From the NCBI GenBank assembly GCA_029577135.1, contig JARQPW010000009.1, positions 1 to 64,000 of the forward strand: 64,000 bases of DNA. Reading direction: 5' to 3'. The position numbers and the translations under genes were made by a program. Under the pieces are notes generated by a model. The model worked only from the letters and a program-made list of their open reading frames with translations, was not told the DNA's origin and made no database searches. Every line of letters begins with the position of its first letter. Position 1 is the stretch's first letter. This DNA comes from Acidimicrobiales bacterium. GTDB taxonomy: Bacteria; Actinomycetota; Acidimicrobiia; Acidimicrobiales; MedAcidi-G1. This document shows, piece by piece, positions 1-64,000 of the stretch.

Positions 1-247
1 GGGCCCCCACGTTGGCGAACGTCAGGCGACGCTGGATCCCCCGCCCGGGCAGGAGGGTGAGCGGGAAGCCGGCGGCCGGAACCAGCGTTCGTTCGATCCC
101 GCGACGGCTGCCGACGAGGTGCACGGAGTCGGCCCCCTCGACCGCACCGTGCTCCACGAGGGCCCGTGCGATGGCCAGGCCCGGAAGGACGTGCCCCGCC
201 GTGCCGCCTCCGGCGATCACCACCCCGCGCCAGCGGCCAGAGGTCAC
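1..247 (-). CDS. murG: MurG N-terminal part (undecaprenyl-PP-MurNAc-pentapeptide GlcNAc transferase), cut by window edge
   Basis: MurG adds GlcNAc to lipid I to make lipid II at the inner face of the membrane. Only the first ~82 residues are here. They begin with a short leader and then the glycine-rich GGGTAGHVLPGLA donor loop at about residues 13-25, which is diagnostic of MurG. The GTG start at 247 overlaps the ftsW TGA stop (GTGA), which fits translational coupling. It is the most downstream dcw gene visible; the rest of the protein lies beyond the left edge. Confidence 0.93.
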   Translation of the reverse strand, partial: MTSGRWRGVVIAGGGTAGHVLPGLAIARALVEHGAVEGADSVHLVGSRRGIERTLVPAAGFPLTLLPGRGIQRRLTFANVGA

Positions 248-1410
248 GGCGTCTGGCGGGCGATGTTGAGCAGAATACCGAAGGCGGCCATCGTGGCGAT
301 CAACGCGGATCCGCCGAAGGAGACGAACGGCAGCGGCACGCCGGTGATCGGAAGCCTGCCCAGGACGGCACCGATGTTGACGAACGCCTGGATCAGGATC
401 CAGGTGGTGATCCCCGCTGCAAGGAGTTGGCCGAAGGGATCCGGGGCGTGCAGGGCCGTGGACAGGCCGACCAGGCCGATCACGAGGAAGCCCACGATCA
501 CGAGTCCGGCACCGACGAGGCCGAACTCCTCGGCGATGATGGCGTAGATGAAGTCGGTGTGGGCAAATGGCAGGAATCCCCATTTGGCCCTACTCGCACC
601 CAGCCCGATTCCGAACAGGCCACCGTTGGAGATGGCCACGCCGGACTGGATGGCCTGCCATCCGGTGTCGAGTGGATCCGTCCAGGGGTCGAGCATGCCG
701 AACAGTCGCTTCCGCCGATAGCCGGCGCTCATGGTCAGGCCGAACGCGCCGATGGCGCCACCGCCGACCAGCAGGGCGAGGAGCCGCAGCCGCAGGCCGG
801 CGAAGAAGAGCATCGCCACGGCGATGGATCCCACGATCATCGAGGTGCCCAGGTCCGGCTCCATCATCAGGAGCGCAACGATGACGCCGACCAGGCCCAT
901 GATCGGATACAGCGTCAGCCTCTTCTCCGTGAGCGGGCGCTTGCGCCGGGACAACAGGTCGGCGCAGTACAGGACCAGTGCCAACTTGAGGAACTCGGAT
1001 GGCTGCAGGGAGACCACCTCGAGGTCCAGCCAGCGGGCCGATCCGTTCGTCCGCAGACCCAGGCCGGGAATGAGGACGAGCACCAACAGGACGATGCATC
1101 CGAAGAGCCCAGGCACGGCGAGGGGGCGCAGCCTCCGGTAGTCGATCCGGATCATCGCCGCCATGGCGATCAGGCCGACGAGGAACCAGAGCACCTGGCG
1201 CTTGAGGTGGTGCCAGGCATCGCCGTAGGAGCGCAGATCGTTCACCGACGAGGCCGACAGCACCATGACCACCCCGAGCAGGCACAGGAGGAGTACCACC
1301 ACGAGGAGCACCATGAACCGCAGGGACCGGGTGCCGGGAGGTCGACGCTTCGCCTTCGCACCCTGCGCCTGCCCCTCGGGCCTGCTGCCCCTGGTCGCCA
1401 CCGGGCTCAT
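244..1410 (-). CDS. ftsW: FtsW, SEDS-family peptidoglycan glycosyltransferase
   Basis: This is a polytopic SEDS protein of 388 residues. A basic, Pro/Arg-rich N-terminal cytoplasmic tail precedes the first membrane helix (MVLLVVVLLLCLLGVVMVL). Family signatures include NGSARWLDL, PSEFLKLALVLY and a C-terminal GVPLPFVSFGGSAL segment. FtsW polymerises septal glycan together with the class B PBP FtsI, encoded upstream in the same cluster. The ATG at 1410 overlaps the murD stop (ATGA). It could be RodA by fold alone, but its position between murD and murG supports FtsW. Confidence 0.93.
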   Translation of the reverse strand: MSPVATRGSRPEGQAQGAKAKRRPPGTRSLRFMVLLVVVLLLCLLGVVMVLSASSVNDLRSYGDAWHHLKRQVLWFLVGLIAMAAMIRIDYRRLRPLAVPGLFGCIVLLVLVLIPGLGLRTNGSARWLDLEVVSLQPSEFLKLALVLYCADLLSRRKRPLTEKRLTLYPIMGLVGVIVALLMMEPDLGTSMIVGSIAVAMLFFAGLRLRLLALLVGGGAIGAFGLTMSAGYRRKRLFGMLDPWTDPLDTGWQAIQSGVAISNGGLFGIGLGASRAKWGFLPFAHTDFIYAIIAEEFGLVGAGLVIVGFLVIGLVGLSTALHAPDPFGQLLAAGITTWILIQAFVNIGAVLGRLPITGVPLPFVSFGGSALIATMAAFGILLNIARQTP

Positions 1411-2711
1411 CGAGCCTGCTCCAGTTTCCGGACCACCCGGGCGAAGTCGTCCCCACGCTCGGCATAGGACGAGTACCAGTCGAAGGAGCTGCAGCCCGGC
1501 GAGAGCAGCACCACTCCCCCACCCTGGACCTCCCGACGGGCCTGGGCGACCGCCGCCTCCATCGAATCGGCCAGCACCACCGGGCAGCGGCCGGTGAACG
1601 CAGCGGCGACCTCGTCGGCGGCCTCGCCGATTGCGACCACCGCCCGGGGAGCCGAGGCACCCAGGGGGGTGAGGTCGAGGCCCTTGTTCCGGCCTCCTGC
1701 GATGAGTACGGCACCCGGCAGTGCGTTCACCGCCGACACGGTGGCGTGTGGAGTGGTCGCCTTGCTGTCGTCGACGAAGCGGATGTCCTCCACCTCGCCG
1801 AGCAATTGCATGCGGTGCGGGAGGCCACGGAAGCAGCGGAGGACGTCGGCGCAACCTTCGGGTGATGCTCCGGCCCGGGTCGCCAGAGCGACGGCCGCCT
1901 GTGCGTTGAGCAGGTCGTGGGGCATGCGGCGAGGCATCTCGTCGACTGCGACGATCCGGTCGTCGTCCAGGAGCAGGTGCCCACCCTGGACGCGACAGGC
2001 GGCTGCATCGGATCCGAACCCGGTGGCTCCCTCCGGAGCGTGGGAAAGGACCACGGGATCGGAGAGGTTGGCGACCGCATCGGCCGGTTCGTCGATCCCT
2101 TCCCAGATGCGGGCCTTGGCTGCCTCGTAGGCCTCGAGGTCGGCATGGACGTCGAGGTGGTCGGGGGCGAAGTTGAGCCAGGCGGCTGGTCCCAGGCGGA
2201 CAGACCGTGCGTGCCCCAACCGGAAGGAGGAGGCTTCGACCACGAATATCTCGGCCTCCGCGTCGTCGATGGCGGCGACCAGCGGTGTCTCGTTGTTGCC
2301 GGCGGGCAGGGCGCGGATCCCGGAACCCTCGAGCATCTCTGCGACGAGCGTCACCACGGTGGTCTTGCCGTTGGTGCCGGTGACCGCACAGCGGGGGCGG
2401 GCATCCCAGTCGGCAGCCAGGTCCGACTCGTCGAGCAGAACCACGCCCTCTCGCAGGACGGCTCCGAAGATCGGATGGGCATCGGGGACGCCGGGGCTGA
2501 GCACGACCCGATCGCAACCGTCGAGGAGGTCCGGCCACTCCGCCGTCTCCGGAGCAACCACCAGGTCGAGTCCCAGTTCCGACACTGCACGTCGCACCGC
2601 CCCTTCGGGCCGGTCGTCGACGAGTCGAACGTCCTCACCCCGTCGCAGGAGCGCCTCTGCCACGGCGCGCCCCGTCATGCCGAGGCCGAGGACCAGCACG
2701 GTTGAACTCAT
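1407..2711 (-). CDS. murD: MurD, UDP-MurNAc-L-Ala:D-Glu ligase
   Basis: MurD is the cytosolic Mur ligase that adds D-glutamate to UDP-MurNAc-L-Ala. The protein has 434 residues. It opens with a Rossmann-like VLVLGLGMTGRAVAEALL segment, carries the ATP P-loop TGTNGKTT at residues 111-118, and has the central-domain and C-terminal ligase folds (DDSKATTPHAT, LSPGCSSFDWY). The ATG at 2711 follows from the family N-terminus; an open frame upstream of it is antisense to mraY and has no MurD homology. It overlaps mraY by 4 bp (ATGA), so the cluster is read as one operon. Confidence 0.95.
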   Translation of the reverse strand: MSSTVLVLGLGMTGRAVAEALLRRGEDVRLVDDRPEGAVRRAVSELGLDLVVAPETAEWPDLLDGCDRVVLSPGVPDAHPIFGAVLREGVVLLDESDLAADWDARPRCAVTGTNGKTTVVTLVAEMLEGSGIRALPAGNNETPLVAAIDDAEAEIFVVEASSFRLGHARSVRLGPAAWLNFAPDHLDVHADLEAYEAAKARIWEGIDEPADAVANLSDPVVLSHAPEGATGFGSDAAACRVQGGHLLLDDDRIVAVDEMPRRMPHDLLNAQAAVALATRAGASPEGCADVLRCFRGLPHRMQLLGEVEDIRFVDDSKATTPHATVSAVNALPGAVLIAGGRNKGLDLTPLGASAPRAVVAIGEAADEVAAAFTGRCPVVLADSMEAAVAQARREVQGGGVVLLSPGCSSFDWYSSYAERGDDFARVVRKLEQAR

Positions 2712-3751
2712 CGGCCCATCTCCGTGACGCCCGCGGCGATCGAGTCGGCATAGAAGAGCCCGAGGCCCACGGCGGTGCAGAGGCCCGAGATGATCCAAAA
2801 GCGCACGATGACCGTGGTCTCCGGCCAGCCGCCCAACTCGAAGTGGTGGTGGGCGGGCGCCATGCGGAACACCCGACGGCCTCCGAAGAGGCGGAAGGAG
2901 CCGATCTGGAGGATCACGGAGACCGTCTCCATGACGAACAGGCCCCCCACGATCGGAAGCAGCAGGTGCGTGTTCGTGGCAAGCGCGAGTGCCGCCAGGC
3001 CGGTGCCGATCGCCAGCGAGCCGGTGTCACCCATGAAGATCTGCGCCGGGGCGGCATTCCACCACAGGAAGCCGAGGCAGGCGCCGGCCATCGAGGCGGA
3101 GACCACCGCCAGGTCGAGGGCATGGGGCACCTCGTAGGCCTCCGGGTAGCGGAACTGCCAGAAGGCGATGAAGGTGAATGCGGCGAAGCAGAACGTGCCG
3201 GCGCCGGCCGCCAAGCCGTCGAGACCGTCGGTGAGGTTGACCGCGTTCGAGGAGCCGATGATGAGGAGCACGGCCCAGATGGTCCAGAGCGTGTCCCCCA
3301 GGTCGATGCCCGGCTGGGCGATGCGGGTGAACGACAGCTCGGTGTGGGCCCCCGTGTGCACGAGCATCAGCAGCGAGAATCCGACGGCGACGACGACGAG
3401 GCCGAACATCTTGGCCCGCTTGTTGAGGCCCAGGCTCCGTTCCCGGACGACCTTGATCCAGTCGTCCAACAGGCCCACGGCCCCACCACCGATGATTGCC
3501 AGCATCACAAAAATTCCGGTGCGCGTGTAGATGCCGTGGTAGAGGTCGCTCAGGACGTACCCGAGGAAGGCGCCGGTCACGATCGCCAGGCCGCCCATGG
3601 TCGGGGTGCCCGCCTTGGTGGCGTGGCCCTCGGGTCCGTCGTCACGGATGGGTTGGCCGATCCGCAACCGGGACAGCCACTGGATGAGGAGCCGCGTCCC
3701 GATGAGCGAGGTGGACATCGCCACGGCAGCGGCGATGAGGAGGCGGATCAC
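2708..3751 (-). CDS. mraY: MraY, phospho-MurNAc-pentapeptide transferase
   Basis: MraY transfers phospho-MurNAc-pentapeptide to undecaprenyl phosphate to give lipid I. This is a multi-pass membrane protein of 347 residues. Family motifs include GTPTMGGLAIV, the Asp pair in GLLDDWIKV, NAVNLTDGLDGLAAG and the C-terminal APAHHHFELGGW. I chose the GTG at 3751 because it gives the usual MIRLL-like N-terminus; a GTG at 3766 would add five residues. The start lies inside the first copy of a 47-bp tandem repeat. The gene is preceded by murE and not by the expected murF. Confidence 0.93.
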   Translation of the reverse strand: MIRLLIAAAVAMSTSLIGTRLLIQWLSRLRIGQPIRDDGPEGHATKAGTPTMGGLAIVTGAFLGYVLSDLYHGIYTRTGIFVMLAIIGGGAVGLLDDWIKVVRERSLGLNKRAKMFGLVVVAVGFSLLMLVHTGAHTELSFTRIAQPGIDLGDTLWTIWAVLLIIGSSNAVNLTDGLDGLAAGAGTFCFAAFTFIAFWQFRYPEAYEVPHALDLAVVSASMAGACLGFLWWNAAPAQIFMGDTGSLAIGTGLAALALATNTHLLLPIVGGLFVMETVSVILQIGSFRLFGGRRVFRMAPAHHHFELGGWPETTVIVRFWIISGLCTAVGLGLFYADSIAAGVTEMGR

Positions 3752-3857
3752 GACCTCATCCCCCACGAGTCGGACGAGACAGCCACGCGGCGGATCACGA
3801 CCGCATCCCCCACGAGTCGGACGAGACAGCCACGCGGCGGATCACGGCCTCATCCCC
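3743..3857. repeat. 47-bp tandem repeat, about 2.4 copies, between murE and mraY
   Basis: The unit starts at 3743, 3790 and 3837, so the period is exactly 47 bp. Copies 1 and 2 differ at one position; the third is partial. The repeat overlaps the start of mraY and the last codons and stop of murE. It fills the place where murF normally sits. It may be the scar of a deletion, or an assembly collapse. Confidence 0.9.
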
Positions 3858-5284
3858 AACAGTTCGGCGGCGACCCCGCGGTCGTCGAACGGCAGGCGGA
3901 GGGCGCCGACCTCCTGTACCGACTCGTGCCCCTTCCCGGCCACGAGGACGAGGTCACCGGGGAGAGCGAGGCCGATCGCCGTCGCGATCGCAGCGCGTCG
4001 ATCGGGCTCCACGATCACCTCGGTGGCGCCCCCGTCGGAGGTGGTGTCCCCAATCGAAGTGGCATCCATACCGGAAAGAATGTCCGCAATGATCCCCTCA
4101 GGTGGTTCATCCCTCGGATTGTCCGACGTCACCACGACGACATCGGCGCCCGACAGGGCCGCTCGACCCATCTCGGGACGCTTTCCCCGATCCCTTCCAC
4201 CGCCGCATCCGAAGACACAGAGCACCCGACCATCCGCCACCGCACGTGCGGCGTCGAGCGCGGAGGCGATCGCATCGGGCGTATGGGCGTAGTCGACGAC
4301 CACGCTGATGCCGCCCACCTCGGGCAGGAGTTCGAAGCGGCCGGGCACGGGTTCGACCGTGCCGAGGGCCTCGCGGACCTCTGTCGCCGACATCCCGACC
4401 AGGGCGGCGAGTTCGGCGACCACCAGTGCGTTCGTCACGGCGAAGCCCCCGGGGAGCGGGAGGTCGACTTCGCCGCCCCGCCATTCGAACCGGGACCCGC
4501 TCGGGCCGACGGTGGCCGCGGCGCCGGATGTCGAGACCTCCACGACCTCGAGGCCCGAACGTCGGGCGGCCGCAGCCCTCTCCCGACCGGCGTCGTCGTC
4601 CGCAACGACCACCCCCCGGCCCGTGAACTCCCGATCGAGCAGTCGCTGCTTGGCGGCCGCATAGTCCTCCATCGACTCGTGGTAGTCGAGGTGGTCACGG
4701 GTCAGGTTCGTGTGTGCCACCGCGGCGAACCCGATGCCGTCCACCCGGTGCTGCGCCAGTGCGTGGGACGAGACCTCCATGCACACGGTTTCCACGCCCT
4801 CGTCCGCCCAGGTGGCCAACTGGGCCTGGAGGTCGGGGGCCTCGGGAGTGGTCCGGGTGCCGGTGAGCGTCCCCGACTCGGCGACGCGTCGGCCGCTGCG
4901 ACGGAGCACATCTGCGAGCATGTGCACGACGCTGGTCTTGCCGTTGGTGCCCGTGATCCCGACCACGTCGAGCCGACGGGAGGGACGGCCGTGGAGGACG
5001 GCGGCGAGCAGCGCCATGGTCCGACGGGCGTCGGGAACAAGCACCTGGACCACGTTCAGGTCAAGGAGGCGTTCGACGAGGAGAGCCGGGGCGCCGGCCG
5101 CCGCCGCCGCGGGCGCATGGTCGTGTCCGTCCCCGGCGACCCCCGGCAGGCAGCAGAAGAGGTCTCCCGAAACCACCCGGCGGGAGTCGTAGGCGATGCC
5201 GGTGACCTCGGCTTCGATCCCGTCCGTCGGAAGGTCGTCGCCCCACTCGTGACGCGCCATCTCGAGGAGTTCGCCCAGGTCCAT
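3842..5284 (-). CDS. murE: MurE, UDP-MurNAc-L-Ala-D-Glu:meso-DAP ligase
   Basis: MurE adds the third stem-peptide residue. This 480-residue protein has the MurE N-terminal domain (TGIAYDSRRV), the ATP loop GITGTNGKTS at about 109-118, HTNLTRDHLDYH and a C-terminal DNPR motif at 388-391. In this family DNPR reads as specificity for meso-diaminopimelate, so A1-gamma type peptidoglycan is expected. The ATG at 5284 sits 1 bp after the ftsI stop. The stop lies in the 47-bp repeat. I considered MurF; the DNPR motif and the domain pattern argue for MurE. Confidence 0.94.
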   Translation of the reverse strand: MDLGELLEMARHEWGDDLPTDGIEAEVTGIAYDSRRVVSGDLFCCLPGVAGDGHDHAPAAAAAGAPALLVERLLDLNVVQVLVPDARRTMALLAAVLHGRPSRRLDVVGITGTNGKTSVVHMLADVLRRSGRRVAESGTLTGTRTTPEAPDLQAQLATWADEGVETVCMEVSSHALAQHRVDGIGFAAVAHTNLTRDHLDYHESMEDYAAAKQRLLDREFTGRGVVVADDDAGRERAAAARRSGLEVVEVSTSGAAATVGPSGSRFEWRGGEVDLPLPGGFAVTNALVVAELAALVGMSATEVREALGTVEPVPGRFELLPEVGGISVVVDYAHTPDAIASALDAARAVADGRVLCVFGCGGGRDRGKRPEMGRAALSGADVVVVTSDNPRDEPPEGIIADILSGMDATSIGDTTSDGGATEVIVEPDRRAAIATAIGLALPGDLVLVAGKGHESVQEVGALRLPFDDRGVAAELLGMRP

Positions 5285-5285
5285 G

Positions 5286-7172
5286 TCAGCCCCCGGTCGA
5301 TGCGGCGACCTCGCCGGACTTCCGCTCAGCCTCCTCCAGGGCCAGCGCCTCGGCCGCCTCGAGGGCCGCCACCTGGGCGGGCGTCGCCGCCATCACCCGA
5401 CCGGTCTCCTCGAGGCCGATGCGCTCGACCTCGGAGGGGATGCGGCGCTGCCGAACCGCGAACTGCGCGAAGTCGGCGAAGATCGGTGCCGCGGCACGAC
5501 CGCCGGAGTAGGTGCTCAGCGCCGGCTCGTCGACGACCACCAGGACCACGAGCTTCGGATCCTCTGCGGGAAGCATCCCGACAAAGCTGGCGACGTAGTC
5601 GATGTTGCCGTTGTCCTCCCCGTATCCCCCCTCGGGTCGGGGCTTCCATGCGGTACCGGTCTTGCCCGCCACCCGGTAGCCGGGGACCTGGCCCCTCGTG
5701 CCGGTACCCGACTCGACCACCCTCTCGAGCATGGCGAGAAGTTGGCGGGACGTCTCCGGCTCGAGGACCAGTTCCTCGGGAGTTCGTTCGGCGGGTTGGA
5801 ACACGCCCATAGTGTCCCGCGTTCCGAGCACCAGGGAGGGCGCGGGTCGACGTCCCTCGTTGGCAATCGTCGAGAAGGCCGTGATCATCTGGAGTGGGGT
5901 CGCGGCAACTCCCTGGCCGATGGCGATGGTCGGCAGCGATGTTCCCGACCACTTGCCCACGACGGGCAGGATGCCCGAGGCCTCTCCGGGGAAGTCCAGT
6001 TCAGTGGGTCGGCCCAGGCCGAATTCGAGCAACCGCTCGTAGAGGCGTTCCTCGCCGAGGTCGACTGCCCAGAGGATCGTGCCGACATTGGAGGACCGGT
6101 GGAGGATGTCGGCGATCGACCACTGCTCTTCCTCGTGCGGGAAGGAGTCCCGAAAATCGTTGTCGTGGACGTGGACCCAGCCCGGCACTTCGCGCACTGT
6201 AGAGGGGGCACCGAGTCCGGAATCGAGGACTGCGGAGAAGGTGAGGGGCTTCATGATCGAACCGGGCTCGTAGCTCCAGGTGACGGCACGGTGCTCGGTC
6301 GAGGGGCGGACCTCCCCCCCTTCGCGGACCACCGCCGCCGAGGCCAGGATCTCGCCCGTCTCCGGGTCCATGGCGATGAGGACTCCCGCCTGGCCGCCTG
6401 CGACCTCGACTCCCTCGGCGAGGAGGCGTTCGGCCGCGAACTGGAGCGAGCGGTCGATCGACAACACGAGGTCGTCACCCAGCGCCGCCGGCTCGATCTG
6501 GTACTCGCCGCCGGGGATCGTGGAGCCCCGGGCTCCGGTCTCGACGATCAACTCGCCCGGCGTTCCGGTGAGGAGGTCGTCGTACACGTACTCCAGGCCG
6601 CTGATCCCGGTGTCGTCGATGTCGGTCCGCCCGAGGAGGGCGATCGCAGAGTCCTCGCCCGGGCGCACCCGGGCGCGTTCCTGGATCGAGAAGACGCCCG
6701 TCAGGTCCATACCGAGGGCCGCCTCCGCCATATCCTCGGAGACCTGTCGCTCCACGTAGACGAAGGCACGACCATTGGAGAGTCGCTCCTCGAGGGTCTC
6801 GACGTCGGTGTCCACGATCTGGGCAAGGGCTCGGGCAGCGCGGATCGGGTCCTCGATGAGTCGGGGGTTGGCGGCAATGGTCTGGAGCGGCACCGAGAGC
6901 GCGAGGTCCACGCCGTTGCGGTCGAGGATGGCGCCGCGTGCTGCCGGAAGGTCGATGATGCTGATGCGCTGAGCCGCTCCATGGGCAAGGTAGCGATCGG
7001 GCTCGAGGATCTGGAGCGACACGAGGCGCCAGAGGAGTGCTGCGGCGATCAGCACGAAGGTGACCCCCGCGGCTAGGCAGCGCCACCAGATGCTGCGGGC
7101 CGTCTTGCGGAGGGGGACGATACGCCTCGACCCCCGGCCACGGGTGGCGACGGGATCCGGGCGTCGGCTCAT
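5286..7172 (-). CDS. ftsI: FtsI, class B penicillin-binding protein (septal transpeptidase)
   Basis: This is the D,D-transpeptidase that cross-links septal peptidoglycan, partner of FtsW. It has 628 residues: a basic cytoplasmic tail, one membrane helix at about 35-52, a PBP dimerisation/pedestal region with RGAILDRNG at 79-87, then the transpeptidase domain. The active-site motifs are all present: S305-I-M-K308, S360-S-N362 and K504-T-G-T. There is no C-terminal PASTA domain; the tail is an Ala/Glu-rich stretch. The ATG at 7172 overlaps the ftsL stop (ATGA). Confidence 0.95.
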   Translation of the reverse strand: MSRRPDPVATRGRGSRRIVPLRKTARSIWWRCLAAGVTFVLIAAALLWRLVSLQILEPDRYLAHGAAQRISIIDLPAARGAILDRNGVDLALSVPLQTIAANPRLIEDPIRAARALAQIVDTDVETLEERLSNGRAFVYVERQVSEDMAEAALGMDLTGVFSIQERARVRPGEDSAIALLGRTDIDDTGISGLEYVYDDLLTGTPGELIVETGARGSTIPGGEYQIEPAALGDDLVLSIDRSLQFAAERLLAEGVEVAGGQAGVLIAMDPETGEILASAAVVREGGEVRPSTEHRAVTWSYEPGSIMKPLTFSAVLDSGLGAPSTVREVPGWVHVHDNDFRDSFPHEEEQWSIADILHRSSNVGTILWAVDLGEERLYERLLEFGLGRPTELDFPGEASGILPVVGKWSGTSLPTIAIGQGVAATPLQMITAFSTIANEGRRPAPSLVLGTRDTMGVFQPAERTPEELVLEPETSRQLLAMLERVVESGTGTRGQVPGYRVAGKTGTAWKPRPEGGYGEDNGNIDYVASFVGMLPAEDPKLVVLVVVDEPALSTYSGGRAAAPIFADFAQFAVRQRRIPSEVERIGLEETGRVMAATPAQVAALEAAEALALEEAERKSGEVAASTGG

Positions 7173-7585
7173 CGGTGGAGGGTCCCGAACGGGTTCCCGA
7201 CAGGTTCCGGGATCGGCTGCGCCGGGTCACCGGGCAGGACGGCAGGGAGGTAGACCCGCTGGGGCGGCGGCACCATGCCAAGGCGCCCCTGGGCCACGTG
7301 GAGGATTCGACTCGGGCTCTCGAGTCGGGCGACCTCCATGCGGAGCACCTGCCCCCGTTCCCGGCCGTCGTCGAGTCGGGTCTGGAGGCGGTCGAGCTCG
7401 AACTGGCCGTCCACGAGGACGCTGTGGAACCCCGCCAACAGGAGGGAGGCCAGGAAGACGGCGGCGACGCTGAAGATCGCCAGAGGTCCGATCACGGCAC
7501 GGGCATCGGCGGCGACACCCGGATCGGGGACCGCGATCGGTGTCTCGCGACGGAGCGGCCGGGGAATGCGTAGGACGGCGGTCAT
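7169..7585 (-). CDS. ftsL: FtsL-like small bitopic division protein
   Basis: This small protein of 138 residues lies between rsmH and ftsI, the standard place of ftsL. It has a basic N-terminus, one membrane helix (AIFSVAAVFLASLLLAGFHS) and then a periplasmic stretch rich in L/R/E heptads (DRLQTRLDDGRERGQVLRMEV) typical of the FtsL/DivIC coiled coil. The tail is Pro-rich. Sequence conservation of this family is poor, so the call rests on topology and position. The ATG at 7585 overlaps the rsmH stop and the gene ends in an overlap with ftsI. Confidence 0.8.
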   Translation of the reverse strand: MTAVLRIPRPLRRETPIAVPDPGVAADARAVIGPLAIFSVAAVFLASLLLAGFHSVLVDGQFELDRLQTRLDDGRERGQVLRMEVARLESPSRILHVAQGRLGMVPPPQRVYLPAVLPGDPAQPIPEPVGNPFGTLHR

Positions 7586-8559
7586 GGACGCCTCTCCGGG
7601 TCGGTTCGCTCGAGGACGCGAAGGCGGGCACTCGCCGCCCGCCGGTTGCGTGCCTGTTCCGCCTCTTCGGGACGGCGGGCGCCACGACGGGGGATGCGGG
7701 CAATCGACACTGCGCCACAGCCGCAGGGAAGTCGGGCCGGACACGTACACCCACCCGTCGCTGCCCGGTCGAAGCGCTCCTTCACGATCCGGTCCTCACC
7801 GGAGTGGTAGGCCAGCACCGCTCCCCGACCACCGACCGCCAGGCGCTCGACCGCCAGGTCCAAAGTGCCGGGCAGTTGGGCCAACTCGTCGTTGACCTCG
7901 ATGCGCAGGGCCTGGAAGGTGCGCTTGGCAGGATGCCCACCACGGCGTCGGGCCGGGGACGGGATCGCCTCACGGACGAGGTCCGCCAACTGGAGGGTGT
8001 CGGTGACGGGACGGGCCGCCACCACCACCACAGCGATCCGGCGTGCGTACCTCTCGTCGCCGTGGGTCCGAAGCACCCCAGCCAGGTCGGACTCGGTGTA
8101 GCCGTTGACGACGTCGTCCGCGGTCAGGGCCTGGCGACGGTCCATCCGCATGTCGAGCGGTCCGGGTTCGCGATAGCTGAAGCCGCGGTCCGGACGATCG
8201 AGTTGCGGTGACGACACACCGAGGTCGAACAGGAAGCCGGCGAGGCACTCTTGACCGAGTTCGTCCTCGAGGACCGCACCGAGGTCGCCGAAGGCTGCAC
8301 GCACGAGGCGGACCCGTTCGCCGAAGGGTGCGAGGCGCAGGCCGGCGGCCTCGATGGCGTCGGCATCCCGGTCGATGGCGAGGAGTCGGCAGTCGGGGCG
8401 GGCCTCGAGGAGTGCAGCGGCGTGGCCTCCCCCGCCAACGGTGGCATCGAGCAGGATTCCGGCAGGCGTCGGTGCAAACGAGGTGACGACCTCGTCGAGC
8501 ATCACCGGGAGGTGGCGGAAGCCATCCTCGGGATGGGGAGTGGGGGCGGGAGTGTCCAT
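7582..8559 (-). CDS. rsmH: RsmH (MraW), 16S rRNA C1402 N4-methyltransferase
   Basis: RsmH is a SAM-dependent methyltransferase acting on the ribosomal P site and is the usual second gene of dcw clusters. The protein has 325 residues. It begins with FRHLPVMLDEVV, then the SAM loop DATVGGGGHAAALL, LLAIDRDADAI, DLGVSSPQLD and the C-terminal FQALRIEVNDEL, all hallmark RsmH segments. The ATG at 8559 is the start that matches the family; the open frame upstream runs through a 24-bp inverted repeat and has no homology. A 221-bp gap separates it from mraZ. Confidence 0.95.
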   Translation of the reverse strand: MDTPAPTPHPEDGFRHLPVMLDEVVTSFAPTPAGILLDATVGGGGHAAALLEARPDCRLLAIDRDADAIEAAGLRLAPFGERVRLVRAAFGDLGAVLEDELGQECLAGFLFDLGVSSPQLDRPDRGFSYREPGPLDMRMDRRQALTADDVVNGYTESDLAGVLRTHGDERYARRIAVVVVAARPVTDTLQLADLVREAIPSPARRRGGHPAKRTFQALRIEVNDELAQLPGTLDLAVERLAVGGRGAVLAYHSGEDRIVKERFDRAATGGCTCPARLPCGCGAVSIARIPRRGARRPEEAEQARNRRAASARLRVLERTDPERRP

Positions 8560-8592
8560 GGTCGCGGCGGTGAGGGACTGGCGGCATGCCCT

Positions 8593-8716
8593 CCGTCCCT
8601 CGACAGTCCCCCGATCAGCGGGCGCACGCCGGGATTTCTCTCCCAGGCGGGCTGGATGGCAAGCGGGCGGAGTAGGGACCTCCCATCCTGCCGATCGGGG
8701 GACTGTCGAGGGACGG
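8593..8716. repeat. 24-bp perfect inverted repeat in the mraZ-rsmH spacer
   Basis: The arms are 8593-8616 and 8693-8716, perfectly complementary, separated by 76 nt. In the polycistronic mRNA they could form a long hairpin just before rsmH. The 221-bp spacer holds no convincing gene. It could be an attenuator, an RNA processing site or a small non-autonomous mobile repeat; the sequence alone does not decide. Confidence 0.85.
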
Positions 8717-8780
8717 CCGGGTTCGCCGTTCCTCGTCCTCGTGGTCGAGTTGCGCCGTGCCACCTCCACTTCCCTCTTGC

Positions 8781-9215
8781 TCAGATTCCGATGCCCTGGC
8801 GGTGCGCCCCGGCGACGACGGTGGCGTTTGACCGTTCCACCTCGCGCCAGGTCGATGCCGCATAGATCTCGATCATGTCGAGCGCACCGACGAGCACGAC
8901 CTCCCGCTCGAGGTCGGCATCCTTCTGGAACCGTGCTGACAGGGTGACGCGGCCCTGTGCATCCGGTTGCACCCTTTCGGACCTCGACCCCAACGAGCGA
9001 CGCTCTTCAGGGTCGGCCTCGCCGGCGCGTATCTCCGCCAGGGTGCGTTCGACCATGCCTTCGAACTCCAGGCGGCTCCGCAGTTCAACGCAACCCTCGG
9101 TCAGGGTGAGATACCCGCCGTCGGCGAAGTGGGACCGGAACCTGGCGGGAAGGACGATGCGTCCCTTGTCGTCCAGCGTGTGTTCGAAGGTTCCGACGAA
9201 AATATCGAAGGCCAT
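8781..9215 (-). CDS. mraZ: MraZ, transcriptional regulator of the dcw cluster
   Basis: MraZ is a small AbrB/MraZ-fold DNA-binding protein that regulates its own division cluster. It has 144 residues with the duplicated MraZ pattern: FVGTFEHTLDDKGRIVLPARFR at the N-terminus and a second copy around PDAQGRVTLSARF. The ATG at 9215 is preceded by a strong Shine-Dalgarno (AGGAGGGGAG). It is the first gene of the cluster, behind a spacer that holds a hairpin and a TATATA box. The longer frame extending upstream is antisense to the lplA-like gene. Confidence 0.95.
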   Translation of the reverse strand: MAFDIFVGTFEHTLDDKGRIVLPARFRSHFADGGYLTLTEGCVELRSRLEFEGMVERTLAEIRAGEADPEERRSLGSRSERVQPDAQGRVTLSARFQKDADLEREVVLVGALDMIEIYAASTWREVERSNATVVAGAHRQGIGI

Positions 9216-9345
9216 GTCGCTCTCCCCTCCTCTCCGGATCGTGGATCTGGTCCGTGGACTCAAGGTGGAAGGGGGAGGTATCGATTCCCCCTTTAGCCCC
9301 ACTTTGAACCATTCTATGGGTATATAACCCACACATGCAAGCCAG
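9216..9345 (-). promoter_or_regulatory. mraZ leader: -10-like box, G-rich motifs, hairpin
   Basis: On the minus strand a TTATATA box at 9327-9321 could be the -10 element. It is nested in a TGGGT/ACCCA palindrome. Downstream, TGGGG and GGGGG are 10 nt apart, resembling the TGGG-type boxes bound by MraZ. A perfect 8-bp stem (9269-9276 with 9286-9293, 9-nt loop) follows in the leader. No clear -35 is seen. Confidence 0.5.
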
Positions 9346-9405
9346 CGCCCCACCAGGACGCGCTTTCCCGCCGAATCACCGGCCAGGAAGCCGGGCCCGA
9401 ACGGG

Positions 9406-10095
9406 TCAGTCGCCTGCGGGGAGTGCGGCCACGAAGGCCGCAACCAGTTCCTCGGAATCCGGCGCGTCCTGCGCCAGGAGGTCGAACAGGCCGACGGCCC
9501 GCTCCCCCAGCTCCGCTGCCGCCCGATCCGCCGGCTCGAGGCCGAGCAGGTCGACCAGTTCCCGGGGCCGCCATTCGAGGAGGGCCGCACACTGGAACCA
9601 GGCCCCCTCCCGGGTACGACGTTGGCTGATGCCGACCACCTTCCGGCCGTCGACCGACACCTCGCCCGGCCCGCGGCCGGCGAAGCAGACCGCCTCCGAC
9701 CAGGCTCCTCCGACCATCGGTCCCCGGTGCACATCGGCGAGGAGACCGAGGCCAGCGAGCACCGTCGACCACACGCCACCCAGCCACAGGCCCGAACACC
9801 CCACGTCGTCGTCCCAGAGGACGTCACCCCGCGGAAGGACGACATCCACCCAGAGCACATGGCCCGGGCGCAGGAGCACGCCACCACCACCGGAACGCCG
9901 TCGGACCACGTCGCAAGCGGCGGACCGCAGCCGGGCCTCGTCCGGGAGCCACCGTCGATTCCGTCGGGCGCTCCCGAGCACGAGCGTCGGACGGGTGAAC
10001 TCGTGGAGCAGAACCCGGCGGGTGTCGAAGCACGGGTCCCTCTGGTGGCGCTCGGCGACGCCACCGCTGGGCCTCTCGCACTCCCAGCCGCTCAC
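9406..10095 (-). CDS. Lipoate-protein ligase A-like protein
   Basis: The protein of about 229 residues resembles the biotin/lipoate A/B ligase family, which attaches lipoyl groups to E2 and GcvH proteins. Supporting segments are LHEFTRPTLVLGSARR (cf. the LplA N-terminal pattern), RRSGGGGVLLRPGHVLWVD (the RRxSGGGxV loop) and a later VDGRKVVGISQRR (GxKxxGxaqrr). The GTG at 10095 overlaps the HNH gene stop (GTGA). The window also encodes a lipoylated E2 (34114-35301), a possible client. Exact activity, ligase or transferase, cannot be told. Confidence 0.75.
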   Translation of the reverse strand: MSGWECERPSGGVAERHQRDPCFDTRRVLLHEFTRPTLVLGSARRNRRWLPDEARLRSAACDVVRRRSGGGGVLLRPGHVLWVDVVLPRGDVLWDDDVGCSGLWLGGVWSTVLAGLGLLADVHRGPMVGGAWSEAVCFAGRGPGEVSVDGRKVVGISQRRTREGAWFQCAALLEWRPRELVDLLGLEPADRAAAELGERAVGLFDLLAQDAPDSEELVAAFVAALPAGD

Positions 10096-10601
10096 GCCGT
10101 CTGGCCGGCCACCAGGTCCAGATAGGGCTCCCAGGACTGGGGGACGGACCCGGCCATCATCACGAACCAGGTCGAGAGCCGGGGCACCCGGGGCTCCCGG
10201 CGGAGCCACAGACCGGACTCGGCGAGCGGCCGATTGCTCTTGCGAGTGTTGCAGCGACGGCATGCGGCAACCACGTTCTCCCAGTCGTGGGCGCCCCCAC
10301 GGCTCCTCGGCACGACGTGGTCGACGCTCTCCGCCCGGGAGCCGCAGTACTGGCAGCGGTGCTCGTCGCGGTGGAGGACCGCCCGACGGCTGAAGCCCCG
10401 CCGCCGGTGCCGGGGGACGTGGACATAGCGCGACAGGCGGACCACCGATGGCTCGTCGATCTCGAGGAACTCGGAGTGGATGACCCGCCCGGTGGTGTGA
10501 ACCGTCTCCGCCCGCTCCCCCAGCACGAGGACGACCGCCCGCCGGGTCGACACGATCGACAGCGGCTCATAGGTGGCGTTGAGGATCAGGGAGTTGGCCA
10601 C
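10092..10601 (-). CDS. HNH-domain endonuclease-family protein
   Basis: The protein has 169 residues. The C-terminal half has an HNH zinc site: CQYCG, VDHVVPRSRGG, WENVVAACRRCNTRKSNR. The N-terminal half (LILNATYEPLSIVSTRRAVVLVL) is the typical lead-in of a widespread actinobacterial HNH family of unknown biological role. The GTG start at 10601 has TAGGGT at 10613-10608, 6 nt upstream, suggesting a leaderless transcript that continues into the lplA-like gene. Confidence 0.88.
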   Translation of the reverse strand: MANSLILNATYEPLSIVSTRRAVVLVLGERAETVHTTGRVIHSEFLEIDEPSVVRLSRYVHVPRHRRRGFSRRAVLHRDEHRCQYCGSRAESVDHVVPRSRGGAHDWENVVAACRRCNTRKSNRPLAESGLWLRREPRVPRLSTWFVMMAGSVPQSWEPYLDLVAGQTA

Positions 10602-10607
10602 GGTCGT

Positions 10608-10613
10608 ACCCTA
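10608..10613 (-). promoter_or_regulatory. TAGGGT -10 box, leaderless start of the HNH gene
   Basis: TAGGGT on the minus strand ends 6 nt before the GTG at 10601, so transcription would begin at or next to the start codon. No Shine-Dalgarno is present. Confidence 0.55.
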
Positions 10614-10904
10614 GTGGTCGCCCCCTGAAGCGTCATCGGAACTTCCGGCACCCAATGCCGCAGGGAGGGAGCGACACCACTCGAGCCAGACCAGGACGTC
10701 GTCGACCTCGGGAGGGTGGTCGGCGTGGCCGTACTGCGTGACCTTCCGGAATGCCGTATAGCCGCGATCCGGGATCGGCAGGAAGGGCGGTCGACGCCAC
10801 CACCCCCGGGGCGCCAGGCGGTGCACCTGTCGGAGCGCCGTCGTCCAGAGCCGCGGGCGAACCATTACGGCTGCAGCGACCCGGAGGACCCGGCGGAAGT
10901 TCAT
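10611..10904 (-). CDS. Small conserved actinobacterial protein, function unknown
   Basis: The protein has 97 residues, basic at the N-terminus and acidic at the end. Conserved-looking features are RPRLWTTALRQVHRLAPRGW, WRRPPFLPIPDRGYTAFR and TQYGHADHPPEVDDVLVWLEWCRS. This W/P/R-rich pattern recurs in small actinobacterial proteins that I cannot assign a function. It lies 22 nt downstream of the ROK kinase and is probably co-transcribed with it. Confidence 0.7.
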   Translation of the reverse strand: MNFRRVLRVAAAVMVRPRLWTTALRQVHRLAPRGWWRRPPFLPIPDRGYTAFRKVTQYGHADHPPEVDDVLVWLEWCRSLPAALGAGSSDDASGGDH

Positions 10905-10926
10905 GCGCAGATCTCCGGACCGGCGC

Positions 10927-11802
10927 TCATCGCACGCTCTCGAGGATTCCGAGGCCGCGCAGCCCCACGGCCGCAGCGCCGACCAACGGACCGTCGACCC
11001 CCAGTCCCGCCGGGAGGATCCTGGCGCCGGTGGTGAACTCGAGTCCACACCCGGCTGCCAACTCCTCGTTGGCGGCCGCGAAGAACGGATCGCCGAATCC
11101 GAGGGCCACCGATCCGGCCACCACCGCAAGTCGGAGGTCGAGGAGGTTGACCGCTGCCGCAAAGCCCCGTCCGACGTACCGGCCCGTACGTTCACGGATT
11201 TCGATCGGTGCCTGTGCAGCCGGATGGCCGAGTTCCCGGGTGAGCGCAGTGCCCGACGCCATGGCTTCGAGGCAACCATGCACGCCGCACGCACACCGGT
11301 GCCCACCCGGCTCTACGACGACGTGCCCGAGGTGCCCGGCATTCCCGGCGGCCCCGTCGAGCAGGCGTCCGTCGAGCACGATTCCCGCACCGATCCCCGT
11401 CGAGACGACCATGGCCAGGTAGTCGCGCACGCCGACCGCCGCTCCCCTCCATCCCTCGCCGAGCGCCAACGCCTTGGCGTCGTTGTCGACGAAGGTCGGG
11501 AGGTCGAAGCGGTCGACGAGTCGCTCCCGAAGCGGGAAACCCCGCCACTCGGGGATGTTCAGGGGCGAGACCTCACTGCCCCCGGGGAGCATGGGCCCGC
11601 CGCATCCGACCCCGATGACGTCTGGCCGCACGCCGGACACCCCGAGCACCTTCGCCGCAAGGGTGGCGACATTCCCAAAGAGGTCCTCACCATGCTCGGA
11701 ACGACTGGAGGCCCGGGACCGGACGAGGACCTCACCGGAAGGGTCGACGATGCCGACATCGACCTTGGTGCCACCGATGTCGATGGCCAGGACATGGGCC
11801 AA
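10927..11802 (-). CDS. ROK-family sugar kinase (glucokinase-like)
   Basis: The protein of about 291 residues carries the ROK/ASKHA signatures: an N-terminal phosphate loop AIDIGGTKVDVGIVD, a VFVDNDAKALALGE-type segment, GTGIGAGIVLDG, and the ROK zinc site GHLGHVVVEPGGHRCACG followed by CLE. These point to a sugar kinase, probably glucokinase, feeding glycolysis (a phosphofructokinase is at 18138-19166). The start is uncertain: TTG at 11802 lies 20 nt after the DUF3040 stop and gives a normal N-terminus; no ATG fits. Confidence 0.85.
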   Translation of the reverse strand: MAHVLAIDIGGTKVDVGIVDPSGEVLVRSRASSRSEHGEDLFGNVATLAAKVLGVSGVRPDVIGVGCGGPMLPGGSEVSPLNIPEWRGFPLRERLVDRFDLPTFVDNDAKALALGEGWRGAAVGVRDYLAMVVSTGIGAGIVLDGRLLDGAAGNAGHLGHVVVEPGGHRCACGVHGCLEAMASGTALTRELGHPAAQAPIEIRERTGRYVGRGFAAAVNLLDLRLAVVAGSVALGFGDPFFAAANEELAAGCGLEFTTGARILPAGLGVDGPLVGAAAVGLRGLGILESVR

Positions 11803-11821
11803 GACGAAACCCGATTTGGGA

Positions 11822-12208
11822 TCAGTTGCGGCCGGACTCGCCGCGCTCGAAGCGCTCGCGCATCTTCTGGCGGGTACTCCCGAAGGCGTCGCGCAGGGAT
11901 GCGGCCTTCGGGGAACGGCGGCCCTGCTCGAGGCCCGTCTTCCCGAGATGGCGAACACTTCGCTCGAGGACCAGCGCCGAACCCAGCATCCCGAGGAAGC
12001 CGACGAATGCCAGGAGGTAGGACGTCGACAGGGTGACGATCATCAGGGCCACGCCGGCCACGAAGCCGAACACCGACCACTTCAGCCTGCGCAGCGCATC
12101 CGTGTAGACCGTCGTCTCGGCCACCTCGCGCGCGAGGCGGGGATCGGTGTCATAGAGCTGCTCTTCGATCTCGCTGAGGATTCGTTCCTCGTCCTTGGAC
12201 AGTGGCAC
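11822..12208 (-). CDS. DUF3040 membrane protein
   Basis: This 128-residue protein opens with PLSKDEERILSEIEEQLYDTDPRLA, the signature of actinobacterial DUF3040 proteins. Two membrane helices follow (VFGFVAGVALMIVTL and LLAFVGFLGMLGSALVL) and then a basic cytoplasmic tail. The GTG at 12208 is chosen because the family starts at V/M-PLS. The role is unknown; this family is usually found near dinB, as here. Confidence 0.85.
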   Translation of the reverse strand: MPLSKDEERILSEIEEQLYDTDPRLAREVAETTVYTDALRRLKWSVFGFVAGVALMIVTLSTSYLLAFVGFLGMLGSALVLERSVRHLGKTGLEQGRRSPKAASLRDAFGSTRQKMRERFERGESGRN

Positions 12209-12292
12209 ACGGCCCTCCGTCTCGAAACTGGTGTCTTCAGCATCGCACAGCGGACCCGTGACCACAACGCGCGTCGCGGCATTCCGGCCCGC

Positions 12293-13597
12293 TCAAGCCT
12301 CGTCGGGCCCCCAGGGACCGCTCCCGGGGCCGGGACGAGGCCCATCCGGGGGCGGGAGTGCGCCTCCCGGTCCGATGATCTCCTTCCCGAACCGGTTCCT
12401 GATCTCGTCGACGGTCCGCTCGGCCTGTCGTCGGGTCCGGGTGCTGAGGTCCTCGAAGCGGAGTTGCCGAACCGAGGCGTCCTGGAGGCCACTCACCCCC
12501 ACCCCCAGGAGCCGCACTCCCGGAGTCGGATCCAGCCCAGCAAGGAGGTCGTCGGCAGTCTCGAGGATCTCGGCAGCGACGTCGGTGGCGTCGGCCCGGG
12601 TGTGGGACCGCGTCACGGTCGTGAAGTCGGCGAACCGCACCTTGACGGTCACCGTTCGGCCGGCGATCCCACCCGCCCGGAGGCGCACCGCCACGGCATC
12701 GGCCTGACGGGCCAGGTCGCGACGAAGTTCACCATTGCTGGTGCGGTCGGTCGCAAAGGTCTCCTCGTGGCTGATCGACTTGACCGACTGCCCCGGGTCG
12801 ACAGGACGTTCGTCGACGCCCCGTGCGAGCCGCCAGAGGTGTCGCCCGACCGTCTCGCCGAAGAGGTCGGCCAGGGTCTGCTCGGGAACTTCGGCCAACT
12901 TTCCCACTGTCCGGACGCCGAGGCGCTGCAACCTCTCGTCGGTTCGCGGGCCCACGCCCCAGATCGCCGAGACGGGCAGCGGTTCGAGGAAGTCCGCGAC
13001 CTCGCCGGAGCACACGACGAGCACTCCGGCACCCTCCTCCGTTCCACGCTCGCTGACCCGCGGCTTGGCCTGCTCGCTGGCGAGCTTCGCCAGGTACTTG
13101 TTCGGAGCGACCCCGACACTGCACCCGAGTCCCTCTTCGGCGTGCACGAGTCGGCGGATCTCCGCCGCCTGGTCGGCAGGTGGGCCGAGGAGCGTGACCG
13201 AACCGGACACATCGAGGAACGCCTCGTCCAGCGACAGCGGCTCGACCAGGGGGGTGAACCGCCGGAAGATCGCCATGACCCGTCGGCTGACCTCTCCGTA
13301 GTGGGAATGGTCGCCGGGAAGGAAGACGGCGTCGGGGCACAGCCGTCGGGCGACGACCGACGGCATCGCCGAGTGGACGCCAAAGACTCGGGCCTCGTAC
13401 GAGGCAGCGGCGACCACCCCCCGCTCCCCGGTTCCACCGACGAGTACCGGCCTACCGCGCAACTCCGGATGGCGCACCAGCTCGACCGACGCGAAGAATG
13501 CGTCCATGTCGACGTGCAGGATCGTCGCCAGGTCGCCACCGGCCGGGCCGGAAGGACCCGGGGGGACAGGGGGTCCGGGAGAAGGCGTGTCGCTCAC
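12293..13597 (-). CDS. dinB: DNA polymerase IV (Y-family translesion polymerase)
   Basis: The protein has 434 residues. Catalytic palm motifs are present: ILHVDMDAFFASVE (about 27-39) and SLDEAFLDVSG with its paired acidic residues. The YEARVFGVHSAMP segment, the thumb helix-hairpin-helix (IWGVGPRTDERLQRLGVRTVG) and the little-finger region follow. The N- and C-terminal tails are Pro/Gly-rich; no clear beta-clamp peptide is seen. It acts in error-prone bypass of lesions. No SOS box is visible directly upstream. The ATG at 13597 overlaps the Nudix gene end. Confidence 0.94.
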   Translation of the reverse strand: MSDTPSPGPPVPPGPSGPAGGDLATILHVDMDAFFASVELVRHPELRGRPVLVGGTGERGVVAAASYEARVFGVHSAMPSVVARRLCPDAVFLPGDHSHYGEVSRRVMAIFRRFTPLVEPLSLDEAFLDVSGSVTLLGPPADQAAEIRRLVHAEEGLGCSVGVAPNKYLAKLASEQAKPRVSERGTEEGAGVLVVCSGEVADFLEPLPVSAIWGVGPRTDERLQRLGVRTVGKLAEVPEQTLADLFGETVGRHLWRLARGVDERPVDPGQSVKSISHEETFATDRTSNGELRRDLARQADAVAVRLRAGGIAGRTVTVKVRFADFTTVTRSHTRADATDVAAEILETADDLLAGLDPTPGVRLLGVGVSGLQDASVRQLRFEDLSTRTRRQAERTVDEIRNRFGKEIIGPGGALPPPDGPRPGPGSGPWGPDEA

Positions 13598-14079
13598 CGG
13601 CGTTCGACGTCGAGGTTTCCGGGACGCGTGCCGCGGACGAGGAAGTCGTAGCAGGCGTCGTCCGGAACCCGTCCGGCCAGCCAGTCTCCGACCGGCTCAC
13701 ACACCCACCGCGGCGCCGATTCCAGCAGGACGGATCCCTCCTCGCCATCGACGAAGGCTCCGTCCTCGACGATGCCGTCCGGATCCTCGAAGGTCAGGTC
13801 GCCGGACCACCCTTCGGCTCGGAAGACCTCGACCCCCAGGCGCATCTCCCGGTCCGGGAAGTCGACGGACACCCCGTAGACGAGGTCGGACCAGGACGTC
13901 ACCTCCAGACCGGTCTCCTCCCGGACCTCCCGACCGAGCGCCTCGAGGCTGGTCTCGCCGGGATCGACAACCCCTCCCGGCGGCGTCCACTCGATGCGAC
14001 CGTCCCGACGACGGTTCGCCACCAGGAGAAGGCGGTCTTCCCGCAGGATGAGGGCCCCGGCGACGGTCCAGTCACGCAT
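13594..14079 (-). CDS. Nudix hydrolase
   Basis: The protein has 161 residues. The Nudix box GGVVDPGETSLEALGREVREETGLEV (written in two parts: GGVVDPGETSLEAL and GREVREETGLEV) fits Gx5Ex7REUXEEXGU at about residues 35-60. Such enzymes cleave nucleoside diphosphates linked to another group; the substrate cannot be told. Position before dinB in one transcript would suit a nucleotide-pool or repair role, but this is inference. The ATG at 14079 gives the usual MRDWTVAGALIL start. Confidence 0.87.
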   Translation of the reverse strand: MRDWTVAGALILREDRLLLVANRRRDGRIEWTPPGGVVDPGETSLEALGREVREETGLEVTSWSDLVYGVSVDFPDREMRLGVEVFRAEGWSGDLTFEDPDGIVEDGAFVDGEEGSVLLESAPRWVCEPVGDWLAGRVPDDACYDFLVRGTRPGNLDVERR

Positions 14080-14142
14080 CCACCCAGTCTCGCGCCCGGA
14101 AGGCGCACCTGATCCCCCACAACCCATCGAGGTGGCGACCGG

Positions 14143-14148
14143 TAGCCT
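14143..14148 (+). promoter_or_regulatory. TAGCCT -10 box, leaderless start of the 14156 gene
   Basis: TAGCCT ends 7 nt before the GTG at 14156, so the transcript would begin at the start codon. The same arrangement recurs at several genes in this window. Confidence 0.55.
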
Positions 14149-14155
14149 CGCCCCC

Positions 14156-14464
14156 GTGGAAACCGCAGCATCCGACGCCATTCCTTCAGTCGTTCCGTCG
14201 GCCGCCCCGCCGACCATGGCCCGGATCCTGGCCTTCGTCGCCATTCTCGTCGCCGGCGCCTGTGGTGGGCTCGTGGGCTACGCCGTCACCGACCTCCAGT
14301 GCACCGACGGTTGCACGACGCTGGCCGGGTCACTCGGGGTGCTCGGTGCCGCTGGAGCGGCGGTCGGTGTCGGCATCGTGGCGACGCTCACGCTGCGGGC
14401 CATGGCCGAATGGCGGACCAACGAACTCCAGCAGGCGGCTCGGGACCACCACCCCATCACCTGA
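14156..14464 (+). CDS. Small membrane protein, two predicted helices
   Basis: The protein of 102 residues has a Ser/Ala/Pro-rich start and two hydrophobic stretches, ILAFVAILVAGACGGLVGYAV and GSLGVLGAAGAAVGVGIVATL, joined by a short loop with two cysteines (LQCTDGCTT). The tail is charged. The family is unknown to me. The GTG at 14156 is favoured by the -10 box 7 nt upstream; an internal ATG at 14215-14220 is the alternative. The gene ends 6 nt before the inositol-phosphatase gene, so the two are probably co-transcribed. Confidence 0.65.
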   Translation: METAASDAIPSVVPSAAPPTMARILAFVAILVAGACGGLVGYAVTDLQCTDGCTTLAGSLGVLGAAGAAVGVGIVATLTLRAMAEWRTNELQQAARDHHPIT

Positions 14465-14470
14465 CACACC

Positions 14471-15262
14471 ATGGCCGATCCGACGATGCTGCGCGACCTC
14501 GCCCTCGAGGTGGCCCGCGCCGTGGTCCCCGAACTTCGGCGACTCGCCGGCCGGACCCCGGCGGAACGCACCAAGAGCTCCGCCACCGACCTGGTCACCA
14601 GCGCCGACCGCTGGTCAGAGTTGGAGATCGTCTCCCGGCTGCTCGATGCCCGGCCCGACGACGGGATCCTCGGCGAGGAGCAGACCTCGCTGCCCGGGAC
14701 CAGTGGGGTTCGCTGGATCATCGACCCGATCGACGCCACCACGAACTTCGTGTACGGCCTCGCCGGCTATTCGATCTCCATCGGAGCGGAGGTCGACGGA
14801 ACGCCCACCGCCGGCGTGATCGTCGATCCGGCCCTCGGCCACGAGTTCGCCGCCGCAAGGGGCGCAGGCTCTACTTGCAACGGAGAGCCGATCCGGGTGA
14901 GCGACCAGACGGACCTCTCACAGGCGCTCGTGGCGACCGGATTCGGCTACCACCCGGACCGTCGGCGCAAGCAGGCGGTCGGCCTCGTCGAGGTGCTTCC
15001 CCGGATCCGCGACATCCGGCGAGGAGGCGGTGCCGCCATGGACCTGGCCAATGTGGCCGCCGGGCGGGTCGACGCCTTCTATGAGCGCGGCCTCAATCCC
15101 TGGGACATCGCGGCGGGAACGGTCCTCGTCCGCGAGGCCGGGGGAACGGTCGGCGACCTCGACGGCAATCCGACGAACGGTGACTTCGTCCTGGCGGCCC
15201 CCCCGGGGCTTCGTGACGCACTCTCCGAACTGCTCCGATCCGTGGAGGCCGACCGGGCCTGA
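14471..15262 (+). CDS. Inositol monophosphatase-family phosphatase
   Basis: The protein has 263 residues. Metal-binding motifs are ILGEEQ, IDPIDATTNFVYG (cf. DPIDGTxNF, with Ala in place of Gly) and the C-terminal NPWDIAAGTVLVREAGG (WDxAAG). The family dephosphorylates inositol phosphates, histidinol phosphate or PAP, and substrate cannot be fixed. It lies 6 nt after a membrane-protein gene and 71 nt before a two-component system. Another member of the family is at 58900-59649. Confidence 0.88.
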   Translation: MADPTMLRDLALEVARAVVPELRRLAGRTPAERTKSSATDLVTSADRWSELEIVSRLLDARPDDGILGEEQTSLPGTSGVRWIIDPIDATTNFVYGLAGYSISIGAEVDGTPTAGVIVDPALGHEFAAARGAGSTCNGEPIRVSDQTDLSQALVATGFGYHPDRRRKQAVGLVEVLPRIRDIRRGGGAAMDLANVAAGRVDAFYERGLNPWDIAAGTVLVREAGGTVGDLDGNPTNGDFVLAAPPGLRDALSELLRSVEADRA

Positions 15263-15333
15263 CCGGTGCACATTCCCACCGTTTTCCACCAATTCTGGGC
15301 ATCGGTCAGCATTCGCATCACAAATCGGGCACG

Positions 15334-16023
15334 ATGATGCACGTGGGAACACGGATCCTGACCGTCGAGGACGACGAACGCATCCGCACCGCCGTCCGCC
15401 TCGCCCTCGAGGACGAGGGCTGGGAGGTAGAGGAGACGGCCAACGGCGAGGAGGCACTGGCGGCCTTCACCCGGGAACCCAGCGACGTCGTGCTCATCGA
15501 CATCATGCTCCCGGGCGTCGACGGCTTCGAGGTCTGCCGCAGCATCCGCCGCACGAGTGCCGTGCCGATCGTCATGGTCACGGCACGCTCCGACACCCAC
15601 GATGTCGTCGCCGGCCTCGAGGCGGGTGCCGACGACTACCTCACCAAGCCGTTCGCCCCAAAGGAGCTCTCGGCGCGAATCCGAGCGCTGCTCCGCCGAT
15701 ACCGCTCCTCCGAGACGATGCCCGAGACCATGAACTTCGACCAATTGGAGGTGGCCCCCGAGGAGGGTGTGGTCCGCCTGGCCGGGATCGAGGTCCACCT
15801 GACCAGGACCGAGTTCCAACTTCTGATCGAACTGGGGCAGCACGCCGGCAAGGTCCTGAGCCGGGAGGACCTCCTCGAGAGGGTCTGGGGGTACGACTAC
15901 TTCGGCGACGGCCGCCTGGTGGACGTCCACGTCCGCCGCCTGCGGACCAAGATCGAACCCGATCCCGCCAACCCTCGCTTCGTCGTGACCGTTCGCGGCA
16001 TGGGGTACAAGCTCCAGCCCTGA
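15334..16023 (+). CDS. OmpR/PhoB-family response regulator (MtrA-like by context)
   Basis: The protein has 229 residues. The receiver domain carries the acidic pair (EDDE), phospho-acceptor D56 (VVLIDIMLPG), a Thr/Ser switch (VTARSD) and LTKPF. The C-terminal winged-helix includes LTRTEFQLLIELGQHAGKVLSREDLLERVWGY (in parts: LTRTEFQLLIEL, VLSREDLLERVWGY) and DVHVRRLRTKIE. Start alternatives are ATG 15334 and 15337. It lies 1 nt ahead of its kinase, and a LpqB-like lipoprotein follows, which resembles the actinobacterial MtrA-MtrB-LpqB arrangement governing envelope homeostasis. Confidence 0.93.
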   Translation: MMHVGTRILTVEDDERIRTAVRLALEDEGWEVEETANGEEALAAFTREPSDVVLIDIMLPGVDGFEVCRSIRRTSAVPIVMVTARSDTHDVVAGLEAGADDYLTKPFAPKELSARIRALLRRYRSSETMPETMNFDQLEVAPEEGVVRLAGIEVHLTRTEFQLLIELGQHAGKVLSREDLLERVWGYDYFGDGRLVDVHVRRLRTKIEPDPANPRFVVTVRGMGYKLQP

Positions 16024-16024
16024 C

Positions 16025-17452
16025 ATGACCGCTGTCGCCGAGCCGAGAAACACCCTCAGGCCGGTCGGGCTTCGGGCGCGCATCTCGATGGCCTTCGCCA
16101 TCGGCGGCCTCCTGCTCTCGGTGGCGCTCGCCGGCGCCACCATGGTGTTGTCCCGTGGACAGCTCATCGAGACGCATGAGGAGAGTGCTGCCGCCGTCGC
16201 CGTCAGCAACGCCGTCCGCCTCAACAACCAGCTCACGCCGGACACCACCGTCGAGGACCTTCCCTCCATCGTGGACTCGCTGACGAGCCTCGAGGGCAGC
16301 CAACGCCTGGTGCGCCTCAGGACCGACTGGCTCCTCGCTCCCGAGTTCGGCCACGGAGACATCCCCGGCGTGCTCACGGCACACGTCGAGAACGGTCAGC
16401 CCGGACAGATCCGGGCGATCGTCGCCGGTCGACCCCAACTGGTGATCGGGCTTCCGTTGCCCTCGTTCGACGCCGCCTACTACGTCGTCTTCGACCTCGA
16501 TGGCGTCGCCGACACGCTCGGAACCATCAGGATCATCCTGCTCTCGGCCGGCGCGGCGACGACGCTGCTCGGTGCGGTGATCGGCTGGTGGGCGAGCCGC
16601 CGTACCCTTCGCCCCCTGCGTCGGGTCAGCGCAGCCGCCCGGGCCATTGCCGGAGGACGCCTCGACACGCGGCTCGAACGACAGGCCGACCCCGACCTGA
16701 ACACCTTGGCCGATTCATTCAACGGCATGGCCGAGGCCCTCGAGGCCAGGATTTCTCGCGACGCCCGCTTCGCCTCCGAGGTCAGCCACGAGCTCCGGAG
16801 CCCCCTGATGACCCTCACGACCACCGTCGGCATCCTGGAGGCCCGTCGCGACCAGTTCTCCGAGCGTTCCCGGACCGCCCTCGACCTCCTCTCCCAGGAC
16901 CTTGCCCGATTCAGCCGCTTGGTCGAGGACCTGCTCGAGATCTCGCGTTTCGACGCAGGCGCCGCCTCCCTGGAGTTGACCGAGATCAACGTCACCAACT
17001 TCGTCCACGCCTCGCTGAGCGCCGCCCACCTCGGCGATGTCGCTGTGACAGACGGCTTCGGCGACCGGCCGGCTGTGATCGATGGCGACAAGCGGCGTCT
17101 GGCCCGGGTGATGGCCAACCTCCTGGACAACGCGACACACCACGGCGGTGGCCTCACGGGCGTCTTCATGGAGCGGGACGCCGAAGTCGTCCGGATCGGA
17201 ATCGAGGATGACGGGCCGGGCGTGCCGACTACCGAACGGGAACTGATCTTCGACCGCTTCTCCCGTGGGTCCTCTGGCGGTCGCCGCGGTGGGGACTCCG
17301 GGGCCGGCCTGGGCCTCAGCCTCGTCTGGGAGGACGTCCGCCTCCACACCGGGAGGGTCTGGGTCGAGGATCGCAGCGACGGCGGCTCCGGCGCCCGATT
17401 CATCATCGAGTTGCCGCTCCCCCCGGACGACCCCGAGGAAGCGACCACATGA
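16025..17452 (+). CDS. Membrane sensor histidine kinase (MtrB-like by context)
   Basis: The protein has 475 residues. An N-terminal helix (SMAFAIGGLLLSVALAGATMVL), an extracytoplasmic sensor region of ~130 residues and a second helix (IILLSAGAATTLLGAVIGW) lead into a HAMP domain. The DHp domain has FASEVSHELRSPLMTL with the phospho-His. The ATPase domain has MANLLDNATHHGGG (N box), DDGPGVP (G1) and GDSGAGLGLSLV (G2). It overlaps the next gene by 4 bp (ATGA), linking it to the lipoprotein. Confidence 0.93.
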   Translation: MTAVAEPRNTLRPVGLRARISMAFAIGGLLLSVALAGATMVLSRGQLIETHEESAAAVAVSNAVRLNNQLTPDTTVEDLPSIVDSLTSLEGSQRLVRLRTDWLLAPEFGHGDIPGVLTAHVENGQPGQIRAIVAGRPQLVIGLPLPSFDAAYYVVFDLDGVADTLGTIRIILLSAGAATTLLGAVIGWWASRRTLRPLRRVSAAARAIAGGRLDTRLERQADPDLNTLADSFNGMAEALEARISRDARFASEVSHELRSPLMTLTTTVGILEARRDQFSERSRTALDLLSQDLARFSRLVEDLLEISRFDAGAASLELTEINVTNFVHASLSAAHLGDVAVTDGFGDRPAVIDGDKRRLARVMANLLDNATHHGGGLTGVFMERDAEVVRIGIEDDGPGVPTTERELIFDRFSRGSSGGRRGGDSGAGLGLSLVWEDVRLHTGRVWVEDRSDGGSGARFIIELPLPPDDPEEATT

Positions 17453-18093
17453 GGCGCACGAGGACCCCCGTGGCCGTGACAGTGCTCCTCGGACTGTCGA
17501 TGCTCGCCACCGCCTGCGGCATCACCGTGGAGAGCCGGCCGCGGCCGGTCTCGGCGCCCATTCCCGATGCACTGCAACCGGACATCACAACGACGACGCT
17601 CACCTCCCCGGACACCGAGCAGGTCGAGATCTTCCTCGCACGAAACGTCGGCGATCGCATGCGGTTGGCAAAGGTCACGCGCGACATCGACCCGGATGGC
17701 ACGGTCAACACGATCCTCGAGCAGGTGCTGGCCGGCCCGAACCTCGAGGAGCAGGAGGTGGAGTACGTCTCGCCGTTCATCGAGGGCAGCACGATCATCG
17801 GCACGATCCTGAACGGGACCCTGCTCGAGATCCACCTGGACAGCCTCGACGGCTTCCCGCAGGACGACTCGGCGAGCAACCGCCTCGCCTACGCCATGCT
17901 CGTCTGCACGGCCACCGAGTTGATCGTCGGAGCAGAGATCCAACTGGTGAAGATCCTCGTCGAGCGCGACGGGGAGCTGATTCCGATCAACATCCCGGTG
18001 AGCGACGGCGAGCCGACCGAGGAGGGTGCGCCCGTCTACTGCGCCAACTACGCCACCTTCGACCCCCGCTACCGGACGCCCGAGGAGGGCTGA
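17449..18093 (+). CDS. GerMN-domain lipoprotein, LpqB-like
   Basis: This 214-residue protein has a lipoprotein signal (MRRTRTPVAVTVLLGL then LATACG, lipidation Cys about residue 23). The mature part resembles a GerMN/sporulation-germination domain (EQVEIFLARNVGDRMRLAKVTRDI, NTILEQVLAGP, LLEIHLDSLDGF). LpqB of mycobacteria carries such domains, binds MtrB and is encoded next to mtrAB. This one is much shorter than LpqB because it lacks the C-terminal propeller part. It is translationally coupled to the kinase, so a sensor-accessory role is likely. Confidence 0.8.
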   Translation: MRRTRTPVAVTVLLGLSMLATACGITVESRPRPVSAPIPDALQPDITTTTLTSPDTEQVEIFLARNVGDRMRLAKVTRDIDPDGTVNTILEQVLAGPNLEEQEVEYVSPFIEGSTIIGTILNGTLLEIHLDSLDGFPQDDSASNRLAYAMLVCTATELIVGAEIQLVKILVERDGELIPINIPVSDGEPTEEGAPVYCANYATFDPRYRTPEEG

Positions 18094-18137
18094 GCCCGGT
18101 ACCGGAAGCCGGGAGGGACCGGCCAGAACAGGCTGGG

Positions 18138-19166
18138 TCAGGCGAAGAAGACGCGGGCGGTCCCCCACAGGCCGTCGTCCAGGACCTTGAGGTGGCCGAC
18201 CGCCTTCTCGAGCGGGATCTGCACGATGTCGCCCCCGCGCAGTGCGGACATGGTCCCGAAGTCGCCCTCCACGGCAGCGTCGGCGGCTGCCACGCCGAAT
18301 CGCGTCGCCAGCACCCGATCAAACGCGGTCGGCGTGCCGCCCCGCTGCACGTGGCCGAGGATCGTGACGCGGGTCTCGAAGCCGGTCCGGGACCGGATCT
18401 CGGCAGCAATCTGATGGGCGATTCCCCCGAGCCGTGCGTGGCCGAAGCGGTCGAGTTCGGGTTCGGGCAGCTCGATTGTCCCCTCCGCCGGAATGGCGCC
18501 CTCGGCGACCACGACGATCGATGCGTAGCGGCCCCGGTCGTGACGGCGCCGGACCCGGTCACAGACCTCATCGATGTCGAAGGGCTCCTCCGGAACCAGC
18601 GTGACCGTCGCACCGCCCGCCAGGCCCGCCCAGGCGGCGATGTGCCCGACGTGACGGCCCATCACCTCGACGACCATGACCCGGTCGTGCGACTCGGCCG
18701 TCGTGTGGAGCCGGTCGATGGCCTCGGTGGCGATCTCCACGGCGGTTGCGAAGCCGAAGGTGAACTCGGTCCCCGCGATGTCGTTGTCGATCGTCTTGGG
18801 CACCCCCACGAGGGGGAGCCCCTCATCGTGCATCTCGCGTGCGCAGGAGAGGGTTCCCTCGCCGCCCACGACCACCAGAGCGTCGACCCCGCGAGCCTCG
18901 AGCGTGGAGCGGCACGCCTCGACTCCCCCCTCCACTCCGAACGGCTGGATCCGCGAGGTGCCCAGGACGGTTCCGCCACGGGGGAGGAGTCCCCGGCAGG
19001 CCTCCACATCCAGGTCGATGGCATCGTCCTCGATGACCCCGCTCCAGCCGTCGCGAAAGCCGAGGACGGTTCCGCTGTGGCCTCGTTCGACCCGCCGGAC
19101 GACGGCCCGGATGACCGCGTTGAGGCCGGGGCAGTCGCCTCCTCCCGTCAGGATTCCGATGCGCAC
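18138..19166 (-). CDS. pfkA: 6-phosphofructokinase, probably ATP-dependent
   Basis: The protein has 342 residues. Motifs are GGGDCPGLNAVIR (8-20), GGEGT (101-105) and PKTIDNDI (123-130), then MGRHVGHIAAWAGLA and LGHVQRGGTPTAFDR. In this family Gly versus Asp at position 104 separates ATP from pyrophosphate users; Gly104 with Lys124 here matches the ATP-dependent streptomycete type. The GTG start has a strong SD (AGGAAGGGGAG). It lies 12 nt downstream of the aminotransferase. Its 3' end faces the LpqB-like gene. Confidence 0.9.
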   Translation of the reverse strand: MRIGILTGGGDCPGLNAVIRAVVRRVERGHSGTVLGFRDGWSGVIEDDAIDLDVEACRGLLPRGGTVLGTSRIQPFGVEGGVEACRSTLEARGVDALVVVGGEGTLSCAREMHDEGLPLVGVPKTIDNDIAGTEFTFGFATAVEIATEAIDRLHTTAESHDRVMVVEVMGRHVGHIAAWAGLAGGATVTLVPEEPFDIDEVCDRVRRRHDRGRYASIVVVAEGAIPAEGTIELPEPELDRFGHARLGGIAHQIAAEIRSRTGFETRVTILGHVQRGGTPTAFDRVLATRFGVAAADAAVEGDFGTMSALRGGDIVQIPLEKAVGHLKVLDDGLWGTARVFFA

Positions 19167-19178
19167 GGCTCCCCTTCC

Positions 19179-20354
19179 TCAGGACAGCCGATCAAGGCAG
19201 CCGCGCAGGGTGCGCACCGCCTGGGCGATCCGTTGCTCGTTCTCGATGAGGGCGAAGCGGACGTAGCCCTCCCCGCCCGGTCCGAAGCCGACGCCCGGCG
19301 AGACCGCGACGTCGGCCTCCCGCACCAGGTGACTGGCGAACTCGACGGAGCCCATCCCAAGGTAGGACTCGGGAATCGGCGCCCACACGAACATGGTCCC
19401 CCTCGGCAACTCGACGGGCCAGCCGATGCGCTCGAGTCCCGAGCACAGCGCATTGCGCCTGGCCTCGTAGATGGCGCATACCTCCTGTGGATGGTTCGGT
19501 GCCTCGTTGAGCGTGACCGTGGCTGCGATCTGGATGGGCTGGAAGGTCCCGTAGTCGAGGTACGACTTGAGCTTCGCCAGGGCTGCAACGGTCGGCGCAT
19601 GGCCGACCATGAACGCCACGCGCCAGCCCGCCATGGAGTAGCTCTTCGTCATCGAATACAACTCGACCGCCACCTCGTCCGCCCCGGGCACCTCGAGGAT
19701 CGACGGGGGCCGATAGCCGTCGAAACCGAGGTCGGCATAGGCGAAGTCGTGGACCAGGAGCACGTCGCGTTCCTGGGCGAACTCGACGACCTCGGTCATG
19801 AAGTCGAGGTCCACGCACGCGGTGGTCGGATTGTGGGGAAACGACAGCACGACCACCCGGGGCTTCGGCCAGGAGTACTCCCACCCGTCCCGCAGCGCAC
19901 CGATGAAGTCACCGTCGGTCGTGAACGGCATCTCGCGGACGTCGGCGCCGGCGAACAGCGGTGAATAGCGATGGATGGGGTACGACGGTGACGGCACCAG
20001 CGCCGCATCGCCCGGTTGGAGCATCACCCACATGAGGTGGGAGAAGCCCTCCTTGGCGCCGATCGTCTGGATGACCTGCGTCTCGGGATCGAGGGTCACG
20101 CCGAAGCGTCGTGCATAGAGTTCGGCGGCCGCCTGCCGGAGCTTCGGGACGCCGCGGCTGGACGAATAGCGGTGGTTCCGCGGGTTGCGGACGGCCTCGG
20201 CCAACTTGTCGACCGCCACGTCCGGGGAAGGCAGGTCGGGGTTGCCGAATCCGAGGTCGACGACATCCCTGCCGGCCCGGCGTGCCTCGACCTTCAGCGT
20301 GTCGATGACCGTGAAGACGTAGGGCGGGAGTGCGGTGATGCGCCGATACTCCAT
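19179..20354 (-). CDS. Class I/II PLP aminotransferase (AlaC/alanine transaminase-like)
   Basis: The protein has 391 residues of fold-type I. It has the N-terminal MEYRRITALPPYVFTVIDTLK lead-in (in parts), DLGFGNPDLPSP, a NPTT motif (SFPHNPTTACVD), the Asp in VHDFAYADLGFD and the PLP lysine in SMTKSYSMAGWR. The pattern fits the AlaC-type glutamate-pyruvate transaminases; LL-DAP aminotransferase is a less likely alternative. TACGCT at 20368-20363 lies 8 nt before the ATG at 20354, indicating a short or absent leader. pfkA follows in the same operon. Confidence 0.87.
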   Translation of the reverse strand: MEYRRITALPPYVFTVIDTLKVEARRAGRDVVDLGFGNPDLPSPDVAVDKLAEAVRNPRNHRYSSSRGVPKLRQAAAELYARRFGVTLDPETQVIQTIGAKEGFSHLMWVMLQPGDAALVPSPSYPIHRYSPLFAGADVREMPFTTDGDFIGALRDGWEYSWPKPRVVVLSFPHNPTTACVDLDFMTEVVEFAQERDVLLVHDFAYADLGFDGYRPPSILEVPGADEVAVELYSMTKSYSMAGWRVAFMVGHAPTVAALAKLKSYLDYGTFQPIQIAATVTLNEAPNHPQEVCAIYEARRNALCSGLERIGWPVELPRGTMFVWAPIPESYLGMGSVEFASHLVREADVAVSPGVGFGPGGEGYVRFALIENEQRIAQAVRTLRGCLDRLS

Positions 20355-20424
20355 CGGCGAGGAGCGTACCGCGACTCCCACGTTGCCTTCGGGAGAAATT
20401 CCTACCCCCGGGGATCCCCGGCGA

Positions 20425-20883
20425 TCAGCGCCGGGCGGCAAGCTTCTCGATGTAGGCCTTGAGGTCGTCGATTGCTGTGTGGACGATCTTGGCCTCGAGG
20501 CGTCGCTTCACGAAGCCGGGCAGGCGAACGAGGAGGTCGACGTCGAGGTCGTAGTGGATCTGCGTGGCGTTGGGATCGCCGTCGACGGCCGCGAATTCGT
20601 ATTCGCCGCTCATGCGCCGCATCACGTCGCCCTCGATCAGGCGCCAGGACACGCGCAGCGGGTTGGATCCGTAGGTGTAGCGCAGCGTGTAGCTGCTGCT
20701 GCGGCCCATCGCCGCCGCCCGGAACTGCACGTCGCCGGCCCTGCCCTCATCATCGCGGGCGAGGACGTTGGCCTCCTTGATGTCGACAGCCCATTCGGGG
20801 TACCGCTCGACGTCGAGCACCGTGGCGAAGCACAGGTCGGGTGGCGCCTGGATGTGCGTGCGTTGGCTGGCGTGGTCGCTCAT
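20425..20883 (-). CDS. SRPBCC-family (START/polyketide cyclase-like) protein
   Basis: The protein has 152 residues of the Bet v1/SRPBCC fold: IQAPPDLCFATVLDVERYPEWAVDIKEANVL (in parts) at the start, a strand-rich middle (SYTLRYTYGSNPLRVSWRL) and a C-terminal helix (VKRRLEAKIVHTAIDDLKAYIEK). Such proteins bind hydrophobic ligands or act in lipid or polyketide metabolism; the ligand is unknown. The ATG at 20883 is favoured over a GTG at 20895 because TAGTGT (20897-20892) lies 8 nt before it, overlapping the GTG. Confidence 0.8.
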   Translation of the reverse strand: MSDHASQRTHIQAPPDLCFATVLDVERYPEWAVDIKEANVLARDDEGRAGDVQFRAAAMGRSSSYTLRYTYGSNPLRVSWRLIEGDVMRRMSGEYEFAAVDGDPNATQIHYDLDVDLLVRLPGFVKRRLEAKIVHTAIDDLKAYIEKLAARR

Positions 20884-21018
20884 CGCCTCCGACACTACCC
20901 GAGCCCGGCCGCCGCGACGTGGGCATGGCCGGGCTCATCGAGAAGACTCAGCGAGCGGGCGCCGCAGTGGTCGCCGTTCCCGCGCAACGGTTGCGGACGA
21001 GGAGTTGTCCGGCCGGCC

Positions 21019-22158
21019 TCACCGTCCGGTGCGGAGCTCGGCGGCGTCGATGCCGACTCGTAGCCGGTCGGCCAGCACATCGTAGGAGAACTCGCGCTCG
21101 GCCCGCTGACGCCCGGCCCTCGCCATGGCCCTGCGCCCCTCCTCGTCGCCCAGCAGGTCGCCGATCGCTGCCGCCACGGCCTCCACATCGGTCGGGTCGT
21201 CCACGACGAGCCCGGTCTCCCCGTGCTCGACGGCCTCCGCCGCTCCCCCGCTGCGCCCGGCCACCTGGGGGACGCCGGCCGCGGCCGCCTCGAGGAAGAC
21301 GATCCCGAAGCCCTCCTGTTCGAGTCCGGCGAGGCGCGTGCGGCAGAGCATGCCGAAGACGTCGCCGGCTCCGTACAGGCCGGGCAGGAGACGTTCCTCC
21401 ACCCGTCCGAGCAGCAGGACCGGGGCGCCCGTCCTCTCGATGAGCGCCTCGAGGCGGGCGTGGTCGCGGCCCGCTCCGGCGATCGCCAGGACCACGTCGG
21501 GCTCCTTCTCGGCGAGGCGGGCCAGAGCCCTGACCAGCGTGTCCATACCCTTCCGGGGGACGAGTCGGCTGACGCTGACCACCAGGGCGGCGTCGACCGG
21601 CAGGCCGAGCTCCCTGCGCACCGACGCACGTTCACCGTCGTCGAGGGGAACGAACCGGTCGATGTCGACACCCGGCGGAACGATGAGCGTCGGGAGCCCT
21701 CCCCCTGCAGCCCGCTCGGCCTCGGCTACCGGGTAGCCGCCTGCACTGATCACGAGCGACGCACCACGCAACACCCGGCCCAGCAGTGGGCGCAGGATGG
21801 GCAACCTGCCCGGAATCGTGACCTCGGCGCCGTGGAGGACGACGGCGTAGGGCAGACCCACCCGTGGAGCGGCCAGGCCGACGGGAATCGCCGGGTCCCA
21901 GACCACCAGTTCCGCGCCCTGTTCCCGGGCGAGGCGGCCGACGTGCCGGGACAGCCGGGGAAGCGGAAGCAGCCAGGGCTCACGGGATCGGGTCACCGCG
22001 AATCGCTGCTCGGCATCGAACGCCGACGAACCCTCGTAGGGCGTGGTGTGGACCGCCACGTCCTCGGCGGGGAGCCGGCGCCACAACTCCCAAAGGTAGG
22101 ACTGGATGCCCCCCACCTTGGGCGGAAAGTCGTTGGTGACCAGCACGTGCGACCTCAT
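21019..22158 (-). CDS. GT4 glycosyltransferase, PimB-like mannosyltransferase
   Basis: The protein has 379 residues with GT-B fold. The N-terminus VTNDFPPKVGGIQSYLWEL and the C-terminal EEGFG-type motif (LEQEGFGIVFLEAAAAGVPQV) are typical of the PimB/MgtA group that mannosylates phosphatidylinositol mannosides or glucuronosyl-diacylglycerol. SRLVPRKGMDTLVRAL is also a GT4 hallmark. The acceptor is inferred only from similarity. It overlaps queG by 4 bp. Confidence 0.83.
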   Translation of the reverse strand: MRSHVLVTNDFPPKVGGIQSYLWELWRRLPAEDVAVHTTPYEGSSAFDAEQRFAVTRSREPWLLPLPRLSRHVGRLAREQGAELVVWDPAIPVGLAAPRVGLPYAVVLHGAEVTIPGRLPILRPLLGRVLRGASLVISAGGYPVAEAERAAGGGLPTLIVPPGVDIDRFVPLDDGERASVRRELGLPVDAALVVSVSRLVPRKGMDTLVRALARLAEKEPDVVLAIAGAGRDHARLEALIERTGAPVLLLGRVEERLLPGLYGAGDVFGMLCRTRLAGLEQEGFGIVFLEAAAAGVPQVAGRSGGAAEAVEHGETGLVVDDPTDVEAVAAAIGDLLGDEEGRRAMARAGRQRAEREFSYDVLADRLRVGIDAAELRTGR

Positions 22159-23231
22159 GGCGCTGCCAGTTGTCCGGTCGCACGCCGGGCCAGCGCCCAG
22201 GTTGCGTGTTCACCGAGCATCGGGTCCGGAGACCCGGCGAACCGGCGAAGGAGGGCGTCGACCACAGGGTCCTGATCCGTCGCGTTGCCGAGGACGACGA
22301 GTGCGTTGCGGCGGAGGTACCGGGGGTCGCGCTCGGCGATGTACCAGCGTCCGAAGCGTTCAAGGAGGTCGGCGTCGGAGGCCTCCAGCACCTGGATGGC
22401 CGGCACGTCGGCTCCGGATGCTGATTCGTGGCCTGCCTCGGAGCGCTCGCCGTGACCGATCGGGCAGACCTCCTGACAGTCGTCGCAGCCGTACAGGCGA
22501 TCACCGACCGCCTGCCGGAACTCGACCGGAATCGACCCCGGGGCCTGCACCAGCCAGGCCAGGCAGCGGCGCGCATCGACGACTCCGGGCTCGACGATGG
22601 CGCCCGTCGGACAGGCCGACATGCACCGGTCGCAGGTTCCGCAGCCGTCCCGGACCGGCTCGGTGGATGGCGGAAGCGGGGCGTCGGTGACCACGGAGCC
22701 GAGGACGAACCAACTGCCCCTCCCCGGGAGCAGGACGTTGGCGTTCTTGCCGTACCAGCCGATCCCGGCCCGGACGGCGGCCTCGCGGTCGACGAGGGCG
22801 TTGTCGTCGGCGACGACCCGGGCCTGCCACCCCTGCTCCACCAGGCGCCCCGCCACCTCGCCGAGGGCCCTCCGGAGGTCCCCGTAGAAGTCGTCCCTTG
22901 CGTAGGCGGCGACCCTCGCCTCGGACGGCGCCGTGGGCTGGAGTCGGGGCGCCGGGATGTGGAGCGCCCCGACGACCAGGGAGCGTGCGCCGGACAGCGT
23001 GCGCCGGGGGTCGGTGGACCGCTCGGGGTTGCGGTAGGTGAACTGCATGTCGGCAGCCAGCCCCCGGGAACGGCGCTCCTCGAGGTGGCGGCGGGTGGCG
23101 CGGAACGGGGCGGCGTCGGCGATGCCCACGGCATCGAGTCCCGCCCGACGGCCGAGCGCGCAGACTTCCTCCGCCAGCACCTCGCACGAGTGGAGATCCT
23201 CGCCGGCTCCCTGCTCCCTGTCCTGTTCCAC
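22155..23231 (-). CDS. queG: Epoxyqueuosine reductase QueG
   Basis: The protein has 358 residues and performs the last step of queuosine formation on tRNA using cobalamin and two 4Fe-4S clusters. It shows GIADAAPF, the ADMQFTYRNPERSTDPRRTL region (in parts), GWYGKNANVLLPGRGSWFVLG (in parts), first cluster CGTCDRCMSACPTGAI and second CDDCQEVCP. A C-terminal HEAT-like tail includes IAERDPRYLRRNALVVLGN. Use of a B12 enzyme shows the cell handles cobalamin, also relevant to the CarH-like regulator at 54584-55408. The start is GTG at 23231. Confidence 0.92.
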   Translation of the reverse strand: MEQDREQGAGEDLHSCEVLAEEVCALGRRAGLDAVGIADAAPFRATRRHLEERRSRGLAADMQFTYRNPERSTDPRRTLSGARSLVVGALHIPAPRLQPTAPSEARVAAYARDDFYGDLRRALGEVAGRLVEQGWQARVVADDNALVDREAAVRAGIGWYGKNANVLLPGRGSWFVLGSVVTDAPLPPSTEPVRDGCGTCDRCMSACPTGAIVEPGVVDARRCLAWLVQAPGSIPVEFRQAVGDRLYGCDDCQEVCPIGHGERSEAGHESASGADVPAIQVLEASDADLLERFGRWYIAERDPRYLRRNALVVLGNATDQDPVVDALLRRFAGSPDPMLGEHATWALARRATGQLAAP

Positions 23232-23312
23232 GTTGCCATCGTCGCAGGTCTCGTGCGGAACGACGCGCCCGGAAGCACCTTTGCATGGCGGCGCGGCGCG
23301 GTGTCGTGGCGT

Positions 23313-23579
23313 TCAGTGGCCCTCGGGAGCGTGCCGCAGCGGTGGGGCCAGGCCGGCGTCGGCGAGGATTCGGAGGCTGCGGTGTTCGTCGAGGTCGATC
23401 ACGACGGCCTCACCGGGACGACGGCCCAGCAGGAAGGTCACGACGCAGTCGTCGCAGGTGGCGGTGTGGCGCTCGCTGCAGGTCCCGCAGTCGATCACCA
23501 GTGAGTCGGTCGGATCAACAGATGGCGCCTGAGAAGATGGCGTCTGGGGAAATGGCTTGGGAATTCGTGCTTTGTTCAT
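23313..23579 (-). CDS. Small Cys-rich protein, possible zinc ribbon
   Basis: The protein has 88 residues. Cysteines are arranged as CGTCSERHTATCDDC, which could bind one metal ion. The rest is short and charged (GEAVVIDLDEHRSLRILADAGLAPPL). Similar small proteins are common in actinobacteria but I know of no function. The ATG at 23579 is divergent from the exonuclease-UvrC fusion gene, so the SOS box region between them could affect both. Confidence 0.65.
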   Translation of the reverse strand: MNKARIPKPFPQTPSSQAPSVDPTDSLVIDCGTCSERHTATCDDCVVTFLLGRRPGEAVVIDLDEHRSLRILADAGLAPPLRHAPEGH

Positions 23580-23647
23580 GGAGACATTCTTCCCACGGGG
23601 TGTGACAGCCCTCCCCATGTCCCCTTCCTTCCCCGGGAGACGGGTGC

Positions 23648-23669
23648 TTGACAGACGAACACCTGTTCG
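23648..23669 (+). promoter_or_regulatory. SOS (LexA) box overlapping a -35 promoter element
   Basis: TTGACA at 23648-23653 is a consensus -35. Immediately after, at 23656-23669, lies CGAACACCTGTTCG, an exact CGAAC-N4-GTTCG actinobacterial/Gram-positive LexA operator. The start codon of the repair gene is 14 nt downstream of it (23683). Position between -35 and start is right for repression. Confidence 0.85.
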
Positions 23670-23682
23670 ATTCACTGGTGGA

Positions 23683-25353
23683 ATGCCTGCGGATGCAGCC
23701 GCGCAGAGATCATTCGACGACCTCGGCACACCGCTGCCGGACGTCACCTTCTGCGTGATCGACCTCGAGACGACGGGAACCGCTGCCTCGACCTGTGCCA
23801 TCACCGAAGTCGGGGCCGTCAAACTCCGGGGAGGGGCCTGCCTCGGCACCTTCCAGACGCTGGTCGATCCGGGCTGCGGGATCCCGCCCCGCATCACCGT
23901 GCTGACCGGCATCACGGAGGCGATGGTGCAGGACGCTCCCCCGATCGAAGCCGTGCTTCCTGACCTGCTCGAATTCGTCGGCGACTCGGTCATCGTCGGC
24001 CACAACGTCCGCTTCGACCTCTCGTTCCTCCGAGCGGCGCTCGAGCGATCCGAGCGCCCACCGCTCGCCAACCGGTCGATCGACACGTGTGCACTGGCGC
24101 GCCGCCTGGTTCGCGACGAGGTCCCCAACTGCAGGCTCGGGACCCTCGCCCGACACCTCCGCCTCGACCATCCACCCAACCACCGGGCCCTCGACGACGC
24201 GCTCGCCACGGGCGATCTGCTGCACCTCCTCCTCGAGCGGGCGGCGACGCTCGGGGTCACCGGCCTCGACGACCTCCTGGTCCTGCCGACGATGGCCGGC
24301 CACCCCGATGCCGGGAAGTTGCCCCTCACCGATTCCCTTCCCCGTTCGCCGGGCGTCTACCTCTTCCGCGACCGCCGTGGCGAGGTCCTCTACGTCGGGA
24401 AGGCCACCAACCTCCGGGCCCGCGTCCGAAGCTACTTTTCGACCGACGTGCGGCGCAAGGTCCGACGCCTCCTCCGCGAGACCGAACGGATTGAACACAG
24501 GGTGTGTACGAGCCCACTCGAGGCGGCGATCTCCGAGATCCGACTCATCCACCGGCACGAGCCCCGCTACAACCGACAGGGCACCGGTGCCGGGCGCTAC
24601 GTCTACCTGAAGCTCACCCTCGGTGAGGCGTTCCCCCGACTGGCCGTCGCACGCGTCCTCACCGACGACGGGGGCCTCTACGTCGGGCCGGTCCGCTCCA
24701 CCTCTTTCGCCCGGCAGGTGATCGATGCGGTCGAGTCGGTAGTACCGCTGCGGCGTTGCACGGGGCGCATTCCGAGGTCGCGGGCCGCTGCCCCGTGCAC
24801 GGCGGCGCAACTGGGGGTGGCCGCATGTCCCTGTTCCGGATCGATCGACGAGTCGTCGTATGCCCGCATTGTGGACCTCGCCCGCCGGGGTCTGACCGAC
24901 GAGCCCGACCTGCTGCTCAAACCTCTCGCCGAGCGCATGGACCGCCTGGCGGCCGCCGAGCGCTTCGAGGAGGCCGCCGATGCCCGGAACGGCGCCGAGG
25001 CGCTCGCCACGACGCTGCAGCGCCAGCGCCGGATCGGCCTCCTACGCCGAGCCGGCACGGTCCGGGTCCGGGTCATCGGCCACGGAGGTGCCGAGATCGT
25101 CCACGGCAGGCTGCGGCGGACCTGGCCGGAGGGCGAACCCGAACCCGCCGACGAACTCCCCCTGGGCGAGGGCACCGACGATGGATGCACCTCCGTCGGA
25201 CCCGTCAAGAGGGACGAGGCGGACGAGTTGAACTGCGTGGCGACCTGGTTCGACCGTGAGGCGCACCGTCTCGAGCTCCTCTCCGCCGAGGGCCTGTTGG
25301 CCGAGTCGGTCCGGCCGATCCCCCGCTTCTCGCCCCGATCGCCAGCCACCTGA
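23683..25353 (+). CDS. DEDD 3'-5' exonuclease fused to UvrC-type GIY-YIG nuclease
   Basis: The protein of 556 residues joins two nucleases. Residues ~20-185 are a DnaQ-like exonuclease (VIDLETTG with D27/E29, GHNVRFDLSFL, HRALDDALATGDLL). Residues ~215-300 are a GIY-YIG domain (GVYLFRDRRGEVLYVGKATNLRARVRSYF, in parts) and the rest follows UvrC/Cho with a UVR-like EERFEEAADARN element. Such fusions exist in mycobacteria. The SOS box upstream shows damage control. The ATG at 23683 is chosen because the operator lies upstream of it; in-frame earlier starts would span the operator. Confidence 0.9.
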   Translation: MPADAAAQRSFDDLGTPLPDVTFCVIDLETTGTAASTCAITEVGAVKLRGGACLGTFQTLVDPGCGIPPRITVLTGITEAMVQDAPPIEAVLPDLLEFVGDSVIVGHNVRFDLSFLRAALERSERPPLANRSIDTCALARRLVRDEVPNCRLGTLARHLRLDHPPNHRALDDALATGDLLHLLLERAATLGVTGLDDLLVLPTMAGHPDAGKLPLTDSLPRSPGVYLFRDRRGEVLYVGKATNLRARVRSYFSTDVRRKVRRLLRETERIEHRVCTSPLEAAISEIRLIHRHEPRYNRQGTGAGRYVYLKLTLGEAFPRLAVARVLTDDGGLYVGPVRSTSFARQVIDAVESVVPLRRCTGRIPRSRAAAPCTAAQLGVAACPCSGSIDESSYARIVDLARRGLTDEPDLLLKPLAERMDRLAAAERFEEAADARNGAEALATTLQRQRRIGLLRRAGTVRVRVIGHGGAEIVHGRLRRTWPEGEPEPADELPLGEGTDDGCTSVGPVKRDEADELNCVATWFDREAHRLELLSAEGLLAESVRPIPRFSPRSPAT

Positions 25354-25386
25354 TGCCCGGAACCTGATCCCCGGCCCGCGCCGATT

Positions 25387-26415
25387 TCAGGCGCGCAGGG
25401 CCTCCAGCACGGCCGCTGCCGAGCCGTCATCGATCGACGCTGCGGCTGCCTCGATGCCGGCGTCGAGGTCGTCGGCTACGCCCGCCACGATGAGGCCCGC
25501 CGCCGCGTTGAGCACGACGATGTCCCGGGCCGGGCCCCGTTCCTCTCCGGCGAACAGTGCAGCGGTGATCACCGCATTCTCCGCCGGGTCGCCGCCGGGA
25601 AGGTCGCCGGGATCGGCGATGGCGATCCCGTGGGCCGAGGGATCCAACTCGAACTCGCGGACCTCGCCGTCACGGAGTTCGAGGACCCGGCTCGGGCCGG
25701 TCACGGCGATCTCGTCGAGGGCCTCGTGTCCGGTGACGACCCAGGTGTGCACGGAACCGGTGGCCCGGAAGACCTCGACCATGCGGTCGCCGAGGGAGTG
25801 CTCGGCGCAGCCGATGAGCTGTCGCCGGACGCCGCCCGGATGCGAGAGCGGGCCGAGCACGTTGAAGACGGTGGGGATCCCGATGCCCGCCCGAACCGGC
25901 CCGGCGAAGCGCATGGCCGGGTGGAAGGTCCGGGCAAAGGCAAATCCCAGGCGGTGGGTGGCCACCTGCTCGGCCACCTGATCGGACGTGACGTCGATGT
26001 CGAGTCCCAGCAGGTCGAGCAGGTCGAAGGCCCCGGAGGTCGAGGAGGCGCGTCGGTTGCCGTGCTTGCAGACGACGGCGCCTGCTCCTGCGGCGACGAA
26101 GCAGGCCATGGTCGAGACGTTGAGTGCCTTCTCGCGCCGTTGCGGGGAGCCCCCGGTCCCGACGATGTCGATGGTGCCGTCCGGAAGGTCGAGCGGTTCG
26201 GCAGCCGCCAGCATCGCCCGGACGAGGCCGATCGTCTCGTCGGTGGTCTCGCCCTTGACCTTGAGGGCGATCAGGAAGGCTGCGATCTGCACGGGTTCGG
26301 CCTCACCGGAGAGGATCTCGGTGAGGACCGCCTCGGCCTGGTCGCTCTCGAGGTCTTCCCCGGCGCAGAGTCGGCTCAACAGGCCGGGCCAGCCGCCAAG
26401 GCCCTCGAGACCCAT
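25387..26415 (-). CDS. trpD: Anthranilate phosphoribosyltransferase TrpD
   Basis: TrpD transfers the phosphoribosyl group from PRPP to anthranilate in tryptophan synthesis. The protein has 342 residues with IVGTGGSPQRREKALNVST (PRPP loop, in parts), VVCKHGNRRASSTSGAFDLLD (in parts), FARTFHPAMRF and TVFNVLGPLSHPG, all family hallmarks. No other trp genes are near. The end faces the exonuclease fusion gene across 33 bp. Confidence 0.94.
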   Translation of the reverse strand: MGLEGLGGWPGLLSRLCAGEDLESDQAEAVLTEILSGEAEPVQIAAFLIALKVKGETTDETIGLVRAMLAAAEPLDLPDGTIDIVGTGGSPQRREKALNVSTMACFVAAGAGAVVCKHGNRRASSTSGAFDLLDLLGLDIDVTSDQVAEQVATHRLGFAFARTFHPAMRFAGPVRAGIGIPTVFNVLGPLSHPGGVRRQLIGCAEHSLGDRMVEVFRATGSVHTWVVTGHEALDEIAVTGPSRVLELRDGEVREFELDPSAHGIAIADPGDLPGGDPAENAVITAALFAGEERGPARDIVVLNAAAGLIVAGVADDLDAGIEAAAASIDDGSAAAVLEALRA

Positions 26416-26426
26416 CGGAGTTGCCG

Positions 26427-26720
26427 TCAGGCCGAACGGCGGCGCCGGCGCAGGATGCGTCGACGATCACGCTCGGTCGCTCCACCCCAGATCCCGGTGT
26501 GCTCCCGAATCGCCAGGGCGTGCTCGAGGCAACTCTCGCGCACCATGCAGCCCTCGCACACGGCGAGTGCCCGATCTGTACCCACCTCGTCGTCGGGGTC
26601 CGGGTAGAAGATCGTGGCATCGAGGCCCCGGCACGCCCCCAGGTCCTGCCAGGACAGCTCCGTGTCGTTGCGACCGGTGGTGTGGACCGTGGTGGTGACG
26701 GTGGATCGCGTCGTCTGCAT
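26427..26720 (-). CDS. WhiB-family iron-sulfur regulator
   Basis: WhiB proteins are small 4Fe-4S transcription factors that bind the principal sigma factor. Here 97 residues carry the four cysteines (GACRG, CEGC then ESC) and the GIWGG turn (HTGIWGGATERDRR), followed by an Arg-rich tail (RRILRRRRRSA) for DNA contact. The ATG at 26720 fits a promoter placed just upstream; an ATG at 26783 would add 21 residues but would put the promoter inside the gene. It ends 11 nt before trpD. Which WhiB subclass is unclear. Confidence 0.9.
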   Translation of the reverse strand: MQTTRSTVTTTVHTTGRNDTELSWQDLGACRGLDATIFYPDPDDEVGTDRALAVCEGCMVRESCLEHALAIREHTGIWGGATERDRRRILRRRRRSA

Positions 26721-26730
26721 GCTCCGCGTA

Positions 26731-26759
26731 GTGCTAGTCGGGCCGAACGTGCGTTGCAA
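26731..26759 (-). promoter_or_regulatory. Promoter of the whiB gene
   Basis: On the minus strand TTGCAA (26759-26754) and TAGCAC (26736-26731) are spaced by exactly 17 nt. The ATG at 26720 follows 10 nt later, so the leader would be very short. Confidence 0.65.
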
Positions 26760-26842
26760 GTCCCAATTTCGTCGTGTGGTCATGGAGGGACGCAAAGGAG
26801 ATTCCCGTTGCCCCGGGTCCGCCTTCCCGCCACACTGGAGTC

Positions 26843-27222
<380 letters not shown>

Positions 27223-27297
27223 ACCCACCGGGCCAATCTCGCTGGAACCACCTCCGGGCTCTGGAGCGGGCTTCGATCCGACCTGCAAGACTCACCC

Positions 27298-28625
27298 GTG
27301 ATTGGCGGCCTGCGAATCTCAACGCAGTTGGCGATTGCTGCAACGCTCCTCTTCGCAGGCTGTGGCGGCGGAGGCACCGAATCGACGGTGGGTACCACGG
27401 CCCCCACCACCACGACGGCCCCCACCACCACGGCGGCCCCCACCACCACGACGACCCCCGACACCACCTCGACGATTACGACCACCACGACCACGGAGCC
27501 TCCGAGACTCGACTGGCCCGACGACGTCGGGGCCAGCCACCTCGGGCACCTCTCGCCGGGACGCACCGGTGGGCCGGGTTCGTGGCGCCGGCCCCACCCA
27601 GGTCCCTTCCAGTGGGGCCTGAACGAGCCCTCGCCCGGCCGCTACGCCTGGGACCGCACCGACGCGGTGGTCAACGCCATCCAGACCGAGCGGATCGCGA
27701 TCCTCGTCACCCTGTGGCCTTTCGCCGAATGGGACCAGTCGGCCTGCCACGCCGACGACCCGAAGTACCCCGGCATGATGCCCGAATTGGGCGAGTCGCT
27801 CTACGCCCCATGCGACCTCGACGCCTACGCCGCATGGGTGGCCGCAACGGTCGAGCGCTGCGACGGCGACGGCGTCGACGACATGCCCTGGCTGGCCTAC
27901 CCGATCCGCCATTGGGAGGTGTTCAACGAGCCCGAGATGCAGGGTCCGGAGAACTTGGCCATGTTCCAAGCGGGACCGGACGCCTACCTCGAGCTGCTCC
28001 GGGTCTCCGCCGCCGCGATCCGGGGCGCCGATCCGCTCGCCGTGGTGCTTCTGGCCGGACAGGCGGGAATGCACGACCAGTTTCTCCGCTACTGGGAACC
28101 TGTTCTCTCTGGCGCTGCCGGACTGTTCGACCTGGGCAACATCCACTCCATCAAGAGCAGCGACACGTTCTTCGCCGCCGACTATCGATCCCGCGTCGAC
28201 GCGACCGGGCACGGGGATCGGGCATTCTGGATCACCGAGGCCTACGTCGGGGATCGCGGAGGCTGGGGCCGGTCGGACGACGAGTTGGCGAAGGTCACGA
28301 TCACCGGTGCCGTCACGGCCTTCAGCGAGGGCGCCGAGATGATCATCGTGGCCGGCCTCACCAAGGTCCCGCAGTCGATCCTCGACGCCGGGGACGTGGT
28401 CGATGCGACGATCGCCGCCTCCAGACGGTCGAGTCGCTCACCGTCTCCTCGAGCCTCTTCACCATGTCCGACGGAACCTTCGTATACGCGCTCTGGGACG
28501 GCGCTGCGCTCCCCGACTCGGTGACCGGCCCGGTGCGGACGGTCCGGTACGACGGCCTCGAGGCCGAAGTCGATGCCTCCGAGGTCGATACCACGCTGCC
28601 GATCCTGGTCGGCGGCGGCGGGTGA
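27298..28625 (+). pseudogene. Secreted glycosidase-like lipoprotein with a frameshift near its C-terminus
   Basis: The GTG at 27298 begins a lipoprotein signal (RISTQLAIAATLLFAGCGGG), then a Thr/Pro linker (TTTTAPTTTAAPTTTTTP). The body resembles a TIM-barrel glycosidase such as GH39/GH5: WGLNEPSPGRYAWDRTD, HWEVFNEPEMQ with the likely acid/base Glu, and FWITEAYVGD with the likely nucleophile Glu. The frame runs to a stop at 28524, but homology-like sequence after about 28420 (QTVESLTVSSSLFTMSDGT) continues in another frame to 28625. One missing base near 28418-28425 would explain this: a real mutation or a read error. Confidence 0.7.
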
Positions 28626-28685
28626 CAGCCCGCGGGCCCTGCTTCCCTCTGCCGACCAGCAGACTTTCCGCTTCCGGGGAGGGCC

Positions 28686-28691
28686 TAGGCT
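28686..28691 (+). promoter_or_regulatory. TAGGCT -10 box, leaderless start of the pentapeptide gene
   Basis: TAGGCT ends 7 nt before the GTG at 28699; no Shine-Dalgarno is visible. Confidence 0.55.
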
Positions 28692-28698
28692 CCCGCCG

Positions 28699-29394
28699 GT
28701 GGAGATCAACGGCTACGAGATCGAAGCCGGTGCCGACCTCGCCGGTGCGGACCTGACCGGAACCGACCTGCGCGCCGTCGACCTCTCGGGGGCATGGCTG
28801 GGAGGTGCGGTCCTCAACGGCTCCGACCTCTCCGACGCCCGACTGGTGGGCGCCTCCCTCCGGCATGCCATCTGCCAGCACGCCGTGTTCGCCGACGCCG
28901 ACCTCCGGCTCGCCAACCTGTGGCACGCCGACCTCACCGGGGCGCGGCTCGGGGGGGCGATCCTGAGCCGCTGCTGGCTGGGAAGCGCACGCCTCGTCGG
29001 TGCCGACCTCCGCTCGGCGGACCTCGGCGGCGCCTGGTTGACCGGCGCCGACCTCACCGGCGCACTCCTCGGTGGCGCCACCCTCGCCGGTGCGACGTTC
29101 TCCCGCACCTGCCTCCTCGAGGCCGACCTCACCGGATGCTTCGCCATGGGGGCCGACTTTCGAGGAGCGATCATCAACGGTGCGACCCTGCGTGCCGCCA
29201 ACCTGTCGGGCGCCGTGCTCCGGGGAGCGGCACTGATCGGCGCCGACCTGTCCTTCGCCGACCTCGTCGGCGCCGACCTCACCGACGCCCAACTCGAGGC
29301 GGTGCGCCTCGACGGGATCCGCCACGACGACACCACGGTGTGGCCGGACGGCTTCGATCCCCCCTCGTCCGGAGGGCTCGACGACCACGAGTAG
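28699..29394 (+). CDS. Pentapeptide-repeat protein
   Basis: The 231-residue protein is made almost entirely of A(D/N)LxG/x pentads (ADLAGADLTGTDLRAVDLSG and similar) that form a right-handed quadrilateral beta-helix. About 35 to 40 pentads run from residue ~10 to ~205, then a short acidic tail. Such proteins can mimic DNA (Qnr/MfpA-type gyrase protectors) or act as scaffolds; nothing here decides. The start is set by the -10 box upstream. It has no signal peptide, so it is likely cytosolic. Confidence 0.88.
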   Translation: MEINGYEIEAGADLAGADLTGTDLRAVDLSGAWLGGAVLNGSDLSDARLVGASLRHAICQHAVFADADLRLANLWHADLTGARLGGAILSRCWLGSARLVGADLRSADLGGAWLTGADLTGALLGGATLAGATFSRTCLLEADLTGCFAMGADFRGAIINGATLRAANLSGAVLRGAALIGADLSFADLVGADLTDAQLEAVRLDGIRHDDTTVWPDGFDPPSSGGLDDHE

Positions 29395-29403
29395 CGGTTC
29401 GGC

Positions 29404-30012
29404 TCAACGCCTTGGTTCCTCGAGCCCCTCGACTCCCTCCAACCCCTCGAGATGGCCGGTGTCGTTGAAACCACGAAGCGAGGGCCTGCCACTGCCGGTA
29501 CCGATGGCCATCACCGCCGCCGTCGCCACGAAGCAGCGCCAGGCCACCTCGTCGCCGACACCGAGCGCCCACGCCATGGCAGCCTTGACCGGCGACACGT
29601 GCGTCACGACCACGATGTCCCGGGTGGCCGCTTCGTCCAGCAGGTCGTCGCAGGCCGAGCGGACACGCTCTCCGAGCCGGCGGTAGCTCTCCCCTCCGGG
29701 TGGCGCCCAGTCGAGGTCGTTGCGCCAGGCCGCCAAGGTCCCGGAGGGCACTTCGGCCACCGGGCGACCGTCGAACTCCCCGTAGTCGAGCTCGATCCAC
29801 CGGTCGTCGAGTTCTACGTCCAGCCCGAACTCCCCGGCGGTCTGCTGCGCACGCTGGAGCGGGCTCGACACGATCCGGTCCACATGGCCGATCGCCACGG
29901 CAACTGCCCGGGCCTGGCGCACACCGAGGTCGTCGAGCGGAGGGTCTCCCCGACCGACGAACAACCCGGAGGCGTTCCACTCGGTCCGGCCGTGTCGGAC
30001 CACGTACAGCAT
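29404..30012 (-). CDS. Histidine phosphatase (phosphoglycerate-mutase-like)
   Basis: The 202-residue protein has the catalytic RHG (YVVRHGRTEWN, His about 7), LTDLG-like LDDLGVRQA, SSPLQRAQQTA, the acid residue in ELDYGEFDG and the second His in VVVTHVSPVKAA. In actinobacteria such a domain often occurs next to the zinc-ribbon protein found here at 30498-31211, sometimes fused to RNase H. The substrate is unknown. Its ATG overlaps the stop of the upstream membrane gene. Confidence 0.88.
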   Translation of the reverse strand: MLYVVRHGRTEWNASGLFVGRGDPPLDDLGVRQARAVAVAIGHVDRIVSSPLQRAQQTAGEFGLDVELDDRWIELDYGEFDGRPVAEVPSGTLAAWRNDLDWAPPGGESYRRLGERVRSACDDLLDEAATRDIVVVTHVSPVKAAMAWALGVGDEVAWRCFVATAAVMAIGTGSGRPSLRGFNDTGHLEGLEGVEGLEEPRR

Positions 30013-30494
30013 CAGGCACGCACCCCGGTGAGCCGGCCGTCTCGCACGAGGGCGTCGCGGCGGGAGCGGTCACCCAGGCCGTAGCGCCGCCACGCCCATA
30101 GGCCGACCAGGAGGCCGGCAACCTCGAAGGCCAGTCCTTCCGGCCAGCGGCCGAACTCCGGCACCGACGAGCCACCGAGTGCGTCGGTGCCGGCGAACGG
30201 CCACCAGAAGACCTCGGTCCTCGCCCAGGTGCCGTCCAGCACGAGATGTGCGAAGAGGCCGATCGGGACACCCAGCCAGCGGCGCTGGGCGAGGCGCCGT
30301 CCCCGGGCGACCAGCATCACGCCGAAGAGGACGACCACGCAGAAAGGGAGCGTGTGCAACAGCCACGGTCCGCCCAGGACTCCCTCGCAGACGGGCAGGA
30401 CCGCTCCGAGGACGACCAGACGGTAGTCGAGGTTGGGGCTGTCGAAGACGTGGGCCACCAGGACGAGCGCCAGGAAGGCGAACCAGAGGAGCAC
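30012..30494 (-). CDS. Polytopic membrane protein, YdjM/metal-dependent-hydrolase-like
   Basis: The protein has 160 residues and about four hydrophobic helices (LLWFAFLALVLVAHVFDSP, LPFCVVVLFGVMLVA, WLGVPIGLFAHLVLDGTW). The conserved-looking HVFDSPNLDYR and AHLVLDGTW patterns with paired His/Asp recall the inner-membrane metal-dependent hydrolase family (DUF457/YdjM). Function is unproven. It lies 3 nt after the zinc-ribbon gene and 1 nt overlaps the phosphatase, so the three form an operon. Confidence 0.6.
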   Translation of the reverse strand: MLLWFAFLALVLVAHVFDSPNLDYRLVVLGAVLPVCEGVLGGPWLLHTLPFCVVVLFGVMLVARGRRLAQRRWLGVPIGLFAHLVLDGTWARTEVFWWPFAGTDALGGSSVPEFGRWPEGLAFEVAGLLVGLWAWRRYGLGDRSRRDALVRDGRLTGVRA

Positions 30495-30497
30495 CGT

Positions 30498-31211
30498 TCA
30501 GCGGACCACGAGGCGGCCGCACTCCGTGCAATCGGTGAGGGAGCCCTCTTCGAGGTGCTTGACCCGGTCCACCTCCACGGCAGGCATCGCCGAGGGGCAG
30601 CCCCGGCAGTCGGAGCCGTCGAATTGGACCACGGTGCTGGCACCGAACATGCCCCGCAGGCCTTCGTAGCGACCGAGTACGTCGGCCGGGACTTCGGAAG
30701 CAGCGACATGGCGGCGCTCCTCGGCCTGGGCGAGGTCGTCGCCCAGGCCCGCCTCGATCAACGCCAGTGCCGCCCGTGCCGCGGCGATCGTCGCGTCCCC
30801 CGCCTCGGCCCGGGCGTCGAGTTCACCCAGCCGACCGTCGACGGGGTCGATTTCCTCGAAGACCTCGAGGACACGCTCCTCGAGGTCTTCCTGCCGGGGC
30901 TTCAGCCGCTCGACCTCCTCCTGGATTTCGCGTGCCTCCCGGGGGGAGCTGATCCCACTGCCGTACAGGCGGTCGTCCAACTCCTGGATGCGTGAGGCGA
31001 CGGCCTCCACGTCGGCCTCGGCCCGCTTCTGACGACGGTCGAGTTCGAGGCGCTCCAGGCGAAGAACGTCCCGATCGGATTCGTTCGTGCGTCGCTCACC
31101 GAGTGCCGTCTCGAGGGTCACCCGCTCCGGCAGGTTGGCGAGGCGGTGCCGGATCTGGTCGGCGGTGGTGTCCTCGTGCTGTACCGCCAGGAGGTCGTCC
31201 ACGGACGACAT
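30498..31211 (-). CDS. Coiled-coil protein with C4 zinc ribbon
   Basis: The 237-residue protein is a long antiparallel coiled coil (residues ~10-165, rich in E/R/L heptads) followed by a zinc ribbon with CRGCP and CTECGRLVVR. This is the widespread family typified by Rv2229c and CT398. In other actinobacteria it sits beside RNase H/histidine phosphatase genes, as it does here. The role is not settled; an adaptor in transcription or secretion has been suggested for relatives. Confidence 0.85.
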   Translation of the reverse strand: MSSVDDLLAVQHEDTTADQIRHRLANLPERVTLETALGERRTNESDRDVLRLERLELDRRQKRAEADVEAVASRIQELDDRLYGSGISSPREAREIQEEVERLKPRQEDLEERVLEVFEEIDPVDGRLGELDARAEAGDATIAAARAALALIEAGLGDDLAQAEERRHVAASEVPADVLGRYEGLRGMFGASTVVQFDGSDCRGCPSAMPAVEVDRVKHLEEGSLTDCTECGRLVVR

Positions 31212-31265
31212 GCTACGAGGATTCGACGGCGGGTCCCGACGAGGTCGCCGGTACGCGCCCCACGG

Positions 31266-31733
31266 CTAGTACGTGCCGCCCAACTTCGTGTGGTCCCAGG
31301 AGACGACCTTCTCGGGAACGACCTCCACGGCGGTCCGCTTGGCCGCCATCTGGACCGCCGCAGCGGCGACGTACTCCTCGGGGACCTCCGGCTGGTTCCG
31401 GCGGATGACCGCCTCGGCGACCGGCACCACGTCGGTCTGGTCCGAGCGGAGGATCGCCCGGCCCCTGATCATCACGCCCCGGAGCGTCTCGTAGGTGGTT
31501 CCGTCCTCGAGGAGGACCGTGATGCGGTCGTCCCGCTCGAGGTTCACGATCTTCTGGGAGCGGCTGTAGGTCTCGAAGACCACGTTGCCCCCGATCACCG
31601 CGTACCAGAGGGTGGACAGGTGGATCGAACCGTCGCGCTCGATGGTTCCGACCTGCAGGCTCAACCTGTCCTCGACGAACGCCGCAACCTCGTCGTCGGT
31701 CATGCGGATCAGTTCCCGTCGCGATGTGCCCAT
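31266..31733 (-). CDS. PPOX-class flavin/F420-dependent protein
   Basis: The 155-residue protein fits the split-barrel pyridoxamine-phosphate-oxidase-like fold: MTDDEVAAFVEDRLSLQVGTI, GSIHLSTLWYAVIGGNVVFETY (in parts), SQKIVNLERDDRITVLLEDG (in parts) and GRAILRSD. Actinobacterial members often use F420 or bind FMN/heme. The ATG at 31733 is the family-like start; the frame upstream has no homology. It is a monocistron bounded by a hairpin further upstream. Confidence 0.8.
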   Translation of the reverse strand: MGTSRRELIRMTDDEVAAFVEDRLSLQVGTIERDGSIHLSTLWYAVIGGNVVFETYSRSQKIVNLERDDRITVLLEDGTTYETLRGVMIRGRAILRSDQTDVVPVAEAVIRRNQPEVPEEYVAAAAVQMAAKRTAVEVVPEKVVSWDHTKLGGTY

Positions 31734-31829
31734 GTCCTCAATCTGTTCCCCGTTCGGTGCTGCTGACCCGTGAACACTAGGAGGCCTTCCCCGATCTCCC
31801 AGAAACGGGAGCGGCGCCCGGAAAAATGG

Positions 31830-31858
31830 AACGTCCCGCCTGGGGGAGGCGGGACGTT
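31830..31858. terminator. Strong hairpin, likely bidirectional terminator or insulator
   Basis: A perfect 11-bp GC-rich stem (31830-31840 with 31848-31858, 7-nt loop) lies in the 339-bp gap between the PPOX and E1-alpha genes, which diverge. No T tract of the classic type follows; the flank is only CT-rich. It could act as a terminator or an mRNA-stabilising hairpin. Confidence 0.5.
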
Positions 31859-32030
31859 CTCTCGCTCTCGGCCGTCTGATCAGGGGGGAAGATCCCGGCC
31901 GGAGTCTCAAGGTTCGAGGGGGGGATCTCAAACCGTTGTGGCACCCAGAATAGCGACTGCCGATGTCCGGAAACCCCTTGTGTGCCTTCGGATTTCGTGA
32001 CATCCGGCACGCCACCCGGCATCCTCCGGT

Positions 32031-32068
32031 TAGGGTCGGTCACCGCGGAGATTCCGTCCCGGAGGAGC
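32031..32068 (+). promoter_or_regulatory. -10 box and ribosome binding site of the 2-oxoacid dehydrogenase operon
   Basis: TAGGGT at 32031-32036 is a likely -10. A GGAGGA Shine-Dalgarno then stands just before the ATG at 32073, giving a ~30-nt leader. No clear -35 is seen. Confidence 0.5.
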
Positions 32069-32072
32069 GATC

Positions 32073-33107
32073 ATGGCCCGGCCCACCGACGAGCAGCGGC
32101 GCGAGATGCTCGTCGACATGGTCACCGCGCGGGTCCAGTCGCAGCGGACCTGGAACCTCCAACGCCAGGGCCAGGTGGGCACCATGGCACCCATCGAAGG
32201 CCACGAGGCGACGGTCGTCGGCGCCGTCCACGCCCTCGACCCCGGGCACGACTGGGTGCTCCCCCAATATCGGGAGCCGATCGCGCTGCGCCGGTACGGG
32301 CCCGAGATCCTCGAGCACGTCATGCTCTACAACATCGGCCACCCAGCCGGCGGCCACATCCCGGCACCGATCCGGGTGCTCCCCTACCAGATTTCGCTCG
32401 CCACACAGATTCCGCACGCCGTGGGCCTCGCCTGGGGGCTTACCCTGCAGGACGACCCAGGCGTGGTCCTCGTCTTCTTCGGGGATGGCTCCTCCTCCGA
32501 GGGCGACTTCTACGAGGCCGGAAACCTCGCCGGTGTGCTGGGTGCACCCGTGATCTTCCTGTGCGTGAACAACCAGTGGGCGATCTCGACCCCGGTGCAC
32601 CGCCAGACCGCCGCCGAGTCCTTCGCCGCCAAGGCGGCGGCGTTCGGCTTCCCCGGCGTGCAGGTCGACGGCAACGACGTCGACGCCGTCTACGACGCGG
32701 TGCAGACCGCGCGTGAGCGCGCCCTCGCCGGTCAGGGACCCACCCTCATCGAGGCGGTCGTCTACCGACTGGGCCCCCACACCACCGCCGACGACCCGAC
32801 CCGCTACGTGCCGGCCGAGGAGATCGAGGCTGCACAGGGGCGCGACCCGGTCCTGAGGCTGTGTGCCGAACTCGAGGAGGCCGGCCTCTGGGACGACGCG
32901 GTGCAGGCAGAAGTCGAGGCGGCCGCACTCACCGCGCTGGACGCCGCCTTCGAAGCTGCCAAGTCAACGCCGCTGGCGACCGACGCCATGCTCGACCACT
33001 GTTACACCGAGGACACGCAGCGCCTGGCCCGCCAGCGTGCCGGGTTGCTCGCCGGGGCCGGCCACAGCGGGGTGGGTCCGGACGGGGTGGTCGGGAGCCA
33101 CGCATGA
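32073..33107 (+). CDS. 2-oxoacid dehydrogenase E1 alpha subunit (pyruvate or branched-chain)
   Basis: The protein has 344 residues. The thiamine-diphosphate motif is GDGSSSEGDFYEAGNLAGV through NNQWAIS, and YREPIALRRYG plus LGPHTTADDP (phosphorylation-loop region in relatives) place it with BkdA1/PdhA E1-alpha proteins. With E1-beta it decarboxylates a 2-oxoacid and passes the acyl group to E2. Pyruvate and branched-chain oxoacids cannot be separated by eye. It overlaps E1-beta by 4 bp (ATGA). Confidence 0.92.
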   Translation: MARPTDEQRREMLVDMVTARVQSQRTWNLQRQGQVGTMAPIEGHEATVVGAVHALDPGHDWVLPQYREPIALRRYGPEILEHVMLYNIGHPAGGHIPAPIRVLPYQISLATQIPHAVGLAWGLTLQDDPGVVLVFFGDGSSSEGDFYEAGNLAGVLGAPVIFLCVNNQWAISTPVHRQTAAESFAAKAAAFGFPGVQVDGNDVDAVYDAVQTARERALAGQGPTLIEAVVYRLGPHTTADDPTRYVPAEEIEAAQGRDPVLRLCAELEEAGLWDDAVQAEVEAAALTALDAAFEAAKSTPLATDAMLDHCYTEDTQRLARQRAGLLAGAGHSGVGPDGVVGSHA

Positions 33108-34084
33108 CAGAGCTGAACATGCTCGAGGCGATCAACGAGTCCCTCCACGCCGAGATGGAGCGGGACGACCGGGTCGTCGTCCTCGGCGAGGACGTTGCCC
33201 GCACCGGCGGTGTCTTCCGGGCCACCGAGGGGCTCTTCGAGAAGTTCGGCGAGCGCCGGGTCGTCGACACCCCGCTGTCCGAGGGGGCCATCGTCGGTGC
33301 GAGCGTCGGACTGGCCGTCGCCGGCCTGGTGCCCGTCGCCGAGCTGCAGTTCCTCGGCTTCGCCTATCAGGCCATGCACCAGATCGCCGGCCAGGTCGCC
33401 CGCCTCCGCTACCGCACACAGAGTCGCTTCGAGTCGGCCATCACGATCCGTGCCCCGTTCGGCGGGGGCGTCCGGACCCCCGAGTTGCACTCCGATTCCC
33501 TCGAGGGGCAGTTGGCCAACGTGCCGGGCCTCAAGATCGTGGTGCCCGCCACGGCCGCCGACGCCAAGGGGCTGCTGGCATCCTCCATTCGGGATCCCGA
33601 TCCGGTGATGTTCCTCGAGCCCCTTCGTGGCTACCGCGGCATCCGGGGCGACGTGCCGGACGGCGAGCACCTCGTCCCACTCGGATCGGCCCGAACCGCC
33701 CGTCCGGGTGACGACGTGGTCGTGATCGCCTGGAGCCACCAAGTCGAACTGGCCTGCCGTGCCTCCGACCACCTCGCCGAGGAGGGGCTCGCGGTCCGGG
33801 TCCTCGACCTGCGCAGCCTGGTGCCCCTCGACCTGACGGCCATCGCCGAGGCGGTCGACTCCTGTGGCCGGGTGGTGGTCGCCGAGGAGTCGCCCCAGAC
33901 CGGCGGCTTCGGCGGCGAGGTGGTCGCCACGGTCGTCGAGGAGTCCTTCTGGTCACTCGAGGCGCCGGTCGTCCGCGTCTCGGGCTTCGACGTCCCCTAT
34001 CCCGTTGGCATGGTCGAGGACCGCTACATCCCCGACGAGGACCGGATCGCCGCTGCGGTGCGCCGCGTCCTCGATGTGGCCTGA
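33104..34084 (+). CDS. 2-oxoacid dehydrogenase E1 beta subunit
   Basis: The 326-residue protein is a transketolase-like E1-beta: LNMLEAINESLHAEMERD at the start, VVLGEDVARTGGVFRAT (metal/thiamine region), TPLSEGAIVGASVGLAVAG, IRAPFGGGVRTPELHS, and the C-terminal transketolase domain (DLRSLVPLD, VVVAEESPQTGGFG). It pairs with the preceding subunit. Its ATG lies inside the stop of E1-alpha, keeping subunit output balanced. Confidence 0.93.
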   Translation: MTELNMLEAINESLHAEMERDDRVVVLGEDVARTGGVFRATEGLFEKFGERRVVDTPLSEGAIVGASVGLAVAGLVPVAELQFLGFAYQAMHQIAGQVARLRYRTQSRFESAITIRAPFGGGVRTPELHSDSLEGQLANVPGLKIVVPATAADAKGLLASSIRDPDPVMFLEPLRGYRGIRGDVPDGEHLVPLGSARTARPGDDVVVIAWSHQVELACRASDHLAEEGLAVRVLDLRSLVPLDLTAIAEAVDSCGRVVVAEESPQTGGFGGEVVATVVEESFWSLEAPVVRVSGFDVPYPVGMVEDRYIPDEDRIAAAVRRVLDVA

Positions 34085-34113
34085 GCCGCGGAACGCTTGA
34101 CAGGGACGCTCAG

Positions 34114-35301
34114 ATGAGCTTTGTGTTCCGACTTCCCGACATTGGCGAGGGCCTCGAGGAGGCCGAGATCGTCGAGTGGCTGGTCCGGCCCGGCGACACG
34201 GTCGTCCGCGACCAGGTGCTGGTCGAGGTCCTGACCGACAAGGCCAGTTCCGAGCTGCCGTCGCCCGTGGCAGGCGTAGTCCTGGCACTGGGGGGCGCCG
34301 AGGGCGATCGCCTGCGCGTTGGCGACGTCCTCATCGAGATCGACGACGGTTCGGTGGGCGAACCGGCGCCGCCCGAGGTGCCCACTCCTGTAGTCGCAAC
34401 GACCACCGTCGAGGCCGCCACCGGCAGGACGACTTCCGGGAATCGCCCCAAGGCCTCCCCGGCCACCCGGAAGCTGGCACGCGAGCGGGGTATCGACCTT
34501 GCGACGACCATCGGCACCGGGCCCGGTGGGCGCATCACTTCCGCAGACCTCGACACCGCGGCACCCACCCCTGCAGCGGCCCCGGCGCCCGTTCCCGATG
34601 ATTCCACGCTCGGCCAGTTGGAGCCCGGCCGCCATGCACTGCGTGGCGTGCGTGGGGTGGTCGCCCGCAACATGGCGCAGTCCTGGAGCGAGATTCCCCA
34701 CATCCACACCTTCGACGAACTGGACGCCTCGCTCCTCCTCGACCTCCGGACCCGGATGCAGGGCATGGGCCGGGAGGTCACGCCGCTCGCCGTCGCCATT
34801 GTGGCTGCAGCCGGGGCGCTGCGCAGGTTCCCGCTTGTCAACGCCTGTATCGAGGACGAGGAAATTCTTGTCTCAGAGCGCGTGAACCTGGGCGTGGCGG
34901 TCGCCACGGAAAGCGGACTGGTCGTGCCGGTCCTCGAGGATGCCGACCAACTCGACGTCTTCTCCGCGACCATCGCAGTGGGCGAACTCGCCGAACGGGC
35001 CCGGGCCGGCGACCTCACGGCTGCCGACCTTCGGGGCGCCACCTTCACTGTCACCAACTACGGGTCACTCGGTGGGCGCTGGGCGACCCCGATCATCCCG
35101 CCCGGGCAGGCGGCCATCCTCGGACTGGGCCGCATCGCCGACCGACCGACTGTCGTCGACGGAGCGGTGGCCGTCCGGCCGATGCTGCCCTTTGTGTTCG
35201 GCGCCGACCACCGCCTGGTCGACGGCGACCTGCTCGAGGCGTTCAAGCGCTCGATTGTCGACGACCTGACCGAGCCGCTCCGTCTCCTCGTGGGTTCTTG
35301 A
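34114..35301 (+). CDS. 2-oxoacid dehydrogenase E2, dihydrolipoamide acyltransferase
   Basis: The protein has 395 residues in three parts. A lipoyl domain has its lipoate-accepting K43 in VLTDKASSELPSP. A peripheral-subunit-binding domain lies around 108-145 (SPATRKLARERGIDL, GTGPGGRITSADL). The catalytic domain ends with GADHRLVDGDLLEAFK, holding the HxxxDG motif. It forms the core to which E1 and E3 bind. One lipoyl domain is normal for BkdB/PdhC types. The gene is 29 nt after E1-beta. Confidence 0.94.
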   Translation: MSFVFRLPDIGEGLEEAEIVEWLVRPGDTVVRDQVLVEVLTDKASSELPSPVAGVVLALGGAEGDRLRVGDVLIEIDDGSVGEPAPPEVPTPVVATTTVEAATGRTTSGNRPKASPATRKLARERGIDLATTIGTGPGGRITSADLDTAAPTPAAAPAPVPDDSTLGQLEPGRHALRGVRGVVARNMAQSWSEIPHIHTFDELDASLLLDLRTRMQGMGREVTPLAVAIVAAAGALRRFPLVNACIEDEEILVSERVNLGVAVATESGLVVPVLEDADQLDVFSATIAVGELAERARAGDLTAADLRGATFTVTNYGSLGGRWATPIIPPGQAAILGLGRIADRPTVVDGAVAVRPMLPFVFGADHRLVDGDLLEAFKRSIVDDLTEPLRLLVGS

Positions 35302-35320
35302 CCCGATGGCGTCCTGAGCG

Positions 35321-36709
35321 ATGGTCGTGGGTGAGGTCGCCTCACCGGTCGACCTCCTCGTCATCGGCGGCGGTCCGGGCGGCTATGCGGCAGCGCTGCA
35401 CGCCGCCGGACTCGGCCGCCAGGTCACGTTGGTCGAGCGCGAGGCGCTGGGCGGGACCTGCCTCAACGTGGGGTGCATCCCGTCCAAGACACTGATCGAG
35501 GTCGCCGACGCTGTTGCGGCACCCGGGCGTGTGGCGGGATGGGGGGTGAGCGCCACCACCGAGGTCGACATGGCCGGCGTCCGTGAGCATCTGATGGCCG
35601 TCGTGGCCGACCTCACCTCGGGTGTCGCCGGCCTCCTCGAGCGGGCCGGAGTCCGGGTGATGCCGGGGGCCGCCAGGTTCAGCCGCCCCAACCGGGTGGC
35701 CGTGGAGCACGACGGCGAGCTCGAGCACCTCGAGTTCCGGCACGCCATCGTCGCAACCGGTTCCCGTCCGATCGAACTGGCGGGGCTCCCGCTCGACGGC
35801 GAGCGGGTCGTGGGTTCTTCCGGGCTCCTGTTCACCGTCGACCTCCCCGAGCACCTTGTCCTCGTGGGCGGCGGCTATGTCGGCGTGGAGTTGGCCTGCG
35901 CCTTCGCCAAGCTCGGGAGTCGCGTCACGATCGTCGAGGTCGAGGACCGGGTGCTGCCTGGATTCGGCAGACGGATCGGTCCGGCCGTCGAGCGGGGCCT
36001 GCGCAACCTCGGCGTGGGTCTGTGTCTCGCCCACCGGGCGGTCGGGGTGACCGATGACGGCCTCGCCGTCACGGGACCTGACGGCGATCTGGTGCTCCCG
36101 GCCGACCTGATCGCCGTCGTCGCGGGCAGGCGTCCCAACAGTGACACCGTCGAGATCACCTCCGCCGGAGCAACCGTCGACGAGCGCGGACTCGTCGTGG
36201 TCGATGCGCAGCGGCGGGCCACCGACCGGGTGTTCGCCATCGGCGACCTCACCGATGGCCCCGCCCTCGCCCACAAGGCGACCGCCGAGGCCGAGGTGGC
36301 GGCGGAGGCAGCCTGCGGCCGACCGGCCGGCTTCGACCCCACATGTGTCCCGATGATCGTGTTCGGCGACCCGCAGGTCCTTTCGGTGGGCCTCGACCGT
36401 GGCGAAGCTGCAGCAGCGGGGCTGGTGTCCACCTCCTCCCGATTTCCGTTCACCGCCTCCGGTCGGGCGCGGACGCTGGGCGACACCGAGGGATTCGTCG
36501 AGGTCGTCGCCGACGAGGCGGGCACCGTCATAGGGGTGCAGGCCGTCGGTGCCCACGTGGCCGAGTTGGCGGGCGAGGCGGCGCTGGCCGTCGAGACTGC
36601 GGCCACCGTCGAGGACCTGGCCGGCACGATCCACGCCCACCCCACGATGGGCGAATCGCTCATGGAGGCTGCGCTCGGTCTGGCGGGGCGCCCCGTCCAC
36701 CGCACCTGA
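35321..36709 (+). CDS. lpdA: Dihydrolipoamide dehydrogenase (E3)
   Basis: The 462-residue flavoprotein reoxidises dihydrolipoamide with NAD. It has FAD loop VIGGGPGGYAAALHAAGLG, redox pair C47/C52 in GGTCLNVGCIPSK, NAD loop VGGGYVGVELACAFAKLGS, the second FAD motif FAIGDLTDGPALAHKA and the C-terminal His-Pro-Thr (HAHPTMGESL). It follows E2 by 19 nt, completing a four-gene operon. Confidence 0.95.
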   Translation: MVVGEVASPVDLLVIGGGPGGYAAALHAAGLGRQVTLVEREALGGTCLNVGCIPSKTLIEVADAVAAPGRVAGWGVSATTEVDMAGVREHLMAVVADLTSGVAGLLERAGVRVMPGAARFSRPNRVAVEHDGELEHLEFRHAIVATGSRPIELAGLPLDGERVVGSSGLLFTVDLPEHLVLVGGGYVGVELACAFAKLGSRVTIVEVEDRVLPGFGRRIGPAVERGLRNLGVGLCLAHRAVGVTDDGLAVTGPDGDLVLPADLIAVVAGRRPNSDTVEITSAGATVDERGLVVVDAQRRATDRVFAIGDLTDGPALAHKATAEAEVAAEAACGRPAGFDPTCVPMIVFGDPQVLSVGLDRGEAAAAGLVSTSSRFPFTASGRARTLGDTEGFVEVVADEAGTVIGVQAVGAHVAELAGEAALAVETAATVEDLAGTIHAHPTMGESLMEAALGLAGRPVHRT

Positions 36710-36735
36710 AGGGGGTTCCGTACCCGGGCGCCACC

Positions 36736-36741
36736 TACGAT
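36736..36741 (+). promoter_or_regulatory. TACGAT -10 box, leaderless start of the MalY-like gene
   Basis: TACGAT ends 6 nt before the ATG at 36748. No ribosome binding site is seen. Confidence 0.55.
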
Positions 36742-36747
36742 CGCCCG

Positions 36748-37929
36748 ATGGCCCAGTTGCCCACCGGATCGCTCCCCTCTCAGGTCCACGTCGACCGCTC
36801 CGCCCGGCGGGCGGCGGGCGTCGTCAAGTGGACGAAATACGACGCCGGCGTCATGCCCGCCTGGGTGGCCGAGCACGACCTTGGTCAACCGCCAGCCGTC
36901 CACGAGCGACTGCGCGAACTGGTCGACGCCGGTGCCTACGGCTACCACGATGCCGCCGAGCCCATGGTCGAGGCGTTCTGCCGATGGGCCTCGCGGCGGC
37001 ACGGCTGGTCACCAGAAGCGGGACTGGTGCGCCCGACCACCAACGTGGTCCAGGGGGTCTGGGCGAGCGTCCAGGCGTTCACACGACCCGACCAGAAGAT
37101 CGTGCTCTCGGACCCCGTCTACTACCCGTTCCAGGACCTCGGCCCGACCACGGGGCGGGAGGTGGCCAGATGGAACCTCGTCCACGACGACGCCGGCTGG
37201 CACTACGACCTGGACGCTCTGCAGGCGCTCCTCGAGGGCGACCCCTCGATCGGCCTCCTCCTGCTGTGCCATCCCCAGAACCCGACGGGCCGGGTGCTCG
37301 ACGCCGACCAACTGACCCGCATCCTCGAACTCGCCCTCGAACACGATGTCATCATCGTGTCCGACGAGATCCACTACGACCTCGTCCACCCGGGCGCCGA
37401 GCACGTTCCGGCGCTGGCGGTTCCCGGCGCCTCCACCTGCACGATCGCCGTCACCTCCGGCATCAAGACCTTCGCCATCGGCGGCCTCCGGTGCGCCGTG
37501 GCCGTATTCGGTGACGAGCGGCTCCGTGACCGCTTCGACTCCATCCCCGAACACCTCCTGACGGTCCCCAACCGCTTCGGTTGCGAGGCCTCGATCGCCG
37601 CCTGGGACACAGGTGACGCCTGGGTCGACGACCTCAGGGCCACCCTCGACGCGAACCGGCACCGCCTCGTCGACCGCCTCCATGCCGAACTCCCCGAGGC
37701 GGGGATCCACCTCCCCGACTCCACGTTCCTCGCCTGGCTGGACCTGACGGCCTTCGGACCGGGCGATCGGCCGTCCATGTGGCTACGGGCGCAGACCGGG
37801 GTTGCCTGCGAGAGCGGACCCAAGTTCGGCGCCGGTGGCGAGGGCCATGTCCGCCTCAACTTCGGCACGACGCCCGAAGTTCTCGACGAGATCGTGGATC
37901 GCCTGGTCCAAGGCCTCGGCAGGGGCTGA
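36748..37929 (+). CDS. MalY/PatB-type PLP enzyme (cystathionine beta-lyase-like)
   Basis: The 393-residue fold-type I enzyme shows the MalY/PatB pattern: VKWTKYDAGVMPAWVAEHDL (cf. KW..y..dvlPmWVADMDF), NPTGRV, SDEIHYDLVHPGAEH and the PLP lysine in TSGIKTFAIGGLR. The family cleaves C-S bonds of cystathionine or cysteine conjugates or acts as an aminotransferase. The ATG at 36748 is set by homology; the frame is open far upstream inside lpdA but that part is not homologous. Confidence 0.87.
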   Translation: MAQLPTGSLPSQVHVDRSARRAAGVVKWTKYDAGVMPAWVAEHDLGQPPAVHERLRELVDAGAYGYHDAAEPMVEAFCRWASRRHGWSPEAGLVRPTTNVVQGVWASVQAFTRPDQKIVLSDPVYYPFQDLGPTTGREVARWNLVHDDAGWHYDLDALQALLEGDPSIGLLLLCHPQNPTGRVLDADQLTRILELALEHDVIIVSDEIHYDLVHPGAEHVPALAVPGASTCTIAVTSGIKTFAIGGLRCAVAVFGDERLRDRFDSIPEHLLTVPNRFGCEASIAAWDTGDAWVDDLRATLDANRHRLVDRLHAELPEAGIHLPDSTFLAWLDLTAFGPGDRPSMWLRAQTGVACESGPKFGAGGEGHVRLNFGTTPEVLDEIVDRLVQGLGRG

Positions 37930-37971
37930 GCCACGGTCCGCACCCCGCCCCCACTTCCCGACTCCTCCACC

Positions 37972-37977
37972 TACGCT
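37972..37977 (+). promoter_or_regulatory. TACGCT -10 box, leaderless start of the molybdopterin oxidoreductase
   Basis: TACGCT ends 6 nt before the GTG at 37984. Confidence 0.5.
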
Positions 37978-37983
37978 CGTGGT

Positions 37984-39660
37984 GTGGACATGACGGGCCG
38001 GCTCCGGGACAGCATCACCGGCGTCCTCGCAGCGGGCCTGGCTCTGGCAGTCGGCGAGTTCGCCGCCTCGCTGGTCGATCGGCTTCGCTCGCCGGTCGTC
38101 GCCGTCGGCGACCTCCTCATCGACGTGATGCCGGGCGTGGTCGTGCGGGCCTCGATTAGCACCCTCGGCTTCGCGCAGAAGCCACTCCTCCTCACCGGCA
38201 TCGTCGCGGTGACCCTCGCACTGGGGGGCCTGCTCTCTGTGCGCACGCCGACGAGGGTGCCGGTTGCCTTCGCGGCATCCGGCACCCTCGTCGGATGGGC
38301 GATGGCCCGTAGCCCGCTGGCCTCGACCGCCGGCAGTTGGCTCCTCGCCATCCTCATGGTCGGCGTCGGCCTGCTGGCCCTGAGGGGTACCCCCAGGCCC
38401 TCCGAGGAGGCCATGGGTGCCGCCAACCCACCCGAGGATCCCCGGGTCAAGTACGCCGACCGGCGGAGTTTCCTCGCCTATGCGGGGGGCATGTCGACCA
38501 CTGCCGTTGCGCTCGTGGGTGCGGGCCGCTTCATCTCGGACAGGTCGGCCCAGGAGGCACGAGCCAGGTTCCAGTTGCCCACCACGACGGCCCCGCCCAC
38601 CACCACCGCCCCGCCCACCACCACCGCCCCGCCCACCACCACCGCCCCGCCCACCACCACCGCCCCGCCCACCACCACCGCCCCCACGACCACCGCCCCG
38701 CCCACCACCACCGCCCCCACGACCACCGCCCCCACGACCACCGCCCCACCACCCTCCCTTCCCGATGTCGACGGGCTCGATCCATGGATAACCCCGAACG
38801 CCGACTTCTACCGGATCGACACGGCGTTGACCGTTCCGATCGTGGATCCCACGGACTGGTCGCTGACCCTCGATGGCCTGGTGGCGGAGTCAGTGACGCT
38901 CACCCTCGACGACCTGCTGGCCATGGAGGTCCTCGACGCCACCGTCACGCTCGCCTGCGTCTCTAACCCGGTCGGCGGGCCGCTGGTCGGCAACGCCGTC
39001 TGGACCGGGGTCCTGCTCACCGACGTCCTCGACCTTGTCGACCCGCTGCCGGAGGCCGAGCAGGTCCTTGCCTGGTCGGTCGACGGATTCTCGGCCGGCT
39101 TCCCGCTCGTGACGGCGCTCGACGGGCGGACTGCGCTGGTGGCCTTCGGCATGAACGGTGAGCCGCTGCCACTCCCCCACGGCTTCCCCGTGCGCCTCGT
39201 GGTACCGGGTCTGTACGGCTACGTCTCGGCGGTGAAGTGGCTGTCGCGGCTCGAACTCTCCCGCTTCGAACGTGACGGCTTCTGGATCGACAAGGGCTGG
39301 TCCAAGGACGCACCGGTCAAGATCTCGTCACGCATCGACGTTCCCGCACAGGGACAGGTCGAGGCCGGCACGGTGCCGGTGGCGGGAGTGGCTTGGTACC
39401 CGGACGTCGGCGTCGCTGCGGTCGAGGTCTCGGTCGACTTCGGCCCGTGGCAGACCTGCCGCCTGGGTGAGGCCGACGGCCCCGGACTGGAGGGCGAGGC
39501 CTGGGTGCAGTGGCTCCACCTGTGGGAGCCCGAACCCGGCAGGTACCGGATCCGTGTGCGGGCGTTCGGCAGCGATGGGACGATGCAGTCTCCCGAGAGA
39601 GTGGCAGCGGCGCCCAACGGCGCCGAGGGGTACCACGAGATCAGTGTGACGGTGGCCTGA
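37984..39660 (+). CDS. Membrane-anchored sulfite-oxidase-family molybdopterin enzyme
   Basis: The 558-residue protein has four or so N-terminal helices (residues ~10-145), a cytoplasmic/Tat-like turn DRRSFLAYAGGMSTTAVALVGAG, a long TTTAPP linker (~200-258) and then a SUOX-type domain. The latter carries the molybdenum-ligating Cys in TLACVSNPVGG, PLPHGFPVRLVVPGLYGYVSAVKWL (in parts) and a C-terminal Mo-co dimerisation domain (VEVSVDFGPWQTC). The layout matches actinobacterial Rv0218-like proteins. The enzyme domain would face outside. Substrate unknown. Confidence 0.88.
   Translation: MDMTGRLRDSITGVLAAGLALAVGEFAASLVDRLRSPVVAVGDLLIDVMPGVVVRASISTLGFAQKPLLLTGIVAVTLALGGLLSVRTPTRVPVAFAASGTLVGWAMARSPLASTAGSWLLAILMVGVGLLALRGTPRPSEEAMGAANPPEDPRVKYADRRSFLAYAGGMSTTAVALVGAGRFISDRSAQEARARFQLPTTTAPPTTTAPPTTTAPPTTTAPPTTTAPPTTTAPTTTAPPTTTAPTTTAPTTTAPPPSLPDVDGLDPWITPNADFYRIDTALTVPIVDPTDWSLTLDGLVAESVTLTLDDLLAMEVLDATVTLACVSNPVGGPLVGNAVWTGVLLTDVLDLVDPLPEAEQVLAWSVDGFSAGFPLVTALDGRTALVAFGMNGEPLPLPHGFPVRLVVPGLYGYVSAVKWLSRLELSRFERDGFWIDKGWSKDAPVKISSRIDVPAQGQVEAGTVPVAGVAWYPDVGVAAVEVSVDFGPWQTCRLGEADGPGLEGEAWVQWLHLWEPEPGRYRIRVRAFGSDGTMQSPERVAAAPNGAEGYHEISVTVA
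38580..38752 (+). repeat. Coding tandem repeat of CCCACCACCACCGCC units
   Basis: This stretch of the 37984 gene encodes a (T)TTAPP / TTTAPTTTAP linker. The DNA units are 18-bp and 15-bp variants and nearly identical, so the length is likely to vary between strains. Confidence 0.85.
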
Positions 39661-39686
39661 CCGGGGCAGGACCCCGGTGTTGATTG

Positions 39687-40511
39687 CTAGCCGGCAGCAG
39701 TGGTGGTGGTCGTCGTCTCCGCAGCGGCCGTGGTCGTGGTCTCCGCGGCTGCCGTCGTGGTCGTCTCCGCGGCTGCCGTCGTGGTCGTGGTCTCAGCGGC
39801 TGCAGTCGTCGTGGTCGTCTCCGCGGCTGCCGTGGTCGTGGTCTCCTCGGTTCCGGCCACCGTCGTGGTCGTCTCCGCGGCGGCCGTGGTCGTGGTGTCC
39901 TCGGTTCCGGCCACCGTCGTGGTCGTCTCCGGTGCGGCCGTGGTCTCCGTGGCAACCGTGGTCTCCGGTGGGACCGTGGTCTCCGGTGGACGGTTCGGGA
40001 CGTTGTCGGTGGGAAGGCCCCGGGCCTCGAGTTCGGCGATGTGGGCCGCCTGCGTTCCCGGGCCGTACCAGCCGTCGGCGGTGACGCCGAGCAGGGTCTG
40101 GAGGGCAGCGGCCTCTTCGCTCGGTCCCCATTCATAGACGAAGGTCAGGACGTCCTCTTCGTCGATGGACACCAGGGGTGGGGCGGTGGTCGTAGCGGCC
40201 ATCGATGTCGTGGCCGCTGAGCCGGAGGCCTTGGTGGTCGTCGTGGTGGCGGAGGAGCCGGAGGCCTTGGTGGTGGTCGTCGTGGTGGCGGAGGAGCCGG
40301 GGGCCTTTGTCGTGGTCGTCGTGGTCTGCAGAGGTGCCGATGCCAGCACGGACACCTCGGTCTCGATGGCGATCAGGTCCTCGCGCAACTGGACGATCTC
40401 AGCCCTGATTTGTTCGATCTCGTCGTCGTTGGTCTCGAGCAGGCCGCAGCCGGTGGCACCTAGGGCCAGGATCGCCGCAAGGGCCGTCGCAGTCACCATG
40501 TGTCGTCGCAT
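39687..40511 (-). CDS. Thr-rich secreted lipoprotein with peptidoglycan-binding-like segment
   Basis: The 274-residue protein begins with a lipoprotein signal (TATALAAILALGATGCG). A heptad-rich helix follows (DDEIEQIRAEIVQLREDLIAIETEV), then a TTTTTKASG linker. A short folded part at ~118-170 (FVYEWGPSEEAAALQTLLGVTADGWYGPGTQAAHIAEL, in parts) resembles a PG_binding_1 module. The last ~95 residues are low-complexity Thr/Ala/Glu (ETTTTAAA repeats). A cell-wall spacer or surface adhesin is plausible. The ATG at 40499 is an alternative start. Confidence 0.7.
   Translation of the reverse strand: MRRHMVTATALAAILALGATGCGLLETNDDEIEQIRAEIVQLREDLIAIETEVSVLASAPLQTTTTTTKAPGSSATTTTTTKASGSSATTTTTKASGSAATTSMAATTTAPPLVSIDEEDVLTFVYEWGPSEEAAALQTLLGVTADGWYGPGTQAAHIAELEARGLPTDNVPNRPPETTVPPETTVATETTAAPETTTTVAGTEDTTTTAAAETTTTVAGTEETTTTAAAETTTTTAAAETTTTTAAAETTTTAAAETTTTAAAETTTTTTAAG
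39690..39950 (-). repeat. Low-complexity coding repeat (ETTTT/AAA)
   Basis: About 260 bp made of 15-24-bp units encode ETTTTAAA and TVAGTEETTTT variants at the C-terminus of the lipoprotein. Confidence 0.85.
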
Positions 40512-40685
40512 TGCGGCAGTCTTTCAGATCGTCGGAAGGAAGTGGTAGCGCCTGACCGTATCGGAGGGGACTGCCGAAGGGTACCTCCGATCATCGCCCA
40601 CTCGCATCGCCCACACCATGGCCAGCGCGCATCGCCCTCCCGACACCCACCTGCCTACGATCAGAGGCAACCAGGAGGGGAAGCC

Positions 40686-41531
40686 GTGTCCGATTTCGAG
40701 AAGTTCATCGACGACCTCGACTTCGGTGAGGGTCCGCGCTGGCACGACGGTCGACTCTGGTACTCCGACTTCTTCCAGCACCGGGTCTACGCCGTGTCCT
40801 CCGGCGGAGAGCGTGAGGTCATCCTGGACCTGGGCGACGAACAGCCGTCCGGACTCGGCTGGTTGCCGGACGGTTCGCTCCTGGTGGTCGGGATGACCCG
40901 CCGCCAGGTACTTCGGGCAACGGCCGATGGCGACCTTTCGATCCACGCCGACCTGTCGGGAGTCGCTGCCTGGCACTGCAACGACATGGTCGTCGACGTC
41001 CGAGGCAATGCCTACGTCGGCAACTTCGGCTTCGACATCGAGAACCTTGACAGTCCGGCCAACGCCGACCTTGCACTGGTCCGAGCCGACGGAAGCGTGG
41101 AGGTCGCCGCCGAGGGACTCGGATTCCCGAACGGGTCGGTCATCACCCCCGATGGATCGACCCTGATCGTCGGCGAGACGATGGGCCAGTGCTACACGGC
41201 GTTCACGATCGGCGACGACGGCTCCCTCTCCGAGCGACGCACCTGGGCCGAGGTGCCGGGCACTGCACCCGACGGCTGCTCCCTCGACGAGGACGGAGCT
41301 ATCTGGTTCGCCAACGCTGCCGCCCCCGAGGTCGTGCGGGTGGCCGAAGGTGGCGAGATCCTCGAGCGGCGTGCCACCCCGCAGAGTGCCTTCGCCTGCA
41401 TCCTCGGCGGCGAGGACGGCCGGACCCTCTTCGTGCTCACCTCTCCCGGGTTCAGGGCTGACTCGGCCGGTTCGGCCGCCGGCGCTATCTGGACCACCCG
41501 CGTCGACAGCCCGGGGACCGGCCTTCCGTAG
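40686..41531 (+). CDS. SMP-30/gluconolactonase-family protein
   Basis: The 281-residue beta-propeller protein shows the family pattern: FGEGPRWHDGRLWYSDFFQHRVY (metal Glu in GEGPRW, in parts), WHCNDMVVDVRGNAYVGNFG (Asn/Asp ligands), FPNGSVITPDGSTLIVGET and APDGCSLDEDGAIWFAN. The family are calcium-dependent lactonases acting on sugar lactones. The GTG at 40686 is preceded by AGGAGG at the right spacing, and TACGAT ~25 nt further upstream may be its -10. Confidence 0.87.
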   Translation: MSDFEKFIDDLDFGEGPRWHDGRLWYSDFFQHRVYAVSSGGEREVILDLGDEQPSGLGWLPDGSLLVVGMTRRQVLRATADGDLSIHADLSGVAAWHCNDMVVDVRGNAYVGNFGFDIENLDSPANADLALVRADGSVEVAAEGLGFPNGSVITPDGSTLIVGETMGQCYTAFTIGDDGSLSERRTWAEVPGTAPDGCSLDEDGAIWFANAAAPEVVRVAEGGEILERRATPQSAFACILGGEDGRTLFVLTSPGFRADSAGSAAGAIWTTRVDSPGTGLP

Positions 41532-41540
41532 GCGGTCGGC

Positions 41541-42995
41541 TCAGATGCCGCCGATGGCGACGTACTTGGTCTCGAGGTACTCGTCGAGGCCGTGGTGGGA
41601 CCCCTCCCGACCGATTCCTGACTCCTTGAAGCCGCCGAACGGCGCCACCTCGGTGGAGATCAGGCCGGTGTTCACGCCGACCATGCCGTACTCGAGGCCC
41701 TCGCTGACCCGCCAGATGCGCCCCATGTCGGCGGCGTAGAAGTAGGACGCCAGGCCGTAAACGGTGTCGTTGGCGATGGCGATGCCCTCCTCCTCCGTGG
41801 AGAACCGGAAGAGCGGCGCCACCGGGCCGAAGATCTCCTCTCCGTGGATCGCCATGTCGGGCGTAACGTCGGTGAGGACGGTGACTTCATAGTAGGTGCG
41901 CCCGAGGACGTGGCGGCGGCCGCCGGTGAGGACTCCGGCGCCCTCGGCGAGTGCGCCCTGCACGAGCTGTTCGACCTTGTCGATGGCGTCCTCGTTGACG
42001 AGCGGGCCGATCTCGCTGGTCTCGTCGATCCCGGGACCGACCTTCAGCTCGGCGACGGCTTCGGCGAACTTTTTGGCGAACTCGTCGTAGACGCCGTCCT
42101 GGACGAGGAAGCGGTTGGCGCAGACGCACGTCTGGCCGCTGTTGCGGTACTTCGAGATGATGGCGCCCTCGACGGCGGCGTCGACGTCGGCGTCGTCGAA
42201 CACGATGAACGGGGCGTTGCCGCCCAATTCCATGGATGCCTTCTTGACGGTGCCGGCGGCCTGGCCGAGGAGCAGCTTGCCGATCGGAGTCGAGCCGGTG
42301 AAGGAGATCTTGCGGATCGTCGGGTTGGTGGTGAGCTCGCGGCCGACGGCGGCGCTGTCCGTTGCGGGGATGACGTTGAGCAGCCCGGGGGGCAGGCCGG
42401 CGCGGTCCGCCAGTTCGGCGGCGGCGAGGGCGCTCAGCGGGGTCTCGCTGGCCGGGCGCACGAGGCTGGCACAGCCGGCGGCGAGGGCCGGGGCGACCTT
42501 ACGGGTGATCATGGCCTGCGGGAAGTTCCAGGGCGTGATGGCCGAGACCACGCCGATGGGCTGCTTCAGGACGAGCAGTCGCTTGGTCGGGTCGTGGGTG
42601 GGGATGACCTCGCCGTAGGCCCTCTTGCCCTCCTCGGCGAACCAGTCGATGAAGTTGGCCGCGTAGACGACCTCGCCACGCGACTCGCCGATGGGCTTGC
42701 CCATCTCGAGGGTCATGATCCGGGCGAGGTCCTCCTTGTGCTCGAGGAAGAGCTCGTACCAGCGGCGCAGGATCAGGCCGCGGTCCTTGGCAGTGCGGAC
42801 CGCCCACGCCTTCTGGGCTCCCTCGGCGAGGCCGATCGCCCGACGGGTCTCGTCGACGCCGAGGTCGGCGACGGTACCCACGACATCGCCGGTGGCGGGG
42901 TCGGTGACGTCGAAGGTGGCCCCCGAGTCGGCGTCGATCCACTCGCCGCCTACATACGCCTGGGTCCTCAGAAGGGTCGGGTCCCGAAGTTCCAC
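41541..42995 (-). CDS. gabD: Succinate-semialdehyde dehydrogenase-type aldehyde dehydrogenase
   Basis: The 484-residue enzyme matches GabD: ELRDPTLLRTQAYVGGEWIDA at the N-terminus, WNFPQAMITRKVAPALAAGC, the catalytic Glu in MELGGNAPFIVFDDADVD (in parts), catalytic Cys in NSGQTCVCANR, and PFGGFKESGIGREGS at the end. It oxidises succinate semialdehyde to succinate with NAD(P). The GTG at 42995 is chosen because it aligns with GabD starts and has GAGAGG upstream; ATG 43016 is the alternative. Confidence 0.9.
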   Translation of the reverse strand: MELRDPTLLRTQAYVGGEWIDADSGATFDVTDPATGDVVGTVADLGVDETRRAIGLAEGAQKAWAVRTAKDRGLILRRWYELFLEHKEDLARIMTLEMGKPIGESRGEVVYAANFIDWFAEEGKRAYGEVIPTHDPTKRLLVLKQPIGVVSAITPWNFPQAMITRKVAPALAAGCASLVRPASETPLSALAAAELADRAGLPPGLLNVIPATDSAAVGRELTTNPTIRKISFTGSTPIGKLLLGQAAGTVKKASMELGGNAPFIVFDDADVDAAVEGAIISKYRNSGQTCVCANRFLVQDGVYDEFAKKFAEAVAELKVGPGIDETSEIGPLVNEDAIDKVEQLVQGALAEGAGVLTGGRRHVLGRTYYEVTVLTDVTPDMAIHGEEIFGPVAPLFRFSTEEEGIAIANDTVYGLASYFYAADMGRIWRVSEGLEYGMVGVNTGLISTEVAPFGGFKESGIGREGSHHGLDEYLETKYVAIGGI

Positions 42996-43092
42996 GGAGC
43001 GTTCCTCTCGTGTCATCGTCGAACGCGCCGCAGCGTAGTGACGGTGGCCACGATCATCCACCGGACGCTCGTTTCGGCGCGAGACTCCCGGC

Positions 43093-43488
43093 ATGTCGAC
43101 ACGTATGAGGGGGCTGCTCGCCGTCCTCCTCGGGCTGGGGATGGCCGCTTCGGGCGTGATGCACTTCGTCGATCCCGGCTACTTCGAACCGCTCGTCCCG
43201 GGGCAACTGGGCAGCGCCGCCGCCTGGGTGTTCGTGAGCGGGGTGGCCGAGATCGTGGTCGGCCTCGGCCTCGTGATGACCCGGTCCCGTCGCGACGCTG
43301 CGACCGCCCTGGCCGTGCTCCTCGTCGTGCTCTACGTCGGCAACCTCAACATGTGGGTCAACGACATCACGATCGGCGAAACCAACCTGTCGACCACCGG
43401 CCACCTGATCCGGACACTCGTCCAGGTCCTGCTCATCGCCGCCGCCCTCTGGATCGCCGGACGCCTCCCACGGAAGCGGCCGACCTGA
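43093..43488 (+). CDS. DoxX-like membrane protein
   Basis: The 131-residue protein has four hydrophobic helices with the DoxX-like start (GLLAVLLGLGMAASGVMHFVDPGYFEPLVP, in parts) and a middle helix pair (VFVSGVAEIVVGLGLVM, ALAVLLVVLYVGNLNMWV). Function is unknown; relatives are linked to redox stress and quinone reactions. It diverges from gabD across 97 bp. Confidence 0.8.
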   Translation: MSTRMRGLLAVLLGLGMAASGVMHFVDPGYFEPLVPGQLGSAAAWVFVSGVAEIVVGLGLVMTRSRRDAATALAVLLVVLYVGNLNMWVNDITIGETNLSTTGHLIRTLVQVLLIAAALWIAGRLPRKRPT

Positions 43489-43596
43489 GTCGTCGGGAGG
43501 GCCGTTGTCGGGGGTCCTTCCCGTGGACCACCAGCGCCTCGGATGGTAGACCGACCGTCACGACAGGCAGTTCGAAGAGGGAAGGGTGATAGCACG

Positions 43597-44499
43597 ATGG
43601 CGAGCCCAGAGGCACTGGCGATCAAGGAGCAGCTGCGGTTGCTTGGCGAAACGGTCGGCGGGACGGAATCGGTCGAGGAGCAGCGGGCCCAGTTCGAGAT
43701 GGCGGTCGCCATGATGACCGTCGCTCCCGAAGGGGTGGCCTGGACCGAGGTGGATGCCGGGGGCGTGCCGGCGATCTGGGCCGACGCCGACGAGAGATCG
43801 AGCGACCATGTCGTGATGTACGTGCACGGTGGCGGCTATGTGATCGGCTCGGCCACCGGCTACCGCAACTTCACCGGTCAGTTGGCGTGTGCCGTGGGCT
43901 GTCGCGTGCTGAGCGTCGACTACCGCCTCGCACCCGAGCACCCGCATCCGGCGGCGGTCGAGGACAGCACCACCGCCTACCGGTGGCTGCTCGACCAGGG
44001 TTTCGGTGCCGACCGGCTCGCCATAAGCGGCGACTCTGCCGGCGGGGGCCTCACCGTGTCGACGCTGCTCAAGCTACGTGACGACGCCACCCCCCTGCCG
44101 GTGGCGGGCGTGCCGATCTCGCCCTGGGTCGACATGGAGGGCATCGGCGAGTCGATGACGACCCGCGCCGAGGTGGACATGCTGGTCGACGAGGTCGGCC
44201 TGAAGGGCATGGCCGAGATGTTCCTCGCCGGCCAGGATGCCCGTGACCCGCTGGCTGCACCCCTCTACGGCGACTTCTCCGGCCTCCCACCGCTGCTCAT
44301 CCAGGTCGGCGACGAGGAGACCCTGCTCGACGACTCCACCCGGCTGGCCGAGGCGGCGAAATCGGCCGGCGTCGAGGTGCGGCTCGACGTGTTCCCCGAG
44401 ATGCAGCACGTGTTCCAGCTCTTCACCGGCAACATGCCCGAAGCCGACGAGGCCGTCGCCCAGATCGGCGCCTGGCTCCGACCAAGACTGGGCCTGTAG
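43597..44499 (+). CDS. Alpha/beta hydrolase, hormone-sensitive-lipase-type esterase
   Basis: The 300-residue enzyme has the HSL oxyanion motif HGGGYVIG, nucleophile GDSAGG, acid Asp in VGDEETLLDDS and the His in EMQHVFQ. The family hydrolyses short acyl esters. The ATG at 43597 follows a GGAAGGG ribosome binding site. Its stop lies in the first unit of a 14-bp tandem repeat. Confidence 0.9.
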   Translation: MASPEALAIKEQLRLLGETVGGTESVEEQRAQFEMAVAMMTVAPEGVAWTEVDAGGVPAIWADADERSSDHVVMYVHGGGYVIGSATGYRNFTGQLACAVGCRVLSVDYRLAPEHPHPAAVEDSTTAYRWLLDQGFGADRLAISGDSAGGGLTVSTLLKLRDDATPLPVAGVPISPWVDMEGIGESMTTRAEVDMLVDEVGLKGMAEMFLAGQDARDPLAAPLYGDFSGLPPLLIQVGDEETLLDDSTRLAEAAKSAGVEVRLDVFPEMQHVFQLFTGNMPEADEAVAQIGAWLRPRLGL

Positions 44500-44562
44500 A
44501 ACGGGGCCTGTAGGACGGGGCCTGTAGGACGGGGCCTGTAGGACGGGGCCTGTAGGACGGGG
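44493..44562. repeat. Five tandem copies of a 14-bp unit at the end of the esterase gene
   Basis: The unit is CCTGTAGGACGGGG, starting at 44493, 44507, 44521, 44535 and 44549; the first has one substitution. Each unit holds a TAG, and the first supplies the esterase stop codon. Confidence 0.95.
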
Positions 44563-44573
44563 CCTGCGGAGCT

Positions 44574-44918
44574 TCAGGGAGTCCCGATCTGAAGGTGCTT
44601 CTCCGTTTCCTGGCGGTTGAGCACGTACGTGTCAGCCGGGTCGAAGTGCTCCTCCCACCCCTCGATGACCCACTCGGGCATGACCCAGTAGGTGTAGCCG
44701 TCGGGCAGGTCGACGTACTTCCACACCTGTCGGCTCTCGAGGAACGGCCGCACGACCCCGGTGACGGCGATGAGTTCCCGCATGTCGAGCCACAGCGAGA
44801 GATAGTCCTCCCGGAAGTGGGTCATGACGTACTGATGCTCGAGCGGCCCGGTGTACTCCACCGTCGTGCGGAAGTCGGCCGCGGCCAGGCGCTGCATGAG
44901 GTCTTCGAGGTTCACCAT
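44574..44918 (-). CDS. Uncharacterised small protein
   Basis: The 114-residue protein starts MVNLEDLMQRLAAADFR and is rich in aromatics (HFREDYLSLWLDMRELIAV, VWKYVDLPDGYTYWVMPEW). No signal peptide or membrane helix is present and I do not recognise a family. An ATG at 45017 could add 33 residues. Neither start has a clear ribosome binding site. Confidence 0.5.
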   Translation of the reverse strand: MVNLEDLMQRLAAADFRTTVEYTGPLEHQYVMTHFREDYLSLWLDMRELIAVTGVVRPFLESRQVWKYVDLPDGYTYWVMPEWVIEGWEEHFDPADTYVLNRQETEKHLQIGTP

Positions 44919-45150
44919 GTCGGGAGGTTCGAGGGGTTGTGCATGGGTGCTTTGGGATCGGCGCCGAAAGTCTGCCAGAAGTCCGGGGTCGAGCTGCAGG
45001 GGAAGCACACGGGCCATTGCCCGCGGTTTTCAGGGTGGGCTTCGCTGAGCGGGTCCTGCAGGCCTGGACACATGGTCGGGGGTAGGATTCTCAACAGCGG
45101 CAGGAAACAGTGTGCACGGCTCCTGTCCCCGAAACAGAGGAGGACGAACC

Positions 45151-45462
45151 GTGGCTGAGCAGTTGATCGGAACCGTGGTCCACCAGTGGCAGAAGGCCGG
45201 CGCGGCCCTGTTGGCACTCTCCGGAGGTGGTTTGAGCGTCGGTGACACCATCCGCGTCAAGGGCCACACCACGGACTTCACCCAGGCGGTCCGGTCGATG
45301 CAGATCGACCACGAGCCGGTCGACTCGGCCGACCCAGGCGACGAGGTCGCGGTCGGGATCGACGACCGGGTACGGGTCAAGGACAGCGTGTACCGGGTGT
45401 CTGCCGACTCGACGCCGGGGCTTGGGGGATTCCTGAAGCGCCTGTTCGGCACCAGGTCCTAG
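45151..45462 (+). CDS. EF-Tu domain-2-like small protein
   Basis: The 103-residue protein reads like a free-standing translation-factor beta-barrel domain: EQLIGTVVHQWQKAGAALLAL, LSVGDTIRVKGHTTDFTQAVRSMQIDHEPV (in parts), GDEVAVGIDDRVRVKDSVYRV. Similar single-domain proteins exist in bacteria, often called translation elongation factor-like; their role is unknown. The GTG at 45151 follows an ideal AGGAGG. Confidence 0.75.
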   Translation: MAEQLIGTVVHQWQKAGAALLALSGGGLSVGDTIRVKGHTTDFTQAVRSMQIDHEPVDSADPGDEVAVGIDDRVRVKDSVYRVSADSTPGLGGFLKRLFGTRS

Positions 45463-45607
45463 AACCCTTTCCTTTGCCAGGCGACGGGTCAGCCCAACAG
45501 GAGGTCGCTCTGGCCCCAGAGGGAGCCGTCATGGCCCGATCGGGTTGGGAATCTGCGAAGTAGGGGTCAGTTGGGCAATCCGGCACTGTGCTTTCTAGGA
45601 TTTCGCC

Positions 45608-47215
45608 GTGGCCACCGCTGACCGCAAATCATTCTGGGCGTGGTGCATGGAATCGGAGGAGCCGACTGATGCTGAGCGCGCGGAGTTCGCCAAACACCTC
45701 TCGGAGCGGTTCGGAGCCTCGGTCACCGCAAAGCCTGTGCCAAGGGCCGAGGACGCGGAACTGCGACCCCCTCGCATCCAGGTTCCCGACTCGGTTGCCG
45801 ACTGGTGTTCGACCTCCACGTACGACCGGGCGAGTTACGCCTACGGTGCGCATTTCACCGAGCGGGTTCGCGCCTTCAACCTCGACTTTCCGAACCCTCC
45901 GGACGTCGTAGCCCACCCTCGAACCGAAGAAGAGGTCGTCTCCACACTCGACTGGTGCGATCAGAACGGGTACGTCACCGTCCCCTATGGGGGTGGGTCC
46001 TCGGTCGTTTGGGGCCTTGCCCCCTCTGAAGATCGAGGACCGACCGTCGTCATCTCGCTCGGCCAACTCGACCAGGTGCTGGAGATCGACGAGGTTTCGC
46101 GCGCCGCCCGGATCCAGGCCGGGGTGTTCGGCCCCCACCTTGAGGACCAACTCCGGCCACACGGGTACACGCTTCGGCACTTCCCGCAGTCATTTCGATT
46201 CTCGACGCTTGGCGGGTGGATCGCCACCCGTTCGGGCGGCCACTACGCCACCAACCACACCCACATCGATGAGTTCGTCGAGTCCACCAGGATGATCACC
46301 CCAGCCGGCTGGTGGGAGTCCCGTCGCCTCCCGGGGTCAGGTGCCGGTCCGAGCCCCGACCGGATGGTGATCGGTTCCGAAGGCATCTACGGAATCATCA
46401 CAGAAGCCTGGATGCGGATCCAGAAGCGACCTACCTTTCGGGCAACAGTGGGAATCACCTTCCCGACTTGGGCAGCCGGCTGCGAAGCGGTTCGCCAGAT
46501 CGTGCAAGCCAAGTTGTGGCCTGCGAACCTCCGGATTCTCGACCCGGATGAAGCCGGCCGCGCTGCGGGACTCGATGGGGAGAACTCACTGGTGATCGTG
46601 GGGTTCGAAAGTGCCGAGCTCACCCAGCGCCACAACATCGCCCAAGCGGTAGAGATCGCCCGGGATGCCGCCGGGGAGATTTCCGACGACGAGATCCAGG
46701 TCGATGACGGCACCGGAAACCCGACCGGGCGCGGTGGCGCGGTCGGCGCGTGGCGCGACTCGTTCATCGGAGTCGGCAACGGGGTGGAAACATCACTCGG
46801 ACTGGTCAATGACACGTTCGAAACGGCGATTACCTGGGACCGGTGGCCGGCATTCGACGCGGCGGTCAGAGAAAGCGTCGGCGCGGCACTTGCAGAAACA
46901 TTCGGTGAACACCACTCGCTGTCCTGTCGCTTCACCCACGTCTACCCGGACGGTCCCGCCCCCTACTACACGTGGTTCGGGATGGGCACCCAGGGCAGCG
47001 AGATCTCACAGTGGCAGACCATCAAGGACGCCGCGAACGAAGCGGTTGTTTCAGCCGGAGGCACTTCGACCCACCATCACGCTGTTGGACGAATGCACCG
47101 GCCGGGTGCCTACGACGTTCAACGACCCGAGTTGTTTGCCGAATCGATCCGAGCGGTAAAGAAGCGACTCGATCCAAACGGCATCCTCAACCCGGGCGTC
47201 CTCATCGATCCGTGA
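45608..47215 (+). CDS. FAD-binding oxidase of the alkyl-DHAP synthase family
   Basis: The 535-residue flavoprotein belongs to the FAD_binding_4/VAO group. The FAD domain has RTEEEVVSTLDWCDQNGYVTVPYGGGSSVVWGL (in parts), FSTLGGWIATRSGGHYATNHTHIDE (in parts) and GSEGIYGIITEAWMRI. The C-terminal cap ends with the His cluster STHHHAVGRMHRPG and LDPNGILNPG, as in alkyldihydroxyacetonephosphate synthases and related oxidases. An ether-lipid role is possible but unproven. It is the last gene before the island. Confidence 0.87.
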   Translation: MATADRKSFWAWCMESEEPTDAERAEFAKHLSERFGASVTAKPVPRAEDAELRPPRIQVPDSVADWCSTSTYDRASYAYGAHFTERVRAFNLDFPNPPDVVAHPRTEEEVVSTLDWCDQNGYVTVPYGGGSSVVWGLAPSEDRGPTVVISLGQLDQVLEIDEVSRAARIQAGVFGPHLEDQLRPHGYTLRHFPQSFRFSTLGGWIATRSGGHYATNHTHIDEFVESTRMITPAGWWESRRLPGSGAGPSPDRMVIGSEGIYGIITEAWMRIQKRPTFRATVGITFPTWAAGCEAVRQIVQAKLWPANLRILDPDEAGRAAGLDGENSLVIVGFESAELTQRHNIAQAVEIARDAAGEISDDEIQVDDGTGNPTGRGGAVGAWRDSFIGVGNGVETSLGLVNDTFETAITWDRWPAFDAAVRESVGAALAETFGEHHSLSCRFTHVYPDGPAPYYTWFGMGTQGSEISQWQTIKDAANEAVVSAGGTSTHHHAVGRMHRPGAYDVQRPELFAESIRAVKKRLDPNGILNPGVLIDP

Positions 47216-47359
47216 CCGCACGTCCCGACCAGCAGGACGTCCAGAAGGGTCTGTTTCCAACCAGCGCTGTACGCGGTCATCCAGCGCTCACGAAATCGAG
47301 GGCCACGCCGCTGTCAAGTAGGGAACCCCCCCCCCACGGGGTCCGAGCATTTGGATACC

Positions 47360-47420
47360 TGACCTGCAGTTTCCTGGTGGGCGCGGAGGGACTTGAACCC
47401 CCGACCCCCTCCTTGTAAGG
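47360..47420. repeat. attL: 61-bp direct repeat containing a tRNA-Val 3' fragment
   Basis: It is identical to 58765-58825. Positions 47375-47420 are 46 nt of the tRNA (anticodon loop, T-arm, acceptor, CCA) on the minus strand; the 5' half of the tRNA is absent. Confidence 0.95.
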
Positions 47421-47762
47421 ACGAACTGGGCGGTCCTGTGACCTGCGCCTTTCGGCGAGTTGCCAGAGTAGGACAGGTTTTGACTTGGGTCTTGTGTTGG
47501 GGGTCTGTGGGTGTTTTGGGGTGTCTCGCGCCCCAGACGCGCCCCGAGGGCCACTCCCCTGCTGACGGCCGCCAGATGAAATCTGTGGGGGTGTGCCGAG
47601 GCCTCCCTGGCATCGAGACTGATTAGCGGTGTGGGGGTGACTGTGCTTTTGGTGGGGCTTCAGCCGGCTGAACAGCGTGTTGGGTGGCGGGTGACCCCTG
47701 AGGACAGCCAGAAGGGCCTCCAGGTTGCAGTCAGGGAATGTCGGGGTGTGCCCCCTGGCAGT

Positions 47763-47820
47763 CGCCATCAAACCCCGAAGGGTCCTAGTGACCCATCGCT
47801 CCGCGTACCCCAGATGGTAA
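47763..47820. repeat. IS-end-like repeat, copy 1 (right half type)
   Basis: This 58-bp stretch is closely similar to 48965-49021 (shared CGCCATCAAA, TCATCGCTCC-like and CCCAGAT blocks). It lies upstream of the first SDR gene. Confidence 0.7.
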
Positions 47821-47923
47821 CCGAGGGTTTAGTTCTCGAACCTTAGGAGAAGTGTGACAATCTGAGACCGTAAAACCATGGCTTGCGGCAGGGGGGCGTG
47901 CCTCCTTCTAGGATCCTTCCATC

Positions 47924-48841
47924 ATGAGCGACCTTCAGGGCCGCGTGGCGGTCGTGACAGGTAGCGCTAGCGGGATCGGCTTCGCTTTGGCCGAGCGCTT
48001 CGCCGCCGAAGGCATGAGAATCGTGCTCGCCGACGTGGAGCGCCGGGCTCTTGAGAAAGCCAAGGCCCGTCTCGAGGCCAGCGGGGCAGAGGTCCTGGCC
48101 GTGGAGACTGACGTTGGGGACGCCGAACAGATGGATGCCCTGGCTGAGAAGACGCTGGAGCATTTCGGCACCGTTCACCTTGTGTGCAACAACGCTGGGG
48201 TCGGCTTGGCCGGCCCCTTGTGGGAGTTCGGCATCCGGGACTGGGAGTTCGTGCTCAACTGCAACCTGTGGGGTGTGATCCACGGGATTCGCGTGTTCGT
48301 GCCCCATCTGGTGGCGCAGAACGAGGGATACGTAGTGAACACGGCCTCAATGGCCGCGCTGATGTCGGGCGCGGGTGCTGGGCCGTACACGGCTAGCAAG
48401 CAAGCGGTCGCTGGAATTACCGAAACGCTCTACCAGGACCTGAAGAAGGTGGCTTCCGAGGTGGGCGTTTCGCTACTCTGTCCCGGATTCACCAGGACGC
48501 GCAGCTTCGACTCGGAGCGAAACCGCCCCGAAAATCGCAACCGAGCGCCAGAAAGCGCTGCGAAATTCCCTAGTGCTGCAATCTTCGAGCAGGGTATGGC
48601 CCCCGAAGAGGTCGCACGTCAGACCTGGCAGGCGATCCTCGAACGACGTTTCTACGTCCTGACGCACGATGGCGCCGTGGATCCCGTCCGGGCCCGTGCC
48701 GACGCGATCATCGGCGGCCACGCCCCGGCCGCCGCCACGCCTACAGTCGGCGTAGACGTGCATGAGGCCCTCGTGGCTGAGTGGGCTGCCGGTCGAGCAG
48801 ACAGTGCGGACCGGTCGTCCAGCGACGACTTGCGGAGGTAG
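47924..48841 (+). CDS. Classical short-chain dehydrogenase/reductase
   Basis: The 305-residue SDR has the cofactor loop VVTGSASGIGFALAERF, LVCNNAGVG, catalytic Ser in NTASMAAL and the YTASKQA Tyr/Lys pair. The acidic residue after strand 2 (VLADVERRALEK) suggests NAD preference. The C-terminal ~20 residues (GRADSADRSSSDDLRR) are antisense to a recombinase-like fragment, so the natural C-terminus may have been replaced. It is flanked on both sides by the IS-end-like repeat. Confidence 0.88.
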   Translation: MSDLQGRVAVVTGSASGIGFALAERFAAEGMRIVLADVERRALEKAKARLEASGAEVLAVETDVGDAEQMDALAEKTLEHFGTVHLVCNNAGVGLAGPLWEFGIRDWEFVLNCNLWGVIHGIRVFVPHLVAQNEGYVVNTASMAALMSGAGAGPYTASKQAVAGITETLYQDLKKVASEVGVSLLCPGFTRTRSFDSERNRPENRNRAPESAAKFPSAAIFEQGMAPEEVARQTWQAILERRFYVLTHDGAVDPVRARADAIIGGHAPAAATPTVGVDVHEALVAEWAAGRADSADRSSSDDLRR

Positions 48842-48870
48842 AGAGCGGCGGTGTTCTGGTTGGTTCCCAT
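48809..48870 (-). pseudogene. Possible 5' remnant of a serine recombinase gene
   Basis: From ATG 48870 the minus strand reads MGTNQNTAALYLRKSSLDDR, close to the first strand of serine recombinases with catalytic Ser (YxRxSs). Similarity fades after ~20 residues, and the fragment overlaps the 3' end of the SDR gene. It may be chance. Confidence 0.35.
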
Positions 48871-48907
48871 GACTTATTCATGTCCCTGGGTCGGCGGTTC
48901 TTGTGCC

Positions 48908-49017
48908 GGGGAGATGAGAAACTGGGACCGTTCATTCTGGGTTTGATGGTGCGCCCCTTAGGACTCGCCATCAAAACCGGAACGGACCTAGTGGCTCATC
49001 GCTCCGGTTGCCCAGAT
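48908..49017. repeat. IS-end-like repeat, copy 2 (both halves, imperfect palindrome)
   Basis: Left half (48908-48961) matches 50017-50069; right half (48965-49017) matches 47763-47816. The halves are themselves imperfect inverted repeats (TTTGATGG with CCATCAAA; GATGAG with CTCATC), as expected for the two ends of one IS brought together. Confidence 0.75.
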
Positions 49018-49100
49018 ACTACTTGACGGGGTGATTTTCGGTCCCGTCTTCACGCCGCCGGCTCACACCTCTTCGACCATCGACGGCAGGTGCCGACCTT

Positions 49101-49907
49101 TCATCCGAGCGGCGGTTCCTCCGGAAGGTTCGGTCGCCAGGAGACCCCGTTTACATGGCCGCCTCCATCGGCGAAAATGGTGTTCCCGTTGACATAACTG
49201 GCGTCGTCCGAAGCCAGGAACAGCGCCACCCCACCGATGTCCTCCTCGGGATCGCCCATACGGCCCATGACGTTGTTCGCCTCGGCATGGGCGGCCTGTT
49301 CCGGGTTGGCTGCCGCAAAGGCCAGGAACGCATCGCTGCGGGCCGCCGGGCAGATCACGTTGCACCGGATCTGGTGGCGCCCCCATTCAACGGCCGCTGT
49401 CCGGGTCAGGGTGCGCAGCGCCTCTTTCCCTGCGTTGTATTCGAGTGTGTACATATGGGCGTTCACCCCATTGAGGGAGCACACGTTGATGATCGAACCG
49501 CTCCCGCGTACCCGCATGTGGGGCAGCGCCGCGGTCATCGTCCAGAAGGCCGCGTAGTAGGCCATGTCCAGACCGTGCTGCAATAACTCGTCGGTTTTCC
49601 ACTCGATGCGACCGATACGGCCGCCTCCCCACGCGTTGTTGACCAGGATGTCGACACCGCCGAAGTGACTCACCGCCGCCTCGACACAGCCCACGGCCTG
49701 GTCGCGCACGGTGACGTCGGTTGCGACGAACAGTGCCTCGGCTCCAAGGGCTTCGGCCTCGGCGACGGTCCGGGTCCCGGTCTCGGTATTGCGTTCGGCG
49801 ACCACCACCCGGGCGCCTTCTCGGGCGAACCGTCGGGCGATACCCGCACCGATCCCCGTCCCTGCCCCGGTCACTACCGCGACCCGGCCGTCCAGTCGTC
49901 CGTGCAT
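49101..49907 (-). CDS. Short-chain dehydrogenase/reductase
   Basis: The 268-residue SDR has VVTGAGTGIGAGIARRF, ILVNNAWGGG (NNAW variant of NNAG), Ser in INVCSLNG and the YNAGKEA Tyr/Lys pair, ending DGGGHVNG. VVVAERN after strand 2 suggests NAD(H). The ATG at 49907 matches the family start. It is convergent with the first SDR and lies between repeat copies 2 and 3. Substrate unknown. Confidence 0.88.
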   Translation of the reverse strand: MHGRLDGRVAVVTGAGTGIGAGIARRFAREGARVVVAERNTETGTRTVAEAEALGAEALFVATDVTVRDQAVGCVEAAVSHFGGVDILVNNAWGGGRIGRIEWKTDELLQHGLDMAYYAAFWTMTAALPHMRVRGSGSIINVCSLNGVNAHMYTLEYNAGKEALRTLTRTAAVEWGRHQIRCNVICPAARSDAFLAFAAANPEQAAHAEANNVMGRMGDPEEDIGGVALFLASDDASYVNGNTIFADGGGHVNGVSWRPNLPEEPPLG

Positions 49908-50016
49908 CGCGCTTCTCCCTATCGTCGTATCGACAGGGTAGGGAAGGAGCCGTGAGCGCACCCAATCGACGAGCCACGGTCGCGTCAAGGAGATTACCGA
50001 TCAGAGCTTGGCCGCT

Positions 50017-50069
50017 GGGGAGATGAGAAACTGGGACCGTTCTTGGGGGTTTGATGGTGCGCCCCCTAG
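50017..50069. repeat. IS-end-like repeat, copy 3 (left half type)
   Basis: This 53-bp stretch is nearly identical to 48908-48961 apart from a few central changes. It directly abuts the end of a possible transposase remnant. Confidence 0.75.
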
Positions 50070-50073
50070 CTCG

Positions 50074-50280
50074 TTACCAGGATCCGAAGAGCTGACCCGC
50101 TGGGGCCTCTATTGGTTCTCGTCTGTCGCTGATTAGTTTGGCTCTAGCGCTGATTTGTTGGTCGAGTTGGGCGATGGGAACGTTGAGGTCGAGTCCGAGG
50201 GTGCGGATTGTGACGGGCGAGTTGCGGGCACGGATTGTTCCGGCCGGTTCTTCCCCGGGGGTTCGTGGGCATCCGGCCAC
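50074..50280 (-). pseudogene. Possible C-terminal remnant of a transposase/recombinase
   Basis: A 68-codon open frame (TIRTLGLDLNVPIAQLDQQI, ISARAKLISDRREP) ends 5 nt from IS-end-like repeat copy 3. Its position fits the 3' end of an IS-encoded protein, but I do not recognise the family. Confidence 0.3.
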
Positions 50281-50308
50281 ACGGTTTGAACGTCTGCTCA
50301 GCTATTGA

Positions 50309-50545
50309 TCAGGTCAGGTCACCTAGGGAAATCAGTTGTTGCTGCCAGTCGGGCACAGTTAACTCAGGCCGATCGAGTTCGTCCTCATCCTCGGCGTTGG
50401 CACCCATGAAGACGTAGTACTCCTCTCTGAAGTCGGCGAATGCCCTGGATCCGGTGGGCAGATGCGTTAGGCGGATGTACTCGTTGTTCGGTTGAGGGTT
50501 TCCGAACTGCGGCTGGTCGTTAGGTGCAGGAAGTACAGCTCGCAG
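50309..50545 (-). pseudogene. Possible gene fragment, unknown
   Basis: A minus-strand frame reads FADFREEYYVFMGANAEDED then ELDRPELTVPDWQQQLISLGD to a stop at 50309. It looks protein-like but has no plausible start: upstream it runs antisense into the photolyase remnant. It may be the end of a gene whose start was lost. Confidence 0.3.
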
Positions 50546-50567
50546 CTCAGCCAGAACCGGTGTCGCT

Positions 50568-51518
50568 GTGGTCCCCCCTTCTGCCCTCGAACCAACCGGA
50601 GGTGGCGAGTACAAGATCTTCACTCCCTACTACCGTCGCTGGAGCGCAGCAGACTGGCGTCCGACGGAGCCCGTACCAAAGCAACTGGCAGATCCTGACC
50701 TTGAGAGCGGCCACAACCTCCTCGACCTCCTACCCCCCTCGACCAACGAATCGGGGATCGTCGGTGGCGAAACGGCCGGACGCCGACGACTGTCCGCATG
50801 GCTCGACGGACCACTCGACAGCTACGAAGACGGCCGGGATACTCCTGCCGGCGAACACACCTCGCGCCTCTTCGCATATCTTCACCTGGGGTGCCTGTCG
50901 CCCCTTGAGGTGGCCTTGGCCGCCTCTGAGCATCCCGCAGGTGACTCCTTCGTGCGACAGCTCTGTTGGCGAGACTTCTTACTCCAGGTTCTGGCCGCTC
51001 GCCCGGACGCGTCGACCGCGCCCTACCGGGACCGGGGCGACACATGGGTCGACGACCTGGACGCCCTCCAAGCATGGCAGAACGGCCAGAGGGGGTTTCC
51101 GCTGGTCGATGCCGGCATGCGGTAGTTGGCGGGAGAGGGTTTCATGCATAATCGTGCCCGCATGGTCACTGCATCGTTCTTTGTCAAGAACCTTCACCTC
51201 GCCTGGCGTCTCGGGGCACGCCACTTCATGGAACATCTGATCGACAGTGACGTGGCCAGCAACCAGTTGAACTGGCAGTGGACCGCCGGTACCGGAACCG
51301 ACGCCAACCCCCACCGAATCCTCAACCCGACCCGGCAGTCCCAGCGCTTCGACGCCTCGGGTGCCTACATCCGCCGCTGGGTCACCGAGTTGGCCAACCT
51401 CCCCACCGCCCTGATCCATGACCCGCCTGCGGACGTGCGTCGACGCTGCGGCCACCCACTACCAATCGTGGACCACCACGAGGCAGTCGCGGTCTTCCGG
51501 GCCCGACGGGCATCCTGA
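50568..51518 (+). pseudogene. phr: Deoxyribodipyrimidine photolyase, truncated and with an internal TAG
   Basis: Photolyases repair UV dimers with light. The alpha-helical FAD domain is recognisable: YKIFTPYYRRWSAADW, SRLFAYLHLGCLSP, QLCWRDFLLQVLA, FPLVDAGMR, then GFMHNRARMVTASFFVKNLH, ASNQLNWQWTAGTGTDANPH and YIRRWVTEL. One TAG at 51123-51125 stands where the family has Gln (GMRQL), a single-base CAG to TAG change with the frame otherwise intact to 51518. The N-terminal antenna domain (~200 residues) is missing upstream of 50568. It is therefore probably dead. Confidence 0.88.
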
Positions 51519-51531
51519 CCACAAGGCGCCG

Positions 51532-51939
51532 ATGGCCACACTCCCCACAGCCGATCCCGGCCCCGCCTTCGCCGCGTTCGTCGCGGAACGCCACCTGGCA
51601 GTCCTCACGCTGGTGCGTTCGAACGGTCGTCCGCACTCGACGCCCGTCGGGTTCACTTGGGACGCAGACCACGCTCGCGCCCGGATCATCACGTGGTCGG
51701 GCAGCGTCAAGGTGTCCCTCCTGGCAGCCGAGCCGCTCGAGGGCTCGATCTGCCAGGTGGACGGTGGCCGCTGGCTGACCATCGAAGGACCCTGCACCGT
51801 CACCAGCGACCCGGCCGCCTGTGCCGATGCAGTACAGCACTACGCGACCCGCTACCGCCCGCCGAAGGAACGCGGTACCGAGCGGCGGGTCATCCTGCTC
51901 GAAGCGACGCGGATACTGGCCGGCGGTTCGCTGGCCTGA
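51532..51939 (+). CDS. PPOX-class flavin/F420-type protein
   Basis: The 135-residue split-barrel protein shows PAFAAFVAERHLAVLTLVRSNGRPHSTPVGF (in parts), ARIITWSGSVKVSLL and EGPCTVTSDPAACADAVQHY, like actinobacterial F420-dependent or FMN-binding PPOX proteins. The ATG at 51532 is 13 nt after the photolyase frame ends, so the two were probably one transcript. Substrate unknown. Confidence 0.78.
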   Translation: MATLPTADPGPAFAAFVAERHLAVLTLVRSNGRPHSTPVGFTWDADHARARIITWSGSVKVSLLAAEPLEGSICQVDGGRWLTIEGPCTVTSDPAACADAVQHYATRYRPPKERGTERRVILLEATRILAGGSLA

Positions 51940-52177
51940 AGACGTCTCATCGATCAGTAGGTTCAACCCTGTTCCTCCGGGACCCGACTCGCCACCAGTT
52001 TCCTATGCCGACGATCGCCCCGCCGACGCCGGACAGGCTTTCAACCTTCTTCGGCGACCTGCCCAACTTGTGCAGTAGGACGGCAGCGGAAGCGTCCAGA
52101 GGCCCGGGGTCTTCGGATTGAGTCCCTATGCCGAACGTCAACCTGGTTGGTGATCCATTGCCGGATCCCCAATCGCG

Positions 52178-53041
52178 TCAGCGGATCCTCGGGACCAGCG
52201 CGGGGGTGGCGGACTTGTATGCCTCGTAATCGGTGTTGCCTCCCCATCGGCGATCGGCGGCGGCCTCCAGGAGTGGCAGGCCGCTGACGCGTGTGAGCAG
52301 GAAGAACACGAACACCGGCGAGACCAACGTCAGGAGGCTCCAGCCCGAGAGTGCCGGCACGGCGACCAGAGCAACGCCTACCCACAACACGATCTCTCCC
52401 AGATAGTTGGGATGACGCGACCACGCCCAGAGGCCTGTAGAGATGAAGCGACCCTGGTTCTGGGCTGCAGCACGGAAGTAGCGCTTCTGTCGGTCGGCCA
52501 CCACCTCGAACACCAGTCCCGAGGTCCAGACCAGCAGGCCAACTGCGTCGAGTGGGCCCAGGCCGGGTTGGTTCGTCGCCGTGATGGCCCCCAACGCAGC
52601 GGCTGCAGTCAGGATCACCCACAGGCCTTGGAGCGTCCAGGTCATCAAGAACCAGGCAAAGCGGTGTTTCATGGCATCGAAGCGCGAGTCCGACCCCGTC
52701 GTATGGACCCGCGCGTACAGGAATGATCCGAGGCGTGCGGCCCAGACGACGACCATGGCGCCGAGCAGCAGCGCCCGGATCCCGGGCTCAGGTGATGCAA
52801 CCAGCGCCACCAGGACGACGGTCAGGTAACTCACGGAACCGATCAGATCGAAAAACTTCTCCGAATGAGCCAGCCAGGCAGGCAGAAACGCCAACCACTG
52901 GAGACCGAAGGCAACGAGTGCACACCATGCGAAGACGGGGATCCCGACCCAGGTAACTCCCCCTGCACTCCCAGCGGCGGCGACGATGGCTCCCAAGACA
53001 ACGGCCACACCGATGCTGGCAACTGATCGGGTCGTGGTCAT
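52178..53041 (-). CDS. DUF1295 membrane protein (steroid 5-alpha-reductase-like)
   Basis: The 287-residue protein has about seven helices. The C-terminal part carries the 5-alpha-reductase/isoprenylcysteine-methyltransferase-like pattern: DRQKRYFRAAAQNQGRFIST (in parts), GLWAWSRHPNYLGEIVLWVGVAL (in parts) and DYEAYKSATPALVPRI. DUF1295 genes often travel with photolyase and CarH/LitR genes. The role is unknown; lipid or quinone reduction is possible. It overlaps the SDR-DUF2867 gene by 4 bp. Confidence 0.87.
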   Translation of the reverse strand: MTTTRSVASIGVAVVLGAIVAAAGSAGGVTWVGIPVFAWCALVAFGLQWLAFLPAWLAHSEKFFDLIGSVSYLTVVLVALVASPEPGIRALLLGAMVVVWAARLGSFLYARVHTTGSDSRFDAMKHRFAWFLMTWTLQGLWVILTAAAALGAITATNQPGLGPLDAVGLLVWTSGLVFEVVADRQKRYFRAAAQNQGRFISTGLWAWSRHPNYLGEIVLWVGVALVAVPALSGWSLLTLVSPVFVFFLLTRVSGLPLLEAAADRRWGGNTDYEAYKSATPALVPRIR

Positions 53042-54552
53042 CGTGCCTCCTCACCTTCGGCGTCGCTCCATCGCTTCTCGGCGACGGCGACGATCCCTCT
53101 GAGCATCCTGGAGAAGATCAGGACATGCGGTGGGATCAGGACATACCAGTAGAGACGGCCCAGCAGGCCGCGTGGAACGAACAGGGCACGCTGGCGGACC
53201 TGCGTTCCGCTCGCACCCTCGCTGACCGTCCACTCCAGCCAGGCATGTCCTGGAAGACGCATCTCCGCAAGCAGTCGCAGCGAACCCCCGTCGAGCTCCA
53301 CCACGGTGAAGAAGTCGACCGTGTCGCCGATCCTCAGTTCCGTGGGGTGCCTGCGTCCCCGTCGAAGCCCGACCCCGCCGATCAACTTGTCGACAAACCC
53401 ACGCAAAGCCCATAGCCGGTTGAAGGCGAACCACCCGGTGTCACCGCCGACCGAACGGACCACGTCCATTACCTCATCAGGTGCCGCTCTAGTCGTCTGG
53501 ACTCGTTCGTCACTCAGGACCAGACCGCCGGACCACGACGGATCGCCCGATGCCGGACCGGCCGGACTATCGGTCCGCAAAGTTCCCGAGGCATCAGTCC
53601 ACCGAGTCGGCAACTCGAGGTCCCGGACCCGCGCCAGGGCCCGACTAATCGACTGGCGGAGATCAAACGACGGCCGGCGGCCGATCCGTTCGATGGTCCG
53701 GTCTCCCACGACGACGTCGCTTGTGAGGGAATCGATGAGAGACTGGGCCAACTGGATGGGCAACGGGCTAACGAGGTTCACCCAGTGTGAGGACAGGCGG
53801 GGGGTGAGGACGGGAACCGGCATGATAAGTCGGCGACGGAGCCCGGCCACTTCAGCGTAAACGTCCATCATCTCCCGGTACGTCAACTCCTCTGGGCCAC
53901 CGATCTCGAAGATCTGGCCGAGCACCTCGGCCCGACCCATGACATCGACCAGATGGCCGAGAACGTCCTCGATGGCAATGGGTTGGCACCGGGTCACTGA
54001 GACCCAACGCGGTACGACCATCACCGGTAGGACCTCGACGAGCGAACGCAGCATCTCGAATGAAGCGCTTCCGGAGCCGATGATCACCGCTGCCCGGAGT
54101 TCGACGACCGGTGTCCTCCCCGCTGCCAGGATCTCACCGACCCGGTGCCGGCTCGCCAAATGGGCCGAATGTTTCTCAGCGTCGTGACCCAGACCGCCGA
54201 GGTAAACCACCCGTTCGAGGCGGGCGTGTTCGGCAGCCTCAGCGAAGACCTTGGCCATCTCCTGTTCCATCTGTTCGAAGGCCTCTGAAGAGGCCATCGA
54301 ATGGACTAGGTAGTAAGCGGCCTGGATGCCCTTGAGGGCAGCTTCTACCTGCTCGGGTACGGCCAGGTCGGCCTCGACGACCTCCACGTCATTTCGCCAT
54401 GGACGGCCGTCAAGGGCAGCGGCCCGGCGGGCCACGCACCGGACCTGGTACCCGGCGTCGAGCAGTTCCGGCACGAGTCGCCCACCCACGTAACCAGTCG
54501 CTCCGGTCACGAGCACCGGCGCATTCAACGCAATGTTTTCTTGATCCACCAT
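53038..54552 (-). CDS. NAD(P)-binding SDR-like protein fused to DUF2867
   Basis: The 504-residue protein has an NmrA/extended-SDR N-terminal domain (VLVTGATGYVGGRLVPELLDAGYQVRCVARR, in parts; YYLVHSMAS; VYLGGLGHD; ELRAAVIIGSGSASFE) and a C-terminal DUF2867 SRPBCC-like domain from ~365 (WFAFNRLWALRGFVDKLIGG, LPGHAWLEWTV, RALFVPRGLLGRLYWYVLIP, all in parts). This fusion is frequent in light-induced clusters of other bacteria. Substrate unknown. The ATG at 54552 lies 31 nt after the regulator gene. Confidence 0.88.
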   Translation of the reverse strand: MVDQENIALNAPVLVTGATGYVGGRLVPELLDAGYQVRCVARRAAALDGRPWRNDVEVVEADLAVPEQVEAALKGIQAAYYLVHSMASSEAFEQMEQEMAKVFAEAAEHARLERVVYLGGLGHDAEKHSAHLASRHRVGEILAAGRTPVVELRAAVIIGSGSASFEMLRSLVEVLPVMVVPRWVSVTRCQPIAIEDVLGHLVDVMGRAEVLGQIFEIGGPEELTYREMMDVYAEVAGLRRRLIMPVPVLTPRLSSHWVNLVSPLPIQLAQSLIDSLTSDVVVGDRTIERIGRRPSFDLRQSISRALARVRDLELPTRWTDASGTLRTDSPAGPASGDPSWSGGLVLSDERVQTTRAAPDEVMDVVRSVGGDTGWFAFNRLWALRGFVDKLIGGVGLRRGRRHPTELRIGDTVDFFTVVELDGGSLRLLAEMRLPGHAWLEWTVSEGASGTQVRQRALFVPRGLLGRLYWYVLIPPHVLIFSRMLRGIVAVAEKRWSDAEGEEAR

Positions 54553-54583
54553 GGAATTCCTCACAGTTCTGGTACGGAGACCG

Positions 54584-55408
54584 TCAGCTACCGACAAGCG
54601 TCTCGATCAGGTCGAGTCCTTCCCGGAAGCCCGAGACGACGTGATCAACACCCAGTTCCCCTGCTGAAAGACCGACGACTGCGATGCCACCGACGATCAT
54701 TGGCTCCCCGAAACCAGCCGACCTCAGTTCGTCGACACATGTGCGAAGTCCTTCGAGGGACGTCGCGACCGAAACCGAGAAGGCGACGGCTAAAAGTCGG
54801 TCTGCATCCGCGCAAACGTCCACGAAGGACAAGGGCGGGGTGTTGGCTCCGAGGTTTTGCACCTCGAATCGACGACCGCGCAGTAACTCCTCGAAGATTG
54901 ATGCTGGAATGCTGTGTTCTTCAGTCGGCGGGCAACCAACGATTACGAGTCCTCGCTTCCGTCCGGACGGTCGGGGTGTCGTCCGAAGGCGACCGAGCAG
55001 CGAGGGAACCAGCGCCGAGGCACGGTGCTCGTCGGCGATTGACCTGCTGCCCTCCTGCCACTCATTACCGATCTTGTCCATCGCGGGTACAAGTAGGTCG
55101 ATGCAGAACTCTTCGATGCCACAACCAGCTTGTTTCTGGGAATCTGCGATCCTCCAGACTCCGCTCTCGTCACCGCTCACAAGAGCATTGACCAGACGCG
55201 GCACCAGACGGGCTAGATCGCGTTTCCCTCGCCCCACCTCGGCAGACGGGCTGACCTGGAGGTTTCCAAGGTCCGCCAGCTTGACCCACCACATTCCTCC
55301 GTCCTTGGTTGCTGGAAGCAAACCAGTCCGGACGTAGCGGTAGACGGTCATGTAGTGGAGACCGAGCTCGTCAGCAGCCTCACGAAGGCTGAGCCTTTCA
55401 CTGCTCAT
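54584..55408 (-). CDS. CarH/LitR-like B12-binding HTH regulator (putative light sensor)
   Basis: The 274-residue protein has a MerR/excisionase-type helix-turn-helix (residues ~5-45, LREAADELGLHYMTVYRYVR), a four-helix B12 cap (~65-145) and a Rossmann B12-binding domain (~150-270). The cap holds W117-x9-E127-H128 (NEWQEGSRSIADEH), the CarH signature that packs on the adenosyl group. The lower-ligand His is probably H165 in TEEHSIPAS; the usual ExHxxG is ExHxxP here. CarH tetramers bind DNA in the dark and fall apart when light breaks adenosylcobalamin. Neighbours with light roles support the call. Confidence 0.85.
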   Translation of the reverse strand: MSSERLSLREAADELGLHYMTVYRYVRTGLLPATKDGGMWWVKLADLGNLQVSPSAEVGRGKRDLARLVPRLVNALVSGDESGVWRIADSQKQAGCGIEEFCIDLLVPAMDKIGNEWQEGSRSIADEHRASALVPSLLGRLRTTPRPSGRKRGLVIVGCPPTEEHSIPASIFEELLRGRRFEVQNLGANTPPLSFVDVCADADRLLAVAFSVSVATSLEGLRTCVDELRSAGFGEPMIVGGIAVVGLSAGELGVDHVVSGFREGLDLIETLVGS

Positions 55409-55500
55409 TCGACGAACGATTCGGCGGCGCGGGCCTTTGCGTCAGCGACTTCACAGCCCGACTCGTCTCGTCCAGGAATGGCGATCATCGTTGCTGATCC

Positions 55501-56277
55501 CTAACCAGCGAGAGTGTTGCCGAAGATTTGCCAGGCGAGCGCCGACTTCGCCGTCAGGCTCAGGTACAGGTACACCCGCTCTCCATGAAGATAATCGCCC
55601 CATCTGCCAACCCCTCGATACTGCAGGTACTGGTTGGCGGCAAAGAGGTTGAAGAGCACAAAGATGCTGGCGAAGATCCCATAGACAAAGTTGGGCATAT
55701 CACCGCCAGGTCCCACGAGATACCAGCACAACGCCACCCAGGGCACCACGCCAGCCACGCACCCAAACCAAAACGGGGTCCACCAAACAGTTTCCCCAGG
55801 ACGGTTCACAACCTCCATGATCCAGCCGAACAAGATCATGGCCAGATTCGCTCCGGAAAGGCCGAGTAGGGCGGCAATGTCGTTGATGCCGAAAAGCATT
55901 GCGATCAACAGGACCATGACCGTCGACGACATTGCGTATTCGACCCAACGGAAGCGATTCTGGCCTTGTGCCAGCTCGCTTTGATAGGCACGCCTTCCGG
56001 GTCCAACCGCCACGGCAAGGTGGAAGGCGCACGACAAGGCGAGAAACGCGACGACTCCGAGGGAGATTCGAACCTGGAATAGGCGCACGAGGCGGCTGGT
56101 GTCAAGACGACCGTTCGGGACGTCGTTCCAGAAGAACCCTGTCACCGGAAGAGCGAACCTGTTGGACGCCAAGAGCACTATGAGTGCCTGTACTCCGTGA
56201 AGGATGGCCGCAGCGATATTGAGTCGCTGCAACCGCCGCCCCGTTCGAGCGTTGATCGCAGAAGTAGTTGTTGCCAT
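55501..56277 (-). CDS. Heliorhodopsin
   Basis: Heliorhodopsins are seven-helix retinal proteins with inverted topology and no clear ion pumping. This 258-residue protein has the family segments RLQRLNIAAAILHGVQA (H27), AFHLAVAVG (H86), RFRWVEYAMSSTVMVLLIA with counterion E113, MILFGWIME, PFWFGCVAGVVPWVAL, FVYGIF, QYLQYRGVGRWGDYLHGER and finally LSLTAKSALAWQIFGNTL with the retinal Schiff-base K244. All key residues are present. An AAGGACGG site precedes the ATG at 56277. It lies between a fasciclin gene and the CarH-like regulator. Confidence 0.95.
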   Translation of the reverse strand: MATTTSAINARTGRRLQRLNIAAAILHGVQALIVLLASNRFALPVTGFFWNDVPNGRLDTSRLVRLFQVRISLGVVAFLALSCAFHLAVAVGPGRRAYQSELAQGQNRFRWVEYAMSSTVMVLLIAMLFGINDIAALLGLSGANLAMILFGWIMEVVNRPGETVWWTPFWFGCVAGVVPWVALCWYLVGPGGDMPNFVYGIFASIFVLFNLFAANQYLQYRGVGRWGDYLHGERVYLYLSLTAKSALAWQIFGNTLAG

Positions 56278-56348
56278 ATCCCGTCCTTTCCGTCGTTCCG
56301 AAGGTTGCAACAGGAAAGCCTCCCCGGGGCGCTCATCGAGGGGGGGGG

Positions 56349-56365
56349 GGAGCGATGCTCGCTCC
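56349..56365 (-). other. Hairpin next to a C11 run between fasciclin and heliorhodopsin genes
   Basis: A perfect 7-bp stem with a 3-nt loop lies in the 113-bp gap, followed on the minus strand by eleven C residues (plus-strand G run 56340-56350). There is no U tract. It could be a weak terminator or an mRNA processing/stability element that lowers downstream expression. Confidence 0.5.
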
Positions 56366-56390
56366 GGAGAGGCCGATCTTTTCCTGCTTC

Positions 56391-56969
56391 CTAGGGCAGG
56401 AGGACCTGGTCGATGACATGGATCACGCCGTTTGATGCCTCGATGTCAGCTGACACAACATGTGCGCCGTTGACGCTGACAGTTCCACCATCCTCTGTGA
56501 TCGTGATGTCTGCACCGTTGACTGTCGCAACCGGCATCGCCATTACACCCACCAGATCGCCAGCCATCACACGTCCTGGAACAACGTGATAGGTCAACAC
56601 AGCGGTCAACGTGTCCACATCGGCCAAAAGCTCATCGGCAGTCAACCCGAGGGCCTCGAGTGCCGCAGCGAAAGCCTCTTCATTCGGAGCGAACACCGTG
56701 AAGGGACCCTCCGACTTCAACGTGTCAACCAAACCAGCAGCCACCACAGCGGCCACCAACGTCGGGAACTCCTTGGACGCAACCGCTACATCGACCACAT
56801 CCACAAGAACCGGCTCCACAACCTCAACCACAGGTTCAACCACGGTTTCGGATCCCGACGTGGGCGTTGCTACGCCGTCGCCATCTGAACCACAGGCGGC
56901 TCCGACGAAAACGACGATGAGCAAGCAAGCAATGGAGCGGAAGGTCTTTCCAACAATTTTGTCAGACAT
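56391..56969 (-). CDS. Fasciclin (FAS1) domain lipoprotein
   Basis: The 192-residue protein has a lipoprotein signal (FRSIACLLIVVFVGAACGS) and a short acidic Val-rich linker. One FAS1 domain follows: FPTLVAAVVAAGLVDTLKSE, GPFTVFAPNEEAFAAAL (H1), LTYHVVPGRVMAGDL (YH motif) and SNGVIHVIDQVLLP (H2). FAS1 proteins are surface adhesion or ligand-binding modules. The ATG at 56969 has AAAGG at good distance; ATG 56978 is too close to it. The gene lies directly upstream of the heliorhodopsin gene. Confidence 0.93.
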   Translation of the reverse strand: MSDKIVGKTFRSIACLLIVVFVGAACGSDGDGVATPTSGSETVVEPVVEVVEPVLVDVVDVAVASKEFPTLVAAVVAAGLVDTLKSEGPFTVFAPNEEAFAAALEALGLTADELLADVDTLTAVLTYHVVPGRVMAGDLVGVMAMPVATVNGADITITEDGGTVSVNGAHVVSADIEASNGVIHVIDQVLLP

Positions 56970-57030
56970 ATCTTTCATCCTTTCGAGGGACCAAATTGCT
57001 GGTCTCATGGGAGACCCTCAACATTGTTCC

Positions 57031-57053
57031 TAGTTGGTACTAATTTTGATTAG
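57031..57053 (-). promoter_or_regulatory. Adjacent small palindromes upstream of fasciclin (candidate operator)
   Basis: An AT-rich patch holds TAGT-TGGT-ACTA (57031-57042) and CTAAT-TTTG-ATTAG (57040-57053), about 60 nt before the fasciclin start. Part of it (TTGGTACTAATT) resembles TTAGTGCTAATT at 57637-57648. It could bind the CarH-like regulator. No promoter is clear here. Confidence 0.4.
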
Positions 57054-57100
57054 GGAGGTTTGACTTCATCTAGACGGCCTGTCGCTATGCAATACCCGAA

Positions 57101-57370
57101 TTACCCAGATCGCTTCGGAGAGCTCTCCCCAACTCCGGCGCCCCATCGGGCCAACTTTCCGACCTGCCCTGCAATTCGCCCGGAGGTGGGTCGAATCAAG
57201 GTCTCGCTAACCAGCACCTCGACCTTTCGGCCACCATCCCCAGTGGATTGAATCCCGGCCCGGGCACCTTGTGACGATGAATCTGTGGCCACATACCCAG
57301 CTACGAGAAGTCCCCAGAAGGTGATCGCATACACCAGCACTCCAACTGCCAAGAGAAGTGATTCGCTCAC
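57101..57370 (-). CDS. Tiny membrane protein B upstream of the heliorhodopsin genes
   Basis: The 89-residue protein has one N-terminal helix (SLLLAVGVLVYAITFWGLLVAG) and a polar tail (VEVLVSETLIRPTSGRIAGQ) that would lie on one side of the membrane. It overlaps gene A by 4 bp (ATGA), so both are translated together. I do not recognise a family. Confidence 0.65.
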   Translation of the reverse strand: MSESLLLAVGVLVYAITFWGLLVAGYVATDSSSQGARAGIQSTGDGGRKVEVLVSETLIRPTSGRIAGQVGKLARWGAGVGESSPKRSG

Positions 57371-57576
57371 GAAGGCGCCCCTGGGTTTGCGAGAACCAGT
57401 GCTCCGAGCGAGTGGATGGCCGGAACCCAGAGGCCAACGAAGAGGCCTTGCTCCTTGTTGCCCGTGAACCAGAGGCCTACTGCCAAGAACAAGGAAACGA
57501 GTCCTGCCGCCACGAAGATCAGCTTTGACCGATTGACCACACTGATTCGAGGACGGACCAGCTCTTCTGTAGACAC
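57367..57576 (-). CDS. Tiny membrane protein A, first gene of the heliorhodopsin series
   Basis: The 69-residue protein has two hydrophobic helices, KLIFVAAGLVSLFLAVGLWF and LFVGLWVPAIHSLGALVLA, with a short loop TGNKEQG. The GTG at 57576 follows AGGAG at ideal spacing. A full promoter stands ~50 nt upstream. The family is unknown to me; a small hairpin-type membrane subunit is a fair description. Confidence 0.7.
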   Translation of the reverse strand: MSTEELVRPRISVVNRSKLIFVAAGLVSLFLAVGLWFTGNKEQGLFVGLWVPAIHSLGALVLANPGAPS

Positions 57577-57624
57577 GGTGCTCCTTTGTCGGTACTCGGG
57601 CCTGCTCCAGCCCTCGGAGATACC

Positions 57625-57653
57625 ATCATTTCATTTTTAGTGCTAATTGACAA
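57625..57653 (-). promoter_or_regulatory. Promoter with palindrome in its spacer, head of the heliorhodopsin gene series
   Basis: On the minus strand TTGTCA (57653-57648) and AATGAT (57630-57625) are spaced by 17 nt. The palindrome TTAGTGCTAA (57637-57646) sits within the spacer, a place where a regulator could block or remodel the promoter. The nearest regulator gene is the CarH-like one. Confidence 0.55.
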
Positions 57654-57748
57654 CCTCGGGGGCCGTGTCCTTGGTCACACAAGACTCGCCGGGTCCAGGA
57701 ACCCGGCAGCCGACCCCAGGTCATCGATTGACGCGAGTACCGAAGTAA

Positions 57749-58726
57749 GCCGCACACCTCGACCTCGGCACCTACATCGACCCCAACGCCGGCCGGATCA
57801 CGTTCAGCGCATACGCGGCCCGCTGGTTGGCCAACGCGAACAATCTTCGGGAGACGACGTTCATCAGCTACGAGGCGATCATCCGCAACCACCTCAACCC
57901 GATGCTGGGTTCAACACCGATCGCCCACCTTCGGCCCGACGACTTCCACGAGTTGACCCGGGCTCGCCGGGCCGCTGGATCGAGCAACGGCACGATCCGA
58001 AAGATCGTCAGGCTCGCGAAGACCATCCTGACGAACGCAGTTTCGGATCGCCTGATCGCAATCAACCCCGTCGAATCAGTGCGGAGTCCAAAGGAGGCTG
58101 AACGCCAAGTCCGCTTCCTCACCGCCAACCAACTCGCTGAGCTCGTCGCCGCAACCCACCCCCACTACCGGACCCTGGTGTTGACCGCGGGGATCACCGG
58201 AGCGAGAAGTGGCGAACTACGCGGACTGCATCCGCGAAACCTGAACCTGCTGCGCAATGAGATGCACATCGTCGAACAAGTCGTCGAAGTCCGTGGCGAA
58301 CTCAAGATCCTTCCCCCCAAGACAAAGTCCAGCATCCGGCGCCTCACACTCCCCCGCTTCCTCACCAACGAACTCGAACAACAACTCGCCGAGCGTTCCA
58401 CCACCGAACTGGTCTTTCCCACACCGACCGGAGACACAATCCGCAAGTCCAACTTCGCGCGAAGGATCTGGAAACCCGCCGCGGAGGCCTCGGGACTGGG
58501 GTACCTCACGTTCCACGAACTACGACACACCGCCGTCGCACTCGCCATCGAAGTCGGCGCACACCCAAAGGCCATCCAGGAACGCTTCGGACATTCCTCG
58601 ATAACCGTGACCCTCGACCAGTACGGGCACCTGTTCCCGAGCCTCGACGAGACCCTCGCCGACAACTTCGACCGCTCCTTCGGAAAAACCCTCGCGCCCC
58701 CAGCGCTCCCCGAGACCGCCAGTTGA
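57749..58726 (+). pseudogene. int: Tyrosine-recombinase integrase lacking its N-terminus
   Basis: The protein part of ~325 residues has the core-binding domain (GRITFSAYAARWL, TTFISYEAIIRNHLNPMLG) and a complete catalytic domain: Arg in TGARSGELRGL, Lys in PKTKSSIRRL, HELRHTAVA, RFGHSS and the Tyr in TLDQYGHLF. The usual N-terminal arm-binding domain (~60-90 residues) is missing: an in-frame TAA at 57746-57748 ends the frame, and no ATG or GTG precedes the core-binding domain; a TTG at 57827 is the first usable codon. Sitting beside attR at tRNA-Val, it is the enzyme that inserted the island, now likely inactive. Confidence 0.88.
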
Positions 58727-58764
58727 ACTGCACAAGGTCTCGCCTGGCACCCGGAATGCCACTT

Positions 58765-58825
58765 TGACCTGCAGTTTCCTGGTGGGCGCGGAGGGACTTG
58801 AACCCCCGACCCCCTCCTTGTAAGG
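58765..58825. repeat. attR: 61-bp direct repeat overlapping the 3' part of tRNA-Val
   Basis: It is identical to 47360-47420. The repeat starts 15 nt beyond the CCA end and stops at the last base of the 5' anticodon stem, so the crossover was in or near the anticodon loop, as usual for tyrosine integrases. Confidence 0.95.
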
Positions 58826-58856
58826 GAGGTGCTCTAGCCATCTGAGCTACGCGCCC
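58780..58856 (-). tRNA. tRNA-Val (anticodon TAC), CCA encoded
   Basis: The minus strand gives a full cloverleaf: acceptor GGGCGCG/CGCGCCC, D-arm GCTC/GAGC, anticodon arm CCTCC-CTTACAA-GGAGG with anticodon TAC, T-arm with GTTCAAG and discriminator A. CCA is encoded (58782-58780). It reads toward the island, whose integration regenerated its 3' half. Confidence 0.97.
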
Positions 58857-58899
58857 GGGGCGGAAACCCTACCTGCGGGCCCCGGGGAGTCTCCGGGGG

Positions 58900-59649
58900 T
58901 CAGCCTCTGCTCAGTAGCGCCTCGTGCAGTGTCGTTCCGGCTGCGGCCACCGGGGAGCGGCGAATAGCGCGGTCGAGCACGCAGAGGTCCCGCCCCTCGG
59001 CGTCCACCACGGTGACGCCCGCCTCCCGGCAGACGAGCAGGGCCGCCAGGTAGTCCCACACGCCGTGGGCGTCGGTGACACAGTCGACGTAGGCGTCGAG
59101 GGTGCCGTCTGCCACGGCGCAGAGGTCGAGGGCTGCGGCCCCGAGGCAGCGGAACTGTGCCCACCCGGGGTTCGAGGCCGGCAGCCCGGACACGCCCACG
59201 ATCGCCTCCGACAGCGGCGGCAGGTCGCCCCGCCACAGTGCCACCCCGTCCCGTCGGGCACCGCCACCACGCACGGCCTCGTACCGGGTGCCGAGCGCCA
59301 GGTTCAGCACCACAGCAGCCAGGGGGCCCTCGTCGTCGACGGCACAGAGGCTGGCCGCGTAGTGCGGGATTCCCCGGGAGGCGTTGGTGGATCCGTCCAA
59401 CGGGTCGACGACGACCATCGGGCGGCCGTCCGCCGGTTCGATGACCTCGGACTCCTCGCTGAGCAGCCCGTAGCCCAGCGGCAGCAGCAGCGACCGAACC
59501 GCCTCGTCGGCGACGACGTCGCTGGCGTACTGGTCGGGCCGGTTGCCCGACGGGCCCCAGTCGGCATGTCCGTCGAGCGCTGCGGCCACGGCGTCGACGG
59601 CAGCGTGCAGGTCGGCCAGCACCTGGTCGGAGTCGGCGATTTCGCCCAT
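58900..59649 (-). CDS. Inositol monophosphatase-family protein
   Basis: The 249-residue protein has LLSEESEV (metal Glu), VVDPLDGSTNASRGIPHY (DPLDGSTN) and the C-terminal WDYLAALLVCREAG. The variant GSTNASRG in place of GTxNF points to a divergent branch, perhaps acting on PAP or sugar phosphates. It is separate from the member at 14471-15262. It is the first gene to the right of the island and lies 44 bp beyond the tRNA. Confidence 0.85.
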   Translation of the reverse strand: MGEIADSDQVLADLHAAVDAVAAALDGHADWGPSGNRPDQYASDVVADEAVRSLLLPLGYGLLSEESEVIEPADGRPMVVVDPLDGSTNASRGIPHYAASLCAVDDEGPLAAVVLNLALGTRYEAVRGGGARRDGVALWRGDLPPLSEAIVGVSGLPASNPGWAQFRCLGAAALDLCAVADGTLDAYVDCVTDAHGVWDYLAALLVCREAGVTVVDAEGRDLCVLDRAIRRSPVAAAGTTLHEALLSRG

Positions 59650-59758
59650 GGATGCAAGTCAAGCACCCCGGGGCAGCGCGGCCGCCCCCACCGACCTAGC
59701 CTGTGGCCGCACCACCACTCGAGCCCCGACCCACCCCGGGGAACCAGGAGGACCGCCC

Positions 59759-60340
59759 GTGGCCGTCGTCGACGTCGCCGGCTTCATCGCAGACCTGAAG
59801 GAACACGCCGCCGAGCACGGCTTCCACGTGCACGACGAGCGGCACTTCGTCGAGACCTACTCGATGCGCCAGGCGTTTGAGGTCGACCTGCACCCAGAGG
59901 CGGCCTGCGGCGGCCCACTCGACCTGCACCTCTCGCTCGACCTCGAACCACGAACGTTGATGGCCTTCGAGGACGAGGTCATGAGCCTCTCCGAGGACGC
60001 CGACCCGAGCGACGACCTCACCGTCCAGGTCGTGTTCACCTGGGCACTGCCGCCGCTCGAGCACGGGCCCGACCTGCTGGTCCTCGCCACCGAGTTGGCC
60101 GGACTGGGCGGCACCCAACTCCCGACCGAGGTGTCGGCGATGGACTCCTTCGCCGAGGTCACCGACGCCCCGCAGCGCTCGATCAACGTGGTCGCCCGGA
60201 TCGAGACCCCGCTGGCCGGCCTCTACCTCGGTGACTTCCGCGGCGAGGAACGCAACTGGGTGTGCGACGCCCTCGACCGCTGCCAGGCGATCAGCGAATA
60301 CCTGCTCGACCGGGCCCCCGCCTGGCTGGGCGAGGCCTAG
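59759..60340 (+). CDS. Conserved hypothetical protein
   Basis: The 193-residue acidic protein has no signal peptide or membrane helix. Features: VDVAGFIADLKEHAAEHGFHVHDERHF at the start (in parts), a strand-rich middle (LDLHLSLDLEPRTLMAFEDEV) and INVVARIETPLAGLYLGDF. I do not recognise a family. The GTG at 59759 follows CAGGAGG, and TAGCCT at 59697-59702 may be its -10. Its last 4 bp overlap the convergent dioxygenase gene. Confidence 0.65.
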   Translation: MAVVDVAGFIADLKEHAAEHGFHVHDERHFVETYSMRQAFEVDLHPEAACGGPLDLHLSLDLEPRTLMAFEDEVMSLSEDADPSDDLTVQVVFTWALPPLEHGPDLLVLATELAGLGGTQLPTEVSAMDSFAEVTDAPQRSINVVARIETPLAGLYLGDFRGEERNWVCDALDRCQAISEYLLDRAPAWLGEA

Positions 60341-61575
60341 CCGCCCTCCCCCGTCTTCCCCGACTCGGCGACCAGTCGTCGGCGGCGCACCATCCTCAGG
60401 CACGACCACAGGTCGTCGAGGTCGACGTAGCAGCCCTGCAGGTGGCGCTCCCCCTGCGCCGGGTCGAAGCCCTCCCGGCCGTGGAGCACCCGGCCGTTAC
60501 GGAAGCACACCAGGTCGCCCGGGCGCCACGTCGTGGTGATCCGGAACCGGGGGTCCGCGGCCACCTCGGTGACGAGGCGAAGCGCACGATAGGCCTCGGG
60601 CAGGTCACCTTCCCCCATTTCGGGCAACGCCCGCGTTCCGGTCGACAGCCGGATCTCGGCCGGTTCGCCTTCGGCGTCGAGCCGGACCACCGGCGACGAC
60701 CAGCGCAGATCGGTCTGCGTGGAACGGTTCGTGTGGACCCAGCGGAACGTCGTCAGCGCTTCGAAGGCGTCGGGATCGGTGCGGCGGATCTCGTCGACCA
60801 CGGCGAAGCCGTCGACCATGACGCTTCTCCCGTCGGGGCACGTGTTGACGAGGCAGTGCAGCAACTGGAGGCCCGGCTGGTGCTCCCGGGTCGAAATGTC
60901 GACGTGGGGGGCCAGCGGGAGGCTCGTGTAGGCGTTCGACTCGTTCTCCGGAGCGATCACGACCTCGAAGGTGTGGCCGAAGTGGGTCGTCCGCACGACG
61001 CCCAGACGCTCGGCCACTGCGACGACCGTGCCCGACCCGGTCGGCAGCCCCTCGAGGCGGCCGATGCCGTGGACGGCCAGCGACGTGCACCAGGCGCCGA
61101 GCACCTCGTCGTCCCCGGCGAGCACCCCAGGCCCGTCAAAGGTCGGAAGGCTCGTCAGGCCGGACACCGTCCAGGCCAAGGGCGCGGGGACGGCGTCGCC
61201 GGGCAGGTATCTGCCCTCGACGAGGTGTCGTAGCCATCCGGGGTGGAAGCGCCCTTTGGCGCCGGTCGACCAGGTCACCTCGAGGGCACCATCGCCGTCC
61301 ACCCTTGCGGCCAACGGCGCCGGGTCCTCGGGAACCTCCGTCCACTCGAGTTGGCGCTGGCGGGTGTCAGCCGACGTGATCCCGGAGACGTACTGGTTTT
61401 CGTAGAGGAGGAGTCCGAACACACGGTCTGCCCTGCCGTCCTCCCAACGGACCCCTACCCATGCCCCGTCGACAGACGCTTCGACGAGTGCCGACCCGAC
61501 CGGGTGGACCTCGAAGTCCGGATGGCCGGGAAGGCCGGCTGACCGCTCCACGGCCGCGCAACCTAGGCGCGCCAC
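60337..61575 (-). CDS. Gamma-butyrobetaine hydroxylase-like Fe(II)/2-oxoglutarate dioxygenase
   Basis: The 412-residue protein has an N-terminal DUF971-like domain (EVTWSTGAKGRFHPGWLRHL, in part like the GBBH-like zinc domain but without the Cys set) and a TauD-type catalytic domain. Iron ligands are H/D in APHVDIS and the distal His in NGRVLHGREGF, with the 2-oxoglutarate Arg in GERHLQGCYVDLD. It resembles gamma-butyrobetaine/trimethyllysine hydroxylases, which hydroxylate betaines in carnitine metabolism. Substrate is inferred. Confidence 0.83.
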   Translation of the reverse strand: MARLGCAAVERSAGLPGHPDFEVHPVGSALVEASVDGAWVGVRWEDGRADRVFGLLLYENQYVSGITSADTRQRQLEWTEVPEDPAPLAARVDGDGALEVTWSTGAKGRFHPGWLRHLVEGRYLPGDAVPAPLAWTVSGLTSLPTFDGPGVLAGDDEVLGAWCTSLAVHGIGRLEGLPTGSGTVVAVAERLGVVRTTHFGHTFEVVIAPENESNAYTSLPLAPHVDISTREHQPGLQLLHCLVNTCPDGRSVMVDGFAVVDEIRRTDPDAFEALTTFRWVHTNRSTQTDLRWSSPVVRLDAEGEPAEIRLSTGTRALPEMGEGDLPEAYRALRLVTEVAADPRFRITTTWRPGDLVCFRNGRVLHGREGFDPAQGERHLQGCYVDLDDLWSCLRMVRRRRLVAESGKTGEGG

Positions 61576-61603
61576 CGGTCCGATGCTGGGAGGAGCGCAG
61601 GCC

Positions 61604-61609
61604 TAGGGT
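61604..61609 (+). promoter_or_regulatory. TAGGGT -10 box, leaderless start of the YHYH gene
   Basis: TAGGGT ends 7 nt before the ATG at 61617. Confidence 0.55.
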
Positions 61610-61616
61610 CGTCGGG

Positions 61617-63167
61617 ATGCAGTCCACCACGGTGACAAAGCGCCTCGCATCCGAGATCGCGATCGCCCTGCTCGCCATGGCGGGACTGTCGTGTGCCGAC
61701 GGCGGTCCGACGCCGACAGCCACCACGACCACCACGACCACGACGACCACGACGACCACGACCACCGTGCCCGTCCCGGAAGGGCCGGACGCACTGCTCG
61801 CCACCTGGATGCTCAACCCCGACGGTCACACTGCGGCGGTGATCGAAGACGAAAGTCCCATCCCGGTCAACGTGCAGTCGGTCGAACTGGCAACGGTCGA
61901 AGGCGTCGACTACGTCCGCGTGCTCGCCACCGGGATCCCCGACTACACGCACCTGCTCACAGACGCCGGCGCCGCCTTCCTCGTGGACCGCCCCCGGGCC
62001 GCCACCGACTTCCGGGGGGGACGTCCCCTCGTCGGCGCCGGGGACACCCTCGGCTTCGGCCAGGACCTCGGCTACGCCAGCACCGGTTGCCGGGACCTGC
62101 CGGGTACCGGCTACGGATTCTGGCCACCGGGACCAGTCTGTCCCACGCGCCAGGACTGGGACGCCTGGTTCCCTGTCGAACCCGTCGAGGCCGCTGAGCC
62201 CGTCGCCACCGGCCTCGGCGTCATCGGACTCTGGGTGAACGGCGTCGCCGTCTTCAACTGGGGCGACGGCCAGTCCTGGGCAGACGAGCGGGTCTGGTTC
62301 AACCTCGCCCCTGTCGCCGAGGTCTACGACCTCGACGTGTGTCCGGGACACTCCGCGATGGGCACCTACCACCACCACTCGCACCCCGGCTGCCTCGCCG
62401 ACGAGTTGGGCGACGACGGTTCAGTCCACTCACCCGTCTACGGCTACGCGGCCGACGGGGTGCCGATTGCCGGCCCGTGGGTCGCCGACGGCGTGTTCGC
62501 CCGCTCCTCCTGGCGCCTGCGCGACTACGACGATCCGGATTCACCCACCGGATGCGGGGCTGCAGGTGTGCGCTCATGCCTGTTGGCCGACCAACTCGAC
62601 CCGTCGGCGGGAAGGGTGGCGACGGACCATCCCGGCCCCGACACGTCGGACACTGTGCGGACGATGTCGGGCAACGAGTTGACCGCCGTTGCCGGCTACT
62701 ACCTCGAGGACTGGTACTTCGACGCCGCACTCGACGACGGCAGCCCCGAGGCGCTCGACGAGCACAACGGGCATCTCGGCGGGCTTCCCGGCTTCGCCCG
62801 GTCGAGGTACCACTACCACGTGACGCGCGCTGTCGATCCTGGGGTACCAGGGGGGCTCACCGACGTGTTCCCCTACTACGTGGGTCCGACCTTCTGGGGC
62901 GAACTCCACGACAACGCCCTCCTCCTCGGCGGCCCCGGTGGCGGCCCGGGACCCGGTGGCCCCGGACAGGGTGGCCCGGGTGAGGGCGGCCCCGGCGGCC
63001 CGCCCGACTTCACCGAGGCGGCCGAGGCCCTCGGCGTCACCGTGGACGAACTGCTGGCCGCACTCGGCCCGCCGCCGCCCGACCTCGAGGCCGCCGCAGC
63101 GACCCTCGGGGTCACCGCCGAGGCGCTCCGGGCCATCCTCCCGCCGCCGCCCCGACCGGGTCCCTGA
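61617..63167 (+). CDS. YHYH-domain secreted lipoprotein
   Basis: The 516-residue protein has a lipoprotein-like signal (IAIALLAMAGLSCADGG), a pure Thr linker (about 15 T) and a YHYH domain with GTYHHHSHPGC and RSRYHYHVTRAVDP plus DGVPIAGPW. The His clusters suggest metal binding. A Gly/Pro-rich segment follows (GGPGGGPGPGGPGQGGP), then two copies of a short helical motif (EAAEALGVTVDELLAALG and AAAATLGVTAEALRAIL). Family function is unknown. Start set by the -10 box. Confidence 0.85.
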   Translation: MQSTTVTKRLASEIAIALLAMAGLSCADGGPTPTATTTTTTTTTTTTTTTVPVPEGPDALLATWMLNPDGHTAAVIEDESPIPVNVQSVELATVEGVDYVRVLATGIPDYTHLLTDAGAAFLVDRPRAATDFRGGRPLVGAGDTLGFGQDLGYASTGCRDLPGTGYGFWPPGPVCPTRQDWDAWFPVEPVEAAEPVATGLGVIGLWVNGVAVFNWGDGQSWADERVWFNLAPVAEVYDLDVCPGHSAMGTYHHHSHPGCLADELGDDGSVHSPVYGYAADGVPIAGPWVADGVFARSSWRLRDYDDPDSPTGCGAAGVRSCLLADQLDPSAGRVATDHPGPDTSDTVRTMSGNELTAVAGYYLEDWYFDAALDDGSPEALDEHNGHLGGLPGFARSRYHYHVTRAVDPGVPGGLTDVFPYYVGPTFWGELHDNALLLGGPGGGPGPGGPGQGGPGEGGPGGPPDFTEAAEALGVTVDELLAALGPPPPDLEAAAATLGVTAEALRAILPPPPRPGP

Positions 63168-63192
63168 CCCCGGACGTGTGCTGGACTCGGGC

Positions 63193-64000
63193 ATGCCCTT
63201 CGACATCGGTGAGACCGATCGCCTGCTCTCGACGACGCGGTCGGTCCGGCGGCGCCTCGACCTGGAACGACCGGTCCCCGAACAGTTGATCCTCGACTGC
63301 ATCGACCTCGCCGAACAGGCGCCGACCGGCGGCAACCAGGCCAGCCGGCGCTGGCTCGTCATCCGGGATCCGAAGGTCAAGCAGCAGGTCGCCGACCTCT
63401 ACCGGGAGGCCGGCGGCGCCTGGCTGTCCGAGCGCGCCAGTGCCCTCGCCGGGACCGGCGACCCCAGGGAGCGTGCGGCCCGGTCCGGCGGCCACCTCGC
63501 CGACCACCTCCACGAGGTTCCGGCCATCGTGCTGGTCACGATCTACGGCACCCATGACGGCAGCGGCCGCCCGGGCCTGTTCGACTCGGTCATCCAGGCT
63601 GCCTGGAACTTCTGCCTTGCCGCCCGCTCGCGGGGCCTCGGAACCGCCTGGACCACCCTCCACCTCGGCGCCGCTGACAAGGTCGCCGACCTGCTCGACA
63701 TCCCCGCTGGCGTCACCCAGATCGTGCTGCTGCCCGTCGCCTTCACCATCGGCGACGACTTCTCCCTCGTAGAGCGCCGCCCCGCCCGGGAGATCACCTG
63801 GTTCGACAAGTGGGGGCGCACCCTCCAGAACCCGACCGACGGCCGCCCACCCGTCCACGCCGATGGGGCCGGCATCACCGTGGAGGTCGACGTCGACGCG
63901 AAGCCCGCCGACCTCTGGCCATTCGTCTCTGACATCGACCTGCCGGCCCGGTTCAGCGACGAGTTCCAGGGCGCTGAATGGATCGACGACGAACTCGGCG
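63193..64000 (+). CDS. Nitroreductase-family protein with C-terminal SRPBCC domain, cut by window edge
   Basis: The frame is open from ATG 63193 to the edge (269 codons). Residues 1-~215 form an FMN nitroreductase (TTRSVRRRLDLERPVPEQLI, AEQAPTGGNQASRRWLVI, SVIQAAWNFCLAARSRGLGT, all in part). From ~225 an SRPBCC/polyketide-cyclase start appears (ITVEVDVDAKPADLWPFVSD). The fusion would join a redox flavin domain to a ligand-binding domain. The C-terminus is outside the window. Confidence 0.85.
   Translation, partial: MPFDIGETDRLLSTTRSVRRRLDLERPVPEQLILDCIDLAEQAPTGGNQASRRWLVIRDPKVKQQVADLYREAGGAWLSERASALAGTGDPRERAARSGGHLADHLHEVPAIVLVTIYGTHDGSGRPGLFDSVIQAAWNFCLAARSRGLGTAWTTLHLGAADKVADLLDIPAGVTQIVLLPVAFTIGDDFSLVERRPAREITWFDKWGRTLQNPTDGRPPVHADGAGITVEVDVDAKPADLWPFVSDIDLPARFSDEFQGAEWIDDELG

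Follow-up and report, generated by a model that had tools for sequence, protein, structure and literature searches.

The window, by which we mean the whole 64-kb stretch of DNA analyzed here, carries a heliorhodopsin (HeR) gene on the minus strand at positions 55501 to 56277 (ATG at 56277, stop codon at 55503–55501). Its identity, proposed in a preliminary description of the sequence, is borne out by profile matches that mark the product as a genuine heliorhodopsin: Pfam Heliorhodopsin (PF18761) is matched over positions 1 to 242 of 242 (294 bits, E value of 1e-87), the NCBIfam HeR equivalog NF038020 gives 278 bits against a cut-off of 100, and phmmer aligns residues 14 to 256 with the 48C12 heliorhodopsin at an E value of 1e-70. 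The product has 258 amino acids and covers the whole profile, in agreement with the normal length stated in that description, and the four residues singled out there fall where they were said to fall: H27 and H86 occupy the pocket-histidine columns of 48C12, E113 that of the counterion and K244 that of the Schiff-base lysine. All four are invariant among 20 aligned HeRs, and the full-length protein retains 44 invariant positions. An AlphaFold model (pLDDT 86) adopts the seven-helix fold with a TM score of 0.89 to 48C12 (PDB ID: 6su3), and its last helix, residues 229 to 257, contains K244, so that a lysine lying outside helix 7, which had been named as evidence against retinal binding, is not what the model presents. 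The window protein thus resembles 48C12 (PDB IDs: 6su3 and 6uh3; about 47% identity) in fold, length, lysine, counterion and pocket histidines and differs from it in genomic setting, namely an operon with a CarH-like regulator on an island. From the intact pocket residues and the model, it should bind retinal. The arginine-rich N terminus is compatible with the inverted topology, in which the N terminus would lie inside. What heliorhodopsins do is still a matter of debate.

The HeR gene belongs to an apparent operon on the minus strand that begins with a small membrane protein–like ORF of 69 amino acids (57367 to 57576; GTG start, character judged from the translation) and continues with an ORF of 89 amino acids without a family match (57101 to 57370), a putative lipoprotein with a fasciclin domain directly upstream of HeR (56391 to 57008), HeR itself, a gene for a CarH/LitR-type regulator (54584 to 55408), an SDR-DUF2867 NAD(P)-binding protein (53038 to 54597) and a DUF1295 membrane protein of the steroid-reductase/ICMT-like kind (52178 to 53041). 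The two small ORFs overlap by 4 bp, carH and the SDR-DUF2867 gene by 14 bp and the SDR-DUF2867 and DUF1295 genes by 4 bp. Gaps of 92 bp precede the fasciclin gene, 113 bp precede HeR and 92 bp separate HeR from carH; because gaps of 92 and 113 bp flank HeR, internal promoters are possible.

The regulator combines a MerR-like helix-turn-helix with B12-binding_2 and B12-binding domains (Pfam). The cobalamin residues W117, E127, H128 and H165 are present (reference residues in TtCarH: W131, E141, H142 and H177) and are invariant in 12 homologues, and the recognition helix of the helix-turn-helix, HYMTxYRYVR, is nearly invariant among the CarHs compared. The first fold matches of its model are the light-sensing B12 receptors CtMerR, photocobilins and TtCarH. 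Among the signature motifs of CarH photoreceptors, GxxW, EH, GxxH and GxxxP (PMC11796333), the protein has GxxW, EH and GxxxP, with TEEH at the position of GxxH, and it scores 47.8 bits with the NCBIfam CarH equivalog, far under the cut-off of 400. On account of this low score and of the TEEH sequence, we call the regulator CarH-like rather than CarH proper; carH and CarH are used below as short forms.

The operon sits on an 11.4-kb integrative island in tRNA-Val(TAC), as delimited by its sequence features. The tRNA gene (58780 to 58856, minus strand) is the insertion target; a 61-bp att repeat covers its 3′ part (58765 to 58825), and a perfect second copy lies in direct orientation at the far island end (47360 to 47420). 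A tyrosine integrase gene (57827 to 58726, plus strand) stands beside the tRNA, and the GC content is 0.623 between the repeats against 0.694 and 0.714 outside. A relative of the same genus (G023) has a single att copy at the tRNA, followed directly by sequence that matches the window from 45474, and thus preserves the empty site. HeR is absent from all five genus mates, and only 2 of the 48 family genomes have it; in a tree of HeRs the window protein falls in a clade of 16 rows with members of the Ilumatobacteraceae (SH-aLRT 99), apart from the other HeR of its own family. This placement points to a foreign origin of the gene, which would have been acquired with the element. A close relationship of the operon as a whole to the Ilumatobacteraceae loci was considered and set aside; their HeRs are the nearest (61–67%), but carH and the SDR-DUF2867 gene do not adjoin them. 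Because the contig comes from a metagenome, a chimeric join at the 61-bp repeat is conceivable, if improbable.

The integrase keeps an intact catalytic domain, judged by inspection, but is not full length: its N-terminal arm-binding part is missing and an in-frame stop lies upstream of the ORF. A photolyase remnant (50568 to 51518, plus strand) retains only the C-terminal, FAD-domain part, with an in-frame TAG at 51123–51125; its N-terminal domain was not found in the island, which rules out an intact island photolyase. Given the lost integrase N terminus and the interrupted photolyase remnant, the element looks old and is probably no longer self-mobile, and the HeR operon is intact. The remaining cargo comprises a pyridoxamine-phosphate-oxidase-family protein (51418 to 51939, plus strand) and two short-chain dehydrogenases (47924 to 48841, plus strand; 49101 to 49988, minus strand).

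There are signs that the tRNA-Val site is a hot spot of insertion. Other genes occupy it in three further congeners (G019, G021 and G022), and in a genome from another genus of the family (G036) a segment at 11584 to 17618 of locus L039 adjoins the same tRNA-Val and encodes, without HeR, a DUF1295 protein (59%), a PNPOx protein (72%), an acyltransferase, a TIGR01777-like epimerase and a desaturase. Searches of viral contigs returned no relatives of HeR or CarH, and no HeR was found in phages. HeRs on mobile DNA do occur on plasmids of a Chloroflexota member (CP069395) and of Lactococcus petauri (NZ_CP141705); these differ from the window HeR in sequence (36–39% identity), in phylum and in residing on plasmids, not in a tRNA island. 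The island of the window shows one route of HeR spread.

Comparison of carH upstream regions yielded the palindrome TTTAGYRCTAAA, and the form used for searching was TTTAGYRCTAAW, the final W of which was picked to accommodate the site of the window itself. The genome of the window has a single such site, the putative CarH operator TTTAGTGCTAAT at 57636 to 57647, which lies between the −35 and −10 hexamers of a sigma-70-like promoter (TTGTCA N17 AATGAT, 57625 to 57653, minus strand) that is weak when taken alone (one found, 1.0 expected). A second operator-like core with one mismatch, TTAGTACCAA, is found on the minus strand at 57034 to 57043, 26 bp before the fasciclin start, and is the only other core with at most one mismatch in the 64 kb. 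Another palindrome, CTAATTTTGATTAG at 57040, is perfect in the window but missing at other CarH loci, and TTTAGYRCTAAW was preferred.

A genome-wide search for TTTAGYRCTAAW in 26 genomes, in some of which the operator had first been seen, located 18 sites in 13 genomes; sites are present in 13 of 15 CarH-positive genomes and in none of the eight without a CarH match, and the reversed pattern, used as a control, had a single match across the 15 CarH-positive genomes. When only CarH-positive genomes not used for motif discovery are counted, 6 of 8 have a site, compared with none of the eight that lack CarH (Fisher P 0.007). All 18 sites adjoin carH, fasciclin, ECF sigma or WhiB genes. Six are at carH or its operon (G000, the genome of the window, and G099, G125, G253, G160 and G145), six precede ECF sigma genes beside carH (G344, G137 and G287, the first two belonging to one genus), four precede fasciclin genes (G413, G069, G065 and G287) and two precede genes that are WhiB-like by inspection of their translations (G358 and G413). 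No operator was found near carH in G273, G358, G425 or G208. The near-invariant recognition helix is in line with one shared operator. A literature search for the palindrome forms gave, among the matches listed, papers unrelated by title. In G344, G137 and G287 tandem operator palindromes stand before an ECF sigma/anti-sigma pair beside carH (L143, L144 and L148). The LitR-LitS arrangement of Streptomyces resembles such ECF sigma targets and pairs.

The partners of HeR in the window recur elsewhere in the class. Among 80 genomes checked, 12 besides that of the window have an SDR-DUF2867 gene within 5 kb of HeR (G099, G110, G279, G066, G133, G424, G359, G148, G156, G344, G060 and G289), where chance would give about 0.23 if relatedness is ignored; they represent at least seven families. 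Four genomes (G125, G099, G133 and G060) have a B12 regulator no more than about 2 kb from HeR, the regulators of the last two matching in their B12 part alone, and HeR, CarH and SDR-DUF2867 occur together again in distant families. In G099, from another order, SDR-DUF2867 and carH face fasciclin and HeR, all four being shared with the operon of the window; in G125 a 27-residue fasciclin remnant is left between the operator and HeR, followed by carH. Both genomes repeat the layout of operator, fasciclin (in G125 the remnant) and HeR with carH adjacent. Fasciclin is also a neighbor of HeR at three loci (L118, L064 and L113) and DUF1295 at two (L058 and L073). For most HeRs of the class no CarH is found nearby, nor is there an operator near their HeR genes.

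The preliminary description reported no retinal or carotenoid synthesis genes in the window and placed the source of the chromophore elsewhere or outside the cell. The first statement holds for carotenoid genes throughout the 64 kb, and the genome-wide check that it called for extends it: the genome (2.35 Mb, 93% complete) has no match to phytoene synthase (PF00494) and none to Blh/BCD (PF15461). The PF00494 search, which matched seven control genomes, was likewise negative in 47 of the 48 genomes of the family. The Blh null is informative because the same search picked up G208 and G425 among 74 other HeR-bearing genomes of the class. With Blh in 2 of 74 and PF00494 in 11 of 74, HeR as a rule occurs without retinal synthesis in the class, which sharpens the question of where the retinal originates. 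In G425 and G208, the only Blh-positive HeR genomes among those checked, a carH homologue that is more distant (33–36%) is found about 2 kb or less from the Blh/BCD gene (L128 and L129). Precedents exist for HeR or retinal without the genes: retinal is present in Aurantimicrobium minutum, which has none of the known retinal genes (PMC7734400), and 'Ca. Actinomarinales' likewise bear HeR without retinal genes (PMC7771536).

The genome, which lacks carotenoid synthesis, encodes one RPE65-type carotenoid oxygenase on another contig (C56, 25718 to 27010; L035 and L047). Among proteins of solved structure, this enzyme is closest to plant carotenoid dioxygenases and fungal CAO1; a homologue is present in four genus mates that have no HeR and missing from the family's other HeR genome. 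That this enzyme makes retinal from scavenged carotenoids is possible but unsupported. Since PF00494 and Blh are lacking and the sole oxygenase homologue is common to HeR-less congeners, the retinal is probably imported. An external source has therefore survived the genome-wide search as the best reading, short of proof.

We consider it likely that the locus as a whole is a HeR island with a light-response operon governed by CarH. HeR would here probably belong to a mobile photoprotection module and be repressed by CarH and induced by light, to judge from gene order and the putative operator. In the mechanism that we propose, a HeR competent to bind retinal would have arrived on an integrative island in tRNA-Val. 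In the dark, CarH loaded with AdoCbl most likely binds TTTAGTGCTAAT between the −35 and −10 hexamers, and perhaps the weaker site before the fasciclin gene, and by analogy with known CarH systems the bound protein would repress the operon including its own gene. Blue or green light would break the Co–C bond, as in those systems, and CarH would release the DNA. HeR would then be made together with the envelope and lipid-type enzymes, if the genes are cotranscribed as their arrangement suggests, and could load retinal taken up from the surroundings. It might then act as a second, membrane-bound light sensor, most likely one that modulates a partner protein. Glutamine synthetase, photolyase and an ABC transporter have been shown to be partners of HeR elsewhere (PMC9769723, PMC11109279), which suggests a regulatory protein contact for HeR.

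With somewhat less confidence, we also regard as probable a reading in which the module is a self-contained, horizontally moving circuit of two receptors: a CarH with its own operator would switch on HeR together with envelope genes for photoprotection in a host producing neither carotenoids nor retinal, and TTTAGYRCTAAW would define a CarH regulon across the Acidimicrobiia that takes in fasciclin, ECF sigma, WhiB and some HeR genes. If true, such a regulon would assign HeR a role in the physiology of the light-stress response.

Several other explanations were weighed against this mechanism. Assignment of TTTAGYRCTAAW to a regulator other than CarH, such as an ECF sigma factor or WhiB, is unlikely; several sites do precede ECF sigma or whiB genes, but CarH is common to all site-bearing genomes, none of the eight genomes lacking a CarH match has a site, and a site of this kind, perfectly palindromic and placed within a promoter, is what a dimeric repressor rather than a sigma factor typically recognizes. 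We think it rather improbable that HeR is unused cargo, an opsin without a chromophore on a decaying island in a cell that makes no retinal. The lack of phytoene synthase and Blh in the genome and the broken photolyase and integrase N terminus would fit decay of this kind. The full-length HeR nevertheless keeps its 44 invariant positions, 72 of 74 HeR genomes of the class lack Blh, so that HeR must be usable without it, and the retinal of A. minutum was found in just such a bacterium without known retinal genes.

The link to CarH would be secondary if HeR served as a photolyase helper, as has been reported for the HeR of Trichococcus flocculiformis (PMC9769723). A photolyase adjoins HeR in three genomes (G148, G156 and G229) and its remnant is present in the island, but the island copy lacks the N-terminal domain and is interrupted by an in-frame stop while HeR is intact, and we consider this role very unlikely here. 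Least credible is that HeR is an ordinary chromosomal gene whose neighbors are coincidental, with no common regulation or function. HeR is indeed widespread in the class, with 173 of 395 genomes bearing it, often with none of these neighbors; against coincidence stand its absence from all congeners and its position between att repeats, the 12 occurrences of DUF2867 close by where a fraction of one is expected, and the return of the same gene set with the operator in G099 and, without DUF2867, in G125. We retain the island with a CarH-governed operon as the preferred explanation.

Parts of this picture are already known. In a 2024 survey, HeR operons are grouped by frequent partners, among them a MerR family regulator, an SDR or a photolyase, and the SDR and MerR groups are without another grouped gene in the operon; cobalamin goes unmentioned in its main text (PMC11109279). 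HeR-MerR operons and HeR-SDR operons are accordingly not new, and HeR on mobile DNA is known from the two plasmids. The window shares with these groups a HeR beside such a gene, and differs in joining SDR and MerR in one operon and in its CarH-type regulator, proposed operator and island. CarH/LitR regulons of Thermus, Myxococcus and Pseudomonas (class II LitR, PMC9758184) likewise have a B12-type repressor beside a light-induced photolyase, short-chain dehydrogenase and lipid genes, but the genome of the window lacks carotenoid genes and HeR is among the targets, and the operator is TTTAGYRCTAAW rather than T(G/A)TACA-N12-TGTA(C/T)A. HeR neighborhoods of monoderms also contain photoprotection genes and photolyases (PMC8612252); there, zinc-finger HeRs lie beside carotenoid genes and histidine kinases, whereas the window has a B12 receptor, no carotenoid genes and a mobile island. 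Our literature search found no description of a B12-photoreceptor regulator of HeR, its operator, a joint HeR-CarH-SDR operon or a tRNA island, and no paper in which heliorhodopsin and fasciclin were found together. The strand, island, regulator, operator and operon, which the preliminary description did not mention, are more informative than the HeR pocket itself: a HeR under a predicted B12 light switch, with an operator and recurrent partners, would tell when and with which enzymes it is made, and can be tested by binding and reporter assays.

Outside the island, positions 61461 to 61816 of the window form a long GT/CA-rich stretch that reads as poly-Thr or poly-Val in overlapping frames. 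It lies near the start of an ORF of 568 amino acids at 61461 and probably encodes a linker rich in Thr in a secreted protein.
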